Shown here: positions 1-64,000 of the stretch, one piece after another
How positions within the stretch are numbered: position 1 is the first letter of the stretch
How the letters are laid out: every line of letters starts with the position of its first letter
Assembly: GCA_014871385.1 (NCBI GenBank)
Contig: CM026431.1
Location: 1,558,464 to 1,622,463, forward strand
Origin: Ceratodon purpureus
Taxonomy: Eukaryota; Streptophyta; Bryopsida; Pseudoditrichales; Ditrichaceae
DNA: 64,000 nucleotides
Direction of reading: 5' to 3'
Translations under genes and position numbers: made by a program
Notes under the pieces: model-generated
Databases searched by the model: none
The model's input: the letters and a program-made list of their open reading frames with translations, nothing else
Told to the model about the DNA's origin: nothing

Positions 1-731
1 CAACAAGTCCCGTCAACATGTAATGTCACTTCAGTAATCATGAAATCAATCGAAGGGCGGTAGGGGTCTCACCTGGATGGTGCCATTCGTATGAACGCAC
101 CTTTGTGCAAGCTCAGCGAGGAGGGACTCCGAATTGGAATAATGGATTCACGAGGCGGATGTATTCCCGCAGACCTGGACACACATTGACAGAGGGTGAG
201 TACAGTCACAGACAAACTTAACTAACCAGCAGAGGTCGCAGTAAAAAGGAATCAACAGTGCAGAAATCAACGCCCATGCGGCGGAGCAGAACTGACAGAG
301 CACGAAAACATGAAGGAAGTTACTTACAGGTGCTGAACGGAGGATGATAGTGTCAAAACTCCGACCTGAAAATGTGGTACACGAGACTCCAGACCGCGAC
401 ATGGCAATCACTGTACACGATGTAGAACGAAGGGTGCCCGACTAAACACAGCCGGGATGCATGCATGAAATCGTTGCATTACTACACTTCCACTCAAGGA
501 TTTTATACAAAAATTGGTATTCGTAAAAGTGTACAGAGTCCACGAGCATTCCGGAATGTGCAAAATGACAGTGACTAGGAGAACAGGTCTCCATGGCAAC
601 ATGGGAAAAACATCCAGTAAACTACATGTGCCATCGAATTGGAAAGGAAGTGGACACGAAAAACAGACTGTTCATTGGCAGTGGTGATACACGTAGTTCT
701 GCTAAGCATAGTATGACAAGATGGCTTGGAA

Positions 732-1196
732 TTAGTCACTGCCGTCGTCCTCCAGCGCCCTTGCCTCGCCGTGAAGGTCACATTCAATGTCGTCACAGGA
801 GCATGTCTTCGAGTCCTCTTCAGAGTCCGATCCCGTGGGCACTACTGAAGGGGGCCGGCCCACATTGCTCGACGACGAAGATGTCCTTGCACCCAGTGCC
901 TCCACCTGCATTTGAGGGGGCCGCAAAGGTCGGTCCTCAGGACGTACATGGAAAACGCCAGTCAAATTTGCAACCGCCTCATACTGCGCCTCGGAGGTAG
1001 GGGACCAATCCCAGACGAAGTCATCGTCCAGGAGATGGATCACCGCACCATACGGGGGGATATCCAGGTTCCAGTTCACCTGTTCAAACAATTCGAGACG
1101 CCGTAGCCACTCCCGCACCTCCTCCACAGTGGACGGCCGCTGCACAGACATTGCGTCAAATCGCCGCTTCATTGTTGCGAGACAGAGGAAGCACAA
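732..1196 (-). CDS. Uncharacterised acidic ORF in the transposon region
   Basis: An open frame of about 154 codons starts in a Cys/Lys/Arg-rich stretch and continues into a Trp-rich, acidic region (LLDDDFVWDWSP) and a Ser/Asp/Glu tail with a CSCDDIEC cluster. I do not recognise a family. It lies downstream of the piggyBac-like transposase on the same strand and shares its high GC content. It may be a further exon or passenger gene of that element, or a degenerate part of it. No clear splice partner was found, so both ends are uncertain. Confidence 0.3.
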   Translation of the reverse strand: MCFLCLATMKRRFDAMSVQRPSTVEEVREWLRRLELFEQVNWNLDIPPYGAVIHLLDDDFVWDWSPTSEAQYEAVANLTGVFHVRPEDRPLRPPQMQVEALGARTSSSSSNVGRPPSVVPTGSDSEEDSKTCSCDDIECDLHGEARALEDDGSD

Positions 1197-1296
1197 GGTG
1201 TAGGGAGAAGAAATGGAGGAGCAGAAATGGATTCAGCCATGGTCTCAGTGTTCCAAGAGCTCTTACGTTCTGGACGGTAATGTTTGCCGTTTGAAG

Positions 1297-1665
1297 TCAG
1301 TACTTCTCTGGCTCAGTAGTCCACCATGAGTCCACATCATCCAACGCCAAATCCTCGGGTACAGAGATTGGAGAGAGGTACACACTTGCGACTCCGTGGA
1401 TGTACCACGTCCTCTTTCTTTGTCCAGCACGAATCCAGCATAACGATGTCACATCTCTATCGTGAGAACTGAGGACGGCTCTTCCCTTTGAAGACTTTCG
1501 GAACGCTTGTAGGGACGCCGAGTACAGAGATTTCAACTTGGAGCCAAATATGAAAGGCAAGCTCGTCTCACTTCCCGCAGACTCCAGGACAAGATGTGGA
1601 TTCGCCCTTGTCATACCAGGAGGCACGAAGTACTTCCGATCATACAGGTGTTCCTGCGTGACCAA
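1297..1665 (-). CDS. Uncharacterised ORF in the transposon region
   Basis: An open frame of about 122 codons on the strand of the piggyBac-like gene, ending in an acidic Trp-containing stretch (DVDSWWTTEPEKY). It reads like real coding sequence, with mixed hydrophobic and basic residues and few low-complexity runs. No family is recognised. It could be an exon of the same transposon transcript as the ORF at 732-1196. The start codon chosen is simply the first in frame; an upstream splice acceptor is equally possible. Confidence 0.3.
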   Translation of the reverse strand: MVTQEHLYDRKYFVPPGMTRANPHLVLESAGSETSLPFIFGSKLKSLYSASLQAFRKSSKGRAVLSSHDRDVTSLCWIRAGQRKRTWYIHGVASVYLSPISVPEDLALDDVDSWWTTEPEKY

Positions 1666-2600
1666 TCACAGATCAGAGTATGACATGCACGGGAAACTGG
1701 TACCTGATCTCGGCACATAGCGATACGTGAGCACACATAAATTGCATTGACGTGAACTCAGACGAATGTAACAAGTACAGATAAGAACCAACAAAGCAGA
1801 GCACAAAGTGAAACATTAGAGTAATGGTCCACCATGACAAGCAGAAAAGAAGGCCAGAACGACTTCTTACGAAAAGTATCCACGGGTGGAGAAGGTACCT
1901 CACAGTGGCGGGCACTTACGCTGTCGCGTGATTGCATGTGCTCCTTCTCCTCCACCTTGTAGAGCAACAAGAACAACCAAGAAGAATGGGGCTATACTGA
2001 CGAGTACAGAAGAAGACGGCAATGCAGTGACTTCGGAAACGCACAGCACTGACGGTAAGGAATTGTAATAAGCGGGCATCCAATAACCGTAACCCAGAGC
2101 AAATAATGAAATGGAGGATTCCACAGCCAAGCCTAATCGTCTGAGGGGGTAATGCCCGACGACAAAGAGGATGTGCACAATTACAGAGTGCGTTCATGAT
2201 GTTCAGCATCCAGCATTTACAATCATAATATGAGTCTCCGAGTTTGCAGTTCGTGAAGTAATGAGAGTCTGTTGAAAATCCGTAAAGTCAGTCCTAGAAT
2301 TCAGGCATCCTAAGAACTCGGTACGAGACACACTCCACAGCGCAAAGTCGATGCTTCAAAATGCCCTTGGAAGTCCACAGCCATTCGCTGGAAGAGTAGA
2401 CCCCCATAGGTGCGTCGACGCGGGACACTTCATTCACAGCGACCGACGCCGTCTTTGCGGAGGGGAGGAGCACGCACATTCCTTCGCGACGGATTCCACG
2501 AGAAGGTTGAAGGGTGCCCACGTCTCTCGCCATGTGTGGTCCGGGACTCCACCCTGCAATGACCACCAACGACAGAGGTTAGATACAGTACATGCGACCC

Positions 2601-4216
2601 CTAGCGTAGCCCCTCGTGATGCGCCCGGTAACACTCTTCCGGGCACATCCACCTCTCCCCGCAGGCTTTGCAAAACCATTTTTGCACACGGCCACAAATT
2701 ACACATCTTCGCTTGAGACTGGATCTATACAGAGTGTGGACTCTCGGGGGCCGCCTCGGTGCAGGGGCAATAGGAGGGATTCTTTTGGGACACTGAATGG
2801 CACCCTGGGCTAGGTAAGTCCCAACCGCAATCTTGAACGCAAGGTGCGTGGTCGCTGGCAATCCGAAAACCTCCATTTCCTTCACCCAGCATACGTAGGC
2901 ATTGACCATTGTGTGGTCGAGGACAAGATGAAACAACTTAAGCCACCACTTGTGACACCGCAATTGGCTGGAGTAGCTCCCCCGAAGCTGGTCCGTGACG
3001 TCCACCCCCCGCATGTACTCCACGTACTGGCGGTGCATGGGGGAGGACGGCACAATGAGTCTTCCCTCAATCCATCCACCCTGCGCAAGACCTTAGTATT
3101 CGGCTCCCACGGCGCCGCAGCAGTACTGAAGAGAGTGACGAGTTTCTTGTCCTGCCAGGAAACCACGCCCATTTGCCTATGGACATGGTTTCTGATGAGC
3201 ATGGAACCCCGCACAGAGGGGTCGAGCTCCCGGTTCAGCCCTCCAGGTAAGTTCTTTCTGTTTTTCCTTACAGTACCGGTAGCCCATATGCCTTTACACA
3301 TGAGGTCGTGAAAGAGATTCACACTGCCAAAGAAATTATTGATGACGAGTACATGTCCCTGATTCTCCAGCCCGCTCATCATGCGCTCCACCACGTGTTA
3401 GCCGAGACCATGCGGTCCTCCCCCTGTTCCCTCTCCAAAGTATACCTCGATGGTGTACACAAATCTACTCTTTGAACTAGCAAGAAGCCACGCTTTAATT
3501 CCAAATCTAACAGGTTTCTTAGGCATGAACTGCCTCATGAAACAATACTTCCCTTTATAGGGAATGATACATTCGTCAACAGTTATCTCCCTCTCTAAAT
3601 TGTAGATCTCCCTCGAAACTGTTCCGAACATCTCCACCAGCCACCTTGTTTTCGCAATCCTGTCGAACTGACGGTGTTTGACATCTCGGATCAGAGTACT
3701 GTTGTCCATCAGGTGGAGGCACCGCATAATGTCCTCCCACCTCCGTAGCGTCATGACGGAGACAATCAATGTACAATACAAGAAGGGCTGCTTCCGCATC
3801 CAGTATTGGCGCACGATGGGAAGGCGTTTGCAGCCCATGAGAACAGAAATTCCTATCCACCCCCGGATTTCGTCACGGTTTACATCTTTCCACAGCCGTC
3901 CACCTTTTGTCCTCGGCGCTTCATTCTCCACGACCGGCATGGACGTCTTGGCGTACCTATTTGTTTCTAACACAATACGGTCCAATACGGCATCAGACTA
4001 GTATATGTCGAAAACGGTGTGGGGCAGCGGGACTCGCGAGGGTATGGGGCACTTCAATCTTGGTTGAGGACCTGAGAAGTTGTCGCGACTTCGGACGAAG
4101 TTGACGCTGTCTGAATTCCAGGAGGCCTTCCTATAGTGGGCAGCTAATTGGTGCTCATCCATTGGCACCGGTGTGAAAGCGTCCGGACGCATCATACCAT
4201 TCTTCAACGCCCTCAC
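2601..4216 (-). pseudogene. piggyBac-like transposase, broken core (DDE_Tnp_1_7 type)
   Basis: piggyBac transposases cut and paste DNA with a DDD catalytic core. Reading leftwards on the minus strand I see the core entry (DRIVLETNRYAK), the first catalytic segment TVDECIIPYKGK, the second segment as VINNFFGS where the family has DNFF, the strand ending LVTLFST, the GVDVTDQLR block followed by KWW, and a C-terminal Cys/His finger (CVICG...CKACG...CPEEC...H). The gene is broken. An in-frame TAG lies at 3998-4000, just before the core. An in-frame TAA lies at 3398-3400, inside the GLG*HVVERM block. The frame changes near 3055-3065 between the LRRVDG and PSSPMHRQY segments. The second catalytic Asp is Asn. 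The family call is confident and the product is almost certainly inactive. I saw no terminal repeats or TTAA duplication. Confidence 0.85.
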
Positions 4217-4448
4217 GGTGCTTCACTAAGTCATCCTCGCAATTTGGGGCGAAGTCCGAGTCACTGCTCTCGAACGTGTCCTCGAACTCTGAGAGCCAGT
4301 CTGAGCCACTGGAGTCCAGATCCTCCACTGGCACTTTTACTCTACCTTTTTTGGCTTTAAGAGCGACGGGCGACAACATGTAATCCGGCAGATCGACACT
4401 TACCTGCGGAAAGGTCATCCTCGCAGTTGAATCTTGCGTTCCATCCAC
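4155..4448 (-). pseudogene. Acidic N-terminal exon of the piggyBac-like gene
   Basis: This frame encodes a strongly acidic Ser/Asp/Glu stretch (SSGSDWLSEFEDTFESSDSD), as is common near the N-terminus of piggyBac transposases. It lies immediately upstream of the core on the same strand. A strong donor (CCGCAG|GTAAGT on the minus strand, near 4405) suggests that the upstream 4415-5302 frame is spliced into this part. The junction with that frame looks shifted by one base, in keeping with general decay of the gene. Assignment to the transposase rests on position and composition, not on a conserved motif. Confidence 0.45.
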
Positions 4449-5302
4449 GCCTTCAGTGTCGGATCGAGGGTCGTAGACTCGTAGTCCGCAATTGGCTTCC
4501 CGGCTGCTGCGGCTGATGTGCTCTTCCCCGTGTTATTCTCGGCTACGTGCTCCGTGCGCCCTGGGCCTTGTCCACTTCGGGCCCCGCTTGCTTCTGCTCC
4601 TTCTGCTCCAACCGGTCTTCCATTTCCCGAGCTCCCGCCAAGCGCTGCGTCTGCGGCATCCACCGGTGTCCCCGGATACGAATCTAGTGAGTCCAAGAAC
4701 AGGACAGGCTGCTGTGGACTGAAGCAATGCTGCCTCCTCCACCAGCCATATCCATGTCCCCCTTCGCTGCCACATGCACGAATGTCTGGACCATCCGCGA
4801 TCCTGACATTCTCTTCCGTCAAGTGGCACTCCGTGTTGTACCCTCCAAGATCACAGATTACCATCTTCTGTCTCGTCGCAAGGTGTATGCCTTCCCCGGC
4901 GACATCCCCTTGTGTCCAGGAAGGGGTATCTCCTCTGTAGAAAGACGACTCCGATAGGAACCTATTTGGAACAAGGACGGCCCACCCCGACCTCCTCGAA
5001 CTCCAGTCCACGTATGTTCCAAAAAAGCGATCTAGCATAATGTCAACGTTCACGAGGACAAACTTCTCCATCGCTCCCCCAGGATGCGTACTATCGAAAC
5101 CAATCTGCCTCGCAATGGGGGCCGACCTCGCCCAAGAGTCATCACGTAACACCTCATCCCAGAGGTTCCATGTCTCCATGCTGTCGACCGAGTGCTGCGA
5201 CTCTGGAGCGACCACATCTTCCAGTGCGTCGTATCCCTCGAACTCTGCGAGGACTTCGCAGATGGTGTCATCATTCGCTGTTTGACGCTCATACTCCGCC
5301 AC
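4415..5302 (-). CDS. Long upstream ORF of the piggyBac-like element
   Basis: An open frame of about 295 codons. The first 60 residues are acidic (EVLAEFEGYDALEDVV). A more globular middle follows (residues about 80-180, with WSSRRSGWAVLVPNRF and MVICDLGGYNTECH), then a Gly/Ala/Ser-rich linker and the end KAWMERKIQLRG. It is the longest intact frame in the element. I recognise no domain. It may be the N-terminal domain of the transposase or a separate passenger protein. It stays open over nearly 900 bp of GC-rich DNA, which argues for past coding use. The C-terminal stop follows directly on the region where splicing or a one-base shift would join it to the acidic exon downstream. Confidence 0.45.
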   Translation of the reverse strand: MAEYERQTANDDTICEVLAEFEGYDALEDVVAPESQHSVDSMETWNLWDEVLRDDSWARSAPIARQIGFDSTHPGGAMEKFVLVNVDIMLDRFFGTYVDWSSRRSGWAVLVPNRFLSESSFYRGDTPSWTQGDVAGEGIHLATRQKMVICDLGGYNTECHLTEENVRIADGPDIRACGSEGGHGYGWWRRQHCFSPQQPVLFLDSLDSYPGTPVDAADAALGGSSGNGRPVGAEGAEASGARSGQGPGRTEHVAENNTGKSTSAAAAGKPIADYESTTLDPTLKAWMERKIQLRG

Positions 5303-5756
5303 CTACGCCGCGAGCGAACGCGTTAAAACACCGTGAGTGAGGTTTGGAACGACTGCAGGGGGGAGCCAGTCCGTTGGCTTCCTCAGCTGTCGGATGCTTT
5401 TCCCTTTCAAGTCCTTCCACTCCTTCACTGTCAGTCCTCCTCTGCGGGCTTTCTGTCCACCTGCAATTCACCAAATGCCGACTTACGTTCCATTTTCTCC
5501 ACATAGAAAGACTTTACCCATCCTGAAGTGGGCGACATGCTACGCAATGACCTCGGAATTCACAGAGGAGGAGTAATTTAATCGGCACTCGTGAAATTGC
5601 AATGGCTTTCTACGGACAGAACTGCCAAACCTAAAACAGTGTCTCCTACAATTCCTTTGACATACGTGCGTGGACAAACTCATCAAAAACGACCATGTAC
5701 ACCATCCACAGGACCAGAACATTACCAGAGGAGCATGTACATTCTAGTATACTTAC

Positions 5757-7056
5757 GTTGAGAGACCGGCGTCCACTCCGGAGGAGGAGGTCCTAATGCG
5801 TTTGGTGTATCGCAGGGAGGCATCGGCGTCTGCTGCGCGAGATTTGGTTTCTTCGTGAGAGACTTCCGGGGGGGCTTCGGTGTGCTTTCCCCCCCCTCCG
5901 CAGCAACCTTCTTCACCCTCGGCTACCGGGGCTTCCTGGGCCTCTTCAAGCCTCCCTTTGCCGCTCCATCCGCAGGCTCTGTCATGATGATAGCGGCTTC
6001 CGCAGGTGGCCCCTGACTGTCCAACCCCAACAACGGAGCTGGAGCCGCCTGCAACCCACAGATGTGTAGGCATCATTCCCTTAAATTGGCCCAGAGAAGG
6101 CCAAGCTCGTACTCTTCAGATAAGCAGAAATTCAGAAACTTCGACGAAATTTATCATGTGGATGTCAAAGTGAGCAGCTGTTCCTTACCTTCTTCGCCCT
6201 CTGCTTGCGGGGCTTCTTCAAGCATGGCTCAAGACCTCCCTCCTCCCCCTGCGTGGTGGCGATATCCGCGCCCGGTACCACCTCCTGCGTGTTGACTTCG
6301 AGGAGGGCATATAAAACCGCCTGTAGTGCGAGATCGTTAGCACAAGTCCCCTACATCCCTCCCGTGAACAACGTATGTCTAAGGCGGGCACAATGACTCT
6401 ACATACAAAAGGAAAGCATCCATAAGTGAAGACTCTGTTTCCTGAGGTTCTCTCTCACCTTCTTCTCTCTGGGCTTGCGGGGCCTCTTCGCCGGCGTTGT
6501 GGCGATATCCGCGCCCGCTACGGCCTCCGTCATCTTCAGTTCTGACACAGGCTCCGTAACACCCTGCAGTATGGGGTCGTTAGCATGAGCCCCCTCCAGC
6601 CCTCCTCTAAATAGCGTAAGTGGCTCGAAAAACAGCATGTACACAAAGAACGACAAAATTCAGAATTGAACAGTGTGCCCCACCGATGGTTTACCTTCTT
6701 CAGTCGTGGCTTCCGGGGTTTCTTCAACCGTGCCTCCGGCACGGCCTCCACCGCCTGCGTGGTGACCACTTGACTGTCCCCTCTCAACTCCGTCGTATTC
6801 ACGACCAACAGCAGCGGTGGAATGCCCTGCTCAGACGATTATAAGTTCATCCCCATCTCACCAGTAAGCCCGTAAAACATGTGAAACTAAGGTCAGCATC
6901 CTCTGTACTGAACCGGACGTTCACTATGAACAAAACGTTGACAAGTTTATGATTACCTTCTTTGCTTTTGCTCTCGGAGGCTGCTTTGGCTTCGGGGAGG
7001 GGTCGGCATTCTCCTTGCCAACCTGCGTCCCTGTTGTCTCTCCTATGACTCCCCCC
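5757..7056 (-). pseudogene. Tandemly repeated exons encoding AT-hook-like basic segments
   Basis: Five short exon-like blocks follow each other on the minus strand. Four (about 7056-6957, 6826-6695, 6563-6459 and 6320-6189) begin after a CAG acceptor and end in codons for Lys-Lys directly before a GT donor. Each ends in a basic Pro-rich module such as KKPRKPRLKK, KRPRKPREKK or KKPRKQRAKK, similar to AT-hook DNA-binding motifs although the central GRP is not exact. Lengths alternate as 100, 132, 105 and 132 bp with a period near 500 bp, so a two-exon unit was duplicated. The fifth block (from about 6048) carries LKRPRKPR followed by an in-frame TAG at 5923-5925 and then runs on to 5757. This probably supplied a repetitive DNA-binding part to the element's protein. 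Confidence 0.5.
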
Positions 7057-7510
7057 CTGCAGCAGCTTTCATTACAACATAGCAAAATTGTGAGCTCCTG
7101 GAGAACCCCAAACACACGTATCATCCGAGGTTAAAAATCCCCGAACTTCCCCGGTAGAGACATAGGACAATGGAAATCCGACATTTGAATTGAGAGGAGA
7201 ATCTGTTTTTCTGCCTTCGTTAGCCGTGGATTTCTCGGCTTCTTTGCCAGGGACCCGCTCTCTGGCGCCGTCTGCACGAGATGAACATCTGAATCCAGTA
7301 TCTCCTGCGCATGCCAATGAAAGAAAGTGTGACCTCAGTAGAACTACGAACCGAAGTTCAATTCTCGTTCACAAATGTAACGACGTGCCCTAATTCATAT
7401 CTGATTTCACTGTGTAGCCACGGGAATACGTCATCACCTTCGCCGATGCCTGCATGTTCATTGTTTGGAATACCACTTTTTAAACAATGCGACTATGCTA
7501 CTGACAATCA

Positions 7511-8122
7511 TCAATGAATGCCGGTTTTAACATTCTTGTAACAAGTCAGCAAACCCTGCCTACAAATGGCAGAACGCCTAAGCCCTAAACCTGACGAGAA
7601 GGCGGCGATTGAGTACAAACCTGGGGGGTCATGTCGAAATCCCCCGTGGGCGGATTCGAGGTCATAGTCGGCTGCGACCCTACTTTGGAGAGCCTCGCCA
7701 GGCGCTTCAACATTTCTTCCTGAGCTGGGGAACACTTGATTGCACAGAATGTCTGTCACCGTAGTCGGAAAAGCCCGTCGATCGCACCAACCAAGAATGC
7801 GAGCGGCGTGTCTGTACCACAGGTACCGGCACCGTTCTTGCTCCCCAAAATTTCCCCTACGATTCCACTTCGTCGGTCGTGGTTCCTTCAGGAGTGTCCT
7901 CGCGTCCAGGAGTTGCAACGCGCGCTCCACTCCACGCAGTGAAACCCCTTGCCCTTCAAACCACTTCTTCAATTGACCTTCACAGACTACAAGTCCCCTT
8001 CCTGATTGATTGGACCCTGCCTCTCCCATGTATGATTTCTCTCTTGAATCACGAACTACGAATTCTACCTGCAAATGGCCTATACGTTTGCAACACACAG
8101 GAATTCCAATCCCCGCCACCAA
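7511..8122 (-). CDS. Uncharacterised ORF, 5' end of the piggyBac-like element
   Basis: An open frame of about 203 codons upstream of the basic-repeat exons on the same strand. The middle (QLKKWFEGQGVSLRGVERAL, followed by a WYRHAARILGW stretch) looks like a folded helical domain; the rest is weakly structured. No family is recognised. Position suggests the first large exon of the transposon transcript or a neighbouring passenger ORF. The start is the first ATG in frame and is not supported by a promoter I could identify. Confidence 0.35.
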   Translation of the reverse strand: MVAGIGIPVCCKRIGHLQVEFVVRDSREKSYMGEAGSNQSGRGLVVCEGQLKKWFEGQGVSLRGVERALQLLDARTLLKEPRPTKWNRRGNFGEQERCRYLWYRHAARILGWCDRRAFPTTVTDILCNQVFPSSGRNVEAPGEALQSRVAADYDLESAHGGFRHDPPGLYSIAAFSSGLGLRRSAICRQGLLTCYKNVKTGIH

Positions 8123-8889
8123 ACCCTTTTGTAGGCAAACTCAGAGTCCATCCTACCAATCGCCCCTCTCACTCGGTACATCTTCAACGTGGTTGTCAAC
8201 CTCATTGTAGCCGCCTCCGCACAGCGACTCCCCGCAGCCCTTCAGTCCAGATGCCTTATACAAAAACATAAACAAAGTTGTGGAGCCGCAAAACAGGAGT
8301 GGCGTAGGTTGAAGGCAAAAGACGAAGCGGGAATCCCATATCGCCACACGCGGGAGTCCTTCTAACGACCTTGACCATCTCAGCTAGTCACCAACGGCCA
8401 CCGCATATCACGGGGAGTCTACCCCCAAGACCGTCCCCAACCTACGTTACCATTCGCACTATTCCCGGGAATACGTGGGTATGTGCATACATTTCATCAC
8501 AGACACCGGAGTATGGCTCGGAATCAAATTCAAAAAATCATGTAATTACCACCTCTTCAATGCCGGCATATCCGTAGTTGCTCCCGAAACAAGATTCCAT
8601 GTTCTTCGAGGTGAAAACTGCTTATACAGTACCACCGTAGGCCAAAATGGCCTGTCAGCTCTTTTAGGGGTTAAGTGTGAACATTCGGCAGCTAAGTCTT
8701 GACGGTGCCACACGTAATCTCAGCCAAGTCACTGAGCTTATTGAGAAGTGAGTTCTTCAGTCTCTCTCAGTTTTTCTAAGCGTAAGAATGATGTTGTTGA
8801 TGCTGTGTAATATTTTGTAGCTTGTTTTTGTTTCCTAGGACATTATCATGAGCTGGAATCGATTGGCTTGTTTCCCAATCACAGAAAGA

Positions 8890-9300
8890 AGAAGAATCCC
8901 GCCGCGAAGGAACTGACGTGAATATAGTGTTTGTTCATTCTATTCACTAATCCGATGGCCGCTGGACAAAGGATAATGAATCTAGAGCTACTCCCCCCTT
9001 TGGAAGGTAAACACTTTTCTACACTAAGTGCCTCTATACTAAGCGCCTTGAAGACAACCGACATGTCATCCCCCCCAAGGTCTTTTTGGGTACCCATACA
9101 ACGAGGTCTCAAGACCCCCCGCCATAGTTGGGTGGACTATGGTAGTAGGCACCACGTTGGCATAGGGATTCGAACTCACAACCACCTTTTAAATCCGCAC
9201 CATTGTTGAAAATGCAACAAAAGAAACAAAAAACCTTGGAGAAGCAAGGGAGGACCGGGGACACTGGTCTGTAGGGTCGTCCACGCGTCAAATAGGGGTT
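8890..9300 (-). mobile_element. Decayed LINE-like 3' end
   Basis: On the minus strand this stretch carries the segment AAAGGGGGGAGTAG followed by CCTTTGTCC and a pyrimidine-rich TTCTTC tail. The same order occurs at the 3' end of the truncated LINE at 56,811-58,283, including a similar stretch of about 70 bp after the G-run. It also holds an internal polymerase III B-box-like motif (GTGAGTTCGAATCCC, near 9165-9180). The two copies appear to belong to one repeat family. Boundaries are approximate and no target duplication was seen here. Confidence 0.45.
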
Positions 9301-12050
9301 GGGAGACCTCTGCTAGACGACCTAAAACAAGGCATCAACAGAAGACCGAGCCCCTCGAAACTAACCTAAAAACAGAACTAGAACTGAAGTCAAGCTAAGA
9401 CGTAACTGGAATAGACTCGGCCTAGCTAAGCCTAGCTGTGCTAAACGACTTGAGAACTCACAACCTCCTCGATGTTGTGCCATGACTCAAACTAGCCTCT
9501 TGTAGAGCGAGCCCCACCACGTTGGTAGATGGAAGGGTGCAACCAGGCAGTGGAGTAAGACACATATTGTGCGAAATTCTCATGGGCCACCCTCAAGAAT
9601 ATATAACAACTATTGGCGCTAATTTAAAGTTTATAGTTTTCCTTTTCCGACCCAGGCTCATGGGTATTATTCACCCTTGAAGGCCCACCTTACAAGTCAT
9701 TTAAAATCCAACGAGGAGACTCGCAATTCTACACCCTCAATCTATATCTTAATGGAATAAACATACACTTTATTTAGAGTGACTTCCTTAAAAGTTAGGA
9801 TTTTTTTATTTTTATTCATTTTTTTATTTTTTTATTTTTTTCTCCTTCATATCTTTCGTCGTTCTTTTTTCTACGTCTTCCATATTTTTCCTCTTTTTTT
9901 CCTTTTTTCTTTTGAATCAAAATCAAACTCTTAGAATCTTGATCTAAGTCTCTTATGAAGATTGTAATTAATAAATTTCAGACAACATTTTTTTAAAATC
10001 ACATTTCAGTTTGTAGTAAAATTTATGAATTTTGATTTCAAAAGACTAGGTACAAGTGCATGTGGAAGAGAAGAAAATGGATGAACAAAATCATGCAAAT
10101 TTACATGATTGGACATTTTTTGGTTAATTTCTCCGCGGTATCTGTGACACCAAATTTCAAGAGTGAAAATCAACATGTTGAACATTTTGTTGAGAAATAA
10201 CTTTTAGAACCTGCTGGATTTGGTCTATACAACTTGAAAGCGTGAAGCAGTACCTAGGATAAGTCCGCAATAGTAAAGTTTACATGATCTATCTGCCAGT
10301 TGATATCATCACATGGGATGTTCAAGCCATGAATCCATTTGGGGACAAGCAGTGCATCCCACTACAACACTCTACCAAGTCTACAGCCCAAAATGTGGCA
10401 CACACTACAGTATCTAAGTATAGGCCGGACATGTAAGCACCTAAATATTGCAGTAATTTCTTCACATTGAAGTTGCCGTCATGCTTGACCCAATACTTGA
10501 AATGGACTAAGTGAAGCCTCCACACATATGATCACACTAAAACATGTAAGCTTTCATGGTGTCAGAAGTTTTGTTTTTTAGACTGTTTTGATCAAATGGA
10601 GATATGTTCCAATGAAAACAAACATCACAAAAATATTGTTCGTGGCAGAATTTGTTTTGGCACATATAGAGCATAGTTGGATTTTAAAATCTATATTCAG
10701 TACTCAGTAGCTCTTGTTGTAGTTATTACTAAGCAGCTGCACTACATGAAGTCTTTTGCATCAAATGATCCTTCGCACAAGGGAACGCATCCAAATTCTT
10801 GATTGCTTGCCATTTCCTCGTTCTAACTTACTCATTTTGATCCAACTCGAAGAACTTCTCGAAGGTTTGGTTGTCAAAATATATATGCAGAATCAAAAGC
10901 ATGCGACAGATATTTATATGCTTTGATTCAGAAAGGCTTGAATTGCACAGAAGCTTTAAAGCATAGTGAGCTTGTTGAATTGGCTTCACACAAAACATTG
11001 ACTATTGAATCGCTCACACATTCGTAACAGTCTCAAGTCGGTCTACACAACAATAAATTTCTTATTGGGAAATATCGAATTTTTACAATTGGTTTATAAT
11101 CCGTAAATTGAAGCTCGCACACCAAACACTGTCTCGAGGTCAAAAGGACCCCATAATATCGATGACTATGTAGCCCCGATGGAAAATCTCAATGTAGACT
11201 ACTTCCTGAGCTGATGCCTGAGTCAATCACCAATGGTGCGAACTCCAATTTGGTAAGTCGTAGACTCCTTTCTCTGAAGACCCACTGCTTTCTCACCGGC
11301 CAAAACCTCACACTACTAACGTGCCCTAACCGATCCTCATGTCAGTACGTGTCTTCTAAAATCAAAATGTTTTGAACTTTAACATAAGAAAATCAGGAGG
11401 ACAAAGCCCTATAAAAAGAAAAACCAATGTCCTGTTAGCAAATCAGTACAGCCTTGATGTACACCCACAAAACAAGACTCTGTTGATGGCACAACTTAAG
11501 GTTCAACACGAACACGTTAGATTAAGAGCTTCATATAAAAAATCCTACTGCCTGCCAACACTTTCAGGTAAGGTAAGCCTTTCAACAAGCTTCTCTCGTC
11601 AAGCTGTTTGAACACAATCACTAAACCCTAACACCTTCCAACTGTAGACGATCTTCCGCAATCAACCTCTCTTCTCCACCAACCGGAAAAAAACCAAAAA
11701 ATCACACTCACACAGGCCGTGAGCTCAATCAACCGTTCCAGAACTTTGCTAAAACATTGCTTCTCAAATTGAAAAACGATCAAACCACTGAAAGCCAGAC
11801 ACTCTCTTTCCATGGACCAAAACAGAATCAGACGACCTCATCCTAATGGCATTCCTGCTTAAATTCGGAACACCAGCAACGCCACTACCGCAACAACGCC
11901 TCCTGCAAAATCCTAGCTAATCCACAACCTCCTTGCAAGACTGTCGCAAACTGCAGCGCTAAGTTCTGGAAATCCTTCCCGAGAGCAGCTCCTCGCCAAC
12001 TCTGCAAAAAGCCATCCACACTCCGCGTGGCCGCACCGCACTACAAGCCA
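9300..12050. other. AT-rich intergenic stretch
   Basis: No supported gene was found. The segment is T-rich (long T runs near 9800-9910), the short frames are not convincing, and it contains no obvious terminal repeats. Confidence 0.6.
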
Positions 12051-12052
12051 GG

Positions 12053-12053
12053 T

Positions 12054-12149
<96 letters not shown>

Positions 12150-12150
12150 G
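12053..12150. repeat. Hexanucleotide microsatellite (ACGGCA)n
   Basis: About 16 nearly perfect tandem copies of a 6-bp unit read as GGCAAC or ACGGCA. On the minus strand the array would translate as an Arg-Cys dipeptide repeat, which I take as a by-product and not a gene. Confidence 0.95.
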
Positions 12151-12655
12151 ATGGGTTTTCATAACACCCTTCCACTAACTTAAGCTTATACCACGGCCGT
12201 GGGGCCGTGGTGCCGTGGTGCCTCCAATCACAGAAACTTGTTCTCGCACACTATTTTTCGACGGTTTGGCTCATCAAGTCAGCTTCACGGTTTTTTGCTT
12301 AGAGTAAGAGTCAAGTTACCTACGCCTAAACTATTCTGTCTTTTACTTTTATTTTATTTTTGGATTGATTTTCTCTTACTCTGTTCGTGTTTTACTTTAT
12401 TCTGATATAGTATAAATACTACCATTTTATTGTTCATTATTCCCATACTGCATGATAATATTGTTCTTTCAACACGCTTTGAACCCAATTGAAGGTTTAA
12501 GATAAATTCAACTAATTATTAAGAAATAACATTATTTTATTTCTTAAAATTCAAAGTGTAGTAAAATGAACACCACCATGACCATTCCTATTCTCCAAAG
12601 TACATCTTAACGTAAGTTACTAGAACCATCTTTATTAAAAAATGCAGGTGCTATG

Positions 12656-13025
12656 AGTTTCAGATCAATTCCAAGACAAAAATTCAACTATGGCATGGTT
12701 AGAGCTTCAATATAAAATCCACATACTGTGCTGGGCGTGGCTTCTGGAGCTAGCAAATCTGACATCAAAAAAGCATATAAACGCTTGGCGCTTGAATATC
12801 ACCCTCATGTATGCAAAGGCAATAATCCGAGAAATCAATTCAGCTTATAAGGCGCTTTTGGATACAACTACACCTCAACCAATAGAATTTGAAGATGATT
12901 TGTCTGGAAATATGGAAGGATTCATGGGAGTTGATAATGACTTTTGGGACGAGTGGGAAGATTGGATGGGTTGGGAAGGCGCAGGTACCATGGATTATTC
13001 TAATCATATAAATCATTCCATGTAG
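12656..13025 (+). pseudogene. Decayed plastid-type DnaJ (J-domain) copy
   Basis: One frame reads VRASI, a stop, then [20 protein letters not shown] and [16 protein letters not shown]. This is a J-domain in which the essential HPD tripeptide has become HPH. After the helix-III region the reading frame changes, and the end [10 protein letters not shown] plus an acidic tail ([16 protein letters not shown]) lies in the neighbouring frame. The layout (short basic transit-like leader, J-domain with VCKG, acidic Trp-rich C-terminus) matches small plastid DnaJ proteins as I know them. With an in-frame TAA, a frameshift, the HPD change and no visible introns it is non-functional, perhaps a retrocopy. 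Confidence 0.75.
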
Positions 13026-13288
13026 GTAAATAGTTGAATATTTGGTTGCATAGATGATGATTTAATTGTGTAAATAATACCTCCTTAGCTTTCAAGGAGA
13101 GAATTTCACTGATTGTGACTTAAAATTTTCAAAACTATGTTGTTGCGTTTTGAATCATAGTGTCACACTTCAAAATTAGTGATTAAATAATATGTGTGAT
13201 TTTTATGGGACCTTAAGGAAGCGCCTACGCTCCCAACATTGGGAACTTCGGCGTTCCCTAAGATCCCTATGAAAATTACACATTCCCT

Positions 13289-13560
13289 GTGTGTACAACG
13301 CTGGTTAAACTGTTATGCAAGGGGCTAGGGGGGTTGGGTAAGAGCGTTTGGCCACGGGTTCAGAGGTCGCGAGTTCGAACCTCGTCGCGGTCTAAAATTG
13401 CTGGTTGGTCCTTCCGCATACACCACACACACGTACACTCAAAGACTGGTCGCCAAGCAGCTGCCCCCATGAATGAGAACTGGAACAAAACAAACCACTC
13501 TCGAACCAAGCATCGACACCTATAGCACTGCTGGAAAGGCACAGCACTCAGAAATCCGAA
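13289..13560 (+). mobile_element. tRNA-derived SINE-like sequence
   Basis: The segment carries an A-box-like GGTTGGGTAAGAGCG and, 35-40 bp on, a B-box GAGTTCGAACCTC. A body follows with a GCCAAGCAGCTGCCCCC block. The same order (A-box-like, B-box, then GCCAACCAACAGCCCCC) occurs at 57,055-57,250, so both seem to be members of one SINE family. It is not a tRNA gene because the stems are not preserved. Ends are approximate. Confidence 0.45.
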
Positions 13561-14930
13561 TTTACAGCTGTAACCTTAATTTTAACTTTTATTACTGTTG
13601 AAAATACATGATCAGGCCACATGTGATACGTATACTCTGCCACCATCCTGTTAGCTGATGGCAATGTGGAAGGAGTTTTTATTTGTTTCACGGACAAATT
13701 TATTGTGTTTACATTGACCTGAAATTTTGTTTTGTATTCATAGAGAACTCATCTTCTGCGGCATAATCTGAGCATTGATATTTTTTAATAGCCGTATAGA
13801 TGGTCTGTGCACATTGATATTTCTTAATAGACATGACGGTTTTGTGTTTCTTTTTAATCTTGTTTGTAAAGATTGCTGAGCTTGTATTGAACTGAGTATG
13901 GACAATCGCACGAATCAGTATTATGGATAGGGGCTTACTCAAATTGCAAAAGCTGCTAGCTTTCTCAACAACGATTGCAAATTGGTATGAGCGCGGTCCA
14001 CTGCTCTTCTCTGGATTTTAATATTCACGTTCCGGAACAAGGACTAGCTGGCTTCAGTGAGGGATTTGCCTCAGTTGAGGATTCGAGTGCTTGTGGAATA
14101 TTGGTCTGTTGCGTATCTTGTGCTCGTATGCAGATTGTCGGTAGTTGAAGGAGTACACTGCTTGGTTCACGTGACTAGGAACTGATGAGTAGGAAATTAT
14201 TATTGGATCTTGCCTTCAACAGGATGCCTTATATACGAACTTTTTACCACTGATAAGCTTGTTAAGACAGAGGATCTATGAAACACAGCTCAAAGACCTA
14301 AGGTGATGGCTGTGACCACTATGCAGTGAAATGCTTGCTTTCGTGGCGAACAGCCACATTTTGCAGGATACATTGGTGATTAAATGTTACGAATTGACGC
14401 AGTAGATATGTACCTCATACTTTTTCGGTGCTACATCTTGCAGACCTTGCTTCCTGACTACCAGAAGTTGTTGGCTTATGCTCCTGCAAGAGGATTGAAC
14501 TCGTCCAAATTGCTAGAGAATTGCGGTGAGTCTAGATTGTGCTTAATCGGTTTGCTCTAGGACTAAGTAGTAATGTATTGAGTAGAATTATCTGGATTTC
14601 GAGTTGAGTTTCCAACAAGTTGAAGATGGCAGTAGATTTTATTCTCTGGTAATTAGGGTGAGCAGGTCCTTGAATACTTTCTTTTGAGGAGATCTTTGTT
14701 TGATAGACGATTAAACTTCCAAACAGTATGACTTATTGCTTCTAATGATGAGCAGAGTTCTTTCACAACAAACTCATGTAACATGGTGAATTGAAAAAAG
14801 TCGCTGTAGGTGCAGTGAATGAATCATCATCTTGAATAAAGCTCGTAGTAATCTTTCTGAAATTAAACTGCGCAGAGAATGAAGGAGATTTTGGCAAAGC
14901 AGGCTGAGTTGGGGATTCAAGCATATTCGA
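13560..14930. other. AT-rich intergenic stretch
   Basis: I see no supported gene or repeat; the short frames here have no recognisable motif. Confidence 0.5.
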
Positions 14931-14931
14931 G

Positions 14932-15375
14932 TAGAGAAAGAAGTGCATCAAGCAAACATCAAATAGAGGCAAAATCTTGTAGCATGGTCAATTTAAACAA
15001 AGCAATAGATTTGTGTTTAAAGAATTAGAATTGAAACATCAAAAGTAGATATTGCACAACACAAATCACAAGTACAAAATTGTTCACAAAATTGTTTACA
15101 AAATTGATCAATGATGTTTAATCAAAACATAGTCTATGAACCTTTTTCACTCATCCTAGCAAAAACACTTAGTATACTAATTAAAAGATAGTGCTCATTT
15201 GAATCTAATTTCTAGATCTTTTAGAACGAGGTTGAAAATTTTGAGATTCTTCTAGTTGAGATGAACTTCTTGCAACGGGAGTTGGTGTAGTTTCTTGCTT
15301 CGATGATATGTTGTTGAAGTCCTTCATTTCTTTAAGAAGAAGTTGGGCATGCTCAAAAGATAGTTCATTCCATTC
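14932..15375 (+). repeat. First copy of a diverged direct repeat of about 430 bp
   Basis: The stretch beginning AGAGAAAGAAGTGCATCAAG and ending near GTTGGGCATGCTCAAAAGAT recurs about 1.13 kb downstream at 16,064-16,470 in the same orientation, with scattered substitutions and small gaps. It could be a tandem segmental duplication or the remains of long terminal repeats. No coding domain lies between the copies. Confidence 0.7.
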
Positions 15376-16063
15376 TTTATCATTTAAGTCTGCTGTGAGT
15401 TATAATGAAATAGTGGGATCTCATGGAGAGATTGTACAAGTCATTTTGGCATTGAGTCAAACGTGATGAGATTGTTGCACGATAATCCTAGCATTAGAAG
15501 AAGTTTCATCTCTTGCACATGCTGTATTTTAAGTATTTAGTCTAGTTTGAAGGGAATTTTATTATTGTGACTCTATTTTTAATGACAAACAGAGTGATTG
15601 TAGGCTTAATACGCAGCTCGATGTAAACCTTCGAAGGAATTGTTTTTTTTTTTTTTCACAATCGCATCTTAATGCCACGTTTACTTTGCTCTCGGGATTC
15701 TTGTAAACACTTCTCTCACAATTATTTTGATGTACTTATGTGGCATCAACATGCCCAATGTTGGACAGAGATGTTGTTTATATTGCTATTTTTACTTAGA
15801 ATTGGTATATTCAACTTTAATTGGTAACTTTGTTATTGCAGGAAGGATTCTGAGATTTGTAACATGGATCTTTTAAATTTACTTGTAACACAATTACCTT
15901 TAGGTCTTTTACTGTCGGGAAGCAAGTTTAGTAGTGTAACTCCAAATCCTTCAATAATTCAAGAATGCACATAATATCAAATAAAGAAAAGAAGCAAATG
16001 AGATAAGAAAATATTTCTAATTATAAGAATTACAAGGGTTTAGGATAGGAGTATGAGCACATA

Positions 16064-16470
16064 CAAGTAGAGAAAGAAGTGCATCAAGCCAACATCAAAT
16101 AGAGGCAAAATCATATAGCATAGTCAATTGAAGCAAGGCAATAGATTTGTGTTTAAAGAATTAGAAGTGGAACATCACAAGGTAGAAATTACACACCACA
16201 AATCACAAATGCAAAATTGTTTACAAAATTGATCAATGAAGTTTGATCAGAACATACTCTTCTAACATTTATCACTTGTCTGAATCTAATGTCTAGATCT
16301 TTTAGAACAAGGTTGAAAATTTTGAAGTTCTTTTAGTTAATAAGATGAACTTGTTGCAGTGGAAATTAGTATAGTTTCTTGCTCCAATGATATAGTGTTT
16401 GAGTCGTCCATTTCTTTAAGAAGAAGTTGGGCATGCTCAAAAGATAATTCATTCCATTCTTCATCTTTTT
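16064..16470 (+). repeat. Second copy of the direct repeat of about 430 bp
   Basis: This copy matches 14,932-15,375 in the same orientation. Its left border (GTATGAGCACATACAAG) also resembles, inverted, a stretch near 19,480-19,510. The sequence therefore probably belongs to a dispersed repeat family and is not a unique duplication. Confidence 0.65.
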
Positions 16471-17869
16471 AGACCTACAACATTTTAAATTGGTAGGCTT
16501 GATAAGCTGATAGTTCACCAGAAATTTTAGACTTACTCCAAAACAAGAAAAAACTTCATACATTAGATTCTTTTGACATCTATTTCATTACAATTATTGA
16601 TTAGTGTGTGATTTTTACCATCTAACTATTTAATTTTTAATCAACTGTATTAATTACTTACAGATAATATTCAAATAAAGAAAAAGATTGAAATTGATTG
16701 ATATTCTTTGCATCCCTACTAAACTCTTGGGCAAATGCATCTTCATTGAAAAAAACTTCAAAAAAATTAGATGCAAAATTGGCATCATAGGCATCTATCC
16801 AAATTCTTAAATGTCCTCTACATTGAATATAGTACATTTACTTCATTGATCAAATGGTTTTATTAGAAATGAATTTTATCAAGAACAATTCCAAAATGTA
16901 CATTAATTTTTGGAAGTTCAAATGTTGCAACTTCTAAGGTTACTCTGGAAGCTTTTTACTAACTAGAAATTCACTATCAAGTGCACAAGGCATATTGGAA
17001 GGTTAAGCTTCTACTCTTGGTTTTGAAGGTAAAATAAACACCCACACTAAAACTTGATGAAATATCCCAAATGCGTTTTGATTATTGAATTTAAACCTTA
17101 TGAAATTATTGTAGAATTGATTGTACAATAACCCTAAATATTTGAGAAAGCCAAACCACTGGATACAAATTCTAGTGACAATGTAAGTTGGAGCTGATTT
17201 AGCATGCATAGGATGGTCATTTGTCGTCATGACAGTTCTATTTTGTCTTGTCACCACCATTGTTTTAGACTACTTAAAGGACAATTCTAAGCCGCATTGA
17301 GGTGATTCTTCATGGTAAATCGCAATGGATTGCAGTTAATTGCAATTAATCCTGGTGAGTGTACCCAGCGCACGATATTCTTTAGTAAAAGATGAAGTAA
17401 TAGTTTGCTATGTGTTGAGCATCCGACTGCATGGAGAGAATGGAATGAGCGGGAGTTTCCACATGCGAGGAGCGACGTTTGCTGTGCAATCCCTATAGGA
17501 TATGTATATCTTGAGTTGAATGTGTGATCGTATGTCTGGCATTTCATAGTTGAAGATGCTAAGTTTGCTGAGAAGGAACGGTAACCAGAGAGGCTTGGAC
17601 TTTCATTCAGGTCTGGTGGGTGATGTTTGGTGCTATGAGGTATGTGTTGCAAATTTGTGTATTCTGCTATTTGTTTATCTGTTTTTTTCTATTTTCCGGG
17701 TTTAGAGTGTAGAGGTAGCAAAGAAGAAATGAAGAAAGAGGCGTGCAAGTAGATGAGTGATTGCACAATCTAGTGCTGGCCCAAATGAGGCTTAGATGAG
17801 CCACTACACGATGTATGAACAACACAAGAAATCTGGAAGACGGCCGATCAAACACGTCAATGTTTCCAT

Positions 17870-18805
17870 GAACGTTTGAGATGTCTGCTAGAACATCCTA
17901 GGAGACATCCTATCACATACAGTAGCTTGTATTCTACTTTGTGGAGCATGTTGAATGTTCACATAGTGGCATGATTAGGACTAACAATTTATGGATGTTT
18001 GGAAGTAAACGATGTATATAGAGGTAGTCCTACTAACGGGATTTATAACAATTTTCTTCTTATCTTAATCCTTTATTTAACCGAATGCTCTGTTGGCTTG
18101 TTGAAGATGTGCAATATTGGACATGCGCTAGACTATATGGGAGTAGCGACATCCAGTGGTGACAGAGGAGCAATTTTAAGTAGTAGGTGCCTAGTACATC
18201 GCCGATGTAGATAGAAGAATTTTTTTGATGTGATGTTTTTTTTAGGTCACAAACAATATAGCTTTGACAACTAATTTGTGACGTGACCTCGTATGCAATG
18301 CAAATAATTTCTCTAAACAAGCAGCCATCAATATTGTGGACATTTTCAACATTGCGTATTGCGACGTCTATATATGTCTTTGAAAGTTATGTGAGATGTA
18401 TTGGAAGACGTCTGGAAGAGGAAGGGAAGACATTCTCATGGTCACTTGCAATATTACAGTGGATGTTTAGTCGTCACAAATCTTTTCTAGGACGTTTGTG
18501 CAATGGCGTCCTTTCAAACATCTTTTCAAACAACATATCAAACATCATCTCCAACATCCTTGCAAACATCTTCTCATATGACATAGCAAACATCATCTTG
18601 AACATTCTCTCGAACATCCTTCAAACATCCGCTAAGACATCCTCTAAAACATCCTCCACTACATCACAGGAGCAGTACCATGTCTCAAGCGATGTCTCGG
18701 CAAACGCTGCTTTAGTTCAAAAGACATTATTTGAGACATCCTTGAATTCATCAAAGATGTCTGCCTCCACATCTCAGATATCTTCTATGATGTTTATTAT
18801 GAACA
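17870..18805. repeat. Field of short AACATC / AGACATC motifs
   Basis: Between about 18,510 and 18,660 the trinucleotide-phased motif AACATC recurs every 10-20 bp. AGACATC, GATGTCT and AGACGTCT variants flank it from 17,870 to 18,800. In one plus-strand frame this yields an Asn-Ile-Ser repeat that I do not regard as a protein. Such dense short repeats resemble sub-terminal repeat fields of DNA transposons, but I found no terminal inverted repeats. Confidence 0.55.
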
Positions 18806-18829
18806 TATTTTGACTATAAAAACTTCAAA

Positions 18830-20180
18830 ATGATGCTGACGTGGCATGTCACGTCATTTCCTGGGTCTATGTTGGATTTTCCTCCTTCCTACGTTTTGCC
18901 ACGTCGGATTTTTCCCGGTGCGACATCGAATAAACTACATTAGTACACTCATTAAATGAAAATTGTTTTAGGTCAATTTTCACATCTACTACATGCCTTT
19001 GGTAAGAAATACAAATTTAATATTTTTAGATTGAGTGTTGGAAGTACAATGAATATTTGAAGGAAACGTGAAGTGAACAAAATTCATCTCAAATATATAA
19101 TACACTCCTAAAACTAATATTTTCACCTATGTGTATGTTGTAATGATAACATCATAGTGTGAACCAACTTTTTGTGGCATCATATATTTAAAAGAATTAC
19201 TCAACCATGGTAATGATTCCAAAATTCATTACAATTGGTAAACTTAAACTCATTATACTACTTTAGTTTCAATCGGAAGGATGCCAATTTTTTTTTTAAC
19301 GACAAAATTGTTAAAATGCATATTATTATAAATCTACAATTGAACAAATTATATTGGTAAGGTATCACAACATACATTAATGATGAAACTTATATTTAAA
19401 TTGCAAAATTGTCACAAAATTTTAGGACCATGAAACCTCGGAAATGCATAACCATAAGTTCATAGCTTGATGCATTGCTTTTTCTACTTGTATATGCTCA
19501 TACTCCTACCTTGAACTCTCTATATTTTAGTTTCAACTTTCTCCAAGTTTTGTATTTGTAGGTGAACCTTGAGGTCCCACACGTCTTGTTTAAAATAAAT
19601 AGCAGGAGTATCTAGTAAACAGGACCAGAATGCCACAACAGATCCTTGAAAATATTCTGTCCTTCATCCTGCATAAGCTTTCATGCTTCAGAATCTATTG
19701 CAGGCATCAGTGTCAAATACTTGCAACGAAAACTAATATAAAATTATTATTTAACTTAAAAAAAACCATCCTGTTGAACTATATGCTGAATGGGGCTCAC
19801 CAAATCTGACAGTTGGACAGGAAAGACGACTCATGACACAGTACTAAACCGTTTCTTACTAAGAAGCTTATGCACACATGGCTTTGGATTACAATACATC
19901 AATCTGTTTTTTGCACAAACTGCTGAATATGGCTCTGGAATCAGATGCTACTTAAATCATAGTGACAGACCAACCCTTGACATTGCAAATCTTACAAAAT
20001 CAATTCAGCAGATTTGCAAGACTCCATCGTTTCCTCTGCTGTACAATTCCTGCAAATCTACAATTACACCAATCCTTCATTGTTGAATCCAATGTTGTAC
20101 ACTACTATACAGATGCAGAGCCAATAGTTTCTTCCCTTGTGGCAAACTACACTGAAGTTTCACTGCCCTTGTCTGTAAAC
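18830..20180. other. AT-rich intergenic stretch upstream of the gene island
   Basis: No convincing gene was found. The last few hundred bases are probably the 3' untranslated region of the minus-strand gene that ends at 20,188. Confidence 0.5.
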
Positions 20181-20187
20181 CGGAGCT

Positions 20188-21715
20188 TCAAGCCATGGGT
20201 CGAATTCCCCGGGCTAACTGTGCAAGCTCCAGAAGCTGACTAGGCACCTGCAAGGGAAACATCCCAACTCTTGACTATCAGATTTGAGTAGGGATCTAGG
20301 AATTCTTTTCATTCTGAAAATGTGAAGTGGCAGTGTAGGCAACCGGGAAATCATTGAAGGAGAAGAATCAGTGACTGCAATGGAGACGAGAGAGTATAGA
20401 TATGAGATTAGCAACATGCAAACTACCTGTTGAAGGAGCACATCGACTTTACTGCGAGCAAGCTTCAGCGATTTGAGGGATCCTTCAACGTTCACGCGCG
20501 AGATGGACGAGTTTTCAATCAAACCAGCGGCTGGTACCATGCTCTGGGCACACATGTCCTCCTCCACCAGAGCTAACCCTTGCAGAAGCTGTGGCACATC
20601 ACGTCACGGTGTTGGGTAAACTAGTGTTGAAGATAAAAGTGATGAGCAGAGAACAATTTCCTTTGCGAGAAATCATTTGCACCTTCACAAGAGAAAGAAA
20701 ATACAACAACCCGGCTCTGCGGTGCTGTCGTTTCAAGTTTTCCTTTCCCATTGTGAAGGGTCGTACATAGAGCCCTATTCAACTGAGCAGTGGCAAGCAT
20801 TTACCTGTTCTGAAAATTCTTCATTAATCTCGAGCTCTTGGACTAGTCTTGGCAAGTTAATTTTCAAACGATTGTACAGGAGTGTCAACGCTCTGAAAAA
20901 CAAACGAATCGTTAGCGAAATGAGGTTGGGGACGATTTGATGAACAATTGCAAGCTGCTCTACACTCGAGACTATGACTACTCACATGAGTCGTCCACCT
21001 AATTGGTGAACAAGGCCCTTCAGAGACGTAAAACAAACGAGCCCAAGATGGCAGAATCCACAAGCAGAATCCGTAAGGATCGAGCTTTTACTTGTGCCGG
21101 GATTTGCACTCGGGGGATGGCCCGAACTTCGACTTCGCTTGCAGGAAAAACGTCGAGAGTGCAGGAATCATGTCACGAGCGTCCAGGACAGCCACCACAG
21201 CCATTTCAACCGGATCCTCCGTTACGTCGGCTACATTTGCTACCTGCCTGCCCTACACACCAACCATCACCATCGCCCAGTTAGGGTCATAAATTTCTGA
21301 GAAGATCCAAATTCGGAATGATAAGGAACCGTCATCAGATGCTGGTGCAACGGTATCATAATCTTAGGTCAAATTATTCTCAGGCACAAAAGTTTGCATC
21401 TACAGAAGCGCCCAAAACATTAGATCGAAATGGGCAGAAGATTTATACCAGAGCCACGGAATGCTGGATCAACAGAGGCCACGCCATGACGGCCAACACC
21501 CGCCTGCGCCCACAATTCATCTCCCTTCGCTGCCGCAGAGTCAACCCAACCTCCTCTTCATCTTCTACTCCAACGCTCCTCGGACCCCACTTCTTTCCCT
21601 CGACTTCTTCATGCTTCGCTGCGCACCACACTCTGAAGGAGACGAATTTGTGCGCCGGTTTGGCGATCAACGTGGTTGGGTGCCTCACCTGCAAGGCGGG
21701 GCTGATCCTGTCCAT
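20188..21715 (-). CDS. Predicted plastid (thylakoid lumen) protein of unknown family, five exons
   Basis: Five exons join in phase to an intact frame of 245 residues: 21715-21449, 21252-21092, 20892-20805, 20588-20427 and 20247-20188. All introns are GT-AG and the exon lengths sum to 738 bp. The first 65 residues are rich in Arg, Lys, Ser and Ala, like a transit peptide. CGRRRVLAVMAWPLL follows (residues about 69-82), resembling a twin-arginine lumenal signal. The mature part is predominantly helical, with TEDPVEMAVVAVLDARDMI, LYNRLKINLPRLVQEL and SLKLARSKVDVLLQQ. I do not recognise the family; a small helical lumen protein is an inference from the leader. No splice or frame defects were seen, so it is probably an active host gene. 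Confidence 0.7.
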
Positions 21716-21899
21716 TCTCCGACCCTAAACACACAGAAAGGTGAACACTGAGCGACGGTCGCTTCGTCTCTCAAATTTTCCAGTCATTACCACTCGGTGC
21801 TACGCTGATGTCGAACTGGAACCGAATCACAGAGTAATCTGTAGGCTACGGAGCTTCAGGCGGCTCTGAAGAAAGATTCTCGAGTCCTTGAAGGAGTGC

Positions 21900-23300
21900 T
21901 CCAATCCACGCAGAGCACTACCAAGCTACCAAACCCGGCACTGAGAGCTGTGTCGAAGAATCTGTCGCAGAATCACAGTTACAAGGGAGAGATTCTTCAG
22001 TTGCTCATGCACGGGGGAGGGGCGGGAGGGAGGGACAGGTGGGCGGCTATGGCAGGGCATGACACAGCTGCCGAAAACACGATTTGCAGTTAAACGACCC
22101 TGGAATGCATGCCAGACAACCAGAGCTTTTCGTCCCCAGCCTTGCCTCATTGGTGCCATTCCACTCAACATCCTTCCTGGTTGCGTGCAAGCGCAATTCC
22201 ATTCGACGAACACGATCTGTTCGGAACCGGAAATCATTGTGTTTTTGGACGTTTTCCAAGCCACGGTGAGGATGGGTTTCTCCATCGCCGATTTCTGATG
22301 ATCCAATGCATTGTGCCTCACTGAACACTCCTTCATCAACGACTGTGGTGTCCCCAATTAAATAATAATAATAGTCTCACTTGACCTTGTTGAATCAAAT
22401 TTGGTGAATTTGAGTTCATCTTTTGCTCCGACTCAACCGGTGAGCACACAAGTGCTTTTCTGCAACTCCTTAAGGGTTACATTCTCACACGTGTCGCTCT
22501 GCTTACTTGTGAACATCCAACGATCTGAGTAACAAGTCAGTCTAGGTTTTGAGGTTTTTACACAGCGAATATGATAATGCAGAGGCTTGCTGGGTAGCGG
22601 AATAAGTGTTCAGTGAGTTATTTCATTGCACACTTTGAAGAGTTCTTCATGTAACATCAACTAAAACGATGTACCTCTAACCGGAGATTGGGTCAGGGAA
22701 TGAGCAACTGTATGAAGTATTTTTTGATCGGACAGCAGATGAGCGGCGCGTCACTGACGAAGTGTCAAAAGGACACAGATTTGTCTAGTTTTGGTTCAAG
22801 GGTGACTGACCTACGTATTTTACACCATTGATGTGGAGCTCTATTTCCGTGGATTTCGCTCAAGAATGAGATTTAATCCAGTGAGTGCAGTATACTTTGG
22901 CCCAGAGGCTCTTCTAGAAAACATTTTGTGAGTGGACACAGTGAGGAAGCTCCAGTTCGAAGTCGTTCAATGCAAGTCGGACGCGGAAAGCAGCAACCGA
23001 CGCCTGGCAGCTGGGGGTGTTGAACCCGGAATATGGATACTATGTCTGTCGTTTGGATGAACAATCTGGAAAGATCAAGGAATCACAAATTAAGATATTG
23101 GACTACCAGCTTGACGAGTTTTACATCTGAGAACAGTACGGTCATAAACACCACAAGACAGGCAAGAATCACCGGTCATATTCGTGGAAATCTTTCTCGT
23201 ACGATTTGGCTACTAAGCGTTAAGAAGCAACTTGCTAGATTATGAGGGGAACACCTGATGGTTTCTTCCTCGTCAACAATTGCAGGTGCAAAGATGTTAA
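21900..23300. other. Intergenic region between the lumen-protein gene and NPSN
   Basis: This contains the upstream region of the minus-strand gene starting at 21,715 and the downstream region of NPSN. Frames of up to 143 codons occur on both strands around 21,926-22,357, but they overlap one another and carry no motif. Confidence 0.4.
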
Positions 23301-23356
23301 AATCTGCGTACAGAAGTATACAAACTAATATTGCAAAGATAGGTTGAGAAAATTAC

Positions 23357-25698
23357 TTTAACGATAATGATTGCGACGATACCCACAGCGATGAGAAACA
23401 GGAAGAACATGATGCACCGATCTGTTGCCATCTGCAGTGCACAAAGTTCAATATTAAAATCACATGAATGGTGCTAAATACCTAGACAACCTCTACTTTC
23501 TAAAATGCTTTCTTGATGTTTACTTGTGGAATGCAGATCTTGGTGCATCCACCTGCTGTCAAAAAACCTTGTGCGTGGAGCAGGCACAATTACCGGAACT
23601 AATTAAGCTATCAGATAGAAAGCAATGATTTCAAAAGGATCTAGTATAAATCCGGGTTAAAATGATTAATCGAACCTTTCGACCAATCGCTTTCACAAGC
23701 TTTGAAGCCTTTTTAAGTGAGAACTGGACCGTATCCATCTCATTGTTTATCCTGCTCAATTGCTCGGTCTGCAAAAAATTTCATGAAGATACTTAGAGGA
23801 AAGGAACCCACAGAATATGTTGACTTCCAATCTCAGATTAGACCTTCTCTGATTCTCCACAGTACACTCAAAATTGCCGGAAAACTTGCGGAAAACTTGC
23901 GGAAACCTGCATCGTCACTGAAGAGCTACACAGTCGGGATCCAAAAAATCAAAGGACATCAAATTGGAACAATTGAGAGGGTTAGCAAATGATAGAAGGC
24001 ATACTTGTTCTTTCAAAGTCGTGGATGTTTCTGCACCAATGCTGATGGTATCTTCCACAACCTTAATCAAATAAGTTAATAAATGCCAAATTTAATGTTA
24101 GGAGATTGTTTCACATGCGAAAAGATCATAATTTAGCACGCATTGTTCACATCCTACGCATTCAACTTTGTTTCTTTAGATGAGGTTCTAAAGAATATAC
24201 CAACCTTTTTAGACCTTTCAATTGTCTGATCCGTTTCATCCATCTGCTTCTTTCCGGTTTCAATGAGTTCTTGATTCGACATGGCTGCAGACAGAAGAAA
24301 TCAATACATGGGCTGTGAAGATAATGACAACAGTTATACCCAACATTCAAGTATCATAAAAAGCAGAATATATCAAAGCAGCAAGTGGACAACAGGACAG
24401 GACTGTGTCAACACAAATTCCTATACAAGTGGAGACAGAGACCACTATTTCAAGAGAGAAAACTAACTTGAGGCAATGCGAACATCAACATCACGCGCTG
24501 GACCTCCAGAAAAAGAGCCCCCATCAAGAAGTTCTTGCTTGTTTCCTATCGAGCTCGTGTAAGTCTTTCTCAAGCCAACGTAAGAGTTGAGCTCCCTGAT
24601 CTGTGGAATAAAGACTTGTGAGTCAGAAACATCCTGTGACCTATCAAAGCTCTCGCTCAACATGTACAGCACCAAAACTTCAGAGACGCCATTCGTCACC
24701 AAAATCCAGTAATCGCTGACGCAATGCTTACTAGGGATTGTTTCTTCTCGGTCAGTAGCTTGGTTGTCTCCGGAGTTGCTTCTTCCTTGATTTCTCTATC
24801 AAACTCCTTGATCATCCTGTGCATAAGAAATCTCAGCTCAGGGATATTTCTTTAGGACCTAATTCATACAGAATAATAAACTTAGTGTTTTTAAACATTG
24901 ACTTACAAATCAGATGCGGAAATATACAAATGAAAGTATGAGTTAAGTCAATTGGGGTTGTCACTGAGATAATCTAAGGGCAGTATAAAATTGATCAACA
25001 CAAAGATGCTCGTGTATCATGGATTGATATTATTAACGACATTACGCAGCAAGTGAATCTTGAGGAACACACCTTTTAGCCTCACGCATTTTGGCAGTGA
25101 GCTCCTCCAGCTGCTTGCTTTGCCTCCCCGCATCTTTGATCTTGTCTAATCGTTGAAAACCAGTCCTGCCATTACAAAAATGACCATGCTGAGACAATCA
25201 TCTCGACCTAAACATAAATCGCAATCAGACATGCGGAATAATAATCTCTAACTGTTCTTTCAACTAAAAAATACGAAACTGAACCAGAAAGCATACTGTC
25301 ATACTTCAACTTAATCTGCAGTAGGAACAGCACCAATTGAAGGCCATAACGTACGGCATGGCCGACCGATCGAGGCTTCAAACACAATAGAAACGTACTT
25401 GTCTACATTCTCAGCTAATCTTGCAAGACATGCTTTCTTTAAACAACCTCGAAACCGATCCCAATCCACAGCTCCTTAAAGAATAACATGCAACATCACG
25501 CAATCTTGAACTCAAGACATGCCAGATGCTGCAGTCATACACATAATTAAAGAGAGGGCGTTGGGGTGCTCAGGTCACGGCATCTCCAACACACAACAGA
25601 GAAAAACGCAAGAGCAAGAGCACTTACGAAAGAATCTTAAAGATGTCAAGAACTTCTTTCTCAAGGCTCGCCAGCTGAGGCGGTATGGCGGAAGCCAT
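23357..25698 (-). CDS. Novel plant SNARE (NPSN11/13-type Qb-SNARE)
   Basis: Qb-SNAREs of this plant family act in membrane fusion, including cell-plate formation at cytokinesis in angiosperms. Eight exons were placed by phase: 25698-25628, 25165-25073, 24816-24732, 24600-24468, 24284-24205, 24061-24005, 23768-23676 and 23431-23357. Landmarks in order are IKDAGRQSKQLEELTAKMRE, IKEFDREIKEEATPE, IRELNSYVGLRKTYTSSIG, MSNQELIETGKKQMDETDQT, VVEDTISIGAETSTTLKEQ, the SNARE-motif end LSRINNEMDTVQFSLKKASK, and the membrane anchor MATDRCIMFFLFLIAVGIVA. All joins keep frame. The short C-terminal tail after the anchor should be one more exon below 23,357, which I could not fix. The CT/CA-rich stretch above 25,700 is probably the 5' untranslated region. 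Confidence 0.92.
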
Positions 25699-26146
25699 AG
25701 CTGCAGCTAATAAATCCTCTGCAACTTCAACCAAACCTCACAGCAAACCCACTCCAACCCCTCCCCCTCTCTCACTCCCCTCTCTACCTACCCCTCTCAA
25801 CTCCCTCCTCTCAATCCACAACCCCAATGCTGCAACCACCCCAAGCCCACCCTCAGCCCCAACATCTCAAACGTCCTCAACATCAAAGAACCTCATCATG
25901 CTCAGAAGCTCAAGAACTGTCCTTCCCTGCACAAAACCACTCCACCTCTCCCACCCCAGGTCCTACTCACCATCACCTGAGCTGCAATTACATCAGTGAC
26001 CATGCGAAAACCATGAAATCATGTCCACTGTAGGCTAAAGAAGCTTCACTGCGACCCAGTAGACATCACGAGTAGACATCCGTTGGAGAGAGCACGCATG
26101 CAGCAGGCAACACGTTACACAGCATTGATCAGACTAAAGCCGTCCT

Positions 26147-26165
26147 GCAGCTGCAGCTGCAGCTG
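26147..26165. repeat. Short GCAGCT repeat
   Basis: A run of GCAGCT units (self-complementary AGCTGC) lies upstream of NPSN. It is a simple repeat with potential to form a hairpin. Confidence 0.6.
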
Positions 26166-26223
26166 CCATGGCGGTGAGCTGGGAAGTGGGAACTCCAACG
26201 CCATGAGCTTGGAAGTGATCTCG

Positions 26224-26259
26224 TCTGTCTGTCTGTCTGTCTGTCTGTGTGTCTGTCAG
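26224..26259. repeat. Tetranucleotide microsatellite (GTCT)n
   Basis: About eight GTCT units with one GTGT interruption, in the intergenic DNA upstream of NPSN. Confidence 0.9.
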
Positions 26260-27153
26260 GCTCCTTCTGACTTGTGATGATGAGCTTTGGCTTCAGTGGA
26301 GTGGAGTCCCAATTTCCAAATGTATTCATCCACACATGACCCAGGGGCCAGCCCAACTCGCTCAATAAATGCATCCGTTAGTCAAAGTTGCAACATGAGC
26401 CACGTCCATATCTAGAACCTGCAGAGATTCTAGCAGCTCATGTCTTGGGCAATGGTAGACAAGTTGTGTAGCATACAACTTTTGGGTGGAGATGGGTTTT
26501 TGTCATACAAGGCGGAGTTATGTTATTGAAGGAGATCAGGAATTTCAAACATTCAAATTTGGGGTCTGACGTCGGCTGCTTTTGTAACAGACTGAGCGAC
26601 GTTTTTGTCGTGGGTGAGTGCCTGGGAGACTGTTCATGGTTGCGTTGAAGGTGTTGGACAATGGATCGATGTGTATATTATTCAGCTTTTAATATGGTTC
26701 TCCGGTGTGTGGTTAATGGGTGCACTTGGTTCTGATGATTAGAGCATGAATGGGTTTGTTGTAGTATGGGTACTTGCTTTGGCATATAGTGCGGTGATGG
26801 TAATGGATGTCGCCGTTGTGGATTGCAGTGACAAGCTTGACAAGGAGCATTCAACATTAGAATGGAGACAAATAATGGAGGATGGTGTAATAGCTTTTAC
26901 TGGTTCTGTTGCACATGAAGTGTCGTTAGGGACTCAACTAATGCTCTAGAGAATGTTTTGCACATGTTGAGTTAAAGAAGTTGGTACAGTTCCAGTTTTC
27001 GACAAAGAACAGGTTCTGTTGCAAGCTTTTGAACCTCATCATTGGTGCCACGAAGCCTGGACTTACAACAATGTTGTGTGCTCGAAGGTTCTAAGCTGAT
27101 GGTACAAATTATGAGCCTGAGCTTGAAGTAGGGAAACCCTAAACCAGGTCTGA

Positions 27154-28900
27154 TCAAGTAGACAGTGAACCCTCCCCCTTGATGTATTTCTCTGCAAGGT
27201 CTGTCACCAGTTTTGTGAAATCGTCTACCTTTGGCCAATGATTGAAGTGGCCACCGTCAATTTCTATGATCTCTTTGAAGGGGCCGTAGTTTTTCACGAT
27301 GTGCTCTTGTGCTCGAGGAGGGAGTGTGGTATCTTTTGAATATCTGATGTATACAGATGGTACCTGACCATATTTCTCCTTTGAGTATGTGATGGGCCTT
27401 TTCAACACTCGACAGGGGAAAGGTCTCACTAGGATTGAGCACAACGCAATGTCCTGCACAACAAGCTCGCATGGAGTCATACAACTCTCCTTTAACAGTG
27501 TAGTCTGGACTTGATTTGCCGTTTCAGACAGAGAACTTTGTGCTAAAGTGCCTGTTTTGGTCTTGTTAATCGTTACAAGGACATACCAATTCATGGTGCG
27601 CAAACGATCTCGGATATGGAGGCTGAATGGAAAGTAATTGAGATTGACTAACAATTAGGGTTGGAAATGTGTATACCTCTGAATCACAATCAGAATAGAA
27701 GACCTCTTTCAATGAAGGTGTAGGGAAATATATGGACGTTGGAGGATTCTGGGCTCCATCTGTGAAGTGAGAAACTTGATATCTTGCGACCGCACAATCT
27801 GTATACATCTGTGCACGCCCGCAAAAATGCTTCAAAGTCAGATTAAGCTTATGAAGAGAAGGCATAGTTTCAGTTCAATAGAAGCAGTTTCAATGTCACC
27901 TGTTACAATGTACCCTTGCAGTCTGAAGTGTCTTCAAAAACTAATTCAATGAATAGCCTGGAAAATGGTCTTGTTCGGAATCCAACTCTAAAAATCCGGG
28001 AGCTTTGATCCCCAACAATACAAACTTACGTTTGACAAGCTAAGAGGTCTGTATCTTAAATAAACAGCTAGAAAACAAGACACTTGATATGATTGATCTG
28101 CTCATCTTTGATCTGGATGTTTAGAAGTGAATCTTATACCCACCGATTTTAATAAAACCTCTCCATCTATTAAATTGTCACTCCTGAAGCGTAACATACA
28201 ACGAAGAGGAAGTCTGCATTTACCAATTTCCAAAGTAACGAATTGTCGAACAAAGAAAGGTCACTAGCTGTGATCACAGCCGCCACAAAGATTGTCAAGC
28301 AAATTTTTGATGAAAAGCTCTCCATCAGTTGTAAGGTGGTTAATCCGCCCATGCTATGTGCCACCAACACCACCTGCATCATCCTCCAACACTCTTTATT
28401 GTAAATATGCAGTTTGTTTTTGGACAACATAAGATTATAACCATGCCCGTCCGTGACAGTTGAAATCCAGAACATGAAATGAATATATCTACCATCACAG
28501 ATATTTAGACGAGGCGGATGTTCATATGATCCTCTGTTCACAGTCAATTAGGCGAGATCTCGGCCTAAAGCCTGCTTCTCAATTTCGGATCATGATTTTG
28601 AACACATGAAATCTAAAACAACTGGAACTCAGCAAGGCAGTGGCTAACCTTCTCCCCTTCCGGTAAGCTAGCAAACCAGTTATTCGCAGGTTTATTGTAC
28701 TCCTCGAATGTGGTAATGGTGTTGGGATCGGCAGGGTGCTGGCCAGCACCTGCCAAGTCTATCGGCGTGACTTTGTGCCCCGCTTTCTGGAGGCGATCTA
28801 CAAGCTTGAACCAGGACCATGCTCCGTGCATGCCACCATGAATGAGCACAAAGTGGTGCCCCATCAACCCAGCTAGCTGCTTGATCAAGCTTCCTGTCAC
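27154..28900 (-). CDS. Alpha/beta hydrolase, plant methylesterase (MES) / hydroxynitrile-lyase family
   Basis: These enzymes hydrolyse methyl esters of hormones such as methyl salicylate, jasmonate or IAA, or cleave cyanohydrins. Four exons are visible: 28900-28649 with the oxyanion-loop motif HFVLIHGGMHGAWSW; 28373-28224 with the nucleophile elbow VAHSMGG; 27759-27677 with PPTSIYFPTPSLKEVFY; and 27453-27154 with the acid region around VPSVYIRYSKDTTLP and the catalytic His in DGGHFNHWPK. Ser-Asp-His are therefore all present. Exons 1-2 and 3-4 join in phase. The 2-3 junction does not fit with the obvious donor at 28,223. A later donor (near 28,195) or a small unseen exon must be used, so the protein between residues about 134 and 145 is uncertain. 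Substrate cannot be told from sequence. Confidence 0.85.
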
Positions 28901-29206
28901 ACAACCAACCTCCGGCTAACGTCTTACACAACTGCGCTCCAGATCCTCGAGGTCTCGCTACAATATCGTCCACCACCCAGCAGTGATATATTGGTTTATA
29001 TGGTCATCTCATGAGCAAGAAGTAGGCTGCATTATTCCTTCCGGATTTCGGCCGCACCTAAGAGGAATATCATTCCACCCGCAACATCAGCCCACATCAC
29101 CCGAACGTCACTTCTGAGCTTTTCATGGCGTGGACATCTTTTCAGGCTTCTGGAGAGTGACAGTCTAATCCGTATGAACGAAAGTGCCGAAAAGAGAGTT
29201 CTCCCC

Positions 29207-29215
29207 GTCGTAAAG
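29207..29215. repeat. Left 9-bp target site duplication of the MULE
   Basis: GTCGTAAAG lies directly outside the left terminal repeat and is repeated exactly, in direct orientation, at 50,624-50,632. A 9-bp duplication is the usual signature of Mutator-like transposition. Confidence 0.93.
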
Positions 29216-29530
29216 CCCTGACTATAATCCTCGCCCACGTCTTAATGGCGTTCGCTATTTCTGTTCCCTTTCGCGGCGGTCCCGCGAGACAGGGCCCACG
29301 GCGCGAGACCCTTCTTTCGCTCCAGAATTCTTTCCGTCGCTCCCCCCTCTCGCGAGCCGTGCCCGGGCTCGGGATGCCACGTCGGACCCCGTCTCGAAAC
29401 CCTCCCTGCCACGTCCGCATCCTCCACCTTGTCTCGTCTCGGAACACAGAAAGACGAGACACCCCATGCATGGGCTGTCTCGCGAGACAGCCTCATGGCA
29501 CCATGGCCCATGGGCATGCATGGAGATTTT
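29216..29530 (+). repeat. Left terminal inverted repeat of the MULE
   Basis: About 315 bp that match, inverted, 50,308-50,623 with only scattered differences. It contains a perfect 20-bp palindrome, GGCTGTCTCGCGAGACAGCC, at 29,473-29,492, made of two TGTCTC hexamers facing each other across GC. A matching palindrome lies at 50,347-50,366. The arm also contains several more CGAGAC sites. Confidence 0.93.
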
Positions 29531-29615
29531 CATCCATCCGAGACGGACAGAATTCGTCACGTCCTGTCGAATGACCTTCCACGTTTTAGGGTATGATGTC
29601 TCATTTTCGTGGGTG

Positions 29616-29831
29616 TCACTTCTGCTCTCTCCTGTCACTTCTGCTTTCAGTCTGTCTCGTCGGAGCTGTTTCAGGTGTTGAGGTGATGATGGAGTTCTGT
29701 GGGTGGAGATCATGCGCCGTCTCTTGCAGCCTTTTCCTCGATTTTGATTTCTGAGGTTTACTAGGTGTGATGATGGCGTCTCCCCCCTGCTCTGTGTATA
29801 AATTGGCAGCCTCCTGGAAAACCGGACTCAT
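29616..29831 (-). pseudogene. Short ORF with TATA box in the left arm of the MULE
   Basis: A minus-strand frame of 71 codons starts MSPVFQEAANLYTEQGG and is rich in Lys, Arg, Ser and Thr afterwards. A TATA-like CATATAAACC lies about 80 bp upstream of the ATG, at about 29,911-29,920 on the same strand. This looks like the promoter and first exon of a gene whose remainder has been lost between here and the left end. The product is not recognised. Confidence 0.35.
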
Positions 29832-30109
29832 TTTATGCCATTGTCTGAGGAGAGCTGCGAGAGTTGTCTCGTGGGGTGGCGAGAGTGTTCCCTCGAGAGG
29901 AGGTGCGAGGGTTTATATGCGCGCGTTGTCGAAGTTTGCTAATTTCTCTGCCAATTTCTCTCCGTTTCCTTCTCCGCTGTCTCGCGCCATTGTTAGGTGT
30001 ATTGCGCTTAGTGTTTGTGAGGTGGAGAGTGCTGGGGGGTAGCTTGTATGCGTGCGGCGAGCGGCGAGCAGAGATTTGGAGAGCGGAGAGCAGAAAATGA
30101 GGCCCTAAA

Positions 30110-30930
30110 TCTAAAAACAGTAAAGTTCTTACTAAAAATAAAAACTATTATTAGATTATTAGACTATTCCTATTTATAGTAATTAATGATGACCCTATAA
30201 CCGTGGACTGAATTACAGTTTTTTAATAATTTTTACCAAGTTCCACTGCCTTTTTTTTTAATATTCTTAAAGTCGAAACGACCGATAAACCGTACTTTTT
30301 GAATCCTATGTCATTTTCTTTACATTACTACATTTCTACCAATCTCATCTACATGGCATTCATCATTTTTTATTGATTGTTAATCATTTGAATTAATTTC
30401 CCTTCCCATCTTCTTCGATTCTATCCATCTTCTCAATTCCAATTCTATCTATCTATTATATCCCTCCATTATATGTTTTATTGCGTTGATGTTAATTGCC
30501 ATTTCATCTTCTTATTTTGCCATTCATTTGCTTCTTATATATTCTTTGTTCATTTTCAATTTAATATTTTTCTCCCCTTTCAATTTTTATTTTTGAATCA
30601 TGTTTTCCCTTAATGTACACACACCCTCTTTTAGATGCATTTATTGAGTTTAATTTATTTTTTTGATTTATTTATTTATTTTTTAAATTTTTAAACGAAC
30701 TTTCTCTAGTTCCCCGTCAATTTTTGGTTTAGGGTATGTTGTTTACAAATCAATGAAAACAGTGTCAACAAACCCAGTCACGCCATTCAGTAGGATGAAA
30801 TTCGTTTATCATTATATGGTCCAGGTTTCAAGGGCGCCAAGCATCTAGCTCTTGGATATTTAAGTAGTGGCAATAGAAGGTCACTTCCTCTTTGTTCATT
30901 CTCTTCTTGAAGCAAGTCCAAGGAAGAGCG
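30110..30930. other. AT-rich stretch
   Basis: T-rich DNA with no gene that I can support, at the left side of the nested segment. Confidence 0.5.
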
Positions 30931-30939
30931 AGTTTCGGA

Positions 30940-31270
30940 TATGGAAGATGTCAAGGATACTACTCTCTCACTTGGTGATGTCGTTGGCCCATTTCATCCA
31001 TATGTGGAGGTCGAGGGGGAAGACGGGGCGAATGGGTGCAATGAAGGGCATTCTGAATATGATGACGTGGATGTAGAATTAGACGTGATAGGAGACTTAT
31101 GGCTGTAGAAGAGTCACGTAGTTTCGTAGTACTTCAGGAGGAGCCGGTTGTGCCTTTGCCACCTCATGCATACTCCAAGGTCGGGAAGATTCCACCAAGG
31201 ACTTATTCTAGGGAAGCATAACGTAGAAAGAGTGAAGCTTGTCCATTGTTGAAACGTCCCCGCCTACGAT
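30940..31270 (+). pseudogene. Degraded small ORF pair
   Basis: A frame starting MEDVKDTTLSLGDVVGPFHP runs through an acidic stretch to a stop near 31,107. A second frame, overlapping its end, continues with VLQEEPVVPLPPHAYSKVG and PPRTYSREA, a stop, then RRKSEACPLLKRPRLR. The pieces look like parts of one acidic protein with a basic tail, now interrupted. No family is recognised. Confidence 0.25.
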
Positions 31271-31299
31271 AAATGCCAAGTAAGGAATGAGCAATGAAC

Positions 31300-34200
31300 G
31301 TCAATGTAGCTTGTCCTGTAGTGCAGCAGGAGGTTGGTAATTATACTGAAAATGATAGTGGGATAACTAAACGCATTAATTTCAAAGAATAAAATGGGTT
31401 TTGAAATGTATTGATGGAATTAGAACAGTCCAACTGTTTTAGGGTATAAAGAACAAAGGCCACTTGTCCAACTGAATGCTATTGTTACTCAATGTAATAA
31501 ATGTGAATGACAAAACCTTTATATTGAAATAGTCAATACGAGATTTGCATTGCTGACTCACTAAAAGGAAAAAGTCAATCACCAATGACTAAGTATCCCC
31601 ATTAACCACCGTCCACTATGCGAATGCGTGTCTAAAAAAGTACGCTCCGGCCTCCTCTTTTTTGGCCAAGGGGTGAGTCAAGATTCCACTCTCTAGGACT
31701 TGATTGACCTCGTTGAAACTAAAGGTAGGCGCATGGATAAAAAGCTTGGTCTCGGATCCCGGTTGCAGACCTTCAAAAGGATGTAATACAAGTGTTTAGA
31801 GTACGAAAACTGAATCCTGCCTCGAAACTTAGTCATTGTCTTCTTGAATGCAGGGCAAGTGCAACCAGGTTAAGAGCTGATGTGGTATTGTGTGATGGTA
31901 GGAGCAATGCCGAAATCCAGCCTGATGATGCAACTATGGCCCGGGTGAGGTATCATAGTGACAGAACGGAAGCAAGCTTTGACTCGGATTCGGAGGAGCC
32001 CATGCAGTGTCAGCGATGGTTTTGGAGTTGAATTTGGAGTTGAATTTGGAGTTGAATTCGATGCGAATTCGCTCCGGCACGGGCTCTAAGGCTAGTGGCC
32101 ACGGGTAGTCCCCCACTGATTCCTGCCCCGGCCCCGGCTTCACTCTCTCTTGCTTGCCATTGCCCATGATTGCTCTTACACCTCTTCCGCTCAGGTTGCG
32201 CCTATTACTGCAAGGAACTATGGAATTGGAGGTTGCAGGTTGGGGTTGTAAGACTGCTTGACGGATCCAAGGCGCCCCTAGAGTAACTATAGAGGGTACG
32301 AGAGTGGGAGAAGGAGAAGGTGGTGAGTGGAAAAGTAGCTGCCATAGATGGCTGGTTTTGCAGCGAAAAGTTTCCGCGAGGGGAACCATATCATATCATT
32401 GTAGGAGCACCAGGAGCAATGGGAGGAAAGCCTAGGTTAATGATATGCCAAGTGGAGCCAGCGTAATTGCCCACCAAGATAAGTTTCGTCGAAAATGTCT
32501 TCAAATGCCTCATGCTAGTGCCTCGGATATGTATCAGCGTAGATGAATTTAAAACGATTCGATCATGGCCAACACTTATCGAGTCTGCTTTTCGGCCAGT
32601 ATTTGTTGATCACTTCATCTTGACTATCCCTGTGTATGAAGCAGTAGAACGACATTGAGTTGGATTCTACTAAATTTTAGGATTCTGGAGGTGATTTTAC
32701 TCCGAAGCTTGTTTCTCTTCTTCATGATTTCAAACTTGTTTCTAGATAACTGCCATTCACATGAAACGGCAAGATGTGTGTGCGGAAGGATTTAGCCGGG
32801 ACATGCGTAGCAGATGCACAGAAGCATCTTCATTTCCTTTCCGTGGGTGAACGAGAATTTTCCTGTTTAGCGCTTGAGAATTGCATCATTCATGCTGGGA
32901 ATTGAGATGCCGAACTGCTGTTGTCCAAATAATAATCTGAATCCAGGCTTGCAATGAGATATCTCAATGCACTGCAGATATCTTTAAGATAATAGCACTT
33001 TTGAAGTGAAACCAAAACCCTTCTTTGACATTCTAGAATGTGAATTACAGTACCCTCAAACAAAGAAGAGCCGACAAGCAGACCCACTGACTGGCAACGT
33101 ACTCCGTCGATAGAAACTATACAACAAGTACGGTTGTTGACTATTGCAATGAAGTGTAATGAACATCTGTTTGTAAAGAACTGAATGTTTACCTGACTTT
33201 TTATCTTCCAGTCTAATGGAACAATTTTCACCTTTCGACACAACCTTCAAGACGCCCTCCTACGCCCACTTGTTAATGTCCCATTCATCCGCCCTTCAAT
33301 CAACACAGATCATCAAGGTGACTACACTTCTAGAAACAGACTAATCCACCAAAAGATCCCTGCTGTAAATTTGAAGCAGTGCACCTTTCTGGTCGACCAT
33401 TTACTTGTAAGAAGCTGCAGTCTTTCTTGGAGGTATCTGTGACAAACAAAATAAACATGCTACTCCTTTAGCCGCGTATTACAAACAGGAACAAAACCAT
33501 ACTAAGAGGCTCAATAATGTACTTTGAAATCCGGCGAGTCGAATCCTAAAAGTTCCAATGTAGAATGTAAAATTGACAAAACATGATGCATGACTTAGTT
33601 GAAACCACGACAATCGCAATGTCTTGTTGATTTCAAACTAAGTAATCCAAAAAACAACACTAATATACACTCAACATCCTTAAAAACAAAGTGATTTCCA
33701 ACAACACCTGCCATAAACCACAGATGCAATTCACAGTAAACCCTATAAACACATCCAACTACTAGAAACACACCAACTCCAAAAACTACACATAACACAA
33801 AAGAGATTGTTGAAAGCAAAACCTAAACCCTCTCACTTCACGAAACTCTAAAACCAGTCCACCGAAGCAAGAAAACGACTATCTGGTGACAAACTCCAAT
33901 ACCGTCTTCTAAAACCTTAACCAGTGGGCTCAAAAAAAAACCACAACAATCACACACAGCCTAATTCAACCTAAGTACTGAATTTCAAATTCCAGAGGTC
34001 CCGCACCATATACACATAGCATTCCTTCACTTGGAAGAGCACCAACTCCGCATTGCTCTCCTGATCATCAACCGTGACGCTCTCCATCCCTGCCGCCATA
34101 TTTTCGAAATCGCGATTTCCCAATCATGCAACAATCCACTCACCAATATACCCCAATATACCCCGATGTGCCCAGATCGACAAACATAATGCTCTCAGAC

Positions 34201-34470
34201 CAATCAATCTGCTTGCTCTACTTGGCTCACAATTCCTCACTCGTCATCGTCATCCTTAGCATTCTTAGCCGGCTCGCCCTCCTCTCCGGATGCGTGTATC
34301 CTGAAGCTTCGCCTCGAGCTGACTACTTGCAATGATCTGTAGACCCCAGTGGAGCCTCACTTAGGCTAGATAGAACGCAATATGATCACGAATTGGTCGA
34401 TAGAAAGGAATTCATAACAGAAGATAGTCTGGTTAGAATAGTACAATATTTGCCATGACATTGTGACGTG
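31300..34470. other. Region without a supported gene
   Basis: Scattered frames of up to 151 codons (for example minus 31,934-32,389, which includes a short Glu-Phe-Asn-Ser-Lys repeat from a 12-bp tandem at about 32,025-32,060) carry no motif. I do not annotate them as genes. Confidence 0.4.
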
Positions 34471-34477
34471 GTGTTTT

Positions 34478-35460
34478 TACTCCTCTACGCAGCCTCTTAT
34501 GGGCAGCGCGAGAGGTCTCCAGGGGTACTACCGTTAACGGCAGTATCCTAAGGCTATATTTTTATGTCTTGAAGTTGAGGTTTTACTCTTCAACGCTGCC
34601 TCTCATCAATAGTGTGAGAGCTCTCCAAGGGTACTACCGCTGATGGCAGTACCCCGAAACTCCTATTTTTAATTTTTTTGAAGTTGAGGTTTTACTCTTG
34701 AGGCTGCTTTTTTAAATTTTTAGTTCTGTTTTAGATCTTCTTTGTTGCCTTTCTTCGGCATCGCGAGAGCTTTCTAGGGGTACTGCCGTTGACGGCAGTA
34801 CCCTAAGGCTGCTTTTATTTTTTTTGAAGTTGAGGTTTTACTCCTGTATGCTACCTTTCTTCGGCATCGCGAGAGCTCTCCACGGGTACTGCCGTTGACG
34901 GCAGTACCCTAAGGCTGCTTTTATTTTTTCTGAAGTTGAGGTTTTACTCCTCTATGCTGCCTTTCTTCGGCATCGCAAGAGCTCTCCAGGGGTACTGCCG
35001 TTGACGGCAGTACCCTAAGGCTGCTTTTATTTTTTCTGAAGTTGAGGTTTTACTCCTCTATGCTGCCTTTCTTCGGCATCGCAAGAGCTCTCCAGGGGTA
35101 CTGCCGTTGACGGCAGTACCCTAAGGCTGCTTTTATTTTTTCTGAAGTTGAGGTTTTACTCCTCTATGCTGCCTTTCTTCGACATCGCAAGAGCTCTCCA
35201 CGGGTACTGCCGTTGACGGCAGTACCCTAAGGCTGCTTTTATTTTTTCTGAAGTTGAGGTTTTACTCCTCTATGCTGCCTTTCTTCGGCATCGCAAGAGC
35301 TCTCCACGGGTACTGCCGTTGACGGCAGTACCCTAAAGCTGCTTTTATTTTTCCTGAAGTTGAGGTTTTACTCCTCTATGCTGCCTTTCTTCGGCATTGC
35401 AAGAGCTCTCCAGGGGTACTGCTGTTGACGGCAGTACCCTAAGGCTGCTTTTATTTTTTT
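34478..35460 (+). repeat. Satellite array of 106-bp units with a 26-bp palindrome
   Basis: Seven copies fall exactly 106 bp apart (palindromes start at 34,781, 34,887, 34,993, 35,099, 35,205, 35,311 and 35,417). Two more diverged copies, also 106 bp apart, lie upstream (34,526 and 34,632). Each unit carries GAAGTTGAGGTTTTACTC, TTCTTCGGCATCGC and a palindrome with perfect 12-bp arms GGGTACTGCCGT and ACGGCAGTACCC around TG. The central copies are nearly identical. Confidence 0.95.
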
Positions 35461-35589
35461 GGTCTTTGAATTTAACCCCTTAAAACAGCAGAGGATATTT
35501 CTAGAGACGTGCCATTGACAACACAACCTCCAGAGCAAATTTATTTCAACAGATCATAAAATGACCAAAAGAAGTCTCAAAAAAGAAGT

Positions 35590-35850
35590 GTCGTTAACGG
35601 CACTTCTTTTTAGGCCTTTATCAAGAGTTGAGAAATTATCAAGTAAACCTTCAATTGGATAGTTCAAGTACTTCAAATGGCAGTAAAAAAGTACTGCCGT
35701 TAACGGCACTACCTTTGAAGGTCATCAAAAAATTAATTTTGAGTCTGTAATTGATTTATAAGGGCTATTTTTAGGAGTTTGTCGGTATTTTGTGCATCTC
35801 AGAGATGCTTTTGGGATACTGCCGTTAACGGCACATCCTTTTTCATGCCT
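35590..35850. repeat. Dispersed CCGTTAACGG palindromes between the two arrays
   Basis: Three isolated sites (near 35,590, 35,695 and 35,820) contain the palindromic core CCGTTAACGG or close variants. They form a bridge between the 106-bp and 181-bp arrays. Confidence 0.8.
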
Positions 35851-35959
35851 TATGGATATTTTTGAAGCTCAAGTTGTCCTATATTTTGATTTAGTCCCAA
35901 GTCACTTCAGCACCACCGTTTTTCCTAAGATATTCTCTTAAAAGTAGTGATGATGCTTT

Positions 35960-36560
35960 GCTGTTGACAAGGCAGTCCAAGGTAAGGAATTTGAGCACTT
36001 TTTAGACACTTTGGGAGGTCATAAAAGTAGTGCCGTTAACGGCACTTCCTTTTGACCCTCCCTTCTTATATAATTCTCCTCCCAAAACCGCTCCATGTCT
36101 AGTTTTTGCATCCTGCAGAATGGTACTTTGTTGTTGGTTTTCCGTTGACAAGGCCGTCCAAGGTAAGGAATTTGAGCACTTTTTAGACACCTTGGGAGGT
36201 CATAAAAGTAGTGCCGTTAACGGCACTCCCTTTTGACCCTCCCTTCTTATATAATTTTCCTCCCAAAACCGCTCCATGTCTAGTTTTTGCATCCTGCAGA
36301 ATGGTACTTTGCTGTTGGTTTTCCGTTGACAAGGCCGTCCAAGGTAAGGAATTTGAGCACTTTTTAGACACCTTGGGAGGTCATAAAAGTAGTGCCGTTG
36401 ACGACACTCCCTTTTGACCCTGCCTTCATATATATTTTGCTTTCAAAACCGCTCCATGTCTGGTGCATCCTGTAGAATGGTCTGTCTAACGAAACGAAGT
36501 TGATCACTTGCAAGACGTCTTGGGAGATCATAGAAGGAGTGCCATCATTGTGACATTCTT
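35960..36560 (+). repeat. Tandem array of 181-bp units with an 18-bp palindrome
   Basis: Units start near GTCCAAGGTAAGGAATTTGA. The palindrome AGTGCCGTTAACGGCACT or a derivative begins at 36,029, 36,210 and 36,391, exactly 181 bp apart, and a decayed fourth copy lies near 36,535. The first two units are almost identical, which indicates recent amplification. Its palindrome core GCCGTTAACGGC is a variant of the core in the 106-bp array. Confidence 0.93.
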
Positions 36561-36719
36561 TTCTTCCTCTTGTGATATATGTATTTTCGTGTGTAAGTTG
36601 TTGAATGTCTTGGTATTGCGTCGTGTGCCAAGCTCGGTTCCGTCTAGTGGATGACGTTGTGGTTGTTGGATGGAGAGTAGTGAATGAAGACTCTGGCCGG
36701 GCGTTCACGGAGATGATGA

Positions 36720-38170
36720 CTTTTAGGCCTTTACTTGTAAGATGTTCATGGTTTGAAATTTGGTTTAAGCTAAATTGTTAGGGGCATTCTTTCCAACTAT
36801 CGGTAACGGGAGTGGGTTTGACAAGGGAGAAGGAGCTGGATTTTCTCAACTTAGGGATGGGCAAGTGGTTAGGATCGAGAGGGACTTTGCTTGCCCAATT
36901 GCTTAATTTTGAGGAGCTCCTATCTCCCACTACCAAAAATTGCAGCGGATTCAGGAAGAGATAGGGAGGTGTATTTCATAAATAGTAAATTGAATTCATT
37001 TGTAATTGAATGGCTGGTCACTTTTGGAGAGATAAATGAGTTTTTACTTTATAAATGCCATTTATTACTCTGATTCTTCTTTTATATTTGACCCTAATTC
37101 ATTACAATTTCCGATTACTCATTGTGCTGCACATATCTATAGTGGATTTCACCTTTGAAAATATGAAGAATCAGGTGTTTGAGATTCATGTTATTACCTG
37201 GATGTTTTTTTTATAATTTTTATTTGCGTAGATGCTTCACGATCTTTTGGACACAGTCCCTAGAAATTTTCAATGCCTCTCCCTATCCAATTTCACTTGA
37301 ATGCGCTGAAAAGAAATACATGTATGGAGTGTTGAGATTGGAATACAGTTTTTCTGAAAATCTTAGTCCCAATACTCGAGCCTTACTTGGTTCTCCGCTT
37401 TGCCAAAGTATGAAAATGGAAATGTTTAAAAACAATCTATTCTGTGAATTTTCCTACAACACTCGGAATAGGAATTGCGTGGAATCTTTTATTGTTGAAC
37501 CACTGTGCATTTATGAGAATCCACGAGCGCAGTGCAAGCGAAACAAGTTGGCAAGACACTCAGAAGACTATTAAAGGGTGATTTAGCTTCACCCTTAAAA
37601 AGCTAGTTTACTGTCCAGATCTAAAGAGAAACCCACGAAATTTTTATACCCACCTAGCTAGTTCTACTTAACACCATTCTGCTCCTTTATTGCACCAGAT
37701 TTCTAAATCTCCTGCCCCTTTCTACTGACATTAAAGCAACAACCCAACAAACCCACATACATTTCCTATACCCTAACATCAATGTATACACTCAATCTAC
37801 TCAAAAGAGTCTTTGTTTTCTCATTAATCTCTACCTCATACAATCAGTCCTGCCCTGTACAGTCCTCTCCTGCCCTCATAACTACTCCTAACTTCTACAA
37901 CCCCAATTCCAACCTCCATAGTCGCACAAACTCCAAGGGGAGAGAGAGAGAGAGTGAGAGCCGCCAAGGTCTCACTCCTTACTACCCCCCCCCCCCCCCC
38001 CCCCCGCAACCCTAGCCGCCACCCTCCATCTGTCCATTTTTCATCCAAGTCAATTTTTCATCCGACTGTCAAAACTTCATCCAAAACGCAATAACTAAGA
38101 AATCCGCAGTAACTAACTGTTTTACTGCTCCTGGCAATTTAATGTTCCTGCTCCTGTTTTACTGCTCCTA
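36720..38170. other. AT-rich region, no supported gene
   Basis: Frames such as 37,179-37,574 on the plus strand have no recognisable motif. A poly-C run of about 20 bases lies at 37,984-38,005 and a short GA repeat just before it. Confidence 0.45.
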
Positions 38171-38189
38171 GGTAAAAGGCAAAAAACCC

Positions 38190-38880
38190 CTTTAACAAAG
38201 ACGACTGTCCATTATGTGATGAATGGCCGCACACTGAGGAACCTCAGTGTCGTTGGAAAATTCAGTCGGGTGGAGTCTATGTGTCTCAGTTCAGTCCTCC
38301 AAGACGTTGCAAGCACTTTCTTAAAAAACGTGAGTTCACAATGAATCCATACACATGGCCATTGGTCGAGAGACTTGGCGATTACATGGTTACAATGCTT
38401 AATGACCTTGACCATGAATTGATGCTAGTTTACGGACCGGTAAATGGGGACAAGACTGTCAGAACACTTCCATCCTGCATTCAGAGACCTTGTGCAAATG
38501 AACGTACCACAGGAGTTATCTTGAGAAGGCATTCACATCCTCATTATAGTATAGAATGGAAATGCAAGTTCATTTCTGTAGCAACAAAGAAAATCTGCAA
38601 AGATGTATTCATTTGGATACCACCTGATGATCCAACACGCATGACGTGTATTGATTGCGCTTGGAAAGCAAATGACACTGGTATTTATCTAGATACCAGA
38701 GGGTGTAACCAAGATAGACCAATATGGGTAAAACAATATGATTGGTCCAAAATTCGCGGATCAACTATGGAAGTGGAGGAAGCAAGAGCACCCATGGAAG
38801 TAGACACTGCTGGTTCAACAGTGGAGTCAGAGATTGAAAATCCAAACAAACGTCTAAAACTTGACCACACTGAATTGTGA
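38190..38880 (+). CDS. Uncharacterised protein with Cys-rich N-terminus
   Basis: The open frame begins before the first ATG (38,341) with NKDDCPLCDEWPHTEEPQC, a Cys-x-x-Cys pattern suggesting a metal-binding segment supplied by an upstream exon. It continues through PYTWPLVERLGDYMVTMLND, a second Cys/His region (RPCANERTTGVILRRHSHPH, then WKCKF and CIDCAWKAN), the motif RPIWVKQYDW, and an acidic tail ending in a basic PNKRLKL that could be a nuclear signal. I do not recognise the family. The frame is intact over about 230 codons, so it may be expressed. The true start is unresolved. Confidence 0.45.
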
Positions 38881-39073
38881 CTATAGTGAGCTGTAAAAGG
38901 TTTTCTAGAATATGCGTTGAAGGATAATCTAACCATTCATAGATATCGATAGATACAAAGTGCAACTCATGTAATTAGCCCGAATGCACATATAATTGAA
39001 AGACTCATAATATACATACATCACTACTCATATATAACTGTATTGCATTCATGATTTCTTAATCACACCAATC

Positions 39074-39598
39074 TCATCTATGCTTAGGAGAGACCCAAAT
39101 ACCATCACTAGGAATCAATTTCTCTCCTCGTTCCACCCATATTGGTTGATTTCTGTTGTCCATGAGGATCGACCTCAACTGATCTAACTCAATGCAACGA
39201 AGTTCACCAAATGACGCTATTTCTAACCTGTCATTGCGAATCGGATGTGCTAGAATCCAAGAACTCTTAAAAATATTCCAGTTCACGTTGAAGCGAAACG
39301 CTTCAAAGTCTTTCTTGGGAGTCCACTGCCCCTCTGAGTATGAATCGTAATTCCATTTTGCAAGTCGGAGGCAAGCATATTCAGTACTGTTGTCAATCTC
39401 ACTTCTCCAGAGCTTCGACACAGGACGAGCATTCTCCACATCTTCAAACGTGATCACTACTGGAGGACTACAACTTTGAATTGTACTAACACACACTGAT
39501 TCCGAGAGATCAGGTCCATCTGCCATCCGCCAAAGCAGATCCTGAAGAATTGTTTCACAAGCAACTACTTCAAAGGTATTGCTCATTCTCTCAAACAA
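39074..39598 (-). CDS. Uncharacterised ORF, possibly F-box-adjacent family
   Basis: An intact frame of 174 codons. The segment VSKLWRSEIDNSTEYACLRL followed by AKWNYDSYSEGQW resembles the region just after the F-box in some plant proteins, but the F-box itself is not visible. The end NQPIWVERGEKLIPSDGIWV shares the PIWV block with the neighbouring plus-strand ORF at 38,190-38,880. The two face each other tail to tail about 190 bp apart, so they may be diverged members of one family. Function unknown. Confidence 0.4.
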   Translation of the reverse strand: MFERMSNTFEVVACETILQDLLWRMADGPDLSESVCVSTIQSCSPPVVITFEDVENARPVSKLWRSEIDNSTEYACLRLAKWNYDSYSEGQWTPKKDFEAFRFNVNWNIFKSSWILAHPIRNDRLEIASFGELRCIELDQLRSILMDNRNQPIWVERGEKLIPSDGIWVSPKHR

Positions 39599-40255
39599 TG
39601 CCTATGAATTGCAAGATTCTGTGTATCGATTGATGACTCTAAACAAGTAGAGTCTAGACCAAAAACCTCTATGGTTTATATGGAATTGTGAGACATAAAA
39701 AGCTAGAATAGATCTTATCTATAGCCGATGGAATTATCAGTGAGGAGAAGCAATTTTGGAAAGGATAAATTTTTGAATAAGTAATACAATTATTGTACAC
39801 GATTTTTTAGAAATCTCAAGAGGATTTCAATGGCATGCTTTATAAAGTGGCAGAAGCAACGAAGCTCAACTTATTTTTAAATCTATCTTTAAAATTATTT
39901 TCTAAAGTATCAAGTGCCAATTATTCAGTGTTTTTATCGTATCCTAGATCATAGCAGGAAGATGGATTCCTATTGTCAATCGGCAAGGTATATGAAACAG
40001 AAAAAGATGTAGGATTTAAAACAACTTTAGAGGTGCATACTCAGGGCAATACGTCATCATGACGTCAGCCCTAATTTTACTTACTCCCTTTTAACTGTAG
40101 GTTAAATATGGGATGGGAGAATTTTTCCACGGAATTACACACAATTACTATAAATTATTCTAAAAATATAACTCTAAATTTAGATACTACCCACGGTTAT
40201 AGGGTATTTTTTTAATCAAATGGGTGTTCAAAGGTCAAATCTCTGCTCTCGAATC

Positions 40256-40320
40256 TTCGCTCGCCGCTCTCCGCTCGCCGCTCTCCGCTCGCCGCTCTCC
40301 GCTCGCCGCTCGCCGCACGC
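40256..40320. repeat. Minisatellite of 14-bp units GCTCGCCGCTCTCC
   Basis: About four tandem copies form the right inner edge of the nested segment. The last half-unit is part of the 20-bp inverted end. Confidence 0.85.
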
Positions 40321-41049
40321 ATGCTAACTTTCCCCGAGAGTGCTGTGCGTGAGGCGCTTTCATGGGCGGAGAGTGTTGTGATAGAGTCTGAGAGTGCTGT
40401 GAGAAGTGAGGAGTCGGAGTCTGTTGCTGGAGCCGCGATCCAGGAGTTTGTGCGATTTGCTCGGAGGAGGAGTGCAGAGGCGATTTCGCTGAGACAATCG
40501 AGGTATGTATACGATCATCATCTTCTATGTGTTTGTTTTTATGGTGTTCCGGAGAGACGATAGCGATTTTCTTGTCGGAGTTTGTCACAGAGATTAGTTT
40601 TAGGGTTTAGTAGTCATACGTCACGACATTCTGGGGTTTAGGGTTTAGGATAGACATGTCTCGTGGAATAGTGTTCAGGTGTATCTTGTCTGCGGTCGTT
40701 GTGGGTGGCCTCGCTGCTATTGTCGAAATGAAATGAGGACGACGATGTCGCCCCCGTTACAGGAGTGTCTCGCGTTGGAATTGGGAGGGAGTTCCTGAGT
40801 ATACCAATTTTGTGCATAGAATCTTAATTTCTGTCCCGATTCGTCGTTCATGTTTCGCCGAGACAACGATCCGTCGTAGAGGCTCCTTCCTGTCGTCCAC
40901 AGTTCCTGCCGAATTTTATGTGCACGGTTTTTGCTTCGCAGCTGTCTCGCAGTCTCGCCCCTGTGTCTGTGTCTCGGAAGGCCTTATAAACTTCGCATCC
41001 AGGTTACTAACCTCCGCCCCTGTTTGTTTTAGGTTGAAGTTAGCGAGAC
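40321..41049 (+). promoter_or_regulatory. 5' region of the Ulp1-like gene
   Basis: It contains a TATA-like CTTATAAAC about 65 bp upstream of the ATG at 41,050 and two telo-box-like TTTAGGGTTTAG stretches near 40,602-40,645. Six TGTCTCG/CGAGACA sites also occur. A short frame at 40,321-40,563 ends at a good donor (CGAG|GTATGT) and may be a non-essential leader exon. The assignment as promoter is by position only. Confidence 0.45.
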
Positions 41050-44000
41050 ATGGCTCCCGAGTACAGGAGGAACCTCCAGATCACGGACGACGGCGTCACG
41101 GAGGTCCACGAAAGCGACAAGAAGTTGTTTACGGAACACTACACATGGGAGGAGTGGAAAAGTTTGCTCCTGGAGTGTCATAGCGCGCCGGTGATGTTAG
41201 GACGTCGATTGTTCTGCTGCAAGCACAAATGCCGTGGCAAGAATGGGGAGCCCATGTGTGCTCAGAAGGCGCGTCTGAATACTCATAGGTGGCACGGGTG
41301 CCCCCTAAATGTCGACGCCAACGGTAACGTCATCCCAGAAAAGATGTACCCGAACCTGCTTGAGAAGAACGTTACCATTGACAAGCTGCAAGCGGGTGCC
41401 TCGCCCCAGAAGTTGGTGAGGGACTACGTGAACGAGACACAGGCTATGTCGCGGCGAGGGGAGCCGGTTAAATTCCAACAAGGCGTCTCTGCGATTCGTG
41501 GTCCGAGTGGTAGATCGCCGAAGAAGCAGACGAAGAAACCCATGAAGGCCGAGACAAAAATTGTCCCTGATAGGTTGGCTGTGAGGACTTTGGATATGGT
41601 GCTCAGCAGTTCAGATTCCGAGGCAGAGGCAGACAGTGACTTTGAGGCCTCGGACTCGCCCGTGGTGGAGCGAAGACCCTACAGTAGGCCCCGTTCATCG
41701 CCAATCCCGAGACGGCACCGACGCCTGCTGTTATCCCTATCATCCTTTCACCGCCCCGGCGAGACACATCTGCAGGCGAAGAGGACGCCACGGGAGCTGT
41801 ACCTGATACATTTGTCGTTGTTCCTCGGGCGGGACTCCCTCCTCGACAGCGAGACAAGAAAGGACGAGACATTGAAGTGAGGGCTTACAAGCCGGAGAAG
41901 GAACCCGAGGACAGGGAGTTTAACTCTCGGAAAAACAAACGCAAGACAACCCCGGCACAGAAGGTCCCAGCGGCAAGGAGCGAGACAAACACGACGGCAG
42001 CGAAGCGACGGAAACCATCGGACGAGAAACCGCCATCCCCAATCCGGCACGAGACAGCCGGATACGTCTCGGATACGTCCCGGATACGACTCTGATATGC
42101 CCGTCTCCACTCCCACTGTCCACACAGAGGATACTGGAGCGGTGGCTATGGTGGTCGACGAGGCCCCGATGGAGGTTCCCCTGAGCCCAATGTCCGCCTT
42201 AATGCGAGACAAGGAGAAGGTTGTGGAGGAGGCTCAAGAGGCAGCGGAGTCCCTGTTCACACTAGATCCAATTCGCGAGCCCGAGACACGCTTGGGACAC
42301 ACGGGCCTCACCATCCTAACGGATTACGGGCTTTTTGGGGAGGAGAGGGAGTTCCACACGTGGGACAGGGGAACTCTTCGGACCAGACTCGGGGAGTTCT
42401 TGAAGAAGGAGGGGCGCGAGACAATCATCTCGCTTACCTACTTCCGATTCCAGAAGTTGAATCGAAAGGTACGACATCTCCTCCCTGGAATTCTCAACTT
42501 CTTTATTTTATAATAACTTGTATTTGTCGTTAATATGTTGCAATATTTTAATTCTTTTTCGTCTATCTTTCATACTTGTCTCGCACTTCAATCTGTGCCT
42601 CAAGGTTGCTAACGGGGGAGGACTGCCGTACTCTCTGAATTGCAGAATTCTCTATACTCCGAGAGAGATAGCGGTCTAGCGGCAGATCTTTCTGAAGTGT
42701 TGGACACCGGGGAAATGTCCGAGACAGAGATGGACCGTCTCCCGAACGCCTCCATGGACTACTACGTCAATGTCCAAGACTGGAAGAAACACGAGGAGGC
42801 CGTAGATGCCCAGCGCCTTCATAACGCCAGATTGAAGGAGAAATTCATCGCGGACAGGGTTGCAGCGTGGGAGGAGTCCAAGGCTGGGGAGTTGGAGGAA
42901 GTGTCATGGGGTTGGAATCCCCTGTACCACATATGCGCGAAGAACCCCGCTGTCTCGGAGAGGCTACCTCCCATGCCCTGGAAGCACAACGGAACGGAGG
43001 CACGAGACGTGGTCAAGGCACTCGGTATGAGACGGACGCTGCCAGTCAGAGCAGGTCTGGAGGCAAAGATCGTTCGCGTTTTCCTCCTCGTCCACAATAT
43101 TCGGTACAAGTCAGTATAGTCTACTTGTTTATTTTTATTTTTTTGTCCTGAGGTACTTTATTGAATTCAACCTAATTTAAAATAAAAAAAAACCGTCACG
43201 GGCCCCTCATATTTTCCTCGTGCTCTGGTATAACAGCTCAGCGGACCCACTGCAAGGAGCACTGGACAAAAGTGTCCAGGAGAAGTTGTCTTCGCCTGGA
43301 GCTCTAGACACAGCGAGGTGTCTCGTTCAGGCCGCTGGGAGTACACTTTTCGCTGCTGATCCAGTCGCCGAGACGGAGACGTCGGACGCCATTACAGCAG
43401 CATGCGTGTCCCTCCACAGCGGTGTCTCGGATGCCCTGCAGGCGTGGCTCCTGACAGTCCAGGCTCGGGCACTGGAGGACTTTGCATCTTCCGAGACGGA
43501 ATCCTTCATGACGGTGTGGCAGTTGACGGCGCCCGTCTCGGAAGAGGTATTCCCAGAGTGCTTGAAGATTTTGCGGCGAGCATTAAGTCGACGGGAGGAC
43601 CTAGATCTCCGTTGGATCCCTCTTGCGGATGGTAAGTTCATATCCGACACAGAGGCCATGTTCTGATGTCTTGTAGTAAGAATGTCTCGGAAACAGTTCA
43701 GTCGTTCCGAAGCTAACGGCGTGGACCCTGTTTGCAGAGCCGGCCTGGGCCTCTGGTTTGCGCAGTGCGTTGTCAGTGCGCACTTTCTTGAATGGTGTCG
43801 CTCAAGACCGGTGGTCCGCTGCCGAGACAGCTGTTGACGGGGTTTCGCGAGACAGGTTGGTGTACGGCCACTTGAACGTTCATGGTCACCAGATACCTGT
43901 CGACGAACCTGCACAAGAGTCGGAAGGGACCGAGACAGCGAGCCCTTCATCCCCATATCATAACAAAATGAATGAGGTTGTTGACCTGGCCTCCTTGGAT

Positions 44001-45817
44001 TCGCCTCGCCGGTACGAGAGCCCGCGAAAGGAGACTGCCTCATTCGAGACAGTGGCAGCCGCGAAACCCAGAGGTGAGTGTCCCGGAACATGGACCCAAG
44101 AATTGCGAGACGGGTTCAGTTCCCTGCCATTGGGCGATGGCATTCCCTCTACATCCCAGATGGACTGTTTCGGATTCTCGCAATTACTTTCTTGCACACC
44201 AACTCATCATACAGTGTCCAGAGGAACATTAATTAAAGGGGGTTGCAATATTGTGTCTTTACTAGACGCAGTGGCGGCGTCCGAGACAGTGGTCGAGGAG
44301 GACAAGGAGCCCGAGTCAGACGAGGGACAGTCCTCTGGAATTGGGTCACGAGAGGAAGGACTCAAGATTTGGGACCTCGACTTTGGCGCACCAATACCGC
44401 CGAGTAAATTGAAACCGGGGAGCCACTAGATTTTTAAATTCATGGACCCTGCCACGCCTGTTCCGAACACATTGGAGCCCCCGAAGGATTTCAAGACGGA
44501 GCTTGTCTCGGAGGGAGTACAGATGGATTGGAAGGCAGTGCTTGGCGTATTGATGATTCCATTCCACGTTGGCTGCTTCAAGTAAGTTCTTAAGTTCATA
44601 AATGGCATGTTTTATTACTCATGGTATGTTTAGGCTCGTTGTGTCCATGTTTTTTATTCTTGAAAATGTTTCGGGGTGTCCCGAGATCATGTTCCTCTAG
44701 CGCTGTCCAGGTTCTACCCTGTCTCGGATCTAACATGATCACTGTCTAGTATTTCAGGCAAGGGCATGTGGACGAGACGGAGTACGGGGATTACATCATC
44801 TACTTTGGTAACGACCCACGGATTGCCGTGAAGATCCGTGTCCTAGTCCAAGAGTGGGAGTGCGTACTCAGACCACAGGCGTGCATGATTGGGCCATTCG
44901 TGGACCTCCTCCTTCGGCACTTGGTTCTGAGATTGCCGGACCACGTCGCGAGACAGTATGTGGTGGCAGAATCCAACGTCAATACTGTCTTGGCTGCGCA
45001 CATCCTGGAGTGCAACGGGGACTGGGAATGGCTGGGGAGTTTCGGAATCCGGTGGCTCTCAGGTTGCAATGGCCAGGAGAACACGTTGGTGATCCCTTAT
45101 TGCGATAAGGATCACTGGACCCTGTTTGTTGTGGAGCAAGACACGACATATCACCTTGGATCGCTCCTCCACATACACGACACGGAGGCTCGAGACAACT
45201 TCGTCACGTTGGTGCACATCGCGTGGGCGAGCTCCAGGGGAATTGTTCCGGGATCGCAGGACTGGTGGAAGGTAGTGTCTCGCGGATGTGTCTCGCTCAA
45301 GGCTCCGAACCAGAAGGAGTCATGGGAGTGCGGATACGCGATGAGTTTCCAGTTTTGGCAGTACATGGTCACTCGTGGATATGCTTGTCGTTTCCCGAAG
45401 CCTGCGGAGAAAATGAAGAAGAAGTGGTGGTTGAAATGGACTGGGCAGCAAATGCAGTTGTGGTTCATGGAGCAGCTGTACATCGAGACAGCCCGTGCGG
45501 ACGACAGATTACCAAGACCGAGGATCTGCGGGACTAGTTTGAATGACTTGCCTAACCTGATGGAGGTGGATATCGTTGTCCCGGACTACGTCACACTTAA
45601 AGGCGGGGTCCAAGTGTTCGGTATTTTGCCTGCGATGTCTCGGACCGGGTACACAGTGGATGCGTTCCACATCCGTGAACCACGAGCACCACGTTCTGAG
45701 GAGGAGGAAGACACAAAGACGAGGCTCGGAAGCGCCACCAAGTCCAGGAAGTCTAAGCGTGAGAAATTTGAGAAGATGATGCACTCTCCTTCAGGCTCGG
45801 CGAGACGACGGCTCTAG
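41050..45817 (+). pseudogene. MULE-borne gene with C-terminal Ulp1-like cysteine protease domain, interrupted
   Basis: Exons by splice phase are 41050-42468, 42646-43109, 43237-43631, 43738-44073, 44272-44581 and 44758-45817; the internal joins from 42,468 on keep frame. The N-terminus has a Cys/His-rich segment (RLFCCKHKCRGKNGEPMCAQ and HRWHGC). The last exon has the C48 peptidase signature: His in KDHWTLFVVE, Asp in LHIHDTEA, then Gln and Cys in PNQKESWECGYAM. It ends in a basic tail. Ulp1-type enzymes remove SUMO or related modifiers; KI-MULEs carry such domains. Breaks: the frame shifts near 41,700 and near 42,085, and a TAG lies at 44,427-44,429. Small unseen introns could explain the first two. 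A restart at the ATG of MDPATP (44,442) would still give an intact protease half. Confidence 0.8.
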
Positions 45818-46270
45818 ACTGCGTTTTTCTTTTGGGGCGAGACAGGCAGGAGACTTGTACAGGACTGCTCAGTACATAGTACCAGTTTTGGGGATGGGAG
45901 CGAGACGTAGAGTTGTAGAGATGTAGTGCATAGTTGAAGGACACAATGACAGTGTATAGATGAATGGTATAGTCCGAGACAGTCCAAGGAAGGGGAGTGA
46001 CTGTCTCGCCTCTCGTTTGTAGTGGACTCCCTGTGAGTAGTTGAGAGCTCAGTGTCTCGTATGTGGGATGCTTGGCTCCCAGGGGTCGGAGAGGAAAGAA
46101 GAAATTTTTTTGTACAAAATTTTCCACGGGAAACCGTGTGACGTATAATTAGAAAACGGAAGATTCTTTTACATACGATACTTGTCTACATTGCGCATAA
46201 AAGAGTATCGATAATTCCTAAACTTCTATCCGAGACAGAACTTCAAAAAATTCGCTACAACACAATCTAG
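45818..46270. other. Convergent intergenic space inside the MULE
   Basis: The 3' ends of the Ulp1-like gene (plus) and of the gene at 46,273-46,734 (minus) face each other here. The stretch is rich in TGTCTCG/CGAGACA sites and contains no gene. Confidence 0.6.
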
Positions 46271-46272
46271 AG

Positions 46273-46734
46273 CTACAGTTTACCGAATGCTGATGGTCCT
46301 AGCATCCTCCTTGACCTAGTGGGGTTCCAAGGGGTGAGACACATGCCCACGTACGTAAGGGACTCGTAGTCGACCCCGTCTCGTCTCGAGACAGTTGGTG
46401 TTCGGGACTGCCCGCCAAGGTATTGTCTCGGTTTACGGTACACGTCCACCTGATTCCGTTTCGCACAGCTCATTCTCCGAGACGATAATGCTATATCATA
46501 TGATGCCTCCAAAAACAATTGCTCCAGTACCTCTAAAGCGTCGGCCTCCAATTCCTGGAGATCACAGCAGTCTGTGGCACCCGAGACAGGCCCCTCTGGA
46601 TGAACTCCCGGGACCGGGTCTTCCCTCCCATTGAAGAAGTTAACGTTCATGGACTCCATTCTGCGAACCCAAATTGAACGCCAAACGCGAACTACGAAAA
46701 CTGGTACCCCGTGATTATGAATCCCACTCAACAC
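46273..46734 (-). CDS. Uncharacterised ORF downstream of the MULE transposase
   Basis: An open frame of 153 codons on the transposase strand. An acidic helical stretch (LQELEADALEVLEQLFLEAS) is followed by a basic C-terminal part. It could be a last exon of the transposase transcript or a small separate gene. No homology recognised. Confidence 0.35.
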   Translation of the reverse strand: MLSGIHNHGVPVFVVRVWRSIWVRRMESMNVNFFNGREDPVPGVHPEGPVSGATDCCDLQELEADALEVLEQLFLEASYDIALSSRRMSCAKRNQVDVYRKPRQYLGGQSRTPTVSRRDGVDYESLTYVGMCLTPWNPTRSRRMLGPSAFGKL

Positions 46735-46845
46735 CAGCAGAAATAAAAGAAAGTACGAGTCGTGGTGGGTATACTTATAGGTAGAGATCCCGCTGTCCCG
46801 ATCCGAGACACATCGAATATAGAAATCCGAGACAGGGACGTGGGG

Positions 46846-49800
46846 TCACTCCTGCGTGGATCTGGGCGGACGTCCGACGCGTCCCCCGTCGAGGAAATCC
46901 CTGTTCCGTTTCAGCGAGTTGGGCTTGTTCGGGTCATTCCTCTCAAATCTTGGGGCGTCTCGCTCCGTTGGATGAAGGAGACCGGCTAGAATCCTCGTTT
47001 CCATGGCAGCGTGTCTCGTATTCATCTCTGCCAATTCCGCCGCCAGGTGCTTCTGAATGACGTAGTGTCTCGCAGCTCGTTCCGTGATTTCTCTTCCCGT
47101 TTGGTCTATGATGCGCTTCATTCTTGCCACCTCGTCTTCTTGTCTCGGTGGAGGGTCGACCGTGGGCACTTCCTCTGTCTCGCTGATGGCATTCCAGTCT
47201 TCGGGGACATTCTGCGACGATCCGGTTTCAGTCTCGCTTGGAATTCCCGGTCCCGGGGGATTTAGGAGAGCCGAGACACCGCCTAGCTTGGTACCGTACA
47301 GTGTCCCGCAGACCTTCACAATCGTCCCGTCGGCAAGGTCAGGCCTCATTACCCGAAGAACCTTCAGCTGATGTTTGCAAAGATTTCCTTTCTGGGCCCA
47401 TACACATTCGCAAACAGCCCACTCGGTATCGGGATTGTACACGGCGTATCTAATGTGGGCTCGCTTGGACGACGTGACTATGGCGGGGTCACCGGGTCGA
47501 GACGGAAGCGAGACAGAGGAGTCCGGGATCTTGTTCGCCGATATAATGGAGTTTCTAACGATCTGCTCTGCCTTCTTGTTTGTTATGAAGCCATTCTCCT
47601 TCATGTACTGGTTGTAGTCGTATTTCGTTACGACGTCGTTTGTGAGCTCGTGAATGAGCCAATCGAGACGCCTTCCATCCAACCGACTCTTCTCGGCCTT
47701 CAGAGTGGCCTTTGTGTGTCCATGATATGACTCAATCCCTGCGTTCGTGTCTTGACCAGCATGTGGTATGTGCCTGTTCCCTGTCACCCACATTTCGGGC
47801 TTTATCATCATACTTTCAATGTACGCCCAGAATGCAGCAGCGCCGGACACCAATGTCTTCAGTCTCGCGAACCTAGCCTTCACGTAGTCCAAGACAGACA
47901 ACCTCGAATCGGGAGACTCCTCGATGTACATGAGCGCTCCCATTTACCGCAGCGCCCACGCTCTGGTGATTATTCCTTTAATTTTGGCACAGGCGTTCTT
48001 TTGCCAGGCCCGCCTCACATGCCAGAGGCATAAGAATACTTTAATCTTGGGCTATACCAACCTATGAAACGCACGAGACATATCAGGGGGACAGAAATGG
48101 AGGTGCAGCATGCGTGATGGGGAATCACGAGACACTGTGTGGAACGGTATGTCACGAGACAGCTTGCGAGTCGGCAAATCACGAGACAGTACGCAGACAG
48201 AGATATCAGAATACGTACATTATGGCGTTAATCTCAGCTAATGCATCATCGACAATGAATGCACTCGGTAGCCACTCTGGCATCTTCGAAACTAGCTTCT
48301 GCTTGATTGCGGTGAGCCAGGGAGTGATGTCTTTCTCTTTTGCGGATTGCGCGATAATGAAAGCAACCGGGACTCCATTCCGCCACTTGTCGAACACCAT
48401 CAGAGTGTACAGGGGATACTGCAAGAGCGAGACAGATGTCAATGTCTCGGAAAACGAAATGAGTACTGAACGAGACAAGGTCGAAATATATGGGCTGAAC
48501 CTTCCAATGATTTGTTCCGAACGTAGCGTCCATCGAGACAATACTTTCGTGGCCGTGCTGTAGCATCATCTTGAACTGGAACTCGTTTTGGATGCCGATG
48601 ACAAACGGCAAATTCGCAGATGTGGGAGTTCCCGAGACAATGCCTTTCTTAACGAGACGGTAGAAAAAAACATCGTCCGGGTTAGCCTCCACCCACATCT
48701 TCACGGATTCGGCGTCGTTGTCGTCTCTCTGATACTCTGTTTTCCTCAATTCCTTGGCGATGTTTCGGACATCCCACTCCCGTAGAAAGTGACATCGTTC
48801 AGGCGGAACACCCTCGGCTACGAGATGCATCACCTCGGCACGGTGGGTAGAAAGAATCTTGTTACTGGAAACGCCAGACCGGAGGCTCGACAGTACCCAA
48901 TTCCGGAGCTCCGTCGGGATTTGTTTTTCGAAACGACCACGCTCGCCGGGTAGGACGGCGCCGTGGACCACTAGCGATGCAGGATTTTCGTGTCTCGGGT
49001 TATAATATACAATCTCGACCACGTCTCGGAGATAGTAGAGCTGCTTCACCTGGAATCTGCACACGCATCCTCTCTTGATGCTCATTCCACTCGCAGCAGC
49101 GCCAATTCTGGGCCTCCCCTTCCCACGCCCGTTGGGAATCAACTTGCCCTTGACGTTGTATTTCGGTTTCTTCGTCTCCATCTCGGGAGTAATTGTGAGG
49201 ACCTTGTCGGACAAGTCCTTCGGCCCGTACTGGCACTCGTACCTGTGCCGAAAATACAATACCAAGTTAGCGAGCCGTTTTCGACTGTCTCGGAACCCGT
49301 TTCGCGAATGCTGTCTCGTTATCGAAGAACATCGAGACGCGGACATCACGTATATATAGATAGAAGAACATACAAAACGTTACCCAGAAGTATTCGGTTT
49401 CGGAAATGAACTAACCAGAAAGTATGAAGGCCAGTATTGTGTCTCGGCTCGTGACCAGGCGGCTTCCCCTTGGGTCGTTTCAAGAATCTTGTCTGGACAT
49501 CGGACCTTCGTTTGCTTTCGCCTTCGACGAACTCCTCCACTCTATCCCACGGAATGTAAGCAACATGATACCTTTTCTCCGAGACATCACCCTCGGAGCG
49601 CCCGATTCCAAGCCCGGACTCCGGGACGTTCCGTCTACAGTATTCGACAACATCAGGATACGAATTCGGTGGGCGGAAGTCCCACTTGATGTCTTTGAAC
49701 GTGAAGGGACCGCGAGGTGGGAACTGTACCGCGTCTCGGTATCCCTGCAGAATGTGACCGTTCTTCTACATGTAGATTGTCTCCCACGGTCCAATCCAGG

Positions 49801-49920
49801 AGGTGTCTACCTCCACCTTCACGTCGACAGAATGGGAAGCCACGGTCGCTCCATTGTCTCGCGGAAGATCGTCCTTCAGGATTCATCTCGCGGCGTCCTC
49901 TTGCAGGGTCTCCATCCCGA
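46846..49920 (-). pseudogene. Mutator-like (MULE) transposase with DDE core and SWIM zinc finger, interrupted
   Basis: Four exons are visible. The first (about 49,920-49,416) encodes the N-terminal part with PRGPFTFKDIKWDFRPP. The second (49,242-48,501) carries the DNA-binding region with CxC and RGCVCRF and the first catalytic Asp in VSMDATFGTNHWK. The third (48,418-48,215) has MVFDKWRNGVPVAF and the second Asp in FIVDDALAE. The fourth (48,051-46,846) has FLCLWHVRRAW, the catalytic Glu in NAGIESYHGHTK and the SWIM finger CECVWAQKGNLCKH, then a Glu/Arg-rich helix. Joins 1-2, 2-3 and 3-4 are in phase. Two in-frame stops break it: TAG at 49,766-49,768 in exon 1 and TAA at 47,944-47,946 after TRAWALR. 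All catalytic residues remain, so the decay is young or stop suppression occurs. Confidence 0.88.
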
Positions 49921-50307
49921 CCGCACCTCTCGGGATATCACGCGTCACGCATCACAACAGATTGCGATTGTCCCGCAAACAGCTGCGGTACAAGCCGATG
50001 CCACTCCTGAAGACACCTTCGGTCTCGCGTTCACGGGTTCGGCATCGACACGGCCAAAGAGATGAGCGGTATCGGACGATGCATCGCGGGAACATGCAAG
50101 ACACAGGGAGGGCACCGAAACGGGTCCGCCGTAGACAGACACCGATGCCACTCGTCTGGGCCTGGCGAGACGGCGGGTAACCCTAGAATTTGAAATCGAT
50201 GGAGCACTTAGAGACAACAAACTCCCGCCTGGGAATCGCGAGCGGGAAACCGAGACGAGACTTATTCCACGTCTCAGGCCTACGAGAGGAAAGCCCCGGA
50301 AAGGTAG

Positions 50308-50623
50308 GAAACTCTCCATGCATGCCGATGGACCATGGTGCCATGAGGCTGTCTCGCGAGACAGCCCATGCATGGGGTGTCTCGTCTTTCTGTGTTCCGA
50401 GACGAGACAAGGTGGAGGATGCGGACGTGGCAGGGAGGGTTTCAAGACGGGGTCCGACGTGGCATCCCGAGCCCGCGCACGGTTCGCGAGAGGGGGGAGC
50501 GACGGAAAGGATTCTGGAGCGAAAGAAGGGTCTCGCGCCGTGGGCCCTGTCTCGCGGGACCGCCGCGGAAGGGAACAGAAATAGCGAACGCCATTAAGAC
50601 GTGGGCGAGGATTATAGTTAGGG
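50308..50623 (-). repeat. Right terminal inverted repeat of the MULE
   Basis: Inverted match of 29,216-29,530, with the same internal 20-bp TGTCTC palindrome at 50,347-50,366. The outer end is followed immediately by the 9-bp duplication. Confidence 0.93.
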
Positions 50624-50632
50624 GTCGTAAAG
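50624..50632. repeat. Right 9-bp target site duplication of the MULE
   Basis: GTCGTAAAG, identical to 29,207-29,215 and in the same orientation. Confidence 0.93.
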
Positions 50633-50797
50633 GACTCGGGGAAATTTCTGTGTGTAAAAAAGTATAACTTATACCTGATAATGTTCCTCAACAAACTGGA
50701 GTTCACGAGCGGAGTACAGAAAAGCTGTAATGTTACATTTTGTAACCACCCTCTTTGACTGAACTTGTTTCTATTTTGAACTCCTCGCCCTTTGCGC

Positions 50798-50914
50798 AGG
50801 GTAAGCTCCTGGACCAAGGTGATTCATGGAAATAATCATCCACCCCTCGGGCTACGCCCTCGTGTTGAATGCTTATTTCCATGAACCACCTCAGTCAGTC
50901 CAGGAGCTTACCCT
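50798..50914. repeat. Foldback hairpin (MITE-like)
   Basis: AGGGTAAGCTCCTGGAC at the left is repeated perfectly inverted at the right end, and the inner arm parts (GGTGATTCATGGAAATAA and TTATTTCCATGAACCACC) also pair with few differences. A loop of about 35 bp contains CCTCGGGCTACGCCCTCG, itself a near-palindrome. It resembles a small foldback element; no clear target duplication was seen. A third GGGTAAGC occurs at about 51,090. Confidence 0.7.
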
Positions 50915-51119
50915 ACACTTTGTCGCTCACCGGCAATAATGGCTCACAGATAGATTCAATCAAAAGCGAGTCACAGTTTACTTGCAGTGAATGTGCTTTG
51001 CAGAAACCAGTCTCGTCTGTGGAGGTCCTGTTGCAGGGTCCAGCCATGGAAGTTGGACCCATGTGGCCATGCACAATGATATTTGTGTAGGGTAAGCCCC
51101 AAAAAAGCCTTCTTAGCAA

Positions 51120-52130
51120 CCTTTTGAAGTATTTTTTTTTTCCTCCAATTTTAATTACAACTCAGTGATACGTTAGTTGTGCTTTTAATCATTTACAAAT
51201 CTAGAACAGTATAGGCAACAAACACATTCATAAAAATGTGTCCACACAACTTTATAAGGAGATACAGTACAGTTATTTTTCATTCCTATTTTGAGCCATT
51301 GCAAAAATAGTGAGTGAGAATCACCACAACAAACATGAAAAAACAACCTTTTCCATATTTTCAGTCAGCTAGAAGTGACAAATTTTGCTAGCAGTGATAA
51401 AATCCTTATTTGCTGTATCCATTCACTGACCTGTGCAAGGTGACTTATTGGTAAGTATCCTTGTTGTCGTCACTTGGACTCTCGGTGACTACCATGACAT
51501 CCGTGACGCTGGCCAACCTCATGATCCATAGCTATGACGCTTGATCTCTCCGAATCAGGCAGTGGTTCCTTCGCTATGTCTCTGAAGAATCCCCTCAGGT
51601 TGATCCCCACGCTCAGGAATTGAAATCTTGCATACGGTACTAGCTTAAATATTGATCCAAACAGACTCTGGTTTTTCTCAAGTACTAAGGCTCAGACAGT
51701 GCACTGCGTGTATTATTAAACATTTTCAGTAGATAGATGAATTCATAGTTAATCAGTACACAATTTTGTTTAGACTAAGTTAGAAATTCAGGATTGAGAT
51801 GCTCTTGGGTTCCGACTGTGGAAACATCTGTAGGAAATTACCGAAAGTGCATGTCTTTCTAGGCAAACGTTCATAAATGATTATGGAAGTTGGAATCATA
51901 TTTACCGCATTTGTGAGCCGGATCCTGAATGAGCAGCATGATTGTTGGCAGGGTTGTTGTTCGTATGTATCCTTGTTGTCACCGAGCGTTGAGATGGGAG
52001 AGAAGTCATACAGCCAACCGCAACCATACCCATTAAGCTCTTTGCCATGGTTAGTCGAGCCATTGCTTACAGCACATAGCTTTTTACAAACCCATGCTCG
52101 ATCCTTGAATATCTACTGAAGTCACCGGAA
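51120..52130. other. Intergenic stretch
   Basis: No supported gene. It includes the 3' flank of the minus-strand gene ending at 52,135. Confidence 0.5.
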
Positions 52131-52134
52131 GAGT

Positions 52135-52934
52135 CTAATGTTTGTTTCGAACAAGCTCTACGTTAGACTGTAGCCTGAAGGACAATGTGCGTGAGGGATC
52201 TGCGTCAGAGCACAGTATGGAAATGCCACAAATCAAAACTACGACAGAAAAGAGAATAAGTGGTATCATAACCAGCCAGTAGTACTTCGCACTAGACTGA
52301 ACCTTTGGCCTTTTCTCCACAGCATTTGCCTTCTCGTCAAGTACTGAGAATTTAAAATCCTTGCCCCGCAACTTCAACAGGCTAATCTTCTCCTTTGTCA
52401 CCTGCGAATGATCAAGTTATCTTCTCGTCAGCAGAAAAATAATAAGATACCAGATTCACACCCTAATTAAAGACAAATTCTTTGCTATAAAAAATGCTCC
52501 AATTCTAAGAGCACACTAATTTTGATAAACGCGCAAGCAAGACTTACATTTGCATCATCTTCTTCCTTCTTTAACTCAGATTTCAAAACATAATAGTCGA
52601 TCAACTTGTTGTGCACACCGAACAGTGTCGCAATTGAGGCGATAGCGGACAACGATGCAGGGCCCCAAGCGGTGTGGCACTTGAGAGTACTTGCTTGAGC
52701 TACAGCAGTGAGAACCACACCCTGAAAGACGCTGTAAAATGAGATCAACTGGTACAACTCGTTCTTCACACTCAGACTCCGTGTCCTCTTGTTCTCAATT
52801 CGAACGAGAGCCCTCTTGAAATTGTTCTCCCACTCCTGTAAACTTAGTCTGAGTTTCAGATCATCGTGAATCTGAACACGACACTCAGCTTGCATTGCAT
52901 GGACCGGTGGCAGCGTAATCTCAGCATCTGCCAT
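52135..52934 (-). CDS. Two-exon membrane protein, three predicted TM segments
   Basis: Exons 52934-52548 and 52401-52135 join in phase (donor GTAAGT, acceptor CAG) to an intact 217-residue frame. The first 60 residues are soluble and charged (LQEWENNFKRALVRIENKRT). Hydrophobic segments follow at about 62-80 (LISFYSVFQGVVLTAVAQA), 88-106 (PASLSAIASIATLFGV) and 170-195 (YYWLVMIPLILFSVVVLICG). A charged helix (LKSELKKEEDDAN) lies between the second and third. I do not recognise the family. The gene is intact, with no sign of mobile-element origin, and is probably a host gene. Orientation in the membrane is not determined. Confidence 0.75.
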
Positions 52935-52949
52935 CCAAGCGGGTTATGC

Positions 52950-54330
52950 ACCGCCTTTGGTCACCTTGTTAATCAATGCAAGTTCACGATCTCAGCATCT
53001 AGCAAAGGAGTCGACATCCTTGCATCTCTCCCTCAATGAAAAAAATCTAGGCTCGAGATGAATAAACCTAACAGCTCTGTGCTCTTCTCTAAGAAAATTT
53101 CACCACATTCAACTGAAACCCTAAAACGAAGTGATGCCAGTACAAGCATCCTTAATGGGCTAACTTTCCTTCAAAGTTAGACTTCTACTCATCCCATTGG
53201 ATTCCTTTCCGTTAACTATCACAACACAAACACAAACGAAAATGCAACAATCAAACCCTCAGTAGGAGAAGGGATGTAAACCTTGTGCAATTCTTTGGCA
53301 CCACTTTCGAAGCTCAACGCCCTTGACAGCAGACCGAAGACCGACTCCGAAGAGTAATCTAACTTCGAAGACCGGAGATGCAAAATTGATGGGAACTGGT
53401 CACTCGGTGAGCTTTGGGCAATGGGTTCGAAAAGCAGGAAGGTAAGCGGCTCATTGACTGAGTCACTCGCAGAAAGTAGTACCTGAAAACTTTGTATTAC
53501 ATCGATGGCGACTGCGTCACCGCAATCCAGTGGATCACAGCTTTTGCGAGTTATTTAAATGGGTATCAAGAACAACCGTGACCTCCATGACCCAGTGACA
53601 TCGATTGTGAGTTGACTCAGTATGCAGTAGGTAGGCCGGCAAAACACAATACCCGAGGCTATGCACTACAAATTATACCGAGAATCTTCAAACTGCACAA
53701 ATCACACATGTTACAGATAGCAGACTCGATTGTTAATCCGCCGTCGGTAAAGGAGAGTCACTCTTTTGTAGCTTTCATAACACGTCGGTTAAGCACAGGC
53801 ACAATCTCATATCCATCCTGCAGCCCATTACATATATGACTCGCCTGGTCTGAGTACATACTCTCCGATTAATACGCTTCAGATATCTACCTCGTTAGAA
53901 CTGGCAACGAATTCTTCTTGCAGTCCATGGCCAGGAGATGATGCGCGAAGCCTAAGTTGCCCTTCGATTGAACACCATCCAGCGACTGCTAGAGAGAAAG
54001 AAATACGAGGTAAGCCTTCTCGCAATTTGAACACGTTAAACCGTCGTAATATCGTCATCCTTAAGTTGCCTGCAATCGGGTCCGAATCACGTCTAGTCTA
54101 GTTTTCAGAGCTTTGTCATACACACATGTATGCATCTTATGCTATCAGGTGGACAGTTCTGAATTACAACTTACTGTTTTGCAAAATACCGTGAAGACAT
54201 CAGTACTCACAAATCTGTAATACATATATTGTCGCATGATAGATGGTTCTAGCTAGGACTAATGTCGTCTTGATCTGGTCATCTAGTGAGTTCCAGTTCA
54301 GATCGGATAGTTGATAACTGATCTGCTAGC
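52950..54330. other. Intergenic region, divergent promoters
   Basis: It lies between the minus-strand gene starting at 52,934 and the plus-strand gene starting at 54,338, and presumably holds both promoters. I see no further gene. Confidence 0.5.
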
Positions 54331-54337
54331 TAGCTCC

Positions 54338-55676
54338 ATGCAGCACATGGGATACTACATGGGCGACATGGGCGCGACGAAGGCGAGCACGAGGCTAGTG
54401 AACGAGACGGAGAAGGTGATCCACCTGTACGTGGAGTCGGCGGGGGAGAACTACTTCTTCAAGCGGACGCTGAAGGCGCGGGAGGCGTTCGTGGAGGAGT
54501 TCGACGCCAACAGCACGTATCGCAAGATGCGGGTGTTCGTGTTGGAGCCGGGCGGCAGCAACAGGCTGACGGACCTGAGCATCTCCTCCGACGACATGCT
54601 CGACTCGCAACAGATCGCCGTCGCGCAGCTCGCCGACGGCCGCCTCGTCCTCCTCTTTACCCCCAGGTCAGGTCTAATCTGTCGCCGGCCCCACCTCCTC
54701 TTCTCCTCTTCCAAGGCTTGTCTTTTGGGACTTCATTCATGGTTTGAGGAAGTAGACTTTTGTAAATGGCCACACTTGTAGCAAACATGTCGCTCACCTC
54801 ACTTGCTATTCTAATCAAAAAGACTTGACTTCGTGGGTGAAATCGTCAAAACGGACAAGAAAAAGTTTACTTTTGATGTTTTGAGTTACTGAATTTAAGC
54901 AATAAGTAAAGTGAGAAACTATAGGATAACTTGTTAATAGTGCCAATTAGGGAGAATGACGAATTCAAAACTTTAAACAATCATGAACTGTTACTTGGTT
55001 AAATGCTTTTTATATTGGAATGGGAAGTTTACAATAAGAGTAGGTTGAATTTTCATAAACTTTGTTGAAATGAAAAAAAAAAAAAAAAAAAACAAGGTTA
55101 GTATTGTTTTTTGTAGTTAAAATTTTAGCTCCTTTAGTGAGTCACTAGGCTTCTAAATGTCAAGTTTTTATTTTCTAGCTTTTGATCTTAAATAAACTAA
55201 GTCTAACAAGCAATGAAATGATTACTAATGTTTGAACTTCATTATGGAGTTTCAATGTAACTTCATTTTTATTTTTTTTATTGAAATTGATATATTTTAT
55301 AATATTTGAAAATTGAATTCTACTCTAAAATCTACTTTTATCCATCTAAGCTTCATAATCCTTATTTCAACTTTTAGAAAAAAAGTCTGAATCCAAGCTT
55401 ACCTTTTTTTAGATCTAAAGGTGAAGAATGACCATTCTTTGGCTTGAAAAATTGATTAATACTCTAACAATGGCATAATTTTTTAATTAATGTAAATAGA
55501 TATCATTTAAAAATTCAAGTGAATAAAATTTATGATATTTTGATTGATTGATTTTATACAGATCAGGAGAAACATTGTCGAGGGCTATGAACAATGGAAA
55601 AGTTACATGGACACAAAGTTTTATGAACAAATTTTATTGGTTGAAGGGACCTTCATATCCAATGCCCGACAAGTAA
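54338..55676 (+). CDS. Small two-exon protein of unknown function
   Basis: Exon 1 (54338-54666) and exon 2 (55562-55676) join within an Arg codon to an intact frame of 147 residues. A Met/Gly-rich start (MQHMGYYMGDMGATKASTRL) leads into alternating hydrophobic and charged stretches that look like beta strands (EKVIHLYVESAGENYFFKRT and KMRVFVLEPGGSNRLTDLSI). The second exon ends WTQSFMNKFYWLKGPSYPMP. No signal peptide or TM segment is seen. Exon 1 is much richer in GC than the surrounding AT-rich DNA, a typical contrast for a real exon. The ATG at 54,338 is the first in frame; in-frame sequence before it is open but lacks an ATG. The family is not one I can name with confidence. Confidence 0.7.
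55073..55093. repeat. Poly-A run
   Basis: About 20 A residues inside the intron of the two-exon gene. Confidence 0.9.
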
Positions 55677-55699
55677 TGCACCTTTCTACTTTTGTATCT

Positions 55700-56760
55700 T
55701 TGAAGTAAAGGAGAAATTTTACACTTGGTTTATTTTAGAGGCACTTCTATTGAGTATGTATATTTAACGAGCTATGACGAAGTATTTAGACTAAATAGTT
55801 CCTATACACAATATTTAGAGGAGTTCAATAAGTACAAAAAGAAATGCACTTTTATTTGCAAACAATATTAATCATTGTGAGCCAATTTTTTTAGATTAAA
55901 GTGTCATGAAAATAAAGTATAATTGATTTCTATACAAAAGGCCATTTAGTACCATGGACATAGTGAAACAAATTTTTTCCTTCACTTCAAGTATTACAGT
56001 CTTCCATCTTCTTAATCAACATCCATAAAATTCATTTTGCTTATTTTTGAAATTGTTAAAATTAAGATCTTCCGATCAGAGATGAAAATTCAGCTTCTTT
56101 TATTCTTTTTAACTCTTTATATTGGAATGGAAAAATTTGAAGTATTTTGATTGAAAATAATCCAAAAAAATAATTTAGGGATTTAAGCAAATTCACGCCT
56201 TTGAACTAGGCCAAAGCTTTCTCCACTACAATATATGCATAGGACAAAACATTCTCAAGAGTAAATTAAATAGGAACTATAGTATTAAATACAGAAACCA
56301 TATAATAAATTAAAGAAATCAAAGAATAGTTGAAAAAGAGTGACAAGTGCCAACAACCTGATTCATGTTTGTTTACTTGGAACTATTAAACATATTTGAA
56401 ATTCCTTTAATGGAAAAGCACCTTCACAATAACGATGGCAATTGAACCTGCTGTTGTTAGCAGTAAACAAGTTCTTCGTTAAAAGACAGCCTGAACGTAG
56501 CAAATGATACATCACAACAAAGAGGCTATTGTGCGGCATTATGTTACTATCGAATTCAATTCAGCTGAACATGGTGAGCAGTTGAACAACTGAAACAAAA
56601 CAAACAATTTGCAAAATGATTAGCTATACTGACATTCAGAGCCATGACAGATAACAACTTCAGAACACTGAAGTCATTTAATTACAGAGCCTCTAATCAG
56701 AAATATATACAACAGAATCAGATGTGCAATGATCAAAGACTCCAGATATAAAAGATATGA
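55700..56760. other. AT-rich intergenic stretch
   Basis: Here I would expect the missing membrane-anchor exon of the NPSN pseudogene, but I could not find a recognisable one. Confidence 0.5.
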
Positions 56761-57054
56761 ATGCCACACCTGACGCCCAATTTCTTTCACCAACTTTGAA
56801 GCCATTTTCAGAGAGAGAGAGAAACTACGGTCTCCGGAGGAGACCGAAGTGAGTTAAGTGTCTGTTCGATCCACCCCCAAGCCAATGCCCACAGGACAAA
56901 GGTATGGAAGTAAAGATCTACTCCCCCCTTTCAAGAGTAGACACTTTAGTCACAAAGTAACCAGTAACCAGTAACCAGTAACTAGTAACAAGTAACAAGT
57001 AACAAGTTTTAGTAGTGATTATCTTCTCAAGATTCATGTGATTGCGATTTTGGA

Positions 57055-57260
57055 CACCAAGCCACGAGCTTATTTGTTGGTTGGAGGTGAGCGTTTGTCT
57101 CATTTATCTGGTCCGGGTTCGAACCCTGATGGACTCGTTTGAGTGGATGTGGGGAATGAAGTGGCTTGGTACTACTGAGTGAGCGATCGCAGGCAATAGA
57201 TGAGTGGTGCCAACCAACAGCCCCCTTTGCGAGAAGTTGACAAGAGACTTGACATCCGTA
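57055..57260 (+). mobile_element. tRNA-derived SINE-like sequence inside the LINE tail
   Basis: An A-box-like GGTTGGAGGTGAGCG and a B-box GGGTTCGAACCC are followed by a body with GCCAACCAACAGCCCCC. This matches the order in 13,289-13,560. It may be a SINE nested in the LINE 3' region, or a module shared by both. Ends are uncertain. Confidence 0.4.
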
Positions 57261-57334
57261 TGCTGACAATTTAAATAAAGTAGCTCTAGCTACTAAAAAG
57301 TTTATTTGTATTTTATTATAATTTTGGGTTTTGA

Positions 57335-58066
57335 CTATGAGGGATCTAATGTTTCGGGTAATGGTTGGTGGTTTTCTATTCTTCTTTTGTGAAGAAGAAT
57401 GGACATGGCATATTGTATGGCAATAGTGTTTATGTTTTTAAAGGTGTTTTTGATGGTAGGCATAGGTATTTTGAAATTGTCTACAAGTAGTTTCATTGAT
57501 GGAATGTGTGTGGTAGCTCTAGCGCCTGCTATGATGACAATAAGGGGGTCAACTTTCCATCCTCTAGCGGTAATACTGGCAATTAATGGATTGTATTTGT
57601 TGGTTTTAGCTTCAAATGTTTCTGGTGAGAATCTGTCATTGCAGTATGTGAATTCAATGAATTGTATGGTAAGATTTGGGTTTATTTCTGTAGGGGGATC
57701 GCTTTGGTATGGTAAACCTTTGACGCAAAGAATGTCTGGTCTAAATCTAGAGTTACAATGACATCTTTGTGTGCCACATGTGCATGGAAGTAGCCAATTG
57801 GGAACGGTTTTTTCTGAGGGTTTATCATTGAAGGTGCCCGCATTCATTAGAATAAAACAACGAGATTTTTCGGATGAGACTAATAGTTTTCTAATTTCCC
57901 ATACTGCTTTGTTATGTCTTTTGACTCGGAGGGAGTGTATATGTTGTTGTTGGCATGTGAGTAATACATGTAGCCATGTATCCGGTTCACGTGAATTGCA
58001 AATGGGACATGTGATAGATGGAAATCTTTCTCTTCCAAAAAACATTTGTTTTCTAGCTTGGCCCAT
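57335..58066 (-). CDS. C-terminal fragment of a non-LTR retrotransposon (LINE) ORF2
   Basis: A 243-codon open frame with a zinc-knuckle-like segment near the start (CPICNSREPDTWLHVLLTCQ, a Cys-x2-Cys...His...Cys pattern) that is typical of the region after the reverse transcriptase in LINE ORF2 proteins. A region with Cys/His pairs (LPCTCGTQRCHCN) and a helical tail follow. The catalytic reverse transcriptase domain itself is missing because of 5' truncation, so this fragment cannot act alone. The frame is intact, implying a recent insertion. Confidence 0.75.
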   Translation of the reverse strand: MGQARKQMFFGRERFPSITCPICNSREPDTWLHVLLTCQQQHIHSLRVKRHNKAVWEIRKLLVSSEKSRCFILMNAGTFNDKPSEKTVPNWLLPCTCGTQRCHCNSRFRPDILCVKGLPYQSDPPTEINPNLTIQFIEFTYCNDRFSPETFEAKTNKYNPLIASITARGWKVDPLIVIIAGARATTHIPSMKLLVDNFKIPMPTIKNTFKNINTIAIQYAMSILLHKRRIENHQPLPETLDPS

Positions 58067-58385
58067 GTAAGTTCCCGTACGGAATTTTATGAGGCATAAT
58101 TTTTATTTGTCAGTGATGGCTGGATTTTTCCAAAATTCGTTAGAAAGTTCATTATCTATGTCTACATTTCCCGTCCATTTGCAAATGTTGGGGATTTGTA
58201 TGGCCATGATTTCTAGATTGTTTTCACTGTCGTATTTTTTGATTTGTTTTTCTAGAGTTCTAACTGGTCCTTTGTCTGGAACTAGCCATTTTCAATGAAA
58301 AGTGAACTGTGTCCAGCTCATTGGATATCCTCCCTAGTTGCTCCGTCTATACCAGTGTTGCACTAGTATGCTATAAATTGCACAA

Positions 58386-58417
58386 AGGGGGGGGGGGGGG
58401 GGGGGGGGGGGGGGGGC
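58386..58417. repeat. Poly-G run
   Basis: About 30 G residues within the intron before exon 7 of the NPSN pseudogene. The exact length may be unreliable in assembly. Confidence 0.9.
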
Positions 58418-59436
58418 GGTTTTTAATAAAATCTTGGAAAAATAGAACATCGAGATAGTGTTATGCACAAGTCTTGTATTTCCAGAGTATGGTACGTGTA
58501 TGTGGTCCGATAGGATTCTTAAATTGTGGAATACGTGTATGTAATATCAATTTTAAATCATATACCAAGCCTACCCAGTGCATGGGTCTGATATGTCACC
58601 AAATCATTTTTGAAACAGTAATTTGCATTATCACAATAACCCACCCTCACAGACTCTCCACACTCAAAACTCTAACTCTATCACACTTCTAGCTACCAAT
58701 GGACAACTTCCATAGTGAACAATGGATTTTTAAAATAGTTTAAAACAATTCATTCATGAAATTGATTGGCATAGACTACTGCCTCCAACATCAGTTTAAT
58801 TCAACAAAGTTCAATTTGTCAAAAGCTAAACCTCACGTTCTTGAAGCACCAATAATCCTTAAAGCCCATCAACTAAACATCAAGCAACCCAATAAACTCC
58901 ACTACATGTGCATAACTCAGACCAGTACCTTGACAAGGGCAGGCTTAATGACCTACATACGTGCATGTTTAAGGGTTTGAAATGCAATGATTTACCAAGG
59001 TACGGGTCTGCTACCAGGTATCACATGACTGTTCCAATCCAGTGCCTGGGCATGAAGCTGGTATGTGTGTTTTGCAAACCAGGCCAACCTGGTATCAAAA
59101 ACCAGTGCACGTACCCTTTTGGAGACCATGGTGTAGGACACATAGCAGTGCAACACTGGTCTATACACAGTCCAGACAAGTGAATTTGAATCACAAATTT
59201 TCTTGACACAACTACAGTTATAACACAAGGAGACGCCATACAATAACGCTTCGCTTAGCACATCATTAAGGGGATAACGTTACAGATTACAGTTTACAGA
59301 GAATGTACTAGTGCTACAAGCGGCTGAATTCCAATTTGAATGCAAGACTAGAGTAATTTACTTGTCCTTCTAAAGCAGTAGTTGTCTCTGCTCCGATGAG
59401 TATGGTCTCTTTCACGACCTGCAGATCCAGGGTATT

Positions 59437-59437
59437 G

Positions 59438-59474
<37 letters not shown>
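59437..59474. repeat. Poly-A run
   Basis: About 37 A residues just upstream (gene sense) of exon 6 of the NPSN pseudogene. It could be the tail of an unrecognised retro-insertion. Confidence 0.85.
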
Positions 59475-59475
<1 letters not shown>

Positions 59476-61399
59476 TATTCTAGAGAGTTAGAAACAGAGT
59501 AAAAGTTCTGAAACATGAAGAGTTTCAAGTTTTGAAACATCAAGTTAGATTGATTCTGCGAACGATTAGAACACTTTCCCAAAGGACTTACAATGGTAGA
59601 AGATTAATTGTATGCGTCTACCTTCCTAGACCTATCAATTGTCTAATCTGTCTCATCCATCTGCTGCCTTCCCTATCTGGATGCGTGGCGGAAAAACCCA
59701 GAGTCGAATTATTGAAATTTCAAGATAGTCTACAGTATCTTAAACGAGGGGATTAAATCTGGAGCATTCAAGCTTGGGCAGGCCACTGGCATATCAAGCT
59801 TGGCAGGCCACATCAGCTCCACATAACTTTCGGCAATCTCTGGAAACGACAGCTCCAGAAAATAGGCAAATTTAATGCATTGAAAATTATGGAGATACAA
59901 ATCCAAGAGTACGAGATGGAGAAGCGAGCTAGGCACTATGGTCCTATCTATACACTATGTTCCTGTGACAAGCGAAGCATGAAAGAATGAGATGAAGTGG
60001 GTCAAAACTGGGAGTTAACCCAGTTGAGGCAGCGCGAACATCAAAATCTCGAGCAGGTCCAGCATTTGAGCCACCATCGAGAAGTTCTTTCTTGTTCCCT
60101 ATAGGGCTTGTGTATGTCTTTCTCAATGCTACGAAAGAGTTTAGCTCTTTAATCTGCAGATAGATGTTTTCATATTAGACCTTAGATTATGTGGCACTGA
60201 TTAAGTACAGCCATTTTTAATGGAGATTTTGCCAGCTGTGCATACCATTGATTGCTTTTTCTCATTCAGAAGCTTGTGGGATTCCCAATCAGAATTGCTT
60301 GAACCCTCCTGCATTACCCTGTCGAAGTCCTTAATTAGCCTGAAAGTACAGCATACCATTCTGCGTCAGAAGCTACACGGGTTGCCAAATCACAGTTGCA
60401 AGGCATCTTTACAAGCTAATACGAGTGCTTGCGATCAAAGAACGCCGAAACGAGGAAAGACGAAAGCAAGAGTGCAGGTCTTTTATACGATGGGCGTTGT
60501 ACTCTCATACATTGTTTTTAGATAAATTTACTTGCACCAAACAAAGTGAACAGTTCAGAATCTCTACAGAGCAAACACAACAATGCCTCAACAACATGCT
60601 CATGAGTGACAAACGAATCATAAATTTTCACCTCTGACCTAAGTAGGTGCTCACCTTTTCGCCTCTCGCATTCTAGCAGTAAGTTCTTCCAACTGATTGC
60701 TCTGTCTTTCCGCATTTTTTATCTTGTCTATTCTATGAAATCCAGTCCTGGAGTCACACAATCGAATATTTTGTTACAGTAGAAAATATAATTTGTCGGA
60801 GCTGCTAAACCCAACCACCATGTCGATTTAGGTTAATCAGTATTTTGCTCTATAATCTTCTGATAATTCAAATAAAAACCACATCGTATTGTTCCAGCAC
60901 TATTAGCGGCACACGCTGCCAAATGGAAATGGGCTTCTCAATATCATAAACCTGGTAGGCTATTCCAGATAATATGCAGATTCTACATATCTCCATTTCT
61001 GCTCAAACAAGACCTAATTGCACATTGATCATAGTGATGCAGTGCAAGAATTTAAAATAAATTCCAAAAGAACCAGCAAGTCATACTTCGAGGAGCACTG
61101 TGACATAGGATGTTCTTTCTACTAGGGTCACCATCCCTACTCTCGCAGAGCTCAGAGAAGGAAAACTCAGGATGATTCTGGATATCGTACAAAACATTGA
61201 GGCAATCAAATGTGAAAATGAAGAAACTCACTTTAGGATCTTGAAGATATCTTGTACTTCCTTTTCAATGCCAAGCAGCTGAGGCGACAGTTCCGAAGTC
61301 ATTGTTCCGTCCCAGACAGTAATGCAGCCCAAAAATTGTCCAAGGGGACAAAAATCTAACCACAAATCCCTGCCTCACCCGCTTCTCACGGATTCCTAA

Positions 61400-63050
61400 T
61401 TTTTGAATCGCCACTCCGCTCCCGCAAGTTCAAAAAACAAAATCGCAGCATCCCTCACTGTGGCAATGTGCGCATCCTTACCCTGAATTTGGCCACAAAT
61501 CTGAAAAGGCCTTCAACTTCCGAACGCCAACAGCTCACTTCTCACTTCACTACAACTGAAAAGCCATCCGGGCAGATATCTATCTCTGCTAAGAGCACAA
61601 CTAATGCAAAAAGATGAAGGCCAAGCTCCAAGTAGCGCAATGCAATACTCGACAAGCCTCAAAACCAAAAGCGAGTAGCACTGCACCATCAATTCAGTCA
61701 CAAACAACTTCGCTTCTCGATCACCACCTCTTCCTCATCTGCAGTCCAGACAGTCCAAGGCCCAATCCTGCAAGAATGTCAGTGCCCAAAGCTCACACCG
61801 CAGCTCAAGGAGCTCCAAGCTGCTGCTTCTTGAGTGTGGTGCCCACTGCCCACTAGCCTATGTGATGCCCATGCCGCTGCCCACTTCTTCATCGCCTTCT
61901 TCATAATTGTAGCGAAGCCCATCTAAATGACTCCTCCTGTGCATGAATGTCGAAGATTGGCATCTTGGGCCCTTTGTCGCCATCAAGCAGAGATGCATTT
62001 CTGGCCCCATAAATATGCCATCGTGGAAATTGAGACGTTAGGAAAGGCTACTTGTCTCATCCACGTCAGAAATTAAACATGGACATGATTAATGATCTCT
62101 CTCCTTGAATGGCGCCTCCTAAATCCTCTGAATTCATTGTTCTGCCTCTTCAGCCCTCAAAACCCTAATCTGCTTCCTGATGGGAGATTACATCTTTGTG
62201 ATGCGAGTATGCCATGTAGCTGAATGGATTCAGTCCAGTTCACTTTGCTACCTGTAGTGACCCAAACAACCTGGAGCGATCATCTTGCAAATTCTGTTTC
62301 TCTCTGCTTCTTTGGGTAAAGCGCGATCATGACAGTTGATTCTTGAGTTGCACTGCTGGATTTGAAACTGCTCTGTGTAGAATCTTTATGTTGAATTGAG
62401 ATGCAGTCTTTGAGCCATTTGTGCTTCTGGGTTTCGCAACCATGATACCGTCGCACTTGTACCCTGACTTGAGGGGTTAATTGTTAGAGGAACCCAACTG
62501 GCGTTTCAATCTGTAAAACTCTTGATGTTGGCATTCTTGGTAGCTTGCAAAGTTGTGGATAGGTGAGAATCCGACTTAATTTGGAGCATAGGCTTCGTCT
62601 GGGATCTCTTGGCGCTGGCCATAGCAAGTGGGAAATGCCATTGGAACTGGTGATCTCCAGCCCTTTGGACACGTTTACCAGAATGTTGAGGAAGGTTGTT
62701 TGAAAATATGACTGGCACGATTGTTCCTCAGAAGTTCTGGCCTGGTGGTAGAATCTGGGGAGCAACGTTCTTCAAGCAAACTTCCTGATGGCAGGTTGGG
62801 TCGCTCCATCGAATCTGATGAGTTTGAAGGTGATTGTTTCCTGAGTTTGTGCTCAATTTTGGGCTCACGATTGAAGTTATAGTTTCGTCATTTTAGTGCC
62901 ATTACAGCTTTATGTGCTTTCTGATTTTCATGAGTGGAGGAGGAGCTGGAGATATGCAAAACTATAGGAATATTGTAGTAACGATTGCATGGTGTTAACA
63001 TAATTGTGATTGTCTGCAACAGGATTCAAGGGTTGTTGAAGCGTAGGAGG
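61400..63050. other. Intergenic region and probable 5' untranslated region
   Basis: No gene is supported between the NPSN copy and the gene at 63,056. A CAACAG acceptor near 63,022, just before the ATG at 63,056, suggests an intron in the 5' leader of that gene. Confidence 0.45.
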
Positions 63051-63055
63051 ACGTT

Positions 63056-64000
63056 ATGGTGTTAACCGACCACATTGCCCAGCAAGGCGGGAGCACTTTC
63101 ATTCAAGCAAAAGATGGTAGTCTCTTAGGGTTCCAAGGACAACAACCATCAACGGCTTTGGTATCAACATGGAACCTGTTTCGGCTAGCGCTGGTGTCTG
63201 CATGTATGCTCTTCGCCATTCTAGTTTCAACCATTTACAGTCTCCATCGAGCTGGTGGTGCACCGTCTACAAGAGGAGGCTGGTTGGAGACCAAGCAATC
63301 ACCGTTGCACCATATCCTTCTTCGAGACCAGACATTGTCAGATGAACTAAAGTAAGCGTTTTCTACTACTTTAGTCTGGAAATATTTTCTCGAGTATGTC
63401 GGTTTTGAGGGTCATTCGTATTTGCAGAATGTCTGAAGTGCACTTGTTCTAGGATTTCTGCACCCAAGAATTCATGTTTGCAATTCGTTACGTCTACTTA
63501 CAGGAACACTGATTGCGGATTGCTTCAGAGGATCAACGAGAAGGCAACACTAGAGCTTGAAACTTTGGTGATTGCTGAGACCGTGGTACCATACAAAGAC
63601 AGAGTGATGCTTTCGAAGTATGTCAAGCATCAATTGGATGCGTCTAACGTCATCTCAAATCAGCAAAAATCAGCTGTGATGACAATGGTGGATATGGCGC
63701 CCGTTGAAGGGAGTGTTAATAAAGAAGACAGAGGTGAAGGAGGAAGTTTACGAAATTCTGCGGTCATTGCCATGTTCAAAATACACCAGAACAACATTCA
63801 TTTTATGTTGATCGGGTAAATTTATATTCAGTTTTCTGCTAATTATTGTCTAAGACTTATTTTCTTGTATATTCTCGTTCACGAATTTAGTCTTCTAAAT
63901 GGACGACAGAGTGCGTGTTGAGCCACGGTTGGGAATATGGAGGAGGATATCGGCTAAGGAGCGCAATGATTGGAATGATGTTCTATCAAGGGTGCTTTAC
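63056..64000 (+). CDS. Membrane-anchored protein, 5' part, runs off the window
   Basis: Three exons join in phase: 63056-63351, 63504-63815 and 63923 to the end of the window, the first join within a Lys codon and the second within a Gly codon. A single hydrophobic segment at residues about 41-63 (LFRLALVSACMLFAILVSTI) after a short soluble N-terminus is typical of a type II signal anchor. The part after it is charged (LQRINEKATLELETLVIAET, then YVKHQLDASN). The third exon reads HGWEYGGGYRLRSAMIGMMF. The product is not recognised; a Golgi or ER luminal enzyme is only one possibility given the anchor. The gene is incomplete here. Confidence 0.6.

Follow-up and report, generated by a model that had tools for sequence, protein, structure and literature searches.

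To our knowledge, the evasion of silencing by transposons is mechanistically understood for few elements. In En/Spm, the TnpA protein binds a 12-bp subterminal motif and is linked to demethylation, and KAONASHI and other MULEs carry Ulp1-like genes. The systems closest to the one analyzed here are VANDAL21 and VANDAL6-8 with VANC21 and VANC6 (Hosaka et al. 2017, PMC5735166; Sasaki et al. 2023, PMC10398659). The Arabidopsis VANDALs are described in PMC5735166 as carrying family-specific motif arrays, which are read by VANC and lie mainly in non-coding DNA.

We analyzed a stretch of 64,000 nucleotides from the moss Ceratodon purpureus (the window), which contains a TIR-MULE at 29216-50623 with a 10-kb segment nested inside; the element's own DNA, excluding this segment, amounts to ~11.1 kb. 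By direct reading, the element is flanked by a 9-bp target-site duplication, GTCGTAAAG, identical at 29207-29215 and 50624-50632, and a repeat search found terminal inverted repeats (TIRs) of 316 nt with 97% identity at 29216-29531 (forward strand, starting with CCCTGACTATAATCC) and 50308-50623 (reverse strand). With the 9-bp duplication, the long TIRs and a MULE transposase, the element is a member of the TIR-MULEs. The nested segment, at approximately 30081-40337 as judged from the repeat search and motif counts, is unrelated to the element and divides it into a left part of 865 bp (29216-30080) and a right part (40338-50623). When the genome was searched with the TIR, the 40 matches that were scored, out of 57 candidates, had 95-100% identity, and the family is young. 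Identical 9-mers flank 11 of the 13 other copies for which both ends were retrieved, the exceptions being C7:2722000, where the two 9-mers are different, and the C5 copy, where they are shifted by one base. The distance between the two ends is 30 kb in one of the 11 copies with matching 9-mers and 234 kb in another.

The whole element contains 112 GTCTCG/CGAGAC sites, 79 of them reading TGTCTCG, which corresponds to about one tag per 100 bp. An earlier note made from the sequence of this DNA had reported about 100 sites at 40.6-50.6 kb, and our count for 40338-50623 was indeed 100, including 71 TGTCTCG/CGAGACA. A further 12 6-mer and 8 7-mer sites lie in the left 865 bp, so that the motif load starts at 29.2 kb, beyond the interval given in that note. 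The nested segment is nearly empty, as had been stated, with one 6-mer and no TGTCTCG, and lies outside the system. With its 53% GC, the stretch has a higher random expectation than the five or so 6-mers given in the note, yet a large excess stays: 200 dinucleotide shuffles of 40338-50623, a control that the note had proposed, gave a mean of 9.68 (maximum 24) for the 6-mer and 2.10 (maximum 6) for the 7-mer, against which the observed counts are ~10-fold and 34-fold higher. The sites are found on both strands and in exons, introns and terminal repeats, and they use every reading frame, all in agreement with the note. The hand-drawn coding stretches contain 55 sites (8.0 per kb) and the rest of the element 57 (13.3 per kb), while synonymous-codon shuffling of these coding stretches, repeated 300 times, left 13.95 sites on average and never more than 24, confirming that protein sequence does not explain the sites. 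The two-base-spaced inverted pair TGTCTC-GC-GAGACA, which had been pointed out in each terminal repeat, is present in both and amounts to two abutting CTGTCTCG half-sites; in our reading of the sequence it is seen as the palindrome CTGTCTCGCGAGACAG at 29475-29490 in the left TIR and at 50349-50364 in the right. A palindrome extended by two bases, TGTCTCGNNCGAGACA, was found at a single genomic place and is irrelevant.

The bases flanking the sites are near random except at positions -2 (C in 50 of the 112), -1 and +6, and the sites therefore do not derive from the copying of some longer repeat. Their spread along the window copy is fairly even (variance/mean 0.59 in 500-bp bins; spacing CV 0.81). 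A few sites lie within short duplicates, for example near 42066. In one left-flank piece and in the nested segment, the 8-mers in excess belong to a hexamer microsatellite and to palindromic tandem arrays and do not form a dispersed motif comparable to this one.

The C5 copy shows how sharply the motif is defined. There, 77 TGTCTCG and 28 CGTCTCG stand against 4.1 and 3.8 expected, and the remaining 20 single-base variants occur 0-6 times each, with 0.8-5.3 expected. The density per kb is 12.5 and 17.8 in the end pieces, 12.6 between the genes and 8.4 and 9.7 across the two genes. These counts show that the motif is a sharp one of ~7 bp, [T/C]GTCTCG, spanning the whole element including its coding DNA.

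Comparison of six near-full copies, counting columns present in at least four copies and with the ends of the C6a copy untrimmed, revealed 51 variable motif positions where 72.5 were expected from trinucleotide context (Poisson tail 0.005), and 12 variants common to at least two copies where 22.8 were expected (0.010). In the end alignments, from which L008 (assigned to neither end) and L024 (57% identical to the other rows) were left out, the left ends of 17 copies had 4 variable motif positions against 12.5 expected (tail 0.005); conservation was not significant for the right ends of 12 copies (6 against 9.2, tail 0.19) or for the shared variants at the two ends (2 against 2.8 and 1 against 1.9). 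The copies are not fully independent because some are duplicates of host DNA (L004/L005 and L012/L015 have common flanking 9-mers). Relatives, where the earlier note had proposed to look for retention of the sites, keep them above control anagrams: L044, which is 80% identical, retains 44 of 97 aligned sites against 70 of 276 anagrams (p 2.5e-4), L040 41 of 50 against 122 of 185 (p 0.019), and L043 5 of 15 against 4 of 60 (p 0.013). At the protein level, the residues encoded by the motif showed no excess of conservation in comparison with the metagenomic relatives P0018 (20 of 31 against 318 of 441 others) and P0019 (20 of 31 against 314 of 441), a protein-only comparison that is silent on whether their motif is the same. 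On the evidence of these alignments, the motif is maintained by selection.

In related MULE families of this genome, other motifs take the place of TGTCTCG. We located all sister loci via the transposase, scoring 150 of 812 candidate matches, and cross-tabulated the motifs over 11 element rows, two of which belong to the TGTCTCG family, and 6 control pieces. Four loci have the motif AGTGTCAC, CTG[T/G]CCTAA and CTGTCCGG each come from a single locus, and CTGTCTTA is weak. The motifs of L049 and L052 come from one locus each and have part of their sites in 15-bp tandem repeats, and the weak motif of L053 is not the top 8-mer of that locus. Such family specificity points to co-evolution of motif and reader, as in VANDAL/VANC, and suggests that each family tags its own DNA for a protein that is probably self-encoded.

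Two genes of the element face each other. Gene A, with hand-drawn exons at 41050-44582 on the forward strand, has an N-terminal C2HC-like zinc finger, identified by a pattern search, and is the candidate for reading the motif. In the window copy it is interrupted by frameshifts near 41690 and 42075; in the C5 copy its first exon forms an open frame of 472 codons. The zinc-finger-like segment, LFCCKHKCRGKNGEPMCAQKARLNTHRWHGCP at 41209-41304 (forward strand), has equivalents in four sister families. Its pattern was found at 5 of the 12 loci searched, representing five different families in each of which the C2HC-like zinc-finger gene is convergent with the transposase, and was not found in the other seven (L047, L043, L050, L044, L045, L046 and L048; L047 runs on into L051, where the finger is present), so the link between finger and motif draws on one locus from each of four sister families and on the present one. 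Gene A-like reading frames convergent with the transposase are seen in the TGTCTCG family, L043, L047, L049, L052 and L053. The C2H2-finger models of Pfam scored below cut-off in two sister families only, with no match in the gene A pieces of the TGTCTCG family, L049 or L053. DUF1985 had no Pfam match in five gene A pieces, the Ulp1-like piece, four A2 members and the gene A reading frames of L047, L049 and L052, a search that a very diverged domain could escape because the gene A pieces derive from a broken, hand-drawn gene. The structure model of the gene A N-terminus was poor (mean pLDDT 41, pTM 0.27).

Downstream, at 44753-45814 on the forward strand, lies an Ulp1-like cysteine protease stretch, which may form the C-terminal part of gene A or stand as a gene of its own; placing it in the finger protein is a guess from the hand-drawn exons. 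Its candidate triad of H (HWTLF), D and C (WECGYAM) is invariant in four aligned sequences (the window and three relatives), and the H and C regions align weakly to 6dg4 (E 0.028-0.068). Pfam Ulp1 had no match in the window pieces or A2 members, and the structure model was poor (pLDDT 41, pTM 0.47; Foldseek gave no usable match). The stretch was seen only in the TGTCTCG family, L043 and L047, in the last two by eye and in L047 with no Pfam match. On the reverse strand, the MULE transposase occupies several exons at 46849-49941 with in-frame stops in the window copy. It was identified by relatives and by Pfam MULE, the window sequence matching PF10551 below the curated cut-off (E 1.7e-4) and the homologues P0001 and P0003 above it; P0003 is an annotated Ceratodon purpureus protein with 40% identity. 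By eye, the N-terminal region of the transposase is rich in cysteine and histidine.

We give a probability of roughly 0.5 to the reading that the element encodes its own reader, most likely the gene A zinc finger, which would shield its family from silencing. From sequence features, the gene A zinc-finger protein seems the best candidate for the reader, with anti-silencing as its most probable role. The protein would bind [T/C]GTCTCG and coat the members of its family, with a site roughly every 100 bp, the coated copies would stay free of DNA methylation or silent chromatin, and the transposase would then be expressed and able to reach the ends. The Ulp1-like stretch, if it belongs to the same protein, may strip SUMO from silencing factors. 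Reader and motif of each family would drift together, so that a family could escape silencing without de-repressing others. Such a mode would resemble VANDAL/VANC with a reader that is non-homologous as far as tested.

It is possible, though we think it unlikely, that the transposase itself is the reader through its Cys/His-rich N-terminal region, the motif load serving to titrate or concentrate transposase or to spread a synaptic complex from the TIRs. The motif is dense at the ends, both TIRs contain the perfect palindrome, and every sister locus was found via its transposase, several having no detected gene A. However, a transposase would need sites at the ends, not in exons 5 kb away, and codon-level selection throughout the element is hard to account for in this way. 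Of similarly low probability is self-marking by the same reader for another role, such as target immunity, in which insertions avoid coated copies, nucleosome exclusion or copy pairing. Sites that run from end to end and enter coding DNA, where VANDAL arrays are non-coding, and a somewhat even spread would fit such roles, but any evenness is modest, and VANDAL, the functionally studied parallel, is described as anti-silencing (PMC5735166).

The earlier note had proposed a specific reader, either a host auxin response factor (ARF) or an element protein. A specific reader agrees well with a motif that is sharp, kept and family-specific, and an element protein fits far better than an ARF. TGTCTC is a known ARF-bound element and TGTC is present in most sister motifs, so that auxin responsiveness conferred by a host ARF might be considered; however, ARFs are described as binding TGTCNN with a preference for TGTCGG (PMC10690724), and this best site is depleted in the C5 copy (3 against 9.6 expected), which makes a host ARF very improbable. 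All other TGTCNN stay below 1.4 times expectation there, TGTCTC without the following G is not enriched, and CGTCTCG is common. Moreover, the L043 family has no preference for T at position 1, L049 also uses CTGGCCTAA, and a common host factor would not yield family-specific motifs. Least probable of all is a motif without any reader, arising from composition, tandem duplication, gene conversion or mutational bias, for despite the few sites in short duplicates it is contradicted by the excess over both kinds of shuffles, by the different motifs of sister elements in one genome and, in a largely refuting way, by the conservation of sites in relatives.

Returning to the element-encoded reader, we tentatively suggest, as a broader possibility that is somewhat doubtful, that moss TIR-MULEs have a family-wide self-recognition system that arose independently of VANDAL/VANC. 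In it, a zinc-finger protein that evolves fast, and that may also be Ulp1-like, would co-evolve with an element-wide tag, the TGTC half-site staying roughly constant and the other half varying. If true, this would add a second such system, found in mosses, whose reader is apparently unrelated and whose tags reach into coding exons, and it would suggest that sequence-specific self-marking recurs as a strategy. The different motifs of the sister families would offer matched protein-DNA pairs for tests of recognition and co-evolution, and possibly sequence-addressed tools for epigenome editing in bryophytes. The diverging MULE families of one genome would also form a natural series from which to learn how the DNA specificity of a single-finger protein shifts and by what means a transposon evades silencing while sparing its host.

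What is new here is the family-specific motifs of sister moss MULEs; the pairing of motif and reader is already known from VANDAL/VANC in Arabidopsis. Like En/Spm, the moss element may have its own protein bind multiple copies of a short motif within the element and affect methylation, but En/Spm belongs to the CACTA superfamily and has its motif near the ends only, whereas the moss motif is element-wide. By description, it resembles KAONASHI as a MULE with an Ulp1-like protease stretch beside the transposase. The statement that no described MULE has such a motif load has to be qualified in view of the family-specific arrays that PMC5735166 describes for VANDALs, although those are mainly non-coding; the moss motif is also dense in exons, at 8 per kb. 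VANDAL motifs have one orientation and often form tandem repeats, whereas the moss motif occurs on both strands with no fixed orientation and is mostly non-tandem, and the TIRs of the moss element exceed 300 bp, in contrast to VANDALs, described in PMC6446971 as having none or short degenerate ones. The accessory gene differs from VANC in its C2HC-like finger, with no DUF1985 found in the pieces tested. In both systems, nevertheless, the elements are MULEs with an accessory gene beside the transposase, each family has many copies of a short motif that is rare in other families, and the motif differs among related elements.

The excess of GTCTCG/CGAGAC reported in the earlier note is borne out: positions 40338-50623 of the window contain 100 sites, 71 of them TGTCTCG, whereas 200 dinucleotide shuffles give about 10 and about 2, respectively. 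The interval named there is dense, but the feature is larger and also covers 29216-30080 of the same element, which adds 12 sites (8 TGTCTCG). The two stretches are one element, since they have common terminal inverted repeats (316 nt, 97% identity) and are bounded by a 9-bp duplication, GTCGTAAAG, at 29207-29215 and 50624-50632. The 10-kb segment nested in the element (30081-40337) holds one GTCTCG/CGAGAC and no TGTCTCG; it contains palindromic tandem arrays of its own, resembling GTACTGCCGTYRACGGCAGTAC and with units of ~106 and 181 bp, and an ORF (38176-38880) with a below-cut-off match to the plant self-incompatibility protein S1 (E 0.002). Adjoining the insertion site, pieces of an alpha/beta hydrolase gene lie on the minus strand at 28170-28915 (Abhydrolase_1, E 1.3e-6). 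The minus strand of the element encodes a MULE transposase, whose profile match is below cut-off in the window copy and is supported through relatives. On the plus strand, gene A (41050-44582) is followed by a Ulp1-like stretch, which, with the exons drawn by hand, may be part of gene A or a separate gene.

The motif is sharply defined. In another copy of the element, on contig C5 (the C5 copy), the counts are 77 for TGTCTCG (4.1 expected) and 28 for CGTCTCG (3.8 expected), and no more than six for any of the other 20 single-base variants. The sites do not stem from the copying of a longer repeat, as the bases around them are near random, save for a mild preference for C at -2, for C or T at -1 and for G or C following the site. 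The hand-drawn coding stretches hold 55 sites, compared with a mean of 13.95 and a maximum of 24 in 300 synonymous-codon shuffles, and we therefore read codon choice as bending to the motif; by the same exons, density is 8.0 per kb in exons and 13.3 per kb in the remainder.

The family is young, since the 40 scored of 57 candidate TIR matches in the 362-Mb genome are 95-100% identical, many of them as paired ends ~11.1 kb apart. Both ends were fetched for 13 further copies, and in 11 of these the flanking 9-mers are the same on the two sides; in C7:2722000 they differ and in the C5 copy they are shifted by one base. The long transposase exon is still open in several copies, as is the first exon of gene A in the C5 copy (472 codons). 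Two oppositely oriented copies at C6:58275560-58287104 and 58349845-58361395 (ends L005, L029, L004, L028) have the same target-site duplication, which makes a duplication of host DNA within this 110-Mb contig their probable origin. A left and a right end on C9, at 14171410 and 14405334 (L018, L003), carry the same 9-bp duplication 234 kb apart, which suggests that the region was rearranged or received a very large insertion.

Comparison of copies indicates that the motif is kept by selection. Across six near-full copies, 51 motif positions are variable where trinucleotide context predicts 72.5, and 12 variants are common to at least two copies where it predicts 22.8. The left ends of 17 copies show 4 variable motif positions where 12.5 are expected; at the right ends of 12 copies the difference (6 vs 9.2) is not significant, and shared variants at the ends are uninformative (2 vs 2.8, 1 vs 1.9). 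The contrast with controls, here anagram 6-mers also holding a CG, is clearer in more distant relatives than among near copies: sites are kept at 44/97 against 70/276 anagrams in L044 (80% DNA identity over 9056 aligned bases; p 2.5e-4), 41/50 against 122/185 in L040 (p 0.019) and 5/15 against 4/60 in L043 (p 0.013). Relatives thus keep the sites more often than the controls, a check that the earlier note had proposed. Although few of its aligned sites are kept, L043 holds 51 GTCTCG in 10 kb, which suggests that sites change position while their density is maintained; the first position of the motif in L043 shows no preference for T (T16, G15, C13, A7). At the protein level, against two metagenomic relatives, motif-encoded residues are no more conserved than others.

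The decisive result is that sister families carry different motifs. A transposase search of the same genome scored 150 of 812 candidates, and seven loci spanning the identities were fetched, followed by another two loci and two short extensions. GTCTCG is retained in the 79% and 51% relatives. L045, L046, L047 and L048 (39-45%) have only 2 to 7 GTCTCG and instead hold AGTGTCAC 9 to 29 times (0.35-0.65 expected). L049 (35%) has 15 sites of CTG[T/G]CCTAA, 4 inside a 15-bp tandem repeat; L052 (38%) has 11 of CTGTCCGG, 3 inside a 15-bp tandem repeat, and a second motif, CTGTCTTGA (6); L053 (35%) has the weak motif CTGTCTTA (6), its top 8-mer being a different one, AAATAAGA. These motifs are sparser: their density is ~0.6 to 2.3 per kb, whereas the window family reaches ~10 GTCTCG per kb. 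In the cross-table, motifs are nearly confined to their own families, with 0-2 stray sites elsewhere for each 8-/9-mer and TGTCTCG; six partly overlapping control pieces of the window contain 0-3 TGTCTCG each and in total one AGTGTCAC and one CTGTCTTA. The best 8-mer exceeded the maximum of 10 order-2 resamples in all 11 element rows and in 2 of the 6 control pieces. Neither of the latter is a dispersed motif, one being a microsatellite and the other, in the nested segment, tandem palindromes; a hexamer microsatellite, (AACGGC)n, lies at window 12054-12148.

A specific reader, either a host ARF or an element protein, had been suggested, and the second is the more likely: we infer that a putative finger protein reads the tag. 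A pattern search of 12 loci found an N-terminal C2HC-like finger in five, namely in gene A and in ORFs from the L047/L051, L049, L052 and L053 families, and the residues preceding its histidine vary between families. Pfam C2H2-finger models match the L051 (E 1.2e-4) and L052 (E 0.0085) peptides below cut-off, and have no match in gene A or the L049 and L053 peptides. The main alternative is that the transposase reads the motif; the finger was not found in the fetched 10 kb of L045, L046 and L048, AGTGTCAC-class loci with a transposase. In L045 and L046 a similar small ORF follows the transposase, ending ...DNVSNYSAK and ...DHNISCYSRS. The Ulp1-like stretch of the window family has a candidate H-D-C triad that does not vary across four aligned sequences, and such a stretch was also seen by eye in L043 and L047. 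For the finger protein, anti-silencing is the likeliest role by analogy to VANC (PMC5735166); motifs inside genes would then protect the whole body of the element. Target immunity or nucleosome exclusion are possible roles instead. Reading by a host ARF is unlikely: although TGTC is present again in most sister motifs, the C5 copy is depleted of TGTCGG, the highest-affinity ARF site (PMC10690724), all other TGTCNN stay below 1.4 times expectation there, and a single host ARF repertoire cannot give each family a motif of its own.

In searches of open-licence papers on VANDAL/VANC motifs, on anti-silencing by moss MULEs and on zinc-finger motifs of bryophyte MULEs, none of the titles and abstract openings listed described such a bryophyte system. 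We do not class the moss system with VANDAL/VANC, because two defining features of the latter, DUF1985 and mainly non-coding tandem motifs, were not found in the moss element as tested; the likeness between the two lies in the working principle.
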